A stretch of 40,410 nucleotides of DNA from a virus. The notes beneath the pieces were generated by a model, which saw only the letters and a program-made list of their open reading frames with translations, was not told where the DNA came from and did no database searches. This document shows positions 1-40,410 of the stretch, one piece after another. A program made the translations under genes and the position numbers. The stretch lies in the IMG/VR virus record IMGVR_UViG_3300037277_000065, positions 1 to 40,410 of that record; one strand, given 5' to 3'. Each line of letters opens with the position of its first letter. Within the stretch, counting starts at the first letter, position 1.

Positions 1-170
1 ATTTTGTCAGCATCGTATTCAACCTTGTGTTTACCAAACTTAAATCTTAAAGTATGTTCGAGCTTATCAATTTGACCGAGGCCTAAGCGAGAATAGATAT
101 CTAAAGCATCCATTATGGTGCTGGCTTGCCGCTCTGTCATTGTAAGTTGTATATTTTTAATCTTTTCCAT
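1..170 (-). CDS. small phage protein, partial (runs off left edge)
   Basis: An ATG at 170-168 follows directly on the TAA stop of the upstream gene, so the two are translationally coupled. The frame stays open to the window edge and gives 56 residues beginning MEKIKNIQLTM. The peptide contains ALDIYSRLGLGQ, a pattern I associate with a common small phage protein of unknown function (ALDLYSRIGMGQ-like). That resemblance is from memory and gives no function. It is the last visible gene of the minus-strand group that starts at the promoter near 1805-1833. The C-terminus lies outside the window. Confidence 0.7.
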   Translation of the reverse strand, partial: MEKIKNIQLTMTERQASTIMDALDIYSRLGLGQIDKLEHTLRFKFGKHKVEYDADK

Positions 171-842
171 TTAACCAACCCCATATCTTAATTTAACCAA
201 GATGTCTGAATATTCAGTATCTGCAACAGCTACTTCTGTCGACATTACAAAACTTTCTTGATTCACAAAATTAATCGTTGTGAAATGACTAATAGCATTC
301 TCTGCAAGTTTGTAGCTGAGGCTTTTTAAGACTTCATCAGGAATATCATTAAGAGCAACGACAGGGTAACCAAGGTCTGTGTTGTAACCACTAACATAAG
401 CAAGCTGATCCTTCTCAGACTGTTTAGGGGGCGCAGTATTTAAAATGTCTATATATTCCTGCAATCTCTTCGCGCGTTGCTCTACGAAGCTCTCATCAGC
501 TATCTGCTCCTTTGTGATTTCGAGGTTGGAATAGTCGATGAATTCATTGTATATAGCGATTGCTTCATCAGAAGCTTGATACACAGGATATTTAATCACT
601 CCACATTTAGATAAAGGATATAACCTTTCGCAAATGTAGTGATCAAACTGGTATGCTAACAGTCCATCTATCAAGACATCAAAAAAATGAGTTCCTTGAG
701 ATCTGTCAACAACACAATACAAGCCTGTGGATTTACAATTGTTCAATCTTCCATAAATTTCATCAGCGAGTATCTCAGTTTTGCTTTTAGGGAAAACAGG
801 AGGGGGAGTTACCCCCGTCTTTTTAGTACGCTTAGCTGCCAT
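171..842 (-). CDS. hypothetical protein, 223 aa
   Basis: A 223-residue protein I do not recognise. The N-terminus is basic and proline-rich (AAKRTKKTG, then TPPPVFPKS), followed by a mixed alpha/beta-looking body with no transmembrane segment, signal peptide or obvious catalytic motif. It lies one base after the stop of the 225-aa gene and its own stop abuts the next ATG, so it is the third gene of a tight minus-strand operon. The spacing supports it being real. The function cannot be inferred from sequence. Confidence 0.8.
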   Translation of the reverse strand: MAAKRTKKTGVTPPPVFPKSKTEILADEIYGRLNNCKSTGLYCVVDRSQGTHFFDVLIDGLLAYQFDHYICERLYPLSKCGVIKYPVYQASDEAIAIYNEFIDYSNLEITKEQIADESFVEQRAKRLQEYIDILNTAPPKQSEKDQLAYVSGYNTDLGYPVVALNDIPDEVLKSLSYKLAENAISHFTTINFVNQESFVMSTEVAVADTEYSDILVKLRYGVG

Positions 843-843
843 A

Positions 844-1521
844 CTATTTTGCCTCCGGTCTATTTAAGAACTGTATTAAGCACAATGTTTCAATCCATGA
901 TAATTCAATTTCAATATTGTCCTTATGTATTTTAACTGTTTTGTAATTTTTATTGTATTCAACGTACATTTGTTTGTCAAAAGATACTTTTCCTTTTGCA
1001 TCAATATAATAATTACAACTTCTCAAATTTCCCTTATCAACAATAGCTACATTGAATGCAAACTTTTCTTCTGTAGAAATTACCTGATTAATAAGTTCTG
1101 CACTGTGTTTGTTGAAGAAAATAGAGTACGCAGGCTTGTCTTTTTCATCATAGCTTTCTCTGTCGTTCCAGACTGATATGTTTAACTGTCCACTTTTTCC
1201 TACTGAGAACCAAACAAGTTCCGTGCCAGCTCTAACAGTTACACCAGGAAGAATTTCTGATGGTATCAAAAGAGTATCCATAGGAAGTCTTTCTAAGTAG
1301 TTTTCAATGTCTGTTACTGACTCTAGCTTAGTAATAGGCAATTGGTTTTGCAGTGCATCCTCACGAGTTATATCCCATAGCTCTTTAGTTATTCTTTCAA
1401 CACTTACTAAATCTTTATTTGTCTTCCTGTATTCAAGAAGTGCATCAATGATTATCTTCAAATCATCTCCAGCGACATCCTCTAGTGTGTAAGTTTTCGA
1501 TACTTGCGATTTAGCTTTCAT
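844..1521 (-). CDS. hypothetical protein, 225 aa
   Basis: A 225-residue soluble-looking protein with no motif I can name. It begins MKAKSQVSKTYTLED, has a helical N-terminal third and then alternating hydrophobic/polar stretches that look like beta-sheet. It follows the 83-aa gene by 10 bases, with a GGAGG-type site just upstream on the minus strand, and precedes the 223-aa gene by one base. It belongs to the four-gene operon driven from the promoter at 1805-1833. Confidence 0.8.
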   Translation of the reverse strand: MKAKSQVSKTYTLEDVAGDDLKIIIDALLEYRKTNKDLVSVERITKELWDITREDALQNQLPITKLESVTDIENYLERLPMDTLLIPSEILPGVTVRAGTELVWFSVGKSGQLNISVWNDRESYDEKDKPAYSIFFNKHSAELINQVISTEEKFAFNVAIVDKGNLRSCNYYIDAKGKVSFDKQMYVEYNKNYKTVKIHKDNIEIELSWIETLCLIQFLNRPEAK

Positions 1522-1531
1522 GATAACCCTC

Positions 1532-1783
1532 CTAATGTAAATTTTCGTCTATTTTATCCATAATAATATCTTGTTCAAATATATCTTCTTCAAGCACGTA
1601 TATCCCAAGTTTTATCAAGTCATTACGTATGTCTCTCTCTAAATCTTCTGTGCAAATCATAAGTTCACGTTCAGCAGTTCTTAGTATGTAAAGAATCCTG
1701 AATCCAGCTTCTAAAATTTCTTCTACTGGCAATTCTTCTACATCACAGCCAAGTAATATGACCCCTTTTACTTTGATATCCAT
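1532..1783 (-). CDS. hypothetical protein, 83 aa
   Basis: A small acidic protein beginning MDIKVKGVILLG and rich in Glu, Asp and Ile, with no recognised domain. It is the first gene of the leftward operon. A GAGGGTG ribosome binding site lies 8 bases before the ATG, and a consensus promoter (TTGCCA-17-TATAAT) ends about 20 bases upstream. Promoter, site and start line up well, so the gene is well supported although its role is unknown. Confidence 0.8.
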   Translation of the reverse strand: MDIKVKGVILLGCDVEELPVEEILEAGFRILYILRTAERELMICTEDLERDIRNDLIKLGIYVLEEDIFEQDIIMDKIDENLH

Positions 1784-1804
1784 GAGTTTGTCACCCTCTT
1801 ATAT

Positions 1805-1833
1805 ATTATAACAATATCCGATATATATGGCAA
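1805..1833 (-). promoter_or_regulatory. sigma-A-type promoter, leftward operon
   Basis: On the minus strand TTGCCA is followed after exactly 17 bases by TATAAT. It lies just upstream of the first leftward gene (start 1783). A perfect -10, near-perfect -35 and ideal spacing imply recognition by host-type sigma-A holoenzyme. Confidence 0.8.
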
Positions 1834-1847
1834 GGAGTTTCTGTATA

Positions 1848-1876
1848 TTGCTTTTTAATAAAAAATATATTATCAT
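1848..1876 (+). promoter_or_regulatory. probable promoter, rightward genes
   Basis: TTGCTT, 17 bases, TATCAT on the plus strand, diverging from the leftward promoter and about 33 bases before the 115-aa gene. It is a weaker match than the leftward one. It could drive the two small genes and the terminase, because no stronger promoter is visible before 2715. Confidence 0.5.
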
Positions 1877-1909
1877 TAAGAAAAAGAGAACGTAGAGGAT
1901 GGGGCTAAT

Positions 1910-2257
1910 ATGAAAAAGAAAGCTATCGTTGAGTTAAGCTCAAGCCAAGATGATACAGTATTGAGATTAGCTGGAGAAAGAAAAACTTACAAAGTTGAGA
2001 TTATAAGAAAGCTTATAGATTTATTAGAAGGATTAAGTGGAGATATTCAAATTATTGCTTATGATAAGAACAGTCTAAACATAATGGACAATTTTGAAGG
2101 TGTTAAGATATTGCACGAGGAAGAGAATGTATCAGATTTCGATCTAGCTTGTAGATATGTCAAAGGCGAGGGTGTAGAATCTAATACTAGATATACTATG
2201 TCACAAATATTTGGAGGCAAAGATGTTGAGGAGAATAGCAAAGCTGTTGGGGTATGA
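1910..2257 (+). CDS. hypothetical protein, 115 aa
   Basis: A 115-residue protein beginning MKKKAIVELSSSQDD. It is charged, with alternating strands and helices, and has no membrane segment or recognised motif. AGAGGATGGGG lies just upstream of the ATG as a ribosome binding site, and a candidate promoter precedes it. Its last 35 bases overlap the start of the next gene, which is typical of coupled phage genes. It is the first rightward gene before the terminase. A small terminase subunit would be expected near here, but I see no DNA-binding signature that supports that role. Confidence 0.75.
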   Translation: MKKKAIVELSSSQDDTVLRLAGERKTYKVEIIRKLIDLLEGLSGDIQIIAYDKNSLNIMDNFEGVKILHEEENVSDFDLACRYVKGEGVESNTRYTMSQIFGGKDVEENSKAVGV

Positions 2258-2618
2258 TAAACCTGATTGGAAAAGTTTATTAGTTGAAAGCCAGAAACAA
2301 GTGTGTGACGCACTAACTACTCTTACGAGTATCAGTTCCTTGAATTTTTTAAGAGAAGATGAAGCTAGTCATTACAGTTCTCCCCTAAAGTTTTTACACG
2401 AAGCATCTTTTCTTGTGGGCGAAAAATTATTGATAGATGATGAGGATAAAAATTATTCAATATTAGGCATATGCGTTGGATACGGAACAGTTATTAATAA
2501 CGTGTCTAAAGATGGTGAGATTTTATCTACAATCAAAAAATTCTATACCTTAGAAACAAAGGAAGAAAAAGAAAAGATTGTGATGGTAACTGACACAATG
2601 CAGATCAAAAGAATATAA
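2223..2618 (+). CDS. hypothetical protein, 131 aa
   Basis: The ATG at 2223 is chosen over a TTG at 2211 because GGAGG (2213-2217) ends five bases before it. The 131-residue protein begins MLRRIAKLLGYDKPDW, has a central helical part and is otherwise unrecognised. It overlaps the end of the preceding gene by 35 bases and ends about 96 bases before the terminase. Its position is where a small terminase subunit is often found, but the sequence does not show a helix-turn-helix I can defend. Confidence 0.75.
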   Translation: MLRRIAKLLGYDKPDWKSLLVESQKQVCDALTTLTSISSLNFLREDEASHYSSPLKFLHEASFLVGEKLLIDDEDKNYSILGICVGYGTVINNVSKDGEILSTIKKFYTLETKEEKEKIVMVTDTMQIKRI

Positions 2619-2671
2619 GCCCCGAAGGGCGTTGTAAATTTGTAGATGCGTGCAAAATGCAACTCCATCTA
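2619..2671 (+). other. two intergenic hairpins before the terminase
   Basis: GCCC-CGAA-GGGC (2619-2630) lies immediately after a stop codon. A second hairpin follows, with outer arms TAGATG (2643-2648) and CATCTA (2666-2671) and an inner TGCA/TGCA pair. The tail after the second is T-rich but broken by other bases. They may attenuate or process the transcript entering the terminase gene. A classical strong terminator is not seen. Confidence 0.4.
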
Positions 2672-2714
2672 ATCTTTTATTTCTTATACTTTGATTCGGA
2701 GAAAAGGTGAAATA

Positions 2715-4334
2715 ATGGGACAAGAGAACGAACTTATGAGAGTTTTGCCTTCCGTCTTTGCTGAGAGTACTTATCTCCTAGATGGAAGGCCTTTTCGGTT
2801 AACGGACAGACATTATCTTAAAGCGATATACGATGGGGACATTGAAGAAGGAATGATTATGTCTGGGCGACAAGTTGAGAAATCAACAACAGAGTCTACA
2901 CACATGGCAAATTATACTCTCCTGGTCCCTCATTTTAAAGCTTTATATTTTGCTCCCCTCACTGACCAAGTCAGAACATTCTCAAGAGAGAGAATTGGTA
3001 GACTTTATGATTTTAGTCAGCAGAATATTATTAAGAAAAACTTCATCGATAAAGATAATGCAAGTGCTGTAATGCTTAAAGAATTCAACAACGGATCTGT
3101 TAACTACTTCAAGCATTGTTTTGAAATGGGTGACAATATTCGTGGTATCACAGTTAATGGTATCTGGGGAGATGAAATTCAAGATATACATATAGATGCT
3201 CTCCCAGTAATAAGAGAAACACAAGCTCATGCTTTAGAGGCAGGAGCAAGAATGCGTGTTACTTGGTATACAGGAACACCAAAAACTTATAGTAATACTA
3301 TTCAACAGTACTGGGACAGATCTCGTCAGAACGAGTGGGTAGTGAAATGCCCCCATTGTAACAAATATCAGATTATGGGAGTTAAAAACCTGACCCCTAC
3401 AGAGTTTATTTGTCAAAAATGCAAACAGAATCTACCTAAGAGTTCTATTATCAACGGGATATGGTATGCTCTCCAACCAGACAAAAAGCTACAAGGGTTT
3501 AGAATATCTCAGCTAATGGTGCCTTGGATACTTGCGCCTGACATATGGGAGAAATACACTACGTATCCTGCTGACAAGTTTCAGAACGAAGTCTTGGGAA
3601 GAAGCTATGAAAATGCTGAGAAGCCATTTAATCCGTTAATGCTTGCTCAGATATCTAACAATGATCTTAAGTTCTATCCAAGAGCAGAAGGTTTGTTTGC
3701 TAACACTAAAAACTACATGGGTGTTGACTGGGGTAAAGGCGAGAAATCTTTTACTGTCGTAACTATATTCTCGCACAATCCTACGACAGGCAAGTTTCAA
3801 ATGTTGTTGTGCAAGAAGTACATAACTAGTGAAGAATTAGATCCTGATTATCAGATAAGAGACATTTCTAATCTGATGGTTATATATAAGGTCTGTTATT
3901 CTGTCGTTGACTGGGGCTTCGGGTATGTTCAGTATAGAAAACTTCAACAAGCATTCGGCTCTAGAATTGCGGCGTGTTATTATTCATTCAATCAAAAACT
4001 CGAGACAAAATTCGACCCACAAGATCAGAAGTGGGTTGTTAATAGAACCAAAGTAATTTTAAACTATATTAAGCTTGTAGCGAGCATAGGTATAGCATGG
4101 CCCGGAACAAACAAATCTGATTATTCATGGCTCTTCGATCATCATTTAGCAGAGCAAGCCGAGTATAGAAAGAGTATCAATGGTAAGTCTGAAGATTTAA
4201 TGTTTAATCATCCCGAAGGTCAACCAGATGATGGAATGCATTCTTGTGTTTACGCAATGCTTGCAATGCTTCTTTATCCACAAAGCTCTGCGACAGGCAT
4301 AGTTTTTGCAAGTGCATATGGAGGCAATATTTAA
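2715..4334 (+). CDS. terL: terminase large subunit (packaging ATPase/nuclease)
   Basis: This is the motor protein that drives DNA into the prohead and cuts the concatemer. The 539 residues show the two expected domains. The ATPase half has a Walker A-like SGRQVEKST (about 50-58) and a Walker B with catalytic acid, WGDEIQD (151-157). A zinc-finger-like insert has CPHC (212-215) and CQKC (233-236). The RNase H-fold nuclease has acidic motifs at GVDWG (Asp338), VVDWG (Asp399) and DDGMH (505-509). The zinc insert resembles GpA-type terminases. I place the start at ATG 2715, after AAAGGTGA, rather than the TTG at 2691. The gene converges with the first leftward fibre gene across a hairpin. Confidence 0.95.
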   Translation: MGQENELMRVLPSVFAESTYLLDGRPFRLTDRHYLKAIYDGDIEEGMIMSGRQVEKSTTESTHMANYTLLVPHFKALYFAPLTDQVRTFSRERIGRLYDFSQQNIIKKNFIDKDNASAVMLKEFNNGSVNYFKHCFEMGDNIRGITVNGIWGDEIQDIHIDALPVIRETQAHALEAGARMRVTWYTGTPKTYSNTIQQYWDRSRQNEWVVKCPHCNKYQIMGVKNLTPTEFICQKCKQNLPKSSIINGIWYALQPDKKLQGFRISQLMVPWILAPDIWEKYTTYPADKFQNEVLGRSYENAEKPFNPLMLAQISNNDLKFYPRAEGLFANTKNYMGVDWGKGEKSFTVVTIFSHNPTTGKFQMLLCKKYITSEELDPDYQIRDISNLMVIYKVCYSVVDWGFGYVQYRKLQQAFGSRIAACYYSFNQKLETKFDPQDQKWVVNRTKVILNYIKLVASIGIAWPGTNKSDYSWLFDHHLAEQAEYRKSINGKSEDLMFNHPEGQPDDGMHSCVYAMLAMLLYPQSSATGIVFASAYGGNI

Positions 4335-4336
4335 AA

Positions 4337-4360
4337 GGGTATAGGGTTAACCCCATACCC
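4337..4360. terminator. convergent hairpin terminator
   Basis: A ten-base stem with one mismatch (GGGTATAGGG / CCCCATACCC) around TTAA separates the converging terminase and 103-aa genes. On the minus strand it is followed by TTTT, so it is a better terminator for leftward transcripts. It overlaps the stop codon of the 103-aa gene. Confidence 0.6.
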
Positions 4361-4658
4361 CTCCATCTACATCTAATGCTATCGTGAGAACTTCATCTAT
4401 AGCAGAATTAGTCTCTGTTGCTGTTAAATTACTGATAGTGTTATCATAACTTACCGCCGTTGCAGGATGAGCATTAGCATAAGTTCTGTATAACAATTCT
4501 CTATGGTCAAAAGTTCCTGAGCCGATAATCTTTATTGGAGTATTACTTTCACCATCACCAATATAAAGTTCTTTAGTATCTGTGGTCCATATAGGCTCTC
4601 CAACTGATGCATTAGGCATATTATTTTTCAAGCCACGCTTAATTCGGATTGTTGCCAT
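4347..4658 (-). CDS. short Mtd-type fibre-related protein, 103 aa
   Basis: The first half is the same module that opens the three longer fibre proteins here: IRIKRGLKNNMP, then GEPIWTTDTKELYIGDG. This resembles the N-terminal domain of the Bordetella phage major tropism determinant, which anchors fibres to the particle. About 50 further residues follow, ending in DGGVWG, similar to the DGGTF and DGGGF ends of nearby proteins. It may be a small baseplate or fibre-cap protein, or a fibre stripped of its shaft. It has its own ribosome binding site and lies downstream of a terminator, so it may be read by leakage from the 420-aa gene. Confidence 0.75.
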   Translation of the reverse strand: MATIRIKRGLKNNMPNASVGEPIWTTDTKELYIGDGESNTPIKIIGSGTFDHRELLYRTYANAHPATAVSYDNTISNLTATETNSAIDEVLTIALDVDGGVWG

Positions 4659-4680
4659 GTATGTTGCCCCCTCTCTTATT

Positions 4681-4717
4681 AAAAAAGTGGTAGTGGATTT
4701 TCCCCACTACCACTTTT
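4681..4717 (-). terminator. intrinsic terminator after 420-aa fibre gene
   Basis: A perfect ten-base stem GTGGTAGTGG (4687-4696) / CCACTACCAC (4704-4713) is flanked by A and T runs on both sides. On the minus strand it is followed by a run of six T. It lies 17 bases past the stop of the 420-aa gene and could work in both directions. Confidence 0.85.
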
Positions 4718-4733
4718 AAGTGACTTGTTTATC

Positions 4734-5996
4734 TTAGAATGTTCCGCCATCAGTCATGTTAACATATAAATAATGGTTAGTTGGGTCAATTTTGATTGTT
4801 GAATCATCAACATTAACCACAGCTTTTAAGCCAGAAGCATCTGAGCTAAGAGTAACAGAGTCTGAGTTTTGTTTGTTGATAGTAGCCTTCAAACCAGAAG
4901 CATCCACTGATAATGCGATTGTGTCTGAATTCTGAGTGTTAAGGTCAGCTTTCAAACCAGAAGCATCGATACCAAGTGTGATTGAGTTTGTATTCTGTTT
5001 GTTCAAATCAGCTTTAACTCCAGAAGCATCTGAGCTAAGAGAAATTGAATCTGTGTTCTGTTTCTTTAAGTCAGCTTTAACTCCAGAAGCATCAATTGCA
5101 AGAGCGATTGTGTCTGTAGTTTGGATTCTTAAGTCTGCAGTAATTTGAGAACCAGCATAAGTGAAGTCGATTGAATTAGTATCAACCAATGCTCCACCAA
5201 CTGCGTCTTGTGCTCTAGCAGCAGTAAAGAATACGTTTGTAGAACCTTCAGTTAAATTGTCAGTGTTATGAGTATGGAGAGTTGTTGCAGCTCCACTAGT
5301 CAAGCCTGTGTATTGAGCTGAAGTTAAGTGGTAATACTCATTAGTAGTTCCACCTTGTAGTCCTGATGTAGCATTGTGGTTCGTAGTTGAACCAAAGCTA
5401 ACCCAAGACGTTCCGTTGTAAGTGTATTGTTTAGATACATCTTCCACGTAAGTAGCGAAGCCAGGATTTGGAGCAGTAAATACATACGCTACTCCATTCC
5501 ATTCAGCAATTTGATTATCTTTGCCTGCAAAAGCCCCTGTAGCTCCAACAGCAATTAAATACCTAGCACCTGTAACAGGTGTGACAGGATTTACTGATGC
5601 GATTGAAAGTACTGAGTTCTGCCAATCAAGACCGTTAGCAAATTGTTGAACGTAGCTAATAACTTTTCCAGCTGTCCAAAGATAGTCTGTTGAAGTTCCA
5701 GCATCATCAACGTTCTTGCTGTCAACTTGGTCAGCATTTACACCAGTAAGCAAAGTGCTTTGCTTGATTCTGATGTGGTTTGTGCTGTCTTGTTCGAAAT
5801 AACTTTCGCTCAAGAAATCTTTAGTTCCAGTAGCGCCAACTTTAACGTTTTCGTCAACTCCAACTATAGGTACAATACCTGAGCCAGTACCGACGAATAA
5901 CTCATTAGTGTCCGTTGTAAATAAAGGCTCACCAGCGTTAGCGGAAGCAGGAAGATCGGCTTTTAGACCTCTTTTAAATTTAATTAACTGTGACAT
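4734..5996 (-). CDS. tail fibre protein with Mtd-type N-terminus, 420 aa
   Basis: Residues 1-45 are the fibre-anchoring module (IKFKRGLKADLP, then GEPLFTTDTNELFVG). Residues about 125-205 resemble DUF2793 of phage fibres (GARYLIAVGATGAFAG, later QIAEWNGVAYVF). The NEYYHLTSAQYTGL motif is common in tail fibres. The C-terminal quarter is five to six copies of a 21-residue repeat with core DSISLSSDASGVKADL, probably a triple-stranded beta shaft, ending in DGGTF. The protein is thus a trimeric fibre by family knowledge; the receptor is unknown. An A/CACCTCC-type site lies before the ATG and a promoter lies upstream at 6157-6184. Confidence 0.85.
   Translation of the reverse strand: MSQLIKFKRGLKADLPASANAGEPLFTTDTNELFVGTGSGIVPIVGVDENVKVGATGTKDFLSESYFEQDSTNHIRIKQSTLLTGVNADQVDSKNVDDAGTSTDYLWTAGKVISYVQQFANGLDWQNSVLSIASVNPVTPVTGARYLIAVGATGAFAGKDNQIAEWNGVAYVFTAPNPGFATYVEDVSKQYTYNGTSWVSFGSTTNHNATSGLQGGTTNEYYHLTSAQYTGLTSGAATTLHTHNTDNLTEGSTNVFFTAARAQDAVGGALVDTNSIDFTYAGSQITADLRIQTTDTIALAIDASGVKADLKKQNTDSISLSSDASGVKADLNKQNTNSITLGIDASGLKADLNTQNSDTIALSVDASGLKATINKQNSDSVTLSSDASGLKAVVNVDDSTIKIDPTNHYLYVNMTDGGTF
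4795..5125 (-). repeat. 63-bp coding tandem repeats in fibre shaft
   Basis: Five to six in-frame copies of a 21-codon unit encode the C-terminal shaft of the 420-aa fibre. Each contains a D(A)SG(V/L)KA core. Boundaries are approximate. Copies differ at many bases, so this is an old repeat rather than a recent expansion. Confidence 0.75.
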
Positions 5997-6019
5997 GAAA
6001 ACACCTCCATAATTTATAA

Positions 6020-6136
6020 TTATTTGGAATTATTTGTTTTCATCAGACCTCGTAATGCCATAAACCTTTTTTGTTGGCGTCTTATGACGAGCATTGGTCG
6101 CAATGATGATTTCGAATTTGTTCGAACCGTAGACAT
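6020..6136 (-). CDS. possible 38-aa leader ORF
   Basis: Between the 1470-aa and 420-aa fibre genes, a 38-codon ORF (MSTVRTNSKSS...) begins with ATG at 6136. An AAAAGGA site lies upstream and a promoter just before that. The peptide is basic and matches nothing I know. A different frame of the same stretch reads as a more protein-like sequence (NVYGSNKFEIII, then KKVYGITRSDENK) but has no standard start codon. Only one can be real, and both may be non-coding. Low confidence. Confidence 0.2.
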   Translation of the reverse strand: MSTVRTNSKSSLRPMLVIRRQQKRFMALRGLMKTNNSK

Positions 6137-6156
6137 TTTGGCGTCCTTTTAATCTT

Positions 6157-6184
6157 ATTTTAGCACATCTAAAAATAAAATCAA
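6157..6184 (-). promoter_or_regulatory. probable promoter of 420-aa fibre gene
   Basis: On the minus strand TTGATT, 16 bases, TAAAAT, overlapping the last codons of the 1470-aa fibre gene. It would give a leader of about 150 bases before the 420-aa gene. Confidence 0.5.
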
Positions 6185-9100
6185 AATGTTCTAAATTTTA
6201 AAGCTCCAACGTATGCCATGATTTTTGAAGCAGTCCATAAATCTCCTGTAGTTGTTCCAGAATCATTGACACCACAGTTATCTACAGCATCAACATTTAA
6301 GTTCGCAACCTTCGTAGTAGACGTTACAACGAAAGGTGCAGTACCAACAGCTACCGTCGAAGTTAACTGTCCACTCATAGAATCTCCAGCTTTATTTACA
6401 GGAGTGTATCCAATGGCAGTTTGCTTATTGTTGAATGTAGTCCAATCACCTGAGGACAAATAACCAGCTTGTGAACCACTAGACTGCTTAACTTGAACTG
6501 TAAGTCCAGAACCGATAATAGCTCCTGTACCACCAGTGATAGTCAGTATGGACGACGTAGACTCTGTAAGATTACCCTTAGTGAGTGTAGGTTCCGCCCC
6601 AACATCTGTAGCAGCTAAATTCACATTGTTGATTTTGTACTTAGTTCCAGTAGGGATATTGACGTTACCAGAATCATCTATTGTAGCAAGAGATGTCTGA
6701 ATAATCTTTCCTGTGGCTAAATCAAATCTTGCAATTTGGTTATCTGTAGATGAAACTGAGCTTGATATTACGGCTCCATCTAAATTTACTTGTAAGATAT
6801 TCCAACTAGCTCCGACAGCCGCCTGAGTTCCAGAAGCTGTGCTATCTGTGATACAGAATAGACTGTCTCCAATCTCAACGTTAGGCCCAGCTACTCCACC
6901 GATTTTACCTGCAACACTTACCTTGTATGTCCAACCAGCATCAGCCGCAGGATAATTAGGATTTGCGGAACAGTCAATAGTGCCTTTGAATACCATTGCA
7001 TCATTAGCACCAAGAACAGCATTAATTGCAGACTGTACTTTAGAAGCTGTCCACAAATCAGATGTTGTTGTCCCTGCATCGTTTACTCCACATCCGTCTA
7101 CTGAATCAACATTTAAGTTAGATACTTTAGATGTTGAAGCTACAACGAATGGCGCTGTGCCTGTGGTTACCGTTGAAGTTAGCTGTCCACTCATAGAGTC
7201 TCCAACTTTGTTCACAGGAGTATATCCAAGGCGAGAAGCAATGTCAGTGTAATACGAAGCCAACTGACCGTTGAGCAATTCAGAATCAAGTCCACTTCCT
7301 GCTCCATCCACAGTCTTTATCTTAGTGAGAACATCTGCCGCAGTGTATGCAGAGGCATCAAGTTTTGCTGTCCACGAAGTGATTTGAGCGTCTGAAACAA
7401 ATCTATTGCTAGTATCAGTAGTAATCGCTGTTGCAGGGTGAGAACCAGCCACATCACGATTAATCAGTACATTGTGGTCGCCACTTGTTACTGTTCCAGT
7501 TACTTGAGCTGAAGATATGTTTATAGAGATAACTTTTTCAATTCTTGAGCTTCCAGTGCTTGCAAATGCATTATCTGTTCTCCACGTGATCTGATAAAGA
7601 GGAACAAATTCTGTTACTGGAAAGTTAGTAAAGTCAAGATTTGATATTGATTCTGCCTCAGCTAATGCAGCAGATGTATATTCTTGCTGACTCCAAACAA
7701 CAGCATAAGCTGCTTCTCCTACAAAGTTGGTAGCAAAAATATATGAGTTCAAGTATCTATTATTAGCACATTGTGTTAATCCTGTAGAAGGACTATCATA
7801 TTGCAATCTACCATTTGCTCCAGGAATAAATGAGAAATTCTGTCCTGATTTCCAACCCCAAGTACTCACACCAGTATGATAGAACAAAGTATTATTTGCT
7901 CCAGTCCCAGCGCCATCAGTCATTGTAGGAATAGTAATAAATATATCTTCATCCGCAATAGTTGTCGATGCTAATCCATAAGTTACACCAGCATCTGTAG
8001 CAGTAAGAAGTGTGAATCCAGATATAGCTCCACCACTAATCTTTTGAGTACCACGAGTCAAGTGGAGATACTTATGCAATCGTGGAGCATATTTTATCGT
8101 ATGTCTTTCATCTGCAAGTACAGCTCTAGCCCCAGAAGTATTTGATTGGTTCCATACGATTATAGCTACAGGCAATACGGCTTCAAGATCCCACACTGCA
8201 TTATTACTTTTTAGCGTTCCAGTAGTATTGTCAATGTAGATGTAGTGTATTCCACTGAAGTGGGTTCCTCCGCCAAGATCAGGAAGCGTTATTGACTTGC
8301 TTCCAGTGATAGTCACTAAATCTCCAAGATAGTAATATTGCCATGTAGTTCCTGTTGGAGCTAAAGTAAATGTATCTTTTTCAGTTCCTGACAATGCAAT
8401 CGTAGTCAATGCACTATTGACGAACCCTTGATTATTAAAAGTAAAGTCTGAGTATTTGTATCCTGTCAAGAATTCTGCATCTAATCCACTGCCTGCACCG
8501 TCTACAGTCTTAATCTTAGTAAGTATATCATTCGCTGTGTACGTAGAAGTATCTAACTTTCCATTGAATGATGTCCAATCAGTTGAAGACAGATAACCAT
8601 CTTGCGAGCCAGAGGCTTGCTTAACTCTAATTGTAGCTCCACTTCCTATTACTGCTCCTGTACCGCCTGTTATAGTTAATACTGACGAAGTAGTCTCTGA
8701 AAGATTACCTTTTGTTAGAGTTGGTTCAGCGCCAACATCAGATGCAGACAATGAAATGTTTGAACTTAAAGCCTTGCTATTTACAGTGCGAGTATCTGGA
8801 ACTGGAGTAAAGCCAAGAGCGGCTTGCTTTCCATTAAATGTTGTCCAATCAGCAGAAGATAAATAACCATCCTGAGAAGACGAAGCTTGTTTTACTCTAA
8901 CAGTTAATCCAGAACCTATAACAGCTCCCGTACCACCAGTGATAGTTAATATTGACGACGTAGATTCTGTCAGGTTCCCCTTCGTTAGTACGGGTTCGTA
9001 CACACCAGCATGATCATGAGTAGTCGGTGAAAAATACGCAGAATTGTGTCCACCAAGAGTTCCTGCATCTCCAGTAATATCAGCAGGAAGCTTAGCGTTT

Positions 9101-10593
9101 GAATCAAGTCTGAGTATCTTATTCGCTGTAGGCGTTGTTACAACGTCTGACGATGCTATTGCATCTGTAATTCCATAGCCAGATAAGCTTGCGGGTGTGT
9201 GAAGAACTCCACTCCATTCAACAGAGCTTGCAGTGCCAGCAGTATATTGTGCGTAACCAGCTGGAAGATTTAATTTTGTATCATCAACTACAAAGAACAT
9301 GGATCCTGTATCTTGTTCTTTTACAGTGTCTCCATTCTGAACTGTAGCTGTCGTAAGGGCGAATCTGGCTGTTTGATTAGCAACTATAGCTAATCTTTCT
9401 ATCGCAGCAGCAGGAAGTCTAGCTATATCTATAATACCACTTGTAATTTTACTAGCATCGATATTTTGACTTACCTGACCCGAAGAATCTAATCCAGCAT
9501 AACCATTGGCAATACCTTTGTTTGCGGAATTCTCAGGAGTAAATCCAAGAGCATTCTGCTTACTATTGAATGTTGCCCAGTCTATATTAGACAAATATCC
9601 ACTCTGTGTAGACGACGATTGTTTAACTTGAACTGTAACACCAGAACCTATTGCCGCCCCAGTACCACCAGTGATAGTAAGTACAGAAGAAGTTGATTCT
9701 GAGATATTTCCTTTGGTTAATGTTGGTTCTGCTCCTACAGATGGTGCATCTAAAGTTACATCAGAAGTGAGTGCGAATCCATTTACTTTTCTAGTGTCTA
9801 CAACGGGAGTATATCCTAATGATGATTGCTTACTATTAAAGGTTGACCAGTCTGAGTCTGAAAGATATCCAGATTGAGAAGACGATGCTTGGCTAACCTC
9901 TATAGTTACACCAGACCCTATTACTGCTCCAACACCGCCAATGATGTTTAATATTGACGACATAGTTTCAGAAACATTGCCTTTTGTTAAAGTTGGTTCA
10001 GCACCAACATCAGAATAGTCCAATGTTACGTCAGAACTCAAAGGATGATTGTTCACTTTTCTAGTGTCTGCTACTGGAGTATATCCAAGACTATCTTGCT
10101 TTCCATTGAATGAAGTCCAATCAGTACTTGTTAGATAACCAGCTTGTGCAGATGTTGCTTGCTTTACCTGGACTGTTACTCCAGAGCCTATTACTGCTCC
10201 AGTGCCACCAGAAATAGTCAATACAGACGACGTGGACTCTGTCACGTTGCCTTTACTTAGAACAGGCTCATAAACACCTGAATGATTATGCGTAGTAGGT
10301 GAAAAATGATTAGCTGTATATCCGCCAAGTTTTTCTACATCAACACCAGTCAAAGTAGAATTTTGCTTTATTCGAATATGATTCGTTGAATCTTGCTCAA
10401 AATAACTATCATTAAGATAGTCTTGTGAGCCAGAAGCGCCAACTTTCGTTCCACCTATAGGAGATAGAGGCATACCACTACCATTTCCTATAAAGAGCTC
10501 TTTGGTGTCCATGGTGAACAAAGGTTCTCCCGCCCCGGCTTCTGAAGGCATGGTAGATTTCATACCCCTTTTTATCTTTATGGTGTGTGCCAT
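6181..10593 (-). CDS. giant modular tail fibre protein, 1470 aa
   Basis: A long fibre built from modules. Residues 1-45 are the Mtd-type anchor (IKIKRGMKSTMP, then GEPLFTMDTKELFIG), followed by SYFEQDSTNHIRIKQ, shared with the 420-aa fibre. A roughly 50-residue unit with core SSVLTITGGTGAVIGSG and GYLSSTDWTTFN occurs six times, near residues 115, 203, 293, 537, 628 and 1337. Several copies are followed by LGYTPV and VGAEPTLTK spacers. A large non-repeated region lies at about 670-1020. A second duplicated unit (QLTSTV, APFVV, NLNVD, CGVND, LWTASK) occurs near 1170 and at the C-terminus. It is a receptor-binding or shaft protein by homology; the tip and receptor are unknown. AGGAGGTATAGGAG precedes the ATG. 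Confidence 0.9.
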   Translation of the reverse strand: MAHTIKIKRGMKSTMPSEAGAGEPLFTMDTKELFIGNGSGMPLSPIGGTKVGASGSQDYLNDSYFEQDSTNHIRIKQNSTLTGVDVEKLGGYTANHFSPTTHNHSGVYEPVLSKGNVTESTSSVLTISGGTGAVIGSGVTVQVKQATSAQAGYLTSTDWTSFNGKQDSLGYTPVADTRKVNNHPLSSDVTLDYSDVGAEPTLTKGNVSETMSSILNIIGGVGAVIGSGVTIEVSQASSSQSGYLSDSDWSTFNSKQSSLGYTPVVDTRKVNGFALTSDVTLDAPSVGAEPTLTKGNISESTSSVLTITGGTGAAIGSGVTVQVKQSSSTQSGYLSNIDWATFNSKQNALGFTPENSANKGIANGYAGLDSSGQVSQNIDASKITSGIIDIARLPAAAIERLAIVANQTARFALTTATVQNGDTVKEQDTGSMFFVVDDTKLNLPAGYAQYTAGTASSVEWSGVLHTPASLSGYGITDAIASSDVVTTPTANKILRLDSNAKLPADITGDAGTLGGHNSAYFSPTTHDHAGVYEPVLTKGNLTESTSSILTITGGTGAVIGSGLTVRVKQASSSQDGYLSSADWTTFNGKQAALGFTPVPDTRTVNSKALSSNISLSASDVGAEPTLTKGNLSETTSSVLTITGGTGAVIGSGATIRVKQASGSQDGYLSSTDWTSFNGKLDTSTYTANDILTKIKTVDGAGSGLDAEFLTGYKYSDFTFNNQGFVNSALTTIALSGTEKDTFTLAPTGTTWQYYYLGDLVTITGSKSITLPDLGGGTHFSGIHYIYIDNTTGTLKSNNAVWDLEAVLPVAIIVWNQSNTSGARAVLADERHTIKYAPRLHKYLHLTRGTQKISGGAISGFTLLTATDAGVTYGLASTTIADEDIFITIPTMTDGAGTGANNTLFYHTGVSTWGWKSGQNFSFIPGANGRLQYDSPSTGLTQCANNRYLNSYIFATNFVGEAAYAVVWSQQEYTSAALAEAESISNLDFTNFPVTEFVPLYQITWRTDNAFASTGSSRIEKVISINISSAQVTGTVTSGDHNVLINRDVAGSHPATAITTDTSNRFVSDAQITSWTAKLDASAYTAADVLTKIKTVDGAGSGLDSELLNGQLASYYTDIASRLGYTPVNKVGDSMSGQLTSTVTTGTAPFVVASTSKVSNLNVDSVDGCGVNDAGTTTSDLWTASKVQSAINAVLGANDAMVFKGTIDCSANPNYPAADAGWTYKVSVAGKIGGVAGPNVEIGDSLFCITDSTASGTQAAVGASWNILQVNLDGAVISSSVSSTDNQIARFDLATGKIIQTSLATIDDSGNVNIPTGTKYKINNVNLAATDVGAEPTLTKGNLTESTSSILTITGGTGAIIGSGLTVQVKQSSGSQAGYLSSGDWTTFNNKQTAIGYTPVNKAGDSMSGQLTSTVAVGTAPFVVTSTTKVANLNVDAVDNCGVNDSGTTTGDLWTASKIMAYVGALKFRTF
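6464..6501 (-). repeat. 38-bp inverted repeat, copy A
   Basis: Read on the minus strand this 38-bp stretch, within the last repeat unit of the 1470-aa fibre (about residues 1365-1377), is identical to plus-strand 17471-17508 in the 746-aa fibre. The two copies face each other about 11 kb apart. Confidence 0.85.
10117..10170 (-). repeat. 54-bp inverted repeat, copy A
   Basis: Read on the minus strand, these 54 bases (residues about 142-159 of the 1470-aa fibre, covering ATSAQAGYLTSTDW) match plus-strand 17819-17872 of the 746-aa fibre at every base, in inverse orientation and in the same coding frame. Confidence 0.9.
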
Positions 10594-10606
10594 CTCCTAT
10601 ACCTCC

Positions 10607-10828
10607 TTAAAATCCTCCTCCATCGAGGGGGTCTGTCTTGCCTAATTTGTTATTCTCCAAGTCAATAATATCAGCCTCTGCCTGCTTTACTTCTTGAGGC
10701 TCTACAGTCACTCCATCAAGAGTAATTCTGTTTGATTCATCAACAATGCCATCTGGAGGATTTATATCTGGACCACTTCCTCCACCGCCACCATTAACGA
10801 TTATTACAACGCCACCACTAAAAGGCAT
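10607..10828 (-). CDS. small glycine-rich protein, 73 aa
   Basis: A 73-residue protein with a glycine run (VNGGGGGSGPDINPPDG) after a hydrophobic N-terminus, and the C-terminal end DGGGF. The terminal motif recalls the DGGTF and DGGVWG ends of the neighbouring fibre-type proteins, so a place in the fibre or baseplate is plausible. It sits 13 bases before the 1470-aa fibre gene and 12 bases after the 99-aa gene, in one leftward operon. The function is unknown. Confidence 0.7.
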   Translation of the reverse strand: MPFSGGVVIIVNGGGGGSGPDINPPDGIVDESNRITLDGVTVEPQEVKQAEADIIDLENNKLGKTDPLDGGGF

Positions 10829-10840
10829 AGTTACCCCTCC

Positions 10841-11140
10841 TTACGTATTGTTTATTCCTACAAGACCTCTCCATTTTAACTTTTGTCCAGCTGCACCAAC
10901 TACAATAATTCTATTTACTGGCATACCAACGATTCCATCTGAAGAACTGCTTGCAATGTACATGCTGTCTTCATCGTTGTTAAATTTGATTTCTAATGGA
11001 GCTACCACCGCAGTTATTTCTATTGTATTTAATTGCTTGTCAAAAGTTATTACTTCATTAGCAGATACAGTTGTATATACTCCCGATGGGCCGTGTGAAG
11101 CAGAGAAATGAGAATGAATCATTCCAAGACCTAAAAGCAT
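10841..11140 (-). CDS. hypothetical fibre-operon protein, 99 aa
   Basis: A 99-residue, mostly beta-looking protein (VYTTVSANEVITF, later LKWRGLVGINNT) with no domain I can name. It is the first gene of the leftward operon that continues with the 73-aa protein and the giant fibre. A GAGGCGGTGA ribosome binding site precedes the ATG, and a promoter lies about 40 bases upstream. A decoration or fibre-accessory role is a guess from context only. Confidence 0.7.
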   Translation of the reverse strand: MLLGLGMIHSHFSASHGPSGVYTTVSANEVITFDKQLNTIEITAVVAPLEIKFNNDEDSMYIASSSSDGIVGMPVNRIIVVGAAGQKLKWRGLVGINNT

Positions 11141-11176
11141 GAAATCACCGCCTCTTTATTTGATAATCCTACAATA

Positions 11177-11205
11177 ATATTATAACTTACTATATATCAA
11201 GTCAA
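11177..11205 (-). promoter_or_regulatory. promoter of giant-fibre operon
   Basis: On the minus strand TTGACT, 17 bases, TAATAT (or 15 bases to TATAAT). It lies between the terminator of the coiled-coil gene and the 99-aa gene, giving the fibre operon independent transcription. Confidence 0.65.
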
Positions 11206-11221
11206 CAACACGAGGCATAGC

Positions 11222-11255
11222 AAAAAAGGCTTGCACCATTGGTACAAGCCTTTTT
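11222..11255 (-). terminator. intrinsic terminator after coiled-coil gene
   Basis: An 11-base stem AAAAAGGCTTG (11223-11233) / CAAGCCTTTTT (11245-11255) with T run on the minus strand, about 20 bases past the stop of the coiled-coil gene. Confidence 0.85.
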
Positions 11256-11274
11256 AATATATAAACAGGGGAGT

Positions 11275-12327
11275 TTATTTACTTGGTGCGCTATTCTTGT
11301 CACGAAGAGCAGTTTCAAGAGTTGAAACAAGTTTTGCGTTAGATGCGCCCTCAACAGTCTTAGTAGCAAGAGCTTCAAGTCTAGCAGAAGAATCATCAAG
11401 CTTAGCAAGTAAGTTTTCATTACGAGCGTTAGCATCGTCAAGAGACTTAGTGAGAGTTTCAATCTTATTGTTAAGAAGAGCAACTTCGCCTTCATATTCT
11501 TTCTTGAGGTATCTTGTCTCAAAACCGTAGGATGTAGCAGCAGTCTTTTGTCCATCAACTTCTGCTTTCTTAACAGCATTTTCAAGAATGCCAGGAAATT
11601 GAGCGATCTTAGCTTCCATATCAGCTATTTCAGTTTCTCTTGATTTGATTTTAGCTTCTCTGGTATTGAGTTCAGCATCCATGTCGGCAATTTCTTTCTT
11701 ATCTTTTTCGATTTGGATGGCGAGAGCTTTTCTCTTATCAGCCATTTCATCTGAGAATTTGTCAGCGTCGATCTTTCTTTGCCTCTCAGTCGCGTATTTG
11801 TATTCTGCTTCTTCTTTTCTTCTTTTGTCAGCTTGCTCATTAATTAAGCGAGTAGATTCATTCTGGAACTCTACTTTTTTAGCCTCAATCTGATCACTGA
11901 TTTCATCAAGTGCAGCAAGAGCCTGTGCTTTTCTTTCTGAGGAAGCTTTTTCAAAAGATTCTTTAAGTTCATTTTGCGTATTAATTAAAGCGGCCAAAGT
12001 ATATGCTGATTTTTCGATACTGAACATTTCTTTAAGTTCAGCATTTTTAGCATCAATAGCAGACTGAACATCATTATATACTGCAAGCTCACTTTGAAGT
12101 TTTTCTAAATTAGATGTGAACGCTGATAACGCTCCTTGTATTGTTCCAACATTAATACTCTCAACCTTGCTCACAACAGCCTTAGTTGCTTTTTCGCTTG
12201 CTTCCTTTACAGGATCCATTACAGTTACAGCTTTAGCTTCGAGTTCTGCAACCACTTTATTGAAAGCATCCATTAGTTCTGCCTTCGTATTTTTTTCTGT
12301 TACCTTAGGTATCTCATTCTTCGCCAT
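11275..12327 (-). CDS. long coiled-coil protein, 350 aa
   Basis: Beginning MAKNEIPKVTEKN, almost the whole length is heptad-like helix rich in Glu, Lys, Ala and Gln. The stretch of about 80-260 (for example ADKRRKEEAEYKYATERQR) and the part near 280-330 are strong coiled-coil candidates. There is no signal peptide or membrane segment. I start it at 12327 because AAAGGAGG lies 10 bases upstream and a perfect promoter ends about 40 bases earlier; an upstream in-frame ATG at 12420 lies inside that promoter region and is rejected. It may be a scaffold, a tail or baseplate rod, or an internal virion protein; the sequence does not decide. Confidence 0.8.
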   Translation of the reverse strand: MAKNEIPKVTEKNTKAELMDAFNKVVAELEAKAVTVMDPVKEASEKATKAVVSKVESINVGTIQGALSAFTSNLEKLQSELAVYNDVQSAIDAKNAELKEMFSIEKSAYTLAALINTQNELKESFEKASSERKAQALAALDEISDQIEAKKVEFQNESTRLINEQADKRRKEEAEYKYATERQRKIDADKFSDEMADKRKALAIQIEKDKKEIADMDAELNTREAKIKSRETEIADMEAKIAQFPGILENAVKKAEVDGQKTAATSYGFETRYLKKEYEGEVALLNNKIETLTKSLDDANARNENLLAKLDDSSARLEALATKTVEGASNAKLVSTLETALRDKNSAPSK

Positions 12328-12364
12328 TTTTGTTTGGCCTCCTTTAATATTTGGTGTTAAACTA

Positions 12365-12393
12365 ATTATACACAATAGCGCACAGCAATGCAA
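12365..12393 (-). promoter_or_regulatory. sigma-A-type promoter, leftward (coiled-coil gene)
   Basis: On the minus strand TTGCAT, 17 bases, TATAAT. It forms a divergent pair with the rightward promoter at 12421-12449. Confidence 0.8.
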
Positions 12394-12420
12394 TAGTTTT
12401 TTCACAAAATACTGCAACAC

Positions 12421-12449
12421 TTGTTTTTTTAGCCATATAACAATATAAT
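12421..12449 (+). promoter_or_regulatory. sigma-A-type promoter, rightward (virion operon)
   Basis: TTGTTT, 17 bases, TATAAT on the plus strand, 32 bases before the 311-aa gene. It likely drives the genes up to the 211-aa protein, subject to the hairpins near 15305-15378. Confidence 0.8.
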
Positions 12450-12481
12450 TTTAGTAAGGACGAATGAAGGAGTGATTATAT

Positions 12482-13417
12482 ATGTCATCTTTACTGAAAA
12501 GTCTTGCTGGAGACACAAAGAAAATTGAAAAAATCAGCGAAGACAACGGCGAGTTTCCAATAAAACTCCATAGTTACAAAGACAAAGTAGTCACCGACTA
12601 TACCAGATATAACGTTGATCTTAATGTTGGTATCGCTAAGATAGCCTCTGCTGATGACCTCAATGACAATCAGATAGCAAGAGTTATCGAAGAGGTGAAT
12701 AACTCCGTTTACTTATTAAAGTACGCACAACTAAGACACTCTCCAGAGAGAGAAGTTATTTTTGATTTAGCGGCATTACCAACAGTCAAAGACATTATCA
12801 ATAACGGTGAACAGAAAGTAGCCTCCACAGAGAAGAAAGCTAATCAAGATAGTCTAAATTTTCTTAATTATTCTTCTCACGAAATGGGCAATCTTGTTCC
12901 AGAAAAAAGAAAAGACATTAAAGAAATCGTAGCAGAAAAGTTAGCTTCTGAATCAAAAGCATTAGATATTGAGTGTAAATCATCTTTAGATAAAGTTGCT
13001 CGAAGCATATACACTGTAGCAGAGGCTTTTGTTAAGTATGATCGTTCTTATATGAACGCACAAGACATTTTTGGCACGATGTGTAAAGAAGCTCAAGTAA
13101 CCAAGGGAGAACAAATTCTTTACAAAAAGGCTATAGATCAGAAAGTTTCTCAAATGAAAGAAGCAAAACTTCTTCCAAATGACTATGCTTTAGATTTACA
13201 ATTGGTTGATATGAATGAAAAGAATGAGTTTTCTTTAGGAAATTATAGTATGATGAAGACTGCTTCTCATTCCAAAAAAGAAACACCTATAGTTACAGAC
13301 AATGGTACCGTTATAAAGAATGTTCAAGACTTGATTACAATGGCTAATGACATAAAAGACCAACGTAGTCATGCTATAAACCTCGATAACAAAAAGAAAA
13401 AATTGAGAGCGAGGTGA
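12482..13417 (+). CDS. probable virion protein, 311 aa
   Basis: A 311-residue, highly charged, mainly helical protein beginning MSSLLKSLAGDTKKIEK, with no membrane segment. I do not recognise the family. It carries short K-x-A-S-type peptides (AKIAS, QKVAS, MKTAS) that recur in the following proteins. GAAGGAGTGA precedes the ATG and the gene opens the rightward operon, with the next gene 7 bases downstream. Its context among fibre and internal-looking genes suggests a structural or ejected role, which is inference. Confidence 0.75.
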   Translation: MSSLLKSLAGDTKKIEKISEDNGEFPIKLHSYKDKVVTDYTRYNVDLNVGIAKIASADDLNDNQIARVIEEVNNSVYLLKYAQLRHSPEREVIFDLAALPTVKDIINNGEQKVASTEKKANQDSLNFLNYSSHEMGNLVPEKRKDIKEIVAEKLASESKALDIECKSSLDKVARSIYTVAEAFVKYDRSYMNAQDIFGTMCKEAQVTKGEQILYKKAIDQKVSQMKEAKLLPNDYALDLQLVDMNEKNEFSLGNYSMMKTASHSKKETPIVTDNGTVIKNVQDLITMANDIKDQRSHAINLDNKKKKLRAR

Positions 13418-13424
13418 AAATAAA

Positions 13425-14516
13425 ATGCCCACAAATGTCGTAAAAACAAAAAAACAAGAAGAACTATGGAACAAAGCTAAAGCGAGAGCTTCTTCTGAGG
13501 GCAAGTCTGAAAATTATGCTTATATTATGGGCATATTTAAGAATATGGGTGGACTGAACAAATCAGCATCTGTTATGCTTGATGTATTGTCTAAAGAAGC
13601 TGGATTTGTTGGCAAGGTTCTTGGAAAGAATGTTGGTAAGGTAGAAAAGGATATAAGTTCCCTTAAAGGAAAGATGAGTCATACTAAGGATACAATGAAT
13701 TCGACGAAGGGTTGGCTTGGAAGAAAGTTTTCAGACTCAACAACTAGAAGAGCTATGAAGCCTGATTATGAAAAGATGAAAAATCTAAAAGGTGACTTGA
13801 AAACCCAAAAAAAAGAAACGTTTAAGGCTAGAGCAAAAACTGTTGGTGGTGCTGCTGCAATTGGTGCCGGTGTTGCCGGAGCGAAGACTATAGGCGATCA
13901 ATATTCTCAAAACAGGAACTACGGGAATAACGACGAACTTAAACCTCAATATTTGGCTTCTGATCGTAATGAATTGATAGAAAAGACAGCGAATTTAATT
14001 ATTAAAGAAGCTTCTCTTGCTGGAATAGGGAAAGGTATCAAAGACATCGCAACGCTTAAAGGTGTTAAAGCTAGCAAAGCAGTCTTAGATGCTGCATCTA
14101 ATCCAAAAATTAATTCTACGAATCCTACAGTGCTACTTCTTCGAAGCCTTAAAGATAACATCATTCACCTCAAAAAGACTAACCAGGCTTACGTAAAAGG
14201 AGCTAAAAGTCTTGGAGAAATCAAAGATAAACACTTGGGCGCCGCGATAGCCAACGCAAGAAATAGTTCATTTGCTGACAAGGCTGCACAGTCCAAGAAG
14301 AACAAGACTTTGGTAGATAAGATGAAGAATGTTATCTCTGAACAACAAAAAGTTATCGATGCGGCTGAAAGTAAATTTTCAAGCATGTATAATGAGTTAG
14401 TCAGGTTGAACCATGTGGAATCTAGCAAAGCCATTGGTCTATATGGTGGAGCGGGGGCCGCAATAGGTGGGACTGCTTACGGAGTAAACAAACTTAGAAA
14501 CAAGCAAGAAACTTGA
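13425..14516 (+). CDS. probable membrane-active virion protein, 363 aa
   Basis: Residues about 5-40 form a compact helical module (KKQEELWNKAKARAS, then YAYIMGIFKNMGG) of a type I have seen at the N-terminus of other phage proteins. A lysine-rich linker is followed by a glycine/alanine segment near 139-160 (GGAAAIGAGVAGAKTIG), and a similar one occupies the C-terminus (GLYGGAGAAIGGTAYGV, about 338-356). Such small-residue GxxxG patterns suit membrane insertion or tight helix packing. The peptides SKEAGFVG and IKEASLAG recur in neighbours. AGGTGA precedes the ATG and the gene is coupled to the one before. An ejection or pore role is inferred. Confidence 0.75.
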   Translation: MPTNVVKTKKQEELWNKAKARASSEGKSENYAYIMGIFKNMGGLNKSASVMLDVLSKEAGFVGKVLGKNVGKVEKDISSLKGKMSHTKDTMNSTKGWLGRKFSDSTTRRAMKPDYEKMKNLKGDLKTQKKETFKARAKTVGGAAAIGAGVAGAKTIGDQYSQNRNYGNNDELKPQYLASDRNELIEKTANLIIKEASLAGIGKGIKDIATLKGVKASKAVLDAASNPKINSTNPTVLLLRSLKDNIIHLKKTNQAYVKGAKSLGEIKDKHLGAAIANARNSSFADKAAQSKKNKTLVDKMKNVISEQQKVIDAAESKFSSMYNELVRLNHVESSKAIGLYGGAGAAIGGTAYGVNKLRNKQET

Positions 14517-14575
14517 TATTTAAAAGGAAGTAAATTAAAATTAAAATATAAAAATAGGTCGGGAGGTCTTTTATT

Positions 14576-15286
14576 ATGAAAAACAATGAATACCGTGAAT
14601 TAGTTGACAAATTAGCTGAAGAAATAATTGAAGGTGTTATGGAAAAAGAAGCTGGCATATCTGGTGGTAAAGCCGCTACTGTTGCTAAAGGAGTTTTTAA
14701 CAATGGCAAAACTAAAGTTAGTTCTCTTTTAAACGCAGGTGCTTCAACTTTTAAAGGCGCCAAGAACAAGGCTATTGAAGGTACTGAAAAAGTAAGACAA
14801 ATAGCTTCTGACAAACTTATCGATGCTGCAAGGAGAGCAAAAGATTCTAAAGCTTATGGCGTTGGTAGAGGTATGCTCGGTTCAACAAAAACTAAGGTTG
14901 GAGTTGGTGCTGTTTCTGGTGGAGCTTCAGGTTTCGGAGCAGGTTATGTTGTAGGCTCTGGCAATGAAGAAACTAAGGCGGCTGCCATTATAGGTGACTT
15001 AATTGAAAAAGTTGCTGCTCACAATTCTATCTCTGTAGAAGATACTTGTGAAATTCTTGAAAGGGTTGCGGCTAGTTATGAAGATGCTAAACTACGTAAA
15101 CAAGCAGCAGAAGAAGTTTATGCGGAGGCTGAAGCACAAGAAGAAGCAGTGGCACAGGTTCTTGAAGAACTTGGACTCCCAGCTGACATACTTGATCAAG
15201 ACATTGATGAAGAAGGCGACGTGGATGAAGAGTACGAAGAAGACGATGAAACTGACGAAGACGAAGGCGAAGGCGACGAAGAATAA
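14576..15286 (+). CDS. probable virion protein with acidic tail, 236 aa
   Basis: Three parts can be seen. A lysine/alanine-rich N-terminal half contains EKEAGISGGKAA. A glycine-zipper-like segment lies near 104-126 (VGVGAVSGGASGFGAGYVVG). The C-terminal 30 residues are an almost purely Asp/Glu tail. The acidic tail could mimic DNA or bind a basic partner in the capsid; that is inference. GGGAGG lies before the ATG, 60 bases after the preceding stop, and two hairpins follow the gene. No known family is recognised. Confidence 0.75.
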   Translation: MKNNEYRELVDKLAEEIIEGVMEKEAGISGGKAATVAKGVFNNGKTKVSSLLNAGASTFKGAKNKAIEGTEKVRQIASDKLIDAARRAKDSKAYGVGRGMLGSTKTKVGVGAVSGGASGFGAGYVVGSGNEETKAAAIIGDLIEKVAAHNSISVEDTCEILERVAASYEDAKLRKQAAEEVYAEAEAQEEAVAQVLEELGLPADILDQDIDEEGDVDEEYEEDDETDEDEGEGDEE

Positions 15287-15304
15287 TTAAATATAAACTA
15301 GCAT

Positions 15305-15324
15305 AACTAAAGTTCTCTTTAGTT
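15305..15324 (+). terminator. short hairpin, possible terminator
   Basis: Eight-base arms AACTAAAG (15305-15312) and CTTTAGTT (15317-15324) around TTCT, just after the 236-aa gene, with a short T-rich tail. It may partly terminate or stabilise the message. Confidence 0.5.
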
Positions 15325-15337
15325 TCTAAGAATGATG

Positions 15338-15378
15338 ATTTAAGGCATTTCTTTAAAAATTAAAGAAATGCCTTAAAT
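15338..15378 (+). other. 19-bp perfect hairpin before 559-aa gene
   Basis: Arms 15338-15356 and 15360-15378 are perfectly complementary over 19 bases with a three-base loop. It lies just upstream of the AAGGAGG site and ATG (15400) of the next gene. There is no T run after it, so RNA processing (RNase III-like) or translational control is at least as likely as termination. Confidence 0.75.
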
Positions 15379-15399
15379 ATTATAAGGAGGTATCGTCGT

Positions 15400-17079
15400 A
15401 TGCTCAACGGACTTATTAATACAGCCATTGTGGGTTCTAGCATTAAGGATGGGGTAAAAAAAGCTAAGCAAGCTTTTAAGCCATCTACTAATGTCCATGA
15501 TGAGATTTTAAATAACAAGCCTGTGGTCATTCCGCCTGAATCTATAACAAACAAGTCAGCGTCAGATACTATTGATGCCCTATTTGAAAAGTTATCTTAT
15601 GAAGTGGTTGATGAAGATACAGGCAATGAAGGAAAAGAATTAAAACAGCATACTTTGCTACCCAAAGCTCTTGCGGCAGCAATACTTGCCGCAGGAGTTT
15701 CTAGCGCTATTTCACATAGAGACCCGTTTGCTCCATTTATCCAAATGAAAGATGCTGTAAAGTCTGTGCCTGAGATTGTTGGAGATAAATTCTTATTTAA
15801 GGGCAGAGCAGGAAAAGCTTTAAAGAAAGCATTCTCAAAAGCCAAAGATATGTCAAAGAATAAAGCTCCTGGAGAAGCTAACTTGTCTAACTTTGCAAAA
15901 GGTTTGCAAGGCGAGTCTAAAAAAACAGTTGCAGAAAAAGATAGATTCCTAAAAGGTCTTGTTCTCGGAGCAGGTATTGGTGCAGGTAATCTTGGTGTCC
16001 ATATGCTTGGAGATAAGTATTTTGAAAATAAGAATACTGTACAGAAGTCATATGATTCTATGCCAGAGCCTGTATCTGAAATTTATCATGCAAGAAAAAA
16101 AGATAAATACACAGACAACAGACGCAAACATAGTTCCAGTTATAACAACAGGACTCTGTATAAAACATCAGAAATTATAGACGAAGCTTATGAAAAACTA
16201 GCATCTACACCTACGTTTACTGGTGGCAAACATTTTTTTAAAAAAGTCCTAAAGGAAGACGTAGCTCAAAATGCATTACGTTCTCTGCCATACTTCGCAG
16301 TTCCTGCGGCAGCGAGCTACGCAACAGGAAGGGACTTGCGTTACGATGCACGCAAAGTGAATAAAGGTGGCAACGATAAGATAGTTATTGATGTTCCTAT
16401 AAGTGATTTTAAAAAGAAAAAGATGGAGAAAAAAGCAGGAATAGGCAAGCTTTTCAAGAAAAAACCTCCAGTGCACGAATCAATGCCTTGGAAGCATTTC
16501 TTTAAATATGAGATGCCTGCTGCGACTGCAAGGTCTTTATCGTTTGCGTTGCCTGCTACAGCTTTAACAGCTATGTCAGGAAGAAATATACGGGGATCTG
16601 GCGAAAAGATTAATCAAGCTGATAGAAAACCAGTAGAGCCAGGCAAAGCTCGAATCACTATAGAAACAGGTCATCATCACAAGACTCCAGAAATGGACTC
16701 AAAAAGTGCAACGGAGAGCATCGAATCGCTCTTTAAGACAGCGATAGCTGTGAACGTAAAAAAAAAGCGTAAAATAGACATACGTACGCGAGTAAAGCAA
16801 TTTATGGAAAGGAACAGGTTAAACCTTATGACAAATAGTGACATTTTAAAAAATATAGTTCGTGGAGCTATGGAGCAAAAGACCGTAAACATTACTTACG
16901 TTGATGCTAAAGGTCTAACATCTACCAGAGAGACAGAGCCTTACGAAATGAGAGATAATAAGTACTGGGGATATTGTAAAGACAAAAACAGTATCCGACA
17001 ATTCAAAATGGAGAATGTCACAAGCGCTACTGTGACAGAGAATAAATATTCTCCAAGATGGGAAGTTAAGATAAAGTGA
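15400..17079 (+). CDS. virion-operon protein with C-terminal WYL-like domain, 559 aa
   Basis: The last 75 residues look like a WYL domain: IVRGAMEQKTVNITY, then ETEPYEM, KYWGYC (521-526), IRQFKMENV and NKYSPRW. WYL domains bind ligands or nucleic acid and are usually parts of transcription regulators. The rest is unlike a regulator: alanine/glycine segments at 89-104 (KALAAAILAAGVSSA) and 185-204 (GLVLGAGIGAGNLG), plus a duplicated unit (277-333 and 365-424, each starting KHFFK and containing RSL, PA and a GR). A motif like SASDTIDALFEKL recurs at about 53, 255 and 436. AAGGAGG precedes the ATG. It is probably virion-associated or ejected; the WYL call rests on pattern match by eye. Confidence 0.75.
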   Translation: MLNGLINTAIVGSSIKDGVKKAKQAFKPSTNVHDEILNNKPVVIPPESITNKSASDTIDALFEKLSYEVVDEDTGNEGKELKQHTLLPKALAAAILAAGVSSAISHRDPFAPFIQMKDAVKSVPEIVGDKFLFKGRAGKALKKAFSKAKDMSKNKAPGEANLSNFAKGLQGESKKTVAEKDRFLKGLVLGAGIGAGNLGVHMLGDKYFENKNTVQKSYDSMPEPVSEIYHARKKDKYTDNRRKHSSSYNNRTLYKTSEIIDEAYEKLASTPTFTGGKHFFKKVLKEDVAQNALRSLPYFAVPAAASYATGRDLRYDARKVNKGGNDKIVIDVPISDFKKKKMEKKAGIGKLFKKKPPVHESMPWKHFFKYEMPAATARSLSFALPATALTAMSGRNIRGSGEKINQADRKPVEPGKARITIETGHHHKTPEMDSKSATESIESLFKTAIAVNVKKKRKIDIRTRVKQFMERNRLNLMTNSDILKNIVRGAMEQKTVNITYVDAKGLTSTRETEPYEMRDNKYWGYCKDKNSIRQFKMENVTSATVTENKYSPRWEVKIK

Positions 17080-17092
17080 GAGGAGTTGCACC

Positions 17093-19333
17093 ATGAGTCT
17101 AATAAAAGTTAAAAGAGGGATGAGAAATAATGTTCCTGCTTCTAACAGCGCAGGCGAATTAGTCTTTGCTATGGACACAAAAGAATTGCTTATTGGCAAT
17201 GGACCAAGCTTGCCAAATACGCTGTTGGTTAAAAAGAATGTCTTTGATGCAACTGTCGCTCCTATCAATACTAATGATGGATTGCAGGGCTATACCGTGG
17301 GTAGCATATGGGTGGATATTACACACAAAAAATGTTATACATGCATAGATACAACGACTGGTAATGCTGTATGGTCGGAATCTACACTTGCTAGAGGCAA
17401 TCTTGCAGAAACCACATCTTCTGTACTGACTATCACTGGAGGAACTTCGGCCATACTTGGTTCTGGAGTCACAGTTCAAGTTAAGCAGTCTAGTGGTTCA
17501 CAAGCTGGATATTTGTCTTCTACGGACTGGACTACATTTAATAATAAACAATCAGCTCTCACTATCGGCAGCGTTACAGAGTCTACATCGTCTGTGCTAA
17601 CTATAGTTGGCGGCACGGGAGCTATCATAGGCTCTGGAGTAACAGTTCAGGTTAAACAGGCTTCTGCATCTCAGTCAGGATATCTATCATCTACAGACTG
17701 GGCAACATTTAATAGTAAAGAGCCAGCTATTACGAAGGGCAATTTAATTGAGTCTACATCCTCTGTGCTAGCAATAACTGGCGGTACAGGAGCTGTGATA
17801 GGGTCTGGACTCACAATACAGGTAAAGCAAGCAACATCTGCACAAGCTGGTTATCTAACAAGTACTGATTGGGCAACTTTTAATGCTAAACAACCTGCTC
17901 TAGGTTTCACTCCTGAGAACATAGCTAACAGAGGAATCGCTTCTGGCTACGCAACCCTTGATGGCTCGTCAAAACTTGTTCAGAACGTAGACGCTAGCAA
18001 GATTACTTCCGGAACAATAGATATAGCTAGGCTCCCTGCTGGATCTTTAGAAAGATTAGTCAAAGTAGCTAACCAAACAGCTAGATTCGCCCTTACCACA
18101 GCTACGGTTCAGCTTGGTGATAGTGTTCAGCAACTTGACACTGGCATTATGTACATTGTAGTTGACGAAGCTAATCTCGGCAATGCCGCAGGATACACAG
18201 CATACACAGCTGCAACAGCATCTGCTGTTGATTGGAGTGGAGTTTTAAATAAGCCAACTACTTATTCTGGATATGGAATAACAGATGTTACGCCATCTTC
18301 ACATATAGGCTCTGGAGGGACTTCTCATGCTGTGGCAACAACTTCTGTTGCAGGTTTTGAAAGTGCCGCAGACAAAACTAAGCTTGATGGTATATTTGCT
18401 GGAGCAACAAAGGTTGAGTCGTCTGCTACGAATGGCAACATTAAAGTAAACGGTTCTGAGATGGTGGTCTTTACAGGAATAAAAAATAACTATGCAGCAA
18501 CTACTAATCCAACAGTGACTAATGACTCGTCTCAAGGATATTCTATAGGGAGTGCATGGGTAAACACTACTCTTGATAACTACTATGTATGCACTGATGT
18601 TACAGTTGGTGCCGCTGTATGGTTATTAACAGCGGCAATAAGTGCAGTACCTACTCCAAGAAGTTTTGTTCAAGGTTGCAGACTTGTTTATTTAACAGCT
18701 TCTACATTTGCAATTAATGTAGGAACTATAAATATTTCAGGTACAACATACGAAATTGCTTCAAAAATAAATGTAGGATGGGGGAATGTAGCGACAGGTA
18801 CAACGAAGGCAGCGAGCACTTGGTATTATGTTTATCTAAAGAACGTGTCAGGAGTCTTAACTCCATATATCTCAATAGCAGTTCCGGACAAAGATTCTTT
18901 TGGTAACACTTTAACTACCGCTTATGACACTGCGGCAAAATACAATTCGTCATGGGGAAGATTTGTAGGATCATTCAAGACGGATGCAAGTCAGAATCTT
19001 ATTAATTTTTATGTGAATGGGAATGTAGTTCAGTTTGTAGGAGCTGGATACCTGTACATACTCACATCAGGAACAGCAACAACAAAAACAGCAGTAAATT
19101 GTAGGACATATGTTCCGTACACTTCTCAGATGTTTAGTATGTACATTGAAGATTTGAGTGGATCGGGAGCTAAATTTGTTGGAGATTCTTCGTCATGGAC
19201 ATGGCAAGGTACTAACATGACAGGCTCTGTAGAAGTAAGTATACCAGTAACAAATAACAGTGTTTATTATCAAGTGTCTAGTGCGACAAGAAATATATCT
19301 CTTGGTGTACACGCATATCTAGAAGAAATATAA
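17093..19333 (+). CDS. modular tail fibre protein, 746 aa
   Basis: Residues 1-45 are the Mtd-type anchor (IKVKRGMRNNVP, then GELVFAMDTKELLIG). A module with GYTVGSIWVD, CYTCIDTTTG and AVW appears at about 62-100, and again near 480-515 (GYSIGSAWVN, YYVCTD). Between them lie three copies of the SSVLTITGGT / GYLSSTDWATFN unit shared with the 1470-aa fibre. The C-terminal 220 residues (from FVQGCRLVYLTAS) are beta-rich and unrepeated and may be the receptor-binding tip. The gene is on the opposite strand to the other fibres and contains the inverted repeats listed separately. AGAGGAG precedes the ATG. Confidence 0.9.
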   Translation: MSLIKVKRGMRNNVPASNSAGELVFAMDTKELLIGNGPSLPNTLLVKKNVFDATVAPINTNDGLQGYTVGSIWVDITHKKCYTCIDTTTGNAVWSESTLARGNLAETTSSVLTITGGTSAILGSGVTVQVKQSSGSQAGYLSSTDWTTFNNKQSALTIGSVTESTSSVLTIVGGTGAIIGSGVTVQVKQASASQSGYLSSTDWATFNSKEPAITKGNLIESTSSVLAITGGTGAVIGSGLTIQVKQATSAQAGYLTSTDWATFNAKQPALGFTPENIANRGIASGYATLDGSSKLVQNVDASKITSGTIDIARLPAGSLERLVKVANQTARFALTTATVQLGDSVQQLDTGIMYIVVDEANLGNAAGYTAYTAATASAVDWSGVLNKPTTYSGYGITDVTPSSHIGSGGTSHAVATTSVAGFESAADKTKLDGIFAGATKVESSATNGNIKVNGSEMVVFTGIKNNYAATTNPTVTNDSSQGYSIGSAWVNTTLDNYYVCTDVTVGAAVWLLTAAISAVPTPRSFVQGCRLVYLTASTFAINVGTINISGTTYEIASKINVGWGNVATGTTKAASTWYYVYLKNVSGVLTPYISIAVPDKDSFGNTLTTAYDTAAKYNSSWGRFVGSFKTDASQNLINFYVNGNVVQFVGAGYLYILTSGTATTKTAVNCRTYVPYTSQMFSMYIEDLSGSGAKFVGDSSSWTWQGTNMTGSVEVSIPVTNNSVYYQVSSATRNISLGVHAYLEEI
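17471..17508 (+). repeat. 38-bp inverted repeat, copy B
   Basis: Identical over 38 bases to the minus strand of 6464-6501, in the first repeat unit of the 746-aa fibre (about residues 127-139). Confidence 0.85.
17819..17872 (+). repeat. 54-bp inverted repeat, copy B
   Basis: Identical over 54 bases to the minus strand of 10117-10170 and in the same reading frame (about residues 243-260 of the 746-aa fibre). The flanks diverge at once, so the identity is local. Confidence 0.9.
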
Positions 19334-19347
19334 GGAGGATTTTAACA

Positions 19348-19983
19348 ATGAACATTATAGTTAAGGCAAACAGTTTCATTCGTTCATCATCAGATGGAGA
19401 ACTAACAACTGACGATTTAACAGAAACAGTCGTAAGTGTAGACTACGATTTTGGACCAAATAACATAGTAGACCCTTACGGATTACCTTTGTTTAGGTAT
19501 ATCAATGATCAAGTTGTTCCTGTTACAAGCATTGAAGAGTGGCATACAGACCCTATATACTGGCAAGCGTATCTTAAGAAATTGAAAGATCAGATAGATG
19601 GTGATATTGAGTCTTTAACAAATGATGAGTTAAAAGATATCTATGACAACGGTGATCAATATACTAAAGCTATGATGTATCAGGAATTAAAGAATTCAAC
19701 TCCTGCAAATCAACCGTCTGTAAATCTATTGCTTGAAGTTGGAATGAGAGTTATGGCCGAATGGTTTTACATCAAAGAAGTTGAGCAAAGAGAACCTACA
19801 ACAGAAGAGACTGCTGGGTTCCATCAGGCATTAACAACTATCCACAACCACTCTGTGGATATGGGTCTGCCAATCAGTACAACTTCATGGTTCCAAGCAT
19901 ACTTTGCAACTATGCTTGCAGGGCTAGATTCTATAAGAACTGCTTCTCGTAGTAAAAGATTATATGTGACAGGCACTTATTAA
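19348..19983 (+). CDS. hypothetical protein after fibre gene, 211 aa
   Basis: A 211-residue soluble protein beginning MNIIVKANSFIRSSSD. The second half is helical (SVNLLLEVGMRVMAEW and later residues). No family is recognised. It follows the 746-aa fibre by 14 bases with GGAGG before the ATG, and a perfect palindromic terminator ends the operon behind it. A fibre-assembly or attachment role would fit the position, as such genes often follow fibre genes, but there is no sequence evidence for it. Confidence 0.75.
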   Translation: MNIIVKANSFIRSSSDGELTTDDLTETVVSVDYDFGPNNIVDPYGLPLFRYINDQVVPVTSIEEWHTDPIYWQAYLKKLKDQIDGDIESLTNDELKDIYDNGDQYTKAMMYQELKNSTPANQPSVNLLLEVGMRVMAEWFYIKEVEQREPTTEETAGFHQALTTIHNHSVDMGLPISTTSWFQAYFATMLAGLDSIRTASRSKRLYVTGTY

Positions 19984-19984
19984 T

Positions 19985-20028
19985 ACACAAAAAAATAGTC
20001 CACGAATTCGTGGACTATTTTTTTGTGT
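19985..20028. terminator. 44-bp perfect palindromic terminator
   Basis: A 22-base arm ending GAA and its exact complement form a 44-bp palindrome with A7 and T7 tracts symmetrically placed (core TAGTCCACGAATTCGTGGACTA written as two arms of 11). It ends the rightward virion operon just after the 211-aa gene and would stop transcription from either side. Confidence 0.9.
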
Positions 20029-20055
20029 GGATAACTCTGTGGATAATGTGGATAA
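20026..20055 (-). promoter_or_regulatory. three exact DnaA boxes
   Basis: Three copies of TGTGGATAA, the complement of the strict DnaA box TTATCCACA, lie at 20026-20034, 20038-20046 and 20047-20055. The last two abut. They are immediately before an AT-rich stretch and the start of the portal/polymerase operon. They may be part of a replication origin, a DnaA-controlled promoter or a DnaA-binding decoy. Confidence 0.75.
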
Positions 20056-20064
20056 CGATGAAAC

Positions 20065-20091
20065 TTTACTTTAAACGCTCAGTGTTATAAA
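20065..20091 (+). promoter_or_regulatory. possible promoter of portal/polymerase operon
   Basis: TTTACT, 15 bases, TATAAA lies just downstream of the DnaA boxes and before the 56-aa gene. Spacing and -35 are poor, so it is tentative. It is the only candidate I see for this operon after the preceding terminator. Confidence 0.3.
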
Positions 20092-20125
20092 ATTTAAGTA
20101 AATGAATACGGAGGAGGTAATCGCA

Positions 20126-20296
20126 ATGACAGACGCACAAGCAATCCAAAGCCACCCAGCATTCCTTGCTTACAGAGGTAATAACGTAAAGCCAGTGGAC
20201 ACAGTTGACACACAGCTAGAGACAGCTAGAATAGATAAAAATGAACCATCAGAGCAAGAGAAAAATGTTGGCGGGGGTGAGGGAGGCAAGGCATAA
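20126..20296 (+). CDS. small hypothetical protein, 56 aa
   Basis: GGAGGAGG ends eight bases before ATG 20126, which is therefore preferred to the ATG at 20102. The 56-residue protein (MTDAQAIQSHPAFLAYRG...) has a polar, probably disordered second half ending GGGEGGKA. It is the first gene after the DnaA boxes and terminates inside a hairpin (20283-20308), overlapping the upstream part of the next frame. No function can be assigned. Confidence 0.7.
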   Translation: MTDAQAIQSHPAFLAYRGNNVKPVDTVDTQLETARIDKNEPSEQEKNVGGGEGGKA

Positions 20297-20308
20297 CAGC
20301 CTCGCCTC
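20283..20308 (+). other. hairpin between ribosome site and 609-aa start
   Basis: Arms GAGGCAAGGC (20283-20292) and GCCTCGCCTC (20299-20308) pair with one mismatch around ATAACA. The hairpin contains the stop of the 56-aa gene and most of a GGGAGG sequence, and it ends seven bases before the ATG at 20316. It may control translation of the next gene. Confidence 0.5.
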
Positions 20309-20315
20309 ATTTATT

Positions 20316-22145
20316 ATGAGAAAAATATCAGAAGATATCATAAATGATGCCTACAACGAAGTGATAGGTGAAAATGAAAGCATAAGAAAGTCTGCCGCCC
20401 CAATGGACAAGACTGCTTTTGATGTTTCTATCAATCCCTCAAGCCTAGTAGGAGCTATTACGGGGGCATTTATTGCAAACAAAAAGATAAAAGCCGACAG
20501 TCTTAAAAGGCAAATGGAAGGTGAAAATTCCAGTGTCCTCCAAGGCAACTATTACTCGCAAGTACAAAATCTTGCGAGTAACTTAAAGATTATATTCACT
20601 CCTTTTGGAGCTGTCTTCGTTGTAAAGAACGGCATCAAAGAGATTACTATAGAGACTATTGGAACAGACGAAATGAGTTCTGTCATGTATGAAGCTTGGC
20701 AACATAAAGATGCTGAGTACTTCAAGCATTTACTTTTAAACAAGATGTATAGTGAAATACAGTTTGTAGAACAGCAATTTGCTAAAAATATACTAGAAAA
20801 ACAACTTGGCTTACAGAAACACATTACAAAACAAGCATCATCTGCTCAGGACATTGATGTCCTCACCATGAGTATCGGAGAAATAGTAGAGAATATCGCA
20901 TCGATAAAAGATTTTTATTCTAAGCAAAACGAAGCCACAGAGAAGCTTGCAGACATTTTACTTAGAATGGTTGACGATGGAACTGAATATAAAATCTCCT
21001 GGGAGTTCACAAGGCCTTTAGAGAAGTATGCTTTCTTAGGTAACTCATTAAGTTTTTTAGGACTAGGTGGCTCAGCTAGTGATATTCGTTCTTTGCAAGG
21101 AAGCTATCTCAGTCCTCATTACTTGGCGAACAGAGTAAAAGTCGGATTCCTCCCAGACAGAGTCGTGTTCATGGTGGACGACAAAGTCATCAGTTCTCTG
21201 CTTGCCTTAGATATGGACTCAGAAGCTTTTGATTATTTTGAAAAGCAGAATAAAAAGTTCTTTAGAGATTATTTTAATTCTGAATCTAAAAAAGGCATGA
21301 AAAGGATGAAGGGAAGACTTCCTCAAGATAAAATTGAAAAATCAGCCCAAGAGAAAATGACTATTACAAGCATCTTCTCTGAAAATAACATACACCCAGT
21401 CATTTATCTTCAAGTTCTAAATAAAGAACTCGGAGAAGAATGGACTACTTGGGATGTTAACGCAATGATTAAAGTTATTGAGGATCACTTCCGCATCGAA
21501 GACATTGATGATATACCTCTTAACAAGATTATGTGCATTCATAGCCTTAAGAACAACCTATATCCATTTACTAGTTACCATGTGTTTGAGAAGATTATAA
21601 GAGCTTTTAGCAACAAGCCTATAGACTTCTTTCAGCGTGAGAATAATGATTTAACTATAGAAGAACTAGCGTTCGGGTTCAAGGTCATTAAGACCATAGT
21701 TCCGAATTTTACAGAGAGTATTAACTCAGAAGTTATTAGTTATATCATAGAGACTTTGTATTCGATGAATTGCAGGTATTTCAATCCAGACATTAATGAG
21801 CATGAATTCTTTGACCACATAAATGAATATCTCCTTGATACTTACGACTCACACGATGTGTCTAAGATTGATGGCGAGAAAGAACAAGCTGAGTCTGTAA
21901 GGCTCAATGGGATAATGCAGACAACAATTGCTAGGATACTTAAAGTTATACATGAACACTATCCTGCCAATAAGCCTTTCAAGGGAGGCAGAGAGGTCAG
22001 AACTATTCTTGAGAAACTCCCTCTCCCTGATAATATTCGTAATATCGTTAGCCTTCAAATAACAGATGGTATGCTTGCAAATAGAGAAATAGCAACACAG
22101 AGTGCGATACTAAATGAACAACAACGACTTTTTGGATTGAGGTGA
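20316..22145 (+). CDS. unknown protein upstream of portal, 609 aa
   Basis: I place the start at ATG 20316 (MRKISEDIINDAYNEV), because that N-terminus resembles the neighbouring virion proteins. In-frame starts at 20241 and 20265 have poor ribosome sites but cannot be excluded. The protein is soluble, largely helical and charged, with a short glycine/alanine stretch near the N-terminus (LVGAITGAFIANKK). It carries RKSAAP, DKTAF and EKSAQ, peptides of the kind repeated in other genes here. No domain is recognised. The stop is five bases before the portal start, and position next to the portal suggests a virion or assembly protein. Confidence 0.8.
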   Translation: MRKISEDIINDAYNEVIGENESIRKSAAPMDKTAFDVSINPSSLVGAITGAFIANKKIKADSLKRQMEGENSSVLQGNYYSQVQNLASNLKIIFTPFGAVFVVKNGIKEITIETIGTDEMSSVMYEAWQHKDAEYFKHLLLNKMYSEIQFVEQQFAKNILEKQLGLQKHITKQASSAQDIDVLTMSIGEIVENIASIKDFYSKQNEATEKLADILLRMVDDGTEYKISWEFTRPLEKYAFLGNSLSFLGLGGSASDIRSLQGSYLSPHYLANRVKVGFLPDRVVFMVDDKVISSLLALDMDSEAFDYFEKQNKKFFRDYFNSESKKGMKRMKGRLPQDKIEKSAQEKMTITSIFSENNIHPVIYLQVLNKELGEEWTTWDVNAMIKVIEDHFRIEDIDDIPLNKIMCIHSLKNNLYPFTSYHVFEKIIRAFSNKPIDFFQRENNDLTIEELAFGFKVIKTIVPNFTESINSEVISYIIETLYSMNCRYFNPDINEHEFFDHINEYLLDTYDSHDVSKIDGEKEQAESVRLNGIMQTTIARILKVIHEHYPANKPFKGGREVRTILEKLPLPDNIRNIVSLQITDGMLANREIATQSAILNEQQRLFGLR

Positions 22146-22150
22146 TATAG

Positions 22151-24148
22151 GTGTCAAAAGAATTTAGTGAGATTGAAGAATTACCATTTAGCGCTGTTGA
22201 TTTGAATAATCCTGTAGACCTCGATCCTAAGAAGGTTGAGTTCTTGAAGAAAGAAAAAGAAGCTGCACTCGGAGATGCTATGATTAAAGTAGCTTCTTTT
22301 GATGGTAGAGTTCAAGACCCTTACCCATCTCCGTTCTTGAACCTTGCAGATACACAAATACCAAGGACAACGACTGAGATATTTAGATGGTGTAAGTACT
22401 TCTATACTTTCGATCCATTAATAGCCGGTGCAGTAAATGCCCTTGCTTCATTTCCTATAACTGAGGTTTACCTTGAAGATAAGCATACTAACGCGGAGAG
22501 TGGCGATGATAGCGATGCTGTAAAGCTTTATAAGAGAGTGTTCTTTAAGGAGCTAAACATTTATAAGCTCTTAATAGAAATAGGCATAGACTATTACTTG
22601 TACGGTAACTGCTTCGTATTCGGTGAATTATGGACAAATCCTGCCTCTGGTGGTATTGAGTGGAAAAACATGGTTAGACTTGACCCTAGTAAGATAATCA
22701 TTGACTACAATCCTGCCACAAAAGAGAAGAAATACAAATGGCAGATACCAGCAACGCTTGTAAATATCGTTAAGAAGAAGAGACCTAAAGAAGAATATGA
22801 CAAAATACCTGACATCATAAAAGAAGCTGTAATCAAGAGTAGTGCGATAGTTCTTAACTCAAATAACATCTATCACTTCTCCAGACCTACAGATTCTATG
22901 GGTGAAAATATTATTTGGGGAACACCAGTTCCTGCTAATGTACTTAAGCTCCTTATGTACAGAAATGTTCTTCGTCAAGCACAAGAAGCTATAGCTAGAG
23001 AACATATAGTTCCTATGAGAGTTTATTATATAGAAAAGACTCAAGATTATAACCCTCAGGCAGACTGGAATGCTGTCGCTAATGCTTTTGCTAACGAACT
23101 CAATAAAGCTACGCGTGACCCTAACCACAAGGTGGTATCTCCTGTGCCAGTTAATATGATTAATATAGGTGGTCAAGGAAGAGCATTACTTGTAACCCCA
23201 GAAATAGAGCAGATTCAATCAGAAATACTTGCAGGCATGAATGTCCCTAGAGAATTCATATTTGGTGGGGTTAGTTATTCTGGCAGTTCAATATCTCTAA
23301 AGATACTAGAGAACCAATTCATCACATATAGACTGCTCCAAAAAGACTTTATGCAGAATTTCATCATAAAGAATATGGCTAGGGCAAGAAAAGAATGGGT
23401 AAGCGACAAAGATGATGACTCTTTAGTAACTGTAAAAATGTCTGACTTGAAGATGCAAGATGATGTGCAACAAAAACAACTCATCATACAGCTTAATGAA
23501 CAGGGCAAGGTTACTAACGATTACATGTGGAAAGTCATTGGTGTTGATGCTGACAAGATGAAAGCCGCTCTTGAAGCTGAGGCTTTAGAAGCTGTAGAAC
23601 TTGATACGAAAGTTAAACTGAAACAGCTTGATGCACAGTTAATTCTTCAAAAGAAACAGATAGAAATACAAGCAGAGCTTCAAAAACATCAAGCTAAATT
23701 TGCGCCAGTTGGACCTGACGGCAATCCTGTAGACCCTCAATCTGGAGCACCGATAGATCCTGGAACTGGAGCACCTATGATGGCTCAATCACCTCTTGTT
23801 AATGGTCAGACTCCAGCACCAAACTCTCCAGCAGGAGCAAATGGTGGAGGTATAGGAAAACATAATGCGAATCCTAAAGCTGCACAAAAAACAGACGGTG
23901 GAGGAAAAGGTCAACAGAATACTGATGGCAAGGAAGAGTCTCAAATAAAAGGAATTGCGATGCAACTTTCTAAGGTCGGAGATAAAGAAAAAGCAGAATT
24001 CCTAAAAACCTTGCCAAAGAACTATAGAGATAAAATAGAAGCAGCATTAAGCGAATTAGGTAAAGCAAAGAATTCGAGTGGTAAAAGTAAGATAGATATG
24101 CGTCCTATGCCTGAACAGAAACCTCCTCGAAGAAATAGCTTAAAATAA
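22151..24148 (+). CDS. portal protein, 665 aa
   Basis: This is the dodecameric head-vertex channel through which DNA is packaged and ejected. Family-like features are the N-terminal PLIAGAVNALASFPITEVYLE, YYLYGNCFVFGELW, MVRLDPSKIIIDYNP, and the later MNVPREFIFGGVSYSG followed by a long helix (SISLKILENQ and onward), where the channel stem and clip are expected. Residues about 515-605 are a Pro/Gly/Asn-rich, probably flexible tail (DGNPVDPQSGAP). The start is GTG 22151, preceded by GAGGTGA. Size exceeds many portals mainly because of the tail. It is coupled to the 609-aa gene before it and followed by a 58-aa ORF and the polymerase. Confidence 0.88.
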   Translation: MSKEFSEIEELPFSAVDLNNPVDLDPKKVEFLKKEKEAALGDAMIKVASFDGRVQDPYPSPFLNLADTQIPRTTTEIFRWCKYFYTFDPLIAGAVNALASFPITEVYLEDKHTNAESGDDSDAVKLYKRVFFKELNIYKLLIEIGIDYYLYGNCFVFGELWTNPASGGIEWKNMVRLDPSKIIIDYNPATKEKKYKWQIPATLVNIVKKKRPKEEYDKIPDIIKEAVIKSSAIVLNSNNIYHFSRPTDSMGENIIWGTPVPANVLKLLMYRNVLRQAQEAIAREHIVPMRVYYIEKTQDYNPQADWNAVANAFANELNKATRDPNHKVVSPVPVNMINIGGQGRALLVTPEIEQIQSEILAGMNVPREFIFGGVSYSGSSISLKILENQFITYRLLQKDFMQNFIIKNMARARKEWVSDKDDDSLVTVKMSDLKMQDDVQQKQLIIQLNEQGKVTNDYMWKVIGVDADKMKAALEAEALEAVELDTKVKLKQLDAQLILQKKQIEIQAELQKHQAKFAPVGPDGNPVDPQSGAPIDPGTGAPMMAQSPLVNGQTPAPNSPAGANGGGIGKHNANPKAAQKTDGGGKGQQNTDGKEESQIKGIAMQLSKVGDKEKAEFLKTLPKNYRDKIEAALSELGKAKNSSGKSKIDMRPMPEQKPPRRNSLK

Positions 24149-24162
24149 TGGGGTGAGATATA

Positions 24163-24339
24163 ATGAAGATAGGAATAAAAACCTTTATACTTCCTGGACA
24201 AGAGAAAGCAATGGAACTGGTGATGAATGATCCAGACCTGGTTGTGACTATATGCGAGCGTAACTTTGCCGCTAAAGAAGGGGTACTCATTGTATTCGTT
24301 CAATACGAGGATAATAGAGAGGAAGGGGCGCTGATCTAG
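24163..24339 (+). CDS. small protein between portal and polymerase, 58 aa
   Basis: ATG 24163 follows GGGGTGA and opens a 58-codon frame (MKIGIKTFILPGQEKAM...EEGALI) that stops at TAG 24337-24339, one base before the polymerase ATG. Clean spacing on both sides and a balanced mixed sequence support a real gene. It has no recognised domain. Its coupling to the polymerase makes a small accessory role conceivable, but nothing in the sequence shows this, and it lacks a clear omega-like signature. Confidence 0.7.
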   Translation: MKIGIKTFILPGQEKAMELVMNDPDLVVTICERNFAAKEGVLIVFVQYEDNREEGALI

Positions 24340-24340
24340 A

Positions 24341-27300
24341 ATGTTACACCAAAAGACTGTTGATTTAAAAAATAGAATGCTTGAATATATCAAAGCCAAC
24401 ACTCCCATTAAATCTAATGGGAGAAGTCTTTATATAGAGAATTTGAGTATTACTGAGCCAGAGGGGCTTGACGACTTCGAAGCTCACATAGATATGAAAA
24501 ACACTAAGAAGAGCCTCGTTGGTTATCTTAGAGGAAAGATAGTTATCAAGGATGATGCTACTAATAAAGTCTTGTCCAGAAGTAACGACAGAAACATAAT
24601 ACCTATTTATTATCTAACAGAGCGTGGGACTTATATTGTCGGTGGGAATGAGAAAAATCTTCTTAGTCAAATGATTTTAAAGCCTGGTATTTATACTGAC
24701 CGCGACAGCAAAGACCATACTGTCATTACAGAATTTAGATTCGATAGAAATAAATACACAGCGTTCATGCCCTCAATAGAGATAATGGTAGACCCTATAA
24801 AGACTAAGTTCTTCATAGAAGTTGGTGGAATGAATGCTCAAAAGTTCAATGGTATAGATTTTTTAAGGGGCATTGGATTCTCTGATACAGAAATAAAGAG
24901 AATGACGGGCAATGACTCATTCTCTGACCAATTGTTTTCAGATAGTAAGGGTAAAGCCTCTGCTATGACAATTGGAAAATCTATCATTGGTAAGAACTTA
25001 AAAGCACAAACTCCAGACAAAGCCCAAGTAGAGATACTTGATTTCTTTCAAGAGCATGGTAACTTCGGAGCTGACGGAAGCAGTGTAAATAAAGCAACTC
25101 TTGGTATGCCTGGAACCAAGCTTACAAAGGATTTGTTCTCACGAGCAGTATCTAAAGCATTCTCTGTAGTCAGAAGTGAAGAATCTTCTGATGATAGAGA
25201 TGACCTTAGGTTCAAGCCTGTACTTGACGATAATGATTTGATAATGAAAGAAATAGATAAAGATTTTGAATCCTTTAAAAGAAATGTAGTTGCGTCATTA
25301 AAAGATGTAAAGACTTCGACGTGGACGAAGATTAAGGCGGCTAAGTTTGGAACTGCTGTAGATAGTTTTATGAAGAACAGTGATTTATCTCAGAACACTG
25401 AGCAAACAAACCCTCTCTTTATGGCTGCTATTAATAACAGAGTCACTCAGCTTGGTGAGCGTGGGAGTGGTGGTATTAACTCTCAGGCCAAGATACAGAC
25501 TGTAGACCCTAGAGATTTAAAGCCTATGGGTATCAATAGACTCGACCCTATAGAAACTCCTGAATCAGAGAATATAGGTTTAGTTGAACACTTATCACAG
25601 TCTGCAATACTTAGGGATAGAACTATTTATGTACCTGTCTTGAAGGTAAAGAATGGTAAGGCTGAGGTATCCAAAGCTAACACCGTAGAAATTTCACCTG
25701 ACGACGAATACGATAAGACGGTAGCATTCTATGACTCTCGCTTTATAAAACGAGATGGAAGCACTCTTATCTTCACCAAAGACACAGTTCCTGCTAGACG
25801 CAAGGGCAAGATAGTTGATGTCCATATCTCTGATATTGATTACGTCGATAGTGCCCCTCAGAACGTCATGGGTCTATCTGCAAATATGATACCATTTGTT
25901 ATGCATAACGATGGTAACAGAGCTCTTATGGGTACTAATATGCAGAAACAAGCCATCCTTCTAAAGAACAGAGAAGTACCTTTAGTTATGGCTTCTGTGA
26001 ATGGTACCAATAAGACCTATGAAGACTTGATAGGAGAAATGCATGGCAGACCTGTCAAAGCTAACATCAATGGTGTTGTGGACAGAGTAGAAGAACACAA
26101 GATAGTCATTAAGGACGATGAAGGCAATGAGCACAATCATCAGTTCTATAATTACTTTCCTTTGAATCAAAGTTTCATCCATAACGAAGTAACTGTTAAG
26201 CCGGGAGACAGAGTAAAAAAAGGCGACATGGTTGCAGAAGGTTGGCAGACCAAAAATGGTAAGCTTGCAATGGGCATTAATGCAAGGATAGGTTACCTTC
26301 CATACAAAGGTTACAACTACGAAGATGGTATTGTTATCTCTAAAGAGTTTGCAAACAAGATGGTTACTGATGAGATGCACGAAGAAACCTTTGACATCCG
26401 TGAAGAGTGGGTTGGAGGAAAAGGTAGTCGTGGACTAGACGAATTTAGAAAAATAGCTAGGAATCCAGACTTCTCTAAACTTGATGGGGATGGTGTTGTC
26501 AAGGTTGGAGAAAAAATAGGTCCAGGAAGTGTCCTTATTGGATATTTAAAACCTGTAATTAAGCGTGAGCCGCAAGGTGTTGAGCGTTTATTTGGTTTTG
26601 ATAGTAATGCAGATTTTAGATATGGCTCATATACTATCCCTGCTACAAGTTACGTGTCTGGAACAGTCAAAAGAATTGCTGTTGTTAATAATCCAGAAGA
26701 AGGCGTTAAGCAGAGAATAATAATAACTGTTGCGACATCTAAACCTCTAAAGCTTGGGGATAAGCTCTCAGGTAAGCATGGTAATAAAGGAACTATAACT
26801 AAAATACTTCCTACTGACGAAATGCCAGAAGCAGAAGACGGAAGAAGGTTAGATGTTATATTCTCTCCACTTGCCGTTCCTTCAAGAAAGAATTTAGGTC
26901 AACTTCTAGAAGTAGGAGCAGGGCTTATCGCTGAGAAGACTGGGAAGCCTTTTATTGTTAATAACTTTGACCATGCTGAGAAAGACAGAGTAATCAAAGG
27001 CCTTAAAGATATAGGATTCCCGGATGGCAAGATGAAGATAACCTTAAAGGAAAAGAATCCTGATGGCACATTCAATAACATAGTAACTGATAATGCAGCT
27101 ACTGTTGGTAATATGTACATCATGAAACTTAAACATAAGGTAGATGAAAAAATTCAAGCCAGAAGTAATGAAGAGGGTAAGTTACCTAGCCTTATCACCA
27201 ATATGCCTTCAAAAGATATTGGGCAACAAGCTGGTGAGAAGCATAATCCTCAAAGTTTTGGTGAAATGGAACAACGTGCCCTTCAAGCACACGGTGCTGT

Positions 27301-30300
27301 TTGGAACATACTTGAAAGTTCGACTATCAAAGCCGATGGCGGTGGTCAAAAATCACGAAGAGCAGCTATATTCTCTGCTCTTGCTACTGGTAACTTTGAT
27401 GGTCTTGATTTCCCTGCTACTCCAGAAACAGTTCAAGTCCTCGCTGATAATCTAAAAGCTTTAGGACTGAATATGCAACCTCTTAATAATGGTAAGACCG
27501 CAAAGAGTTTTGACAATCTTTACGATAGCATTGCACTTACACCTATTAAGCCATCTCAGATGCTTAAAATTATAGGTCAAGGCAACGAAGTTACTGAATA
27601 CAATCTTGGATTTAAAGCAGAAGGAAGTCAAGAACGTGCCAAGGTAGATACTGCTCTTCTTGGCGGCTTACATGATCCTAACATCTTTGGCGTTGCAGGA
27701 AGTGAAGAAGCAAGAAGAAGATGGGGCTATATCAAGCTCAACACACCAATGCCAAACCCTGTGCTCATGGGAAGTACTTCGTTTAATCCATACATGTATT
27801 TAACAGGTATGAGTTCTACGAATCTTAAGAGCTTATTTGATGAGAAGAAAGACAATGTACTCGTTATTGACCCTGATTCAATGAAGGGACTTAGCGATGA
27901 TGACAAGTCTGTTTACAAAGAAACTTTAAAAGCATCAGGACTCAAGGCTGGTGATGTAATTACAACTACTCAGGCAGATAAAATATCTGATGAACACGGC
28001 CCTCTTCTTTGGAAGGCAGGAGGCGAAGGATTACAACATCTCCTTGACCACGTTGACCTTGATGCTGAACTTGCTGACGTTAAGAAGAAACTAAAGACTG
28101 CTAAAGGCAAGGACGTAAACTACGAATACAGAAGATACAAGACTCTCGCTAACATGAAGGAAAATGGAATGTCTCCTTCTGATATGATGCTTCATTATGT
28201 GCCTGTAGCACCTACTTATTTAAGACCAGCCAAGCTTAGAAATAAGATATGGACTTATGCTGATTTGAATAAGCTTTATTCTAACGTAGTTAAAGCTTCT
28301 CAGCTTGTAGATAGAGCAGATGTTAATGGTTTTGATATGAGAGAAACTCTTGATGCTACAGAAGCTTCGAAACTTAATCGTACAATATACAAGAGTCTTT
28401 CAGATTTAACAGGAAAGAGTAAGTTCCATGAAAAAAGAACAAACTCTGACTTAAAAGGTATCATAGGGAACATAAGTGGTAAGGATGCTCTCATTAGAGG
28501 TAGAATGCTTTCAAAAAGAGTAGACTTCTCTGCAAGGTCTGTTATAGGTGTAGACCCTACACTATCAATAAACGAAGTTGGAGTGCCTTATGATATAGCG
28601 AGAACCGTTTACAAGCCTTTTATAATCAAAAAGATTATTGAAGAAGGGTTAACTATAGATGATGAGGTTGAAGCTGAAAAACTTTGGGCTAATGATAAGG
28701 ATATGAATGTTAGAAGAATTGTTAATGAAGTTGCTGCGGATAGACCAGTTATAATAAATAGACAGCCTTCACTACACAAATTCAGTATTCAAGCTTACAA
28801 ACCTGTCATTCGTCATACTCAAGATGGTGAGATAGTAAGAAGTATTCAGCTAAATCCTTTAGTAGTTACTGGATTTAATGCTGACTTTGATGGCGATACA
28901 ATGTCTTTACATGTGCCTATTACAGAGAAAGCAAAAGATGAAGCTAACAGATTGATGAAACCTTCTCAGAATCTTATAAATCCTACGGACGGAAAGATGA
29001 TTATTGAGATTCGTCACGAAATGACCTTAGGTGTTTACTACTTGACTATGGATACAAACAAAATAGAAGGTCCAGGAGTATCGTTTGGAAGTGGAGCGGA
29101 ACTGCGTTCTGCATATGAAAAAGGCAAAGTGGGAGCTAGGACAAAAGTATCTATACCTGAACTTTCGAATGTAACAGCAGGGCAAGCAATGTTCTTATCT
29201 TTGCTACCTAAAGACTACAGAGGAACAACACCGAAAGCTTGGACAAGTAAAGATGTTTCAGCTGTCCTTATAGCAATGTACAAAGACTGTGAAAAAACTC
29301 GAGGAGAAAAAGTTTCTCTTCAGACTATAAACCAGACTATAGATGCCATAAAAAGACTTGGTTTCATGGCAGCAACTCGCTCAGGTATCAGTATAGGTAT
29401 CAATGACTTTAAGAAGATGAAGATAGCAGAAGATATATTTAGAAAACACGTTAATGAAGCTATGAAAAGAACCGATTCGAAAGAAGAGGGATTAATATTA
29501 GGTCATTTAGGTGCTGAGAAAGAAATTCAGAACAGACTTGGAGCTGGAGAGGTTCTTGAACACGACAACCCTATCAGAATTATGATGGCTTCTGGAGCTA
29601 GAGCCAAAGCTGACCAGGTAAGACGTATGATGGTTAGTGTTGGTGTCGGTGCTAATGTAGATAATCAGCTGACAGCGCCTGTAATGCATTCGTTGTCTGA
29701 CGGACTCGCACCTCAGGAATACTGGGTTCATGGTCATGACTCTAGAAAAGGTATGTATGACAGAGTTGTTTCAACTAGAGATCCTGGTACTCTTACTCGT
29801 GAAATCTGGTCTGCTATGCAGGACATTGTAATCAAGGAGTCTGACTGTCATACTAAAGATGGAATAGTCTTTAATATTTCCGACAAGTCAGTAGTGGGAA
29901 GATACTTAGTCAATGAAGTTGTTGGAGAGGAAGGACAGATAGCTAGAGCTGGTTCTTTGGTTACGGAGACTCTCCAAGAAGAGATGTATAAAAAAGGCAT
30001 TAAAACTTTAAAGATGCGTTCTCCTCTTAAGTGTAAGACCGTAAAAGGCTTGTGTCAAAAATGTTATGGGACAATGCCAGGAACTCTTGCTTTGCCTAAG
30101 ATAGGTACAGCTGTCGGTGTATTAGCTTCACAAGCAATGGGCGAACCTGTTACTCAGATGACAATGAATACGTTCCACAGTGGAGGAACGAGTTCTAGTG
30201 CTACTCTTGGACTTCCTAGAATAGAAGAAATCCTTGGAGTAAGCTCTCACCCATCTAACAAAGCTACTTTAGCTAATGTTAGTGGTAAGATAACAGATAT

Positions 30301-31237
30301 CATAAAAGGACCTAAAGGTACTTTTGATACGGTTATGATAAATGATAAAGATAAGCACATTATTCCTCATACGCTGAATGGGTTATCTCAAGACTTAAAG
30401 ATTAAACTTCATGATACAGTAACTCGTGGTGACTTCTTAACTCACGGAGACCTAGATGAACTTAGTGGTGGAGAGAATATGAGTGTCGTAGGTGATATAG
30501 GCATAACCTCTGCCGACCCACATGACCTTTTGAAACTAAGACAAAACGTATTCGGTCAAGATGCTGCGTTAGATTATACTCAGAAGTATTTAACAAAGAG
30601 CATGGAGTATGCTTTTGATAAAACTATTGGTGCAGGAAACATAGACAACAAACACCTTGAAACTATCATTGGTAAACTTACATCAAAAGCTCAAATCACT
30701 GACCCCGGAGATTCTAAATACATTCGAGGGGAGATAGTCGATAAAAATGTTATAGACTATTGGAATGCTAATAATACAGGAGAGCTTAGCTCTGCTAAAG
30801 CCTCTATAGCTCAAGCATCTAGTCTTATAGGTAAGCTATCTTTAGATACTTATAGGGACAAAGCAGGCAATGTACTCATTAAAAAAGGTGAGGCTTTCAA
30901 TAGCCAGAACATACCAAAGCTTATCATGGCGAATGTGAAAGATGTTAGAGTTTCTAAAGCCCCAATAAAATACTCCGTCAAACTGGCAACCAGAGACACT
31001 ATAATACCTATGGGTCATGAAAACTGGGTAAGTAACCTTGCACACGAAAACATACCTGAGCAAATCGCTAGAGGCGCTGTGATGGGTCAGATAGATGAAC
31101 TAAACGACCCACGTTCAAGACTCATGACAGGTAAGTTACTTAACATCGGTGAGGGTCACAAGGCTTATGAGTCAGACAGAACTTGGGCTAATAGCATCGC
31201 AGGCAGAATGTTTAACTTATTCTCTGGAAAGAAGTAA
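24341..31237 (+). CDS. single-chain RNA polymerase, beta fused to beta-prime, 2298 aa
   Basis: A multisubunit-type DNA-dependent RNA polymerase in one chain. The beta part (to about 1045) shows NEKNLLSQMILKPG, the fork IETPESENIGL (404 on), GNRALMGTNMQKQA, GYNYEDGIVIS, a flap, GDKLSGKHGNKG (806-817) and the C-terminal FGEMEQRALQAHGA. The beta-prime part shows HDPNIFG (1111-1117), WGYIKL, clamp-helix region, GRMLSKRVDFSARSVIG, NRQPSLHK, catalytic NADFDGD (1513-1519; three Asp for Mg), trigger loop NTFHSGG (His1946) and a zinc site (Cys1836, 1898, 1905, 1908). The N-terminal beta-prime zinc domain is missing between 1117 and 1126. E. coli beta plus beta-prime total 2749 residues. No alpha, omega or sigma gene is visible. 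GGAAGGGG lies before the ATG. Confidence 0.97.
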   Translation: MLHQKTVDLKNRMLEYIKANTPIKSNGRSLYIENLSITEPEGLDDFEAHIDMKNTKKSLVGYLRGKIVIKDDATNKVLSRSNDRNIIPIYYLTERGTYIVGGNEKNLLSQMILKPGIYTDRDSKDHTVITEFRFDRNKYTAFMPSIEIMVDPIKTKFFIEVGGMNAQKFNGIDFLRGIGFSDTEIKRMTGNDSFSDQLFSDSKGKASAMTIGKSIIGKNLKAQTPDKAQVEILDFFQEHGNFGADGSSVNKATLGMPGTKLTKDLFSRAVSKAFSVVRSEESSDDRDDLRFKPVLDDNDLIMKEIDKDFESFKRNVVASLKDVKTSTWTKIKAAKFGTAVDSFMKNSDLSQNTEQTNPLFMAAINNRVTQLGERGSGGINSQAKIQTVDPRDLKPMGINRLDPIETPESENIGLVEHLSQSAILRDRTIYVPVLKVKNGKAEVSKANTVEISPDDEYDKTVAFYDSRFIKRDGSTLIFTKDTVPARRKGKIVDVHISDIDYVDSAPQNVMGLSANMIPFVMHNDGNRALMGTNMQKQAILLKNREVPLVMASVNGTNKTYEDLIGEMHGRPVKANINGVVDRVEEHKIVIKDDEGNEHNHQFYNYFPLNQSFIHNEVTVKPGDRVKKGDMVAEGWQTKNGKLAMGINARIGYLPYKGYNYEDGIVISKEFANKMVTDEMHEETFDIREEWVGGKGSRGLDEFRKIARNPDFSKLDGDGVVKVGEKIGPGSVLIGYLKPVIKREPQGVERLFGFDSNADFRYGSYTIPATSYVSGTVKRIAVVNNPEEGVKQRIIITVATSKPLKLGDKLSGKHGNKGTITKILPTDEMPEAEDGRRLDVIFSPLAVPSRKNLGQLLEVGAGLIAEKTGKPFIVNNFDHAEKDRVIKGLKDIGFPDGKMKITLKEKNPDGTFNNIVTDNAATVGNMYIMKLKHKVDEKIQARSNEEGKLPSLITNMPSKDIGQQAGEKHNPQSFGEMEQRALQAHGAVWNILESSTIKADGGGQKSRRAAIFSALATGNFDGLDFPATPETVQVLADNLKALGLNMQPLNNGKTAKSFDNLYDSIALTPIKPSQMLKIIGQGNEVTEYNLGFKAEGSQERAKVDTALLGGLHDPNIFGVAGSEEARRRWGYIKLNTPMPNPVLMGSTSFNPYMYLTGMSSTNLKSLFDEKKDNVLVIDPDSMKGLSDDDKSVYKETLKASGLKAGDVITTTQADKISDEHGPLLWKAGGEGLQHLLDHVDLDAELADVKKKLKTAKGKDVNYEYRRYKTLANMKENGMSPSDMMLHYVPVAPTYLRPAKLRNKIWTYADLNKLYSNVVKASQLVDRADVNGFDMRETLDATEASKLNRTIYKSLSDLTGKSKFHEKRTNSDLKGIIGNISGKDALIRGRMLSKRVDFSARSVIGVDPTLSINEVGVPYDIARTVYKPFIIKKIIEEGLTIDDEVEAEKLWANDKDMNVRRIVNEVAADRPVIINRQPSLHKFSIQAYKPVIRHTQDGEIVRSIQLNPLVVTGFNADFDGDTMSLHVPITEKAKDEANRLMKPSQNLINPTDGKMIIEIRHEMTLGVYYLTMDTNKIEGPGVSFGSGAELRSAYEKGKVGARTKVSIPELSNVTAGQAMFLSLLPKDYRGTTPKAWTSKDVSAVLIAMYKDCEKTRGEKVSLQTINQTIDAIKRLGFMAATRSGISIGINDFKKMKIAEDIFRKHVNEAMKRTDSKEEGLILGHLGAEKEIQNRLGAGEVLEHDNPIRIMMASGARAKADQVRRMMVSVGVGANVDNQLTAPVMHSLSDGLAPQEYWVHGHDSRKGMYDRVVSTRDPGTLTREIWSAMQDIVIKESDCHTKDGIVFNISDKSVVGRYLVNEVVGEEGQIARAGSLVTETLQEEMYKKGIKTLKMRSPLKCKTVKGLCQKCYGTMPGTLALPKIGTAVGVLASQAMGEPVTQMTMNTFHSGGTSSSATLGLPRIEEILGVSSHPSNKATLANVSGKITDIIKGPKGTFDTVMINDKDKHIIPHTLNGLSQDLKIKLHDTVTRGDFLTHGDLDELSGGENMSVVGDIGITSADPHDLLKLRQNVFGQDAALDYTQKYLTKSMEYAFDKTIGAGNIDNKHLETIIGKLTSKAQITDPGDSKYIRGEIVDKNVIDYWNANNTGELSSAKASIAQASSLIGKLSLDTYRDKAGNVLIKKGEAFNSQNIPKLIMANVKDVRVSKAPIKYSVKLATRDTIIPMGHENWVSNLAHENIPEQIARGAVMGQIDELNDPRSRLMTGKLLNIGEGHKAYESDRTWANSIAGRMFNLFSGKK

Positions 31238-31239
31238 AG

Positions 31240-31268
31240 TTGACATTTTAATGAGTGTGTATTAAGAT
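31240..31268 (+). promoter_or_regulatory. sigma-A-type promoter after polymerase gene
   Basis: TTGACA, 17 bases, TAAGAT. The -35 starts two bases after the polymerase stop. It gives the 115-aa gene and the downstream structured RNA their own transcription. Confidence 0.75.
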
Positions 31269-31300
31269 TTTATTATATGAAATCAAAGGAGAGAGCCACA

Positions 31301-31648
31301 ATGGGTTCTAATAACAAGCAGGTGCAACCAAAACATGCGCCAAAGAAAGAAGCGAGAGCAATTATAGTATCGCAGATGCTTGAACAAACAAGGAACGAAG
31401 TTATCAGAAGTGATATAGAACTCAACTTTTTAAAGAGATTGCAAGTTAAAATCTCTGAGGGCAATATATCAATTTCTCAATATACATCAGACGTACTTAA
31501 GCAGAACATAGAATTAACTGCTGACCAGTACAATCTATCATTGGAAAGACTTTATTACCTTAAGGAAATTAAAGAAGGTATTAAAGCAGAAGAAGTTATG
31601 TCAGCTGTAAAACACTCTACTCCCTCTTCGGTGGCGGTAGAGTATTAG
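31301..31648 (+). CDS. hypothetical protein, 115 aa
   Basis: ATG 31301 follows AAGGAGAG and is preferred to an ATG at 31277 that sits before that site. The 115-residue protein begins MGSNNKQVQPKHAPKK and has a basic, flexible N-terminus followed by two or three amphipathic helices (IIVSQMLEQTRNEV, later LELTADQYNLSLERL-like region). No domain is recognised. A gene this short with its own TTGACA promoter directly behind the polymerase could be a regulator, but that is only context. Its 3' end forms a UUCG-loop hairpin (31614-31643) next to the structured RNA. Confidence 0.75.
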   Translation: MGSNNKQVQPKHAPKKEARAIIVSQMLEQTRNEVIRSDIELNFLKRLQVKISEGNISISQYTSDVLKQNIELTADQYNLSLERLYYLKEIKEGIKAEEVMSAVKHSTPSSVAVEY

Positions 31649-31650
31649 AG

Positions 31651-31749
31651 CAGGTTGGGTTGCACTAACAGTAATTGTTTTCCTAGGCCAGGAAACATAT
31701 CCTTTTGCGGCCGCAAGGGAGGTCATATTGTAGAGTGCAACCCAATTTA
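31651..31749 (+). ncRNA. candidate structured RNA with three-way junction
   Basis: No ORF occupies this stretch, but the bases fold consistently. A 12-bp closing helix pairs 31655-31666 (TTGGGTTGCACT) with 31734-31745. A second helix pairs ACAGTA (31668-31673) with TATTGT (31726-31731). Two enclosed hairpins are TTTCCT/AGGAAA (31679-31695) and one around the palindrome TTGCGGCCGCAA (31705-31716). Both loops expose GGCC, which is self-complementary, so loop-loop or dimer contacts are possible. A terminator lies about 50 bases beyond. I know no family it matches. It could also be a 3' UTR element of the 115-aa gene. Confidence 0.6.
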
Positions 31750-31800
31750 TAAATATGGGTGCTATTATACATTGTCATAAATGTTTAACCTCCTAAGATC

Positions 31801-31831
31801 AAAAATAACGCCCCAATGGGGCGTTATTTTT
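31801..31831. terminator. bidirectional intrinsic terminator
   Basis: A perfect 14-base stem AAAAATAACGCCCC / GGGGCGTTATTTTT around AAT, between the rightward virion block and the leftward replication block. It has T runs on both strands. Confidence 0.92.
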
Positions 31832-32075
31832 ATATCTCGCACGATGCTTTCGATACATACATGACCATAGGTTTCTTTCTATCATAAGTGCAGTTCCAAC
31901 TTTTTTCTGAAGTGAATATATATCCTTTAACTTCATACACTTCAGTTTCACCCTCTGTACTATTCATAGGTTCGATAACAATTATGCTTCCTATAGGTGG
32001 GAGAAATTGTCCGGGGTGATATTCTCTCTTTTCATCTACCCGTGTACCGTCAAGAAGTTTCATTATCATATTCAT
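31830..32075 (-). CDS. hypothetical protein, 81 aa
   Basis: An 81-residue protein beginning MNMIMKLLDGTRVDEK and containing a beta-like core (GQFLPPIGSIIVIEP). No domain is recognised. The start overlaps the end of the 107-aa gene by 26 bases, with a GGGGG stretch seven bases upstream. It is the last gene of the leftward replication block and ends at the bidirectional terminator. Later in-frame ATG codons (about residues 3 and 5) are possible starts. Confidence 0.7.
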   Translation of the reverse strand: MNMIMKLLDGTRVDEKREYHPGQFLPPIGSIIVIEPMNSTEGETEVYEVKGYIFTSEKSWNCTYDRKKPMVMYVSKASCEI

Positions 32076-32373
32076 TCAAACGCCCCCATTCTCCTATTGA
32101 CCATTTGCCTCCACTGATATACGAAGCAAACGTTATTAATGCTGAATACCCTGCCCAATCACCAGTTGCTTTTATAGCCTCAACTACATCTCTAGACCTG
32201 TCTGAATCTATTTCTCCAGAAGCTTTCACTAAAACTGTCATTTCTCCAACATCACTATTACGAGAAGATGCATCAGTAATGCACTTTAACTCAATGCCGT
32301 ATCGCAATAATTCTTTAGCTAATTTCGAGAATTTAATCGTATCTTTCTTTATTTGCTTACCAAATGAGCGCAT
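32050..32373 (-). CDS. hypothetical protein, 107 aa
   Basis: A 107-residue protein beginning MRSFGKQIKKDTIKFS, with a helical first third and a mixed body (AIKATGDWAGYSALITFASY). I do not recognise it. The ATG is two bases past the stop of the helicase gene, with AGGAGAT just upstream, so it is co-transcribed. The position suggests an accessory of DNA metabolism, without further support. Confidence 0.7.
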   Translation of the reverse strand: MRSFGKQIKKDTIKFSKLAKELLRYGIELKCITDASSRNSDVGEMTVLVKASGEIDSDRSRDVVEAIKATGDWAGYSALITFASYISGGKWSIGEWGRLNEYDNETS

Positions 32374-32375
32374 AA

Positions 32376-34505
32376 TTAAATCTCCTTCCCAGGGAATAAG
32401 AATCTTTTGATGTCGTCTAGTTTTTGAGAACCTCTATTCCATGGAAACGTAGGTCTGAACTGGTCTTTGTAGCAAGATCTCCTAGAGAAACGTTCTCTCT
32501 CAGTTTTTAGCATCCTCGAATCAAGTATTGATACAACGCATTTGTCGTGTATAGACCTTACACCTCTACCAACAGCTTGTTTTAAAGTTATGAGCATCAT
32601 AGGCACGGAGTAATTCTCAAACATTCCTCCAAAGCCGTATAGCTGAACTAGCTTTTCCATCATAGGGTCTCCTGCCATAGGAAAAGGTAGCTTATCAATA
32701 ATCAGGCACCTGAGAGCATATCCGGGAACGTCAACTCCAGTAAAGAATGAGCGAGTAGCAAAGAGTACACTGTCTACGTCGTTCTTAAACTCATCAATAA
32801 GTACAGGAGCTGGTGCTTGGTACTGCATGAAGGAACGTATTCCGTACTTCGCTTCAAGTATTGGAGCAACTATCTCATATGTTTTTCTCATATTTGAAAC
32901 AGATGTGAACAAGCACAAAGCTCCACCTTCACAGGCTCCAACTATCTGCTCAATATGAAGAGGGAGCGATTCTGCAAACTTAGGGTCATTTCCTGCTACA
33001 GTATTCTCAGGGAAGTACCACCATTGTTGTTTAGTAAGGTCAAACGGTGATTCTCCAATGTATTCCCACACTCTCTCTGGGGGGCATTCGCAGATGCCTG
33101 TTTGAGCCTTAATAAAATTGAAGTTACCATTAGTACTAAGTGTTGCAGACGTAAAGATGCAAGATAAATCTTCTCGCCTTAAAAACGACGAGAATATATC
33201 TCTTCCTACTTCTATCGGTTTATTGCTAATCGAAGTACGTTGATTAGGTTTGAACTTCTCTTTTATGTCTGGAGATTTGTCAAGCCAATACACTTCGTCT
33301 GAACTTGTGCATAGCTCGAAACAATTACGCATTAAGTTCGCCATCTCAGAGCATCTTTGCTGGAGTCGTACAAGCCCATTCTTGAACATATTATATTCTT
33401 TACTATCCCAATCTCCACCATAACCTTTGTGCTCTTCGATACACTCTACAAGAAAGTCTTCGATAACACTTATGCAACCTCGGATATCTCTAATTACGTT
33501 GATGATATTAACACGTTTGTCATCATTTAAGTAAGTGTACGGGTCAACAACAATACTTTGTTCGTATTTGTCGTCCTTAAAGTGCATTCCGTACATCCAC
33601 TCAAAGTACTCTGCGGCATTGTCCATGATGTAAGCTGTGTAATTATTAATCCTCTCTTGAGCTCTCTCGGCTTGAAGGGAGAGTTCAGCCATTATTTCCT
33701 TATACTTTTCAAGGAGATTCTCAATGTCTTTCTTAAGGTATCTCAGTGTGTTCAGAGACACCTTCGCCAATCTAAAGTCTCTGAACTTATTAGCAAACTC
33801 ATGAGCTTCATCGAACACTAAAACACTATACTCTGGAAGAAGATTTCCTTTGCCTATCTTCCAATCAGAGAAAAGAACGTGGTAGTTAGTAATTATGATG
33901 TTCGCCCCTAATGCTTTAGCTTTGTGTATTTGATAGAAGCAACTATTGTACTGCGGACAATGATTTCCTTCGCATTCTCCGTCCCTAGAGCATACAAGTT
34001 GGTCTTCTATCTCTGGAGGTATTTGGTGAGGAAATTCTGAAATATTACCTGTAGTAGTCTTTCTTGCCCACATTGCAATCTTTGAAGTATCTACTTCAGC
34101 ATTTCTGAATCCATACGCTTCAATCGTTAAGAACTTTCGTTTACAAAGAAAGTTCTTCTTACCCTTAAGTAAAGCACACGGTATCTCTCTGCCATATATA
34201 TTACTGAATATCTTTTGCACCAAAGGTATATCCTTTAGCATAAGTTGTTCTTGAAGATTAATTCCATCAGTAACAACTATAATATTCCCCGATAAGTCAT
34301 TGTAGAAATACTCAAATGTGGGGATGAGGTAAGCAAATGTCTTACCAAATCCACAAGGACCTTCCAAGATGAAGTGTTTGTGCTCTTGTAAGGCATCGTA
34401 TATTCTATGCGCAGCTTCTATTTGTGATTCTCTTGGAACATAGTCTTTCTTTTCTTTCTGGATGAGTCCATCAGCAGAAAATATAACATCAATTGTCTCA
34501 TTCAT
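32376..34505 (-). CDS. dinG: DinG/XPD-like iron-sulphur helicase, 709 aa
   Basis: A superfamily 2, 5'-to-3' helicase of the DinG/XPD type. Visible motifs are Walker A GPCGFGKT (49-56), motif Ia VVTDGINLQEQ, four or more cysteines suitable for a 4Fe-4S cluster between motifs Ia and II (Cys121, 172 or 178, 183, 189), the DEAH box VFDEAHEF (232-235), and the C-terminal FFTGVDVPG and QAVGRGVRS (motif VI arginines). This fits repair of R-loops or unwinding of displaced strands, and here probably phage replication or recombination. It overlaps the RuvC-like gene by 8 bases, with GGAGG before the ATG. The symbol follows family resemblance; it may be a phage-specific member. Confidence 0.92.
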   Translation of the reverse strand: MNETIDVIFSADGLIQKEKKDYVPRESQIEAAHRIYDALQEHKHFILEGPCGFGKTFAYLIPTFEYFYNDLSGNIIVVTDGINLQEQLMLKDIPLVQKIFSNIYGREIPCALLKGKKNFLCKRKFLTIEAYGFRNAEVDTSKIAMWARKTTTGNISEFPHQIPPEIEDQLVCSRDGECEGNHCPQYNSCFYQIHKAKALGANIIITNYHVLFSDWKIGKGNLLPEYSVLVFDEAHEFANKFRDFRLAKVSLNTLRYLKKDIENLLEKYKEIMAELSLQAERAQERINNYTAYIMDNAAEYFEWMYGMHFKDDKYEQSIVVDPYTYLNDDKRVNIINVIRDIRGCISVIEDFLVECIEEHKGYGGDWDSKEYNMFKNGLVRLQQRCSEMANLMRNCFELCTSSDEVYWLDKSPDIKEKFKPNQRTSISNKPIEVGRDIFSSFLRREDLSCIFTSATLSTNGNFNFIKAQTGICECPPERVWEYIGESPFDLTKQQWWYFPENTVAGNDPKFAESLPLHIEQIVGACEGGALCLFTSVSNMRKTYEIVAPILEAKYGIRSFMQYQAPAPVLIDEFKNDVDSVLFATRSFFTGVDVPGYALRCLIIDKLPFPMAGDPMMEKLVQLYGFGGMFENYSVPMMLITLKQAVGRGVRSIHDKCVVSILDSRMLKTERERFSRRSCYKDQFRPTFPWNRGSQKLDDIKRFLFPGKEI

Positions 34506-35169
34506 TTAAAAGAACCTCCGTCTTATACCAGTAGTTGAAGAGAACGCCTGCATCACCTTCGTCATCTGTATTAAATATTATTCCATACTCTTTACTCATA
34601 AGTTCACCCAGTGCTCGTTTAGTTATGTCTGGGATTCGCCTTAACTCTTCTTCACTTTTTCCTTTACAAAACTCAACAACTACTTTGCCTACATTTAAAA
34701 TACTTCTTACCTTGCTTACGGCGTATTCTTTGACTGGAATGCCAAGCCTGCCTGACAGTCCGAGTAAAGTACCCATGACTTTGGCAAGTAATATAGAAGT
34801 AAGTATGCCGTTGAATATTGCATTCTTCTCTACCAAAATAAGGTCAGGCTTTATATTATCAATAAGTCCTGCCATTGCCTTGCTTATGTTTGCTAACACA
34901 TACAAGTCCTTCTGCGCACGCACTGCATCATCTCTACGCTCTTTTTCAGCTTTACTGATACTTACTTCGCCTATCTTGTAATAAGTGCTTAGAAGCTCCC
35001 CTGACTTCGTGGGGAGCTTCTTTTTTGTTTTCATAAAACCCAAGGTTACAGCTGAGTAATCGGGTGGGATGATAGGGCATGACATTATTTTATTTATCTT
35101 TTTTCCCTCGAGTCTTACCGTCACTATCCCTATGCAACGACTCGATAAGTCGAACGCCATTACTATCAT
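34498..35169 (-). CDS. RuvC-like RNase H-fold nuclease (Holliday resolvase type), 223 aa
   Basis: A RuvC-like nuclease by its acidic motifs: MAFDLSSRCIG (Asp7), LILVEKNAIFNG (Glu114) and TDDEGDAGVL (Asp/Glu at 202-206). This is the usual three- or four-acid metal site for resolving branched DNA. The length is near that of phage and bacterial RuvC-type resolvases. Residues about 47-85 form an inserted lysine-rich stretch. The ATG at 35169, after AGAGGTGA, lies 80 bases inside the end of the 118-aa gene in another frame. A strong plus-strand terminator hairpin lies inside the gene at 34991-35027. It acts beside the helicase in the replication block. Confidence 0.85.
   Translation of the reverse strand: MIVMAFDLSSRCIGIVTVRLEGKKINKIMSCPIIPPDYSAVTLGFMKTKKKLPTKSGELLSTYYKIGEVSISKAEKERRDDAVRAQKDLYVLANISKAMAGLIDNIKPDLILVEKNAIFNGILTSILLAKVMGTLLGLSGRLGIPVKEYAVSKVRSILNVGKVVVEFCKGKSEEELRRIPDITKRALGELMSKEYGIIFNTDDEGDAGVLFNYWYKTEVLLNE
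34991..35027 (+). terminator. intrinsic terminator on plus strand, inside leftward gene
   Basis: An 11-base perfect stem AGAAGCTCCCC (34991-35001) / GGGGAGCTTCT (35011-35021) is followed by a T run ending near 35027. It reads as a terminator only on the plus strand, opposite to the RuvC-like gene that contains it (about codons 48-60). Confidence 0.7.
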
Positions 35170-35446
35170 CTGTTTTCACCTCTATAGAGTAAGTTTTATT
35201 TTGTGCTGTTTCTACCAGTAACTTAACTGTTGAATCGTACATAGAGAAATGAGATCTAAACAAATCGAGCATGAGTCTATCAAAATGTTTAGCGAACAAA
35301 AAATCAACGCTGTTAGGGTCAATTTCTCGCTCCAATTCCTTCATGTATACGTTGCACAAATATTTTACTATGCAGTTTACACCAGGGTCGTTTAACATAC
35401 GTTCTTTAACTATCTTTTTTAGCTGTTCTTTGTATTCGTTTTCCAT
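35090..35446 (-). CDS. hypothetical protein, 118 aa
   Basis: A 118-residue, charged and helical protein beginning MENEYKEQLKKIVKER and ending in a basic tail (GKTRGKKDK). No domain is recognised. Its last 80 bases overlap the RuvC-like gene in a different frame. It begins about 10 bases after the phosphoesterase gene, with GGAGGGA before the ATG. Gene packing supports it. Confidence 0.75.
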   Translation of the reverse strand: MENEYKEQLKKIVKERMLNDPGVNCIVKYLCNVYMKELEREIDPNSVDFLFAKHFDRLMLDLFRSHFSMYDSTVKLLVETAQNKTYSIEVKTDDSNGVRLIESLHRDSDGKTRGKKDK

Positions 35447-35456
35447 AATGTCCCTC

Positions 35457-36116
35457 CTAAGTACATTCTACGTAGTATTCAGTACCTTCGCCGTCGTCTC
35501 TGAGTTCAAGACAAGCTAATCTGCCACCATAAGCTGCTCCACAATCAATACCTATCTTATTTGCACCATGCCATATATAGAAGTTATTCCACTGAGTAGG
35601 TGTATGACCAAAGATAATTAAGCAACTATCAGGAATTTTTGCTCTTAAAAATGGTTCTCTAGTCCAAAGCAAATTGAATTGACTCTGCACAGCGTAGTCC
35701 ACGTCAGGATTGTAGCCTGCATGAACAAATATTTTATTACCTATTCTGTGTTTCATGGGTAAGCCAGAAAAGAACTCCACTGCTGCTTTCTCTAATCCGT
35801 TGTTATGAAACTCTTTAAGAGTTCCGTAACAACCATTAGGGTCGCCATAAAAATTATCGATGCTGTCCTTGCCAGCATCGATGTCTTCTATAGCTTCTAA
35901 GTACATGGCTTCATGATTGCCCATTAAAACTGTAGCTCCACCCTTTTTCAGGGACATAACAAGCTCTAAAGTCTTAACAGGATCTTCACCTCTATCTATA
36001 TAATCTCCCAAAAGTACTAACTCATCGCTAGCTGGGTCGTAGTTTGCTCCAGCTAGCAATTTTTGTAGTGCATTGTATTTCGAATGAATGTCTGAAATTG
36101 CTAATATCCTACTCAT
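35457..36116 (-). CDS. calcineurin-like metallophosphoesterase, 219 aa
   Basis: A lambda-phosphatase/PrpE-type metallophosphoesterase. The two-metal site is visible as ISDIHSKY (Asp9, His11), LLGDYIDRGED (37-43), LMGNHEAM (66-69), FVHAGYNP and IFGHTPTQ. Family members remove phosphate from phosphoproteins or hydrolyse diadenosine tetraphosphate; the substrate here cannot be told. Its size, about 220 aa, is normal. The gene overlaps the P-loop kinase gene by 8 bases in the leftward operon. Confidence 0.92.
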   Translation of the reverse strand: MSRILAISDIHSKYNALQKLLAGANYDPASDELVLLGDYIDRGEDPVKTLELVMSLKKGGATVLMGNHEAMYLEAIEDIDAGKDSIDNFYGDPNGCYGTLKEFHNNGLEKAAVEFFSGLPMKHRIGNKIFVHAGYNPDVDYAVQSQFNLLWTREPFLRAKIPDSCLIIFGHTPTQWNNFYIWHGANKIGIDCGAAYGGRLACLELRDDGEGTEYYVECT

Positions 36117-36651
36117 TGGATAACAACTCCTCTACGAATTTCTGTACCTCCACCCTCAATTTGTCTAAACCACTTTCAGAGCTAATGACTGCGTCGAATT
36201 CGTAGTTGTCCAAGGCTATTTCACTGATATGAGCTCTTTGCTCTTCTGTAAGAGTATTCTCACAATCAGTCCTAATCACACGAACACACTTTGACCAAAT
36301 CATAGGGATACGGTTATAACATTCAATTTCATCAGGAAAACGAGTGTCTGGCACAAGAAAATAATCAAATCTTTCTTTGTACACATTGACAAAAGCAAGA
36401 ATAACATTTATCCAAAAATCAGGCACCCTCCTTCTTACATAGTCGGTACCTTCATATTGCAACATTGTTCTTCCTGCTTCATCTTTAACTCCATCCCAAC
36501 CCAAATACTCTTTGCACACATATTTTACATAGTCACCGTAGTGGCATATGCAAACTGTTTTGCCTACACTTTCGAGCATTTCTTTAGCAAGAATAGCAAA
36601 ACTATCCTTACCTGCTTGGGCTTTTCCTGATACTGTTATAACCATCGACAT
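36109..36651 (-). CDS. P-loop kinase, deoxynucleoside monophosphate kinase-like, 180 aa
   Basis: The N-terminus has a P-loop, SGKAQAGKDS (8-17), of the adenylate/dNMP-kinase type. Further signs are the TMLQYEGTDYVRRR region and VPDTRFPDEIE, which recall the phage deoxynucleotide kinases (T4 gene 1/T5-like). The likely job is phosphorylating dNMPs for phage DNA synthesis. The exact nucleotide specificity cannot be read from the sequence. GGAGGAGCGCTC precedes the ATG, and the gene overlaps the phosphoesterase by 8 bases. Confidence 0.8.
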   Translation of the reverse strand: MSMVITVSGKAQAGKDSFAILAKEMLESVGKTVCICHYGDYVKYVCKEYLGWDGVKDEAGRTMLQYEGTDYVRRRVPDFWINVILAFVNVYKERFDYFLVPDTRFPDEIECYNRIPMIWSKCVRVIRTDCENTLTEEQRAHISEIALDNYEFDAVISSESGLDKLRVEVQKFVEELLSNE

Positions 36652-36663
36652 GAGCGCTCCTCC

Positions 36664-37353
36664 TTAGTCTTTAAACAATGATGGCACTAGCTGTTGTAGA
36701 AACTTTCTTACGACTTTTTCGGGAACATTTGTACTTTCATAGTAATCTTTGTGGTTTTTAATTAGAGCCTCAAACCTACGGATTAGTTCTGGTCCAGGCT
36801 CGTATTCGTAGTTACCACAATACTTAATAAATTCATCTACACTTGAGAGTCCTTTTTTAAATTTTGCCTTAATCAAATACGGACAATTATCTCCATGCTC
36901 AAAGTTATAAGGCTCAATTTTTAACTCTGCAAATGCTTTCTTTAATTCACACTTAGAATGGTCTTTGACTTCGCAAGGATTACACCAATACAAAGCCTTT
37001 TCTGTAACAACATCTAAGAGTTCTTGACTTACAAAAGCGTTCGTGTTATCTTCTGCTAATTGCTTTTTAAGTTTCTCTCCTTCTTGAGATGGAACAATGA
37101 TACTTTTTACAAAATAAATCTCTTTCTTTAACTGCTCATCGACTCCAGGCTCAAGTTTCTCTTCAAAGAGCCGTATAGCTTGAAATAACTTAGATAAACT
37201 TTCGGCGTATAATTTTACTTCTTCTTCAGATATCTTTTTCTTCTTTCCCCAACTGACAGCAAGGTCTTCAACCATGCCTGCAAGGGAGTATATTCCAAAA
37301 AGACTGTGGCGGTCTGATCTGCACAGACGCCTGTATGAACCGTGATTTCCCAT
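36664..37353 (-). CDS. hypothetical cysteine-containing protein, 229 aa
   Basis: A 229-residue protein with a helical N-terminal half and a cysteine cluster (WCNPCEVKDHSKCELKKA, then DNCPY) that could bind zinc. The pattern resembles a DUF seen in Gram-positive phages (DUF5651-like), recalled from memory and unverified. The first 25 residues (MGNHGSYRRLCRSDRHSL) are basic. A later start cannot be excluded. It lies in the replication operon, 12 bases before the kinase gene. Confidence 0.75.
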   Translation of the reverse strand: MGNHGSYRRLCRSDRHSLFGIYSLAGMVEDLAVSWGKKKKISEEEVKLYAESLSKLFQAIRLFEEKLEPGVDEQLKKEIYFVKSIIVPSQEGEKLKKQLAEDNTNAFVSQELLDVVTEKALYWCNPCEVKDHSKCELKKAFAELKIEPYNFEHGDNCPYLIKAKFKKGLSSVDEFIKYCGNYEYEPGPELIRRFEALIKNHKDYYESTNVPEKVVRKFLQQLVPSLFKD

Positions 37354-37366
37354 ATTTTATTTTCTC

Positions 37367-37957
37367 CTATGTGTTTTTTATTATCCTGTGAGTGATATTG
37401 TCAGCGAATATCGTAGCTATTTCAGCAGCTTTAGGATTTAGTTCCACTAACTTCAGTTCTATTTGACTTCTTATCCCTCCGTGTCCAGAGAATTCTTGTT
37501 CTGAAAAATGAATTCTTGAATTATTATACGGAGCAAGCAAAAGTCTCATTACTTCAATATCATTGTCTGTAAATTTTTTTTCTACAGTAAATTCACCGTC
37601 TTTGTTGACTGCTACGAATCCTGTGAAGTCAAAAAATGAGCTAAATGTATTATTCTCCACTTCCATCTTTTTAACCTTCTTAAGCAATCCTCCAACATTA
37701 AAAGGAGACTTGTTTTTATAGATTAAGCCTTCAGGGAATAGATTCTTTGAAACGTCAAGGGAATTAATTCGTATACTCTCAACAAGTAAGTCAACAGACT
37801 TTGCTGCTGCTTTTGGTATCCATGTTCTCGGCTTAACTGGCTTTTCATCTTCTGAACTTTGAACAAGGATGTCTGGACCTATCTCCATAAAGAGAGATAC
37901 AAGCTGATGATGTGGATCGTAGTTCAGTTTGATATCATATATGATATTTGTAGCCAT
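37367..37957 (-). CDS. hypothetical protein, 196 aa
   Basis: A 196-residue soluble protein beginning MATNIIYDIKLNYDPH. It is a mixture of beta-like and helical stretches, without membrane segments, cysteine clusters or a nucleotide motif. It lies two bases after the stop of the 189-aa gene and 13 bases before the next, inside the leftward operon. No function is assigned. Confidence 0.75.
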   Translation of the reverse strand: MATNIIYDIKLNYDPHHQLVSLFMEIGPDILVQSSEDEKPVKPRTWIPKAAAKSVDLLVESIRINSLDVSKNLFPEGLIYKNKSPFNVGGLLKKVKKMEVENNTFSSFFDFTGFVAVNKDGEFTVEKKFTDNDIEVMRLLLAPYNNSRIHFSEQEFSGHGGIRSQIELKLVELNPKAAEIATIFADNITHRIIKNT

Positions 37958-37958
37958 G

Positions 37959-38528
37959 TTACTTTACCTCCAACTTCTTTAGTTCTTTCACATCAGTTCT
38001 CGTTGTGTGCAGAAGGAACTTCATTATTGTTGTAGCTTTTTGAACTCTGAACGTATTGCTTAGGTAATTCTTAAAACTTTCAACGAATTCTGGATTTTTA
38101 GCCCTAGAATAAAGAACTTTGGGGACATTGTATGTAGTGAACATGATGTCTGCCTTCTCTCTATCCTCCATGTTTTCATAATTAGAACTAAGACACCAAA
38201 CAGAATAAAATGCATCAGTATACATCTTTTCTACATCAATCATTTTAACAATGTCTTCTCCTGATAATAACTTACCCTTAGAATCTGTAGCACCATTGAA
38301 GCTTTCGCTACTACTAATTCTTTCAAGCAACTCTTCCACAGAAGAACCTTCTGCAAATCTACTCCACCACTTAGCTTTCTTTCCATTTATTTTGCTGTAC
38401 GTTGAATTGTCACCCATTAAAACTACAGCAAAATAAATACCAGAAGCAGAATCATGATTTATATGCATTTCATATATAACGTCGTGTTCCGTTTCATCTT
38501 TTTCTATTTTTAACTTAGGCTTAGCCAC
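37959..38528 (-). CDS. hypothetical protein, 189 aa (GTG start)
   Basis: The GTG at 38528 is chosen because AAGGGG lies nine bases before it. An in-frame GTG at 38576 would sit inside the terminator hairpin of the preceding gene and is rejected. The protein begins MAKPKLKIEKDETEHD, has a beta-like first third (MHINHDSASGIYFAVVLMG), a helical middle and a C-terminus rich in Lys and Thr. It is unrecognised. It follows the SSB-like gene after a terminator, so some transcription must pass through. Confidence 0.75.
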   Translation of the reverse strand: MAKPKLKIEKDETEHDVIYEMHINHDSASGIYFAVVLMGDNSTYSKINGKKAKWWSRFAEGSSVEELLERISSSESFNGATDSKGKLLSGEDIVKMIDVEKMYTDAFYSVWCLSSNYENMEDREKADIMFTTYNVPKVLYSRAKNPEFVESFKNYLSNTFRVQKATTIMKFLLHTTRTDVKELKKLEVK

Positions 38529-38546
38529 GCATCTCAACCCCTTTTT

Positions 38547-38581
38547 AAAAATAGTGGGCAGGGTTGCCCCCGCCACTATTT
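38547..38581 (-). terminator. intrinsic terminator after SSB-like gene
   Basis: An AAATAGTGG / CCACTATTT stem with an inner GC-rich part, followed on the minus strand by TT and A/T bases. It lies 11 bases past the SSB-like stop. Partial read-through could lower expression of the downstream genes relative to the SSB-like protein. Confidence 0.8.
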
Positions 38582-38591
38582 CTTAGATATC

Positions 38592-39563
38592 TTAGAACAT
38601 TGCACCTTCTGGCATAGTTGTAGGTTCTGAACCATCTACAGGAATAGCTTCTGTTGCATCTGTAAGATCCATATCCACAGCTTCTTTGAATATTGCCATA
38701 TAAGCTTTCGCAGTAGTCTGGAAGTGATTCCATGTTTCTGCTTTCTTATCTTCAAAGATTTTACCCTTTTCAGTAAGTACAGGCTTTCTCTTGCCTTCAA
38801 CCATTTGGTACTCACCAGTGTAAAGATCTGCCGCTGTGTATCCAAGGTCATTGAGAATATCCTGAGCAACGTTGCCTACGATGTCATACTTAACAACATA
38901 GAATGCGCCTTTGTCATTCTGTTCAAATTCAGTGAACAATACAATCTTATATGCGAATGGAGCAAGTTGTCTTGGAGCTATACTAGTAAAGAAGTCTTTA
39001 GTGTACTTCACACTTGCTCCAGGGATTACAAGTCTAAATGGCATATTCCTAGAAGTATCTAGTTGACTGAGAGCCAACCAACCATACGCCATGTTACATT
39101 GAGGTTTATTGGAACCTTCTGCGATATTTTCCCATTTACCGAATGGGCATTTAGCACATTCTTTTCTAGGGTCTCCAGCAGCTCTGATACCATCAACAGA
39201 TCTACAAATAGGCTTATCACCTCTTTTGAACTGTTTCTCCCACATAACTCTTTGCTCATTCTTTGCGAGCAATACTGCAGGAAGTCTAGCCACAGATTCT
39301 CCAGTAACTTGATTGTAGAATGTACCAGGCTTTACTTTTCCTTGAGTAACTTCAAGAGATGTTGGTTGCATAACTCTGAATCTAGGCATCTTTAAGTCAG
39401 AAGCTTTTAAGGATAAAAATTCATCCCCGCCTTCTGTCTTTAAATCGTCAAGCAAGTCAAGACCTGAAAAAGCCAATGCCATCTTATCAGCATCTGACAT
39501 AACTGCTACTTGCGTATTTTCAACCGGTGCTAAACTGTTGTCATTTTTTACTGCTGCTGCCAT
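38592..39563 (-). CDS. zinc-containing SSB-like replication protein, 323 aa
   Basis: A 323-residue protein with a four-cysteine zinc-ribbon candidate: Cys120, Cys136 and Cys139 (ECAKCPFGKW) and Cys156 (KPQCNMAYGW). The C-terminus is acidic and ends in a phenylalanine (EPTTMPEGAMF), as in many single-strand DNA-binding proteins, where it recruits partners. The middle is beta-rich (LVIPGASVKY, FVVKYDIVG-like). It lies next to HU and is followed by a terminator. The SSB role is inferred from these two features. It may instead be another DNA-metabolism protein with a CPFxxW motif. Confidence 0.6.
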   Translation of the reverse strand: MAAAVKNDNSLAPVENTQVAVMSDADKMALAFSGLDLLDDLKTEGGDEFLSLKASDLKMPRFRVMQPTSLEVTQGKVKPGTFYNQVTGESVARLPAVLLAKNEQRVMWEKQFKRGDKPICRSVDGIRAAGDPRKECAKCPFGKWENIAEGSNKPQCNMAYGWLALSQLDTSRNMPFRLVIPGASVKYTKDFFTSIAPRQLAPFAYKIVLFTEFEQNDKGAFYVVKYDIVGNVAQDILNDLGYTAADLYTGEYQMVEGKRKPVLTEKGKIFEDKKAETWNHFQTTAKAYMAIFKEAVDMDLTDATEAIPVDGSEPTTMPEGAMF

Positions 39564-39599
39564 AATTACCTAGCCTCCATTTTTCATTTAGTATTTTTA

Positions 39600-39899
39600 T
39601 TACTTGTCATCAACTTTCTTTACGCCATTAACTTTGTCAGTAAGTCCTTTAGAAGTTCTAAAAACAATAGCAAGTTTTTCTGGGATAGCTATTTTTTCCT
39701 TAGTTCTAGGGTTCTGTCCTGCACGAGCGGCTCTTTTAATTACTTTAAAAGCACCACTTTCTCCAAATCTTACGCTGTCGTTAGCAACAATTAACCCTTC
39801 CTCAATTGCTTCTGCTAAAGCATAAATATACTTGTTAGCATCGACCTTCGTAATTTTTGCTTTTGCTGCAAATGCGTCAACTAAATCTGAATGATTCAT
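39600..39899 (-). CDS. HU-family DNA-binding protein, 99 aa
   Basis: A short basic protein of the HU/IHF type, with the helical N-terminal dimerisation part (LVDAFAAKAKITK) and the beta-arm segment (KRAARAGQNPRTKEKIAIP, about 55-73) that bends DNA. The length (99) is normal. In phages such proteins compact or arrange DNA at origins or transposition sites. AGGAGG precedes the ATG, and the SSB-like gene follows 36 bases downstream. A hairpin (39933-39954) lies upstream. Confidence 0.95.
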   Translation of the reverse strand: MNHSDLVDAFAAKAKITKVDANKYIYALAEAIEEGLIVANDSVRFGESGAFKVIKRAARAGQNPRTKEKIAIPEKLAIVFRTSKGLTDKVNGVKKVDDK

Positions 39900-39932
39900 C
39901 TGTAGTTCCTCCTATATATATTGATTTTAATA

Positions 39933-39954
39933 AAATGGAGTCTGACCTCCATTT
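39933..39954 (-). terminator. short hairpin terminator
   Basis: AAATGGAG (39933-39940) and CTCCATTT (39947-39954) around a six-base loop, followed on the minus strand by TTATT. It probably ends transcription from the right-edge gene. Confidence 0.65.
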
Positions 39955-39965
39955 GATTACTTATA

Positions 39966-40005
39966 CCTGACCTGTTATTTTATGAGAAAAAAATAACAGG
40001 TCAGG
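39966..40005. terminator. 16-bp hairpin after right-edge gene
   Basis: CCTGACCTGTTATTTT (39966-39981) pairs exactly with 39990-40005 around an eight-base loop. It follows the stop of the right-edge gene and forms a tandem with the next hairpin. It may terminate or stabilise the transcript. Confidence 0.7.
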
Positions 40006-40011
40006 GTCAAA

Positions 40012-40410
40012 TTAGGCACTGTGGTCGCCTAAGTGAGCCAGTGTAGACTCATCATTGCTGTCTTTGCAGTCAGAGCAGAAATAATCGATTCTTGTTGGCA
40101 ACACTCTGTAGTAGAGATCGGATGGACAAAAACCTTCAAATTCTGTATTCTTTACAGTTGTAACTTTCTTGCATCCAGCACACTCGTATTTGACGTCTCT
40201 CAAGAACATATCCTCAATATATCTTCTTGGGCTGGCGCTTACAACATCGATAATCCTACCATTATCTAAGATTATCATTAAGCAACTTGCTTCATAGATA
40301 CTATCTACAGTGGAATACTTATCAGAACAACTAAGAAGTTTATTTTCATAATAAGCTATTGAGGTATCTACGTCATGCGAGCTTTTCGCGGATATGAGTT
40401 TCGACTGGAT
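40012..40410 (-). CDS. zinc-ribbon protein, partial (runs off right edge)
   Basis: The frame that contains MIILDNGRIIDVV stays open upstream to the window edge (IQSKLISAKSSHD... in the same frame), and no ribosome site precedes the ATG at 40278, so the gene very likely begins outside the window. At least 132 residues are visible. They include ECAGCKKVT and FCSDCKDS, two CxxC pairs with a further Cys between them (GFCPSD), a zinc ribbon. The DNA- or RNA-binding role of such ribbons is general knowledge. The exact function is unknown. Confidence 0.75.
   Translation of the reverse strand: MQSKLISAKSSHDVDTSIAYYENKLLSCSDKYSTVDSIYEASCLMIILDNGRIIDVVSASPRRYIEDMFLRDVKYECAGCKKVTTVKNTEFEGFCPSDLYYRVLPTRIDYFCSDCKDSNDESTLAHLGDHSA

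Follow-up and report, generated by a model that had tools for sequence, protein, structure and literature searches.

A fused beta-beta' RNA polymerase gene in a phage structural gene cluster and a promoter-like element found across its relatives

Introduction

The RNA polymerases (RNAPs) closest to the one considered here are the mReC enzymes, a deep phage branch outside Bacteria (Weinheimer and Aylward 2020, PMC7481178) in which beta and beta' are presented as subunits; that paper mentions fusion for crAssphage only, and its selection criteria do not require separate subunits. Single-chain, two-barrel phage RNAPs have also been described, namely phi14:2 gp66 of the crAss-like phages and gp96/gp64 of P23-45, and gp96 is found in the virion (PMC10770324). 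The vRNAP and nvRNAP of the phiKZ/AR9 type distribute beta and beta' over four or five polypeptides (PMC7598289).

In this work, we focus on a 40,410-nt stretch of DNA, hereafter the window, and on the gene for a fused beta-beta' RNAP that it carries. The window is a 40.4-kb virus fragment, so that a gene missing from it is uninformative. Like the mReC RNAPs, the fused enzyme is phage-encoded, sits in a tailed-phage context (TerL, portal), matches models of cellular beta and beta' and carries the NADxDGD motif, this likeness having been tested with Pfam and PDB sequences and not with the COG models of PMC7481178. It differs from them in being one chain and in having lost the beta' zinc ribbon. 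With the crAss-like and P23-45 enzymes, it has in common the single-chain two-barrel build, but those enzymes and YonO are highly diverged, whereas the fused enzyme has nearly all bacterial domains (E ~1e-100). The phiKZ/AR9 RNAPs are likewise phage multisubunit enzymes related to beta/beta', but their arrangement is the opposite one, split instead of fused, and the PHROG matches to such families are weaker. A preliminary description of the locus had set it apart from the reduced crAss/YonO and the split phiKZ enzymes, and the near-full domain set on one chain agrees with this. We found no description of a fused bacterial-type phage beta-beta' in the literature, mostly non-subscription and supplements aside; by that measure the combination of a single chain with bacterial-like sequence appears to be new, each trait being known separately in crAss/P23-45 and in mReC.

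A single frame for beta and beta'

The gene and the features located within it are the following.

24341..31237, + strand: fused beta-beta' RNA polymerase gene, 2298 aa (ORF reading, Pfam, phmmer)
24341..27493, + strand: beta part, approximately residues 1-1051 (alignment to E. coli and B. subtilis beta; Rpb2 domains)
25367..25456, + strand: rifampicin-pocket segment (alignment)
26756..26791, + strand: GDKLSGKHGNKG, with the active-site lysines K808 and K816 of beta (alignment)
27494..31234, + strand: beta' part, approximately residues 1052-2298 (alignment, Rpb1 domains)
27677..27727, + strand: site of the missing N-terminal beta' zinc ribbon, DPNIFGVAGSEEARRRWG (alignment)
28877..28897, + strand: NADFDGD, Mg-binding catalytic loop, residues 1513-1519 (alignment)
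29699..29803, + strand: bridge helix region, approximately residues 1787-1820 (alignment)
29846..30064, + strand: second zinc site, C1836/C1898/C1905/C1908 (alignment)
30152..30187, + strand: trigger loop TQMTMNTFHSGG, residues 1938-1949 (alignment)

The frame starts with ATG and contains no internal stop over its 2298 codons. Its product carries Rpb2 domains 3, 6 and 7 followed by Rpb1 domains 1-5, with Rpb1_1, Rpb1_4 and Rpb2_7 slightly under the curated Pfam cut-offs and the remaining RNAP domains over them. When compared with solved structures by phmmer, residues 260-1046 match bacterial beta (E = 1.7e-97) and residues 1218-2163 match bacterial beta' (E = 4.5e-114). The two parts abut almost without a linker, at a boundary near residue 1052, close to the residue 1045 proposed in the preliminary description. 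The structures predicted for the beta and beta' parts are of low confidence (mean pLDDT 58 and 50, respectively, with 5-6 relatives aligned).

The catalytic blocks can all be followed in the alignment, from the two lysines to NADFDGD, the bridge helix and the trigger loop; in this last, an Asn takes the position of E. coli R933, as it does in the aligned archaeal sequence. All the universal beta' motifs had been announced for this frame, which is right for NADFDGD, the trigger loop and the second zinc site, and wrong for the N-terminal zinc ribbon (E. coli C70-C88): the alignment shows this ribbon to be absent from the fused protein, the IFG and RRRWGY flanks being connected by few residues. 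At the level of sequence, it is confirmed that 24341-31237 encodes all of beta and then all of beta', except for the beta' zinc ribbon. In the rifampicin pocket, E. coli Q513 and R529 are retained and three positions are changed (D516E, H526I, S531T), substitutions from which resistance of the fused RNAP to rifampicin is predicted.

The same fusion is found, in full, in the IMG/VR contigs L001 (166.8 kb), L002 (152.6 kb) and L049 (160.5 kb) and in L056, a 15-kb contig (1-15198), while L019 is fused up to the contig end. The four complete fusions are uninterrupted and 2276-2328 aa long, and the fused relatives are 43-51% identical to the window's protein across most of the beta' part. An artefact of assembly or sequencing, or a decayed gene, could be suspected in a 40-kb metagenomic virus fragment, and the preliminary description had itself raised the joining of two genes by a sequencing error. 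Since four other contigs are uninterrupted and a fifth is open to its end, such an error is excluded in practice; with motifs and synteny conserved as well, these relatives already refute the artefact, to which we attach a negligible probability.

A different objection is that the fusion is real in sequence, and that the chain is cut or re-initiated into separate beta and beta', which would then assemble with host alpha. The separate beta'C pieces of related phages, described below, and the lack of an encoded alpha gene both point in this direction. The junction, however, has neither a strong ribosome-binding site nor a conserved internal start, and the frame is open through the fusion in all six members of the fused clade, which makes a cut or re-initiated chain improbable.

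Half-fused relatives and phylogeny

The isolates nearest in organization are Salmonella phage Arash (gp206/gp216) and the Vibrio phages D69, D148 and D181. In this group, as in the window, the RNAP is next to the portal gene, beta is joined to the N-terminal part of beta', the ribbon is missing, and, in Arash and D69, a sigma is encoded and alpha was not found. A related early element is also present, strong in Arash and weak or variant in the D69 group. The proteins of Arash and D69 that adjoin the portal gene are of 1525-1527 aa and comprise beta and the first half of beta'. Unlike in the fused enzyme, beta'C is separate (606-609 aa), some genes are intron-interrupted, and identity to the fused enzyme is only about 26-27%. 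Other contigs of the Arash clade have beta/beta' split at additional sites, and the beta' proteins of Carin-5, YerA41 and a Rhizobium phage are separate. The zinc ribbon, gone in Arash and D69, is retained in Carin-5, YerA41 and the Rhizobium phage RHph. As for the introns, group I introns were recognized in the beta part of the Arash clade in L213 (1958-2238) and L030 (9536-9817), with 101 and 108 bits to Rfam RF00028, and Vibrio phage D181 has a homing endonuclease gene beside its RNAP group I intron.

Two trees were built from a small sample, which leaves out the published mReC contigs and the Helicobacter and Wolbachia sequences. In the quick one (31 rows, 1966 columns, eight bacteria included), the six fused enzymes group in a single clade (100), the phages are separated from the eight bacteria (99) and the fused enzymes and Arash are sisters (93). 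The careful one (26 rows) recovers the fused clade and the phage-bacteria split, both at 100/100, and groups Arash with Carin-5/YerA41 at 83/76, a grouping that carries a long-branch warning. Holding the fused enzymes and Arash together was not rejected by the AU test (p-AU 0.227), and the fusion, the zinc-ribbon loss and the promoter element that the Arash/D69-type and fused enzymes have in common favour a sister relation. Within this sample, the placement of the fused enzyme by sequence in a phage RNAP lineage outside the sampled bacteria is firm, in contrast to the choice of its sister group. Because the sampled phage enzymes all branch outside Bacteria, the fused one grouping with phage RNAPs outside both Bacteria and Archaea, we assign it to the deep phage mReC lineage, an identification which rests on tree position and on the definition in PMC7481178. 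The distinct class suggested at the outset does not stand in isolation: the enzyme falls in the phage clade outside Bacteria, where the mReC phages have been placed, and Arash and D69 already have beta fused to the first part of beta'. As it lies outside the sampled bacteria and shows archaea-like letters at some catalytic positions, the fused lineage bears on the age of phage RNAPs.

In bacteria, beta and beta' form a single chain in Helicobacter and Wolbachia, through rpoB-rpoC fusion. In contrast to the phage gene, these belong to cells and work with an alpha and a sigma that the cell encodes, and their existence makes it conceivable that a host fusion of this kind was recently captured. 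Against such a capture, the clade of phage proteins lies outside the eight sampled bacteria (Helicobacter and Wolbachia not among them), their identity to bacterial RNAPs reaches only about 30% and they have lost the zinc ribbon, so that we regard it as very improbable.

Viral contigs were scanned with no more than two short peptide patterns, which brought up little, and the scan of genome contigs gave one fused relative, its other matches being archaeal RNAPs picked up through shared motifs. The plasmid matches, bacterial rpoB-rpoC of apparently chromosomal origin, served as bacterial references only; several C. difficile 'plasmid' records carry rpoBC together with rpsL, rpsG and fusA. Unverified 'phage' records (OR846602, OR844998, OR849902 and others) hold bacterial rpoB-rpoC with 29-31% matches, apparently host contamination, and were set aside.

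Genomic context, alpha and sigma

The neighbours of the RNAP gene in the window place it in a phage structural cluster.

2691..4334, + strand: terminase large subunit (TerL) gene
22151..24148, + strand: portal protein gene, directly upstream of the RNAP gene, syntenic in relatives
31277..31648, + strand: small ORF downstream of the RNAP gene, conserved in relatives
32376..34505, - strand: DEAD-type helicase gene, early strand, syntenic

With TerL and portal genes nearby, and with the Pfam and phmmer matches given above, the initial view of a phage-encoded, near-complete bacterial-type fusion within a structural cluster is well founded. The TerL, portal, RNAP, helicase and resolvase genes are clustered in the same order in G001 and G002, two of three long contigs of the fused clade. 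In G001, the RNAP strand carries the genes for the major head protein, tail sheath, baseplate, fibre and terminase, and the opposite strand those for DNA polymerase III alpha, helicase, Thy1 and sigma. L056 falls in the bin of a MAG labelled as uncultured Bacillus, which hints at the host of the fused lineage; the clade probably infects Bacillota.

A cellular bacterial core RNAP has its own alpha gene, whereas none was found in the 15 phage records searched (PF01193 in 5, PF01000 in 10 more); the same search had matches in 13 of 14 cellular genomes. The lack of a visible alpha in the window is in this way extended to its relatives, although these enzymes may still use the alpha of the host. 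That of sigma, by contrast, comes from the window being a 40-kb fragment: G001 and G003, two of the three long contigs of the fused clade, encode a protein with sigma-70 region 2 that scores over the curated cut-off, and so does each of the eight Arash-clade genomes examined. The G001 protein has regions 2 and 4. In G002, whose contig may be incomplete, the profile search found no sigma-70 region-2 protein. A second RNAP was also looked for by HMM in G001, G002, G003 and the window, each of which turned out to have one two-barrel RNAP.

An early promoter-like element

A 19-nt element recurs in the upstream regions of the three long fused-clade contigs, reading TCTAGTATAAGAAATAAAA in G001 and differing little from it in G002 and G003; its core is GTATAAG, often GGTATAAG. 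The search for motifs was exploratory, words being tested on the very genomes in which they had been found, save for Arash, G004, G006, G008 and G009, which were examined after GTATAAG had been seen in G001-G003. Arash has about 30 elements of the GGTATAAGTAA type. Counts of GGTATAAG are strongly oriented, being (forward/reverse) 17/0 in G001, 7/1 in G003, 1/29 in G004, 30/1 in G006, 36/0 in G008, 1/31 in G009, 1/30 in Arash and 0/2 in the window. The exact word is weak in G002, G007 and D69, and G007 has TGTTATAAG instead.

On the strand opposite the RNAP gene, the element is found in 25 of 74 upstream regions in G001 (shuffled mean 2.4), 13 of 64 in G003 (2.2), 16 of 77 in Arash (1.1) and 16 of 100 in G008 (1.5). 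None of 200 dinucleotide shuffles reaches these counts, and the opposite-strand count of G007 is also above all 200; on the RNAP strand of G001, G003, Arash and G008, the element is not above chance. All genomes with a clear motif follow this rule, with the element opposite the RNAP and structural genes, except G002, where it is enriched on the RNAP-carrying strand, none being directly before the RNAP gene. There is no enrichment in six phages with separate or split subunits, nor in three large portal relatives without RNAP. In G001, the sigma gene itself has an early element 69 nt upstream. The window contains only two or three early elements.

39960..39967, - strand: GGTATAAG, early-type element before ORF 39600-39899 (-)
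34522..34529, - strand: GGTATAAG, lying 16 nt upstream of the helicase start (34505)
2675..2693, - strand: CAAAGTATAAGAAATAAAA, promoter-like match, target uncertain

By these sequence patterns, GTATAAG is a family-wide promoter-like element, newly found here, which precedes the non-structural genes. Its association with the fused and half-fused enzymes suggests that the fused RNAP recognizes it. Promoter specificity, initially described as unclear, is no longer a blank, and the link between element and enzyme is still one that we infer.

A weaker late element

On the structural strand, another element, [CTG]TAAAATA, stands out. It is clearest in G007 (13 of 23 regions vs 0.6), weaker in Arash, G008 and G001, and not significant in G002, G003 and the window. 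One copy precedes the RNAP gene of the window.

24141..24147, + strand: TAAAATA, candidate late element (weak), 193 nt before the RNAP start

TAAAATA is found 189-220 nt upstream of the RNAP gene in the window, G001 and G002, a conservation which could be of coding origin since the window copy overlaps the portal stop codon.

A possible transcription programme

Taken as a whole, we give slightly better than even chances to a scheme in which an alpha-less single-chain RNAP is made late, is carried in the virion and reads the early genes from GTATAAG, before sigma redirects it. The frame would encode a functional single-chain bacterial-type RNAP from a lineage of phages with contractile tails; this fused branch of the mReC-type RNAPs could owe to its beta-beta' tether the assembly otherwise ensured by the alpha dimer. 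The enzyme, whose gene lies among structural genes, would be made late, alongside the head and tail proteins, and packaged in the virion. At the start of infection, the packaged RNAP would begin transcription of the early, opposite-strand genes at a single-element promoter centred on GTATAAG. The sigma, whose gene is preceded by GTATAAG in one relative, may then help to redirect it to late promoters of the TAAAATA type on the structural strand. Against this scheme stand G002, with its element on the RNAP strand and no sigma found, the low number of early elements in the window, and the late element's failure to reach significance in G002, G003 and the window. A stricter version, in which the virion-carried alpha-less RNAP would start at a lone GTATAAG without sigma, fusion and ribbon loss replacing alpha and part of the promoter machinery, seems to us rather unlikely.

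The main rival to this scheme is a non-virion polymerase: the fused enzyme would be made during infection and transcribe only middle or late genes, and GTATAAG would be read by the host RNAP, with or without a phage sigma. In T4, a phage sigma enables the host RNAP to use a lone -10-like element; this precedent, the sigmas encoded by the phages studied here and the TAAAATA element before structural genes all speak for such a polymerase. It fits less well that the element is common to a Salmonella phage, Arash, and to a clade probably infecting Bacillota, that its final letter is G where the host -10 consensus has T, and that phages which have this portal family but no RNAP show no enrichment of it. 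We hold the non-virion polymerase to be possible, at about one chance in three.

A nearly complete bacterial-type core RNAP in one chain, with no alpha gene, would be a compact and genetically tractable enzyme with which to study why alpha, the zinc ribbon and sigma are required. Through the promoter element that they have in common, it can be tested directly whether these phages control their own transcription as soon as infection begins, and Salmonella phage Arash is an isolate in which this could be done.

Other genes

G001 carries, at 13611-14606 (L150), a 331-aa ORF with PDDFDGDTMGL, a sequence like the RNAP catalytic loop, which has no beta' profile or Pfam match. In the structural cluster of the window, a 559-aa protein (15400-17079) has a WYL domain over the Pfam cut-off and homologues in G001 and G002. 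The products of 6181-10593 and 17093-19333 both combine a Mtd_N-like N-terminal domain with matches to tail-fibre families, and are probable receptor-binding proteins.
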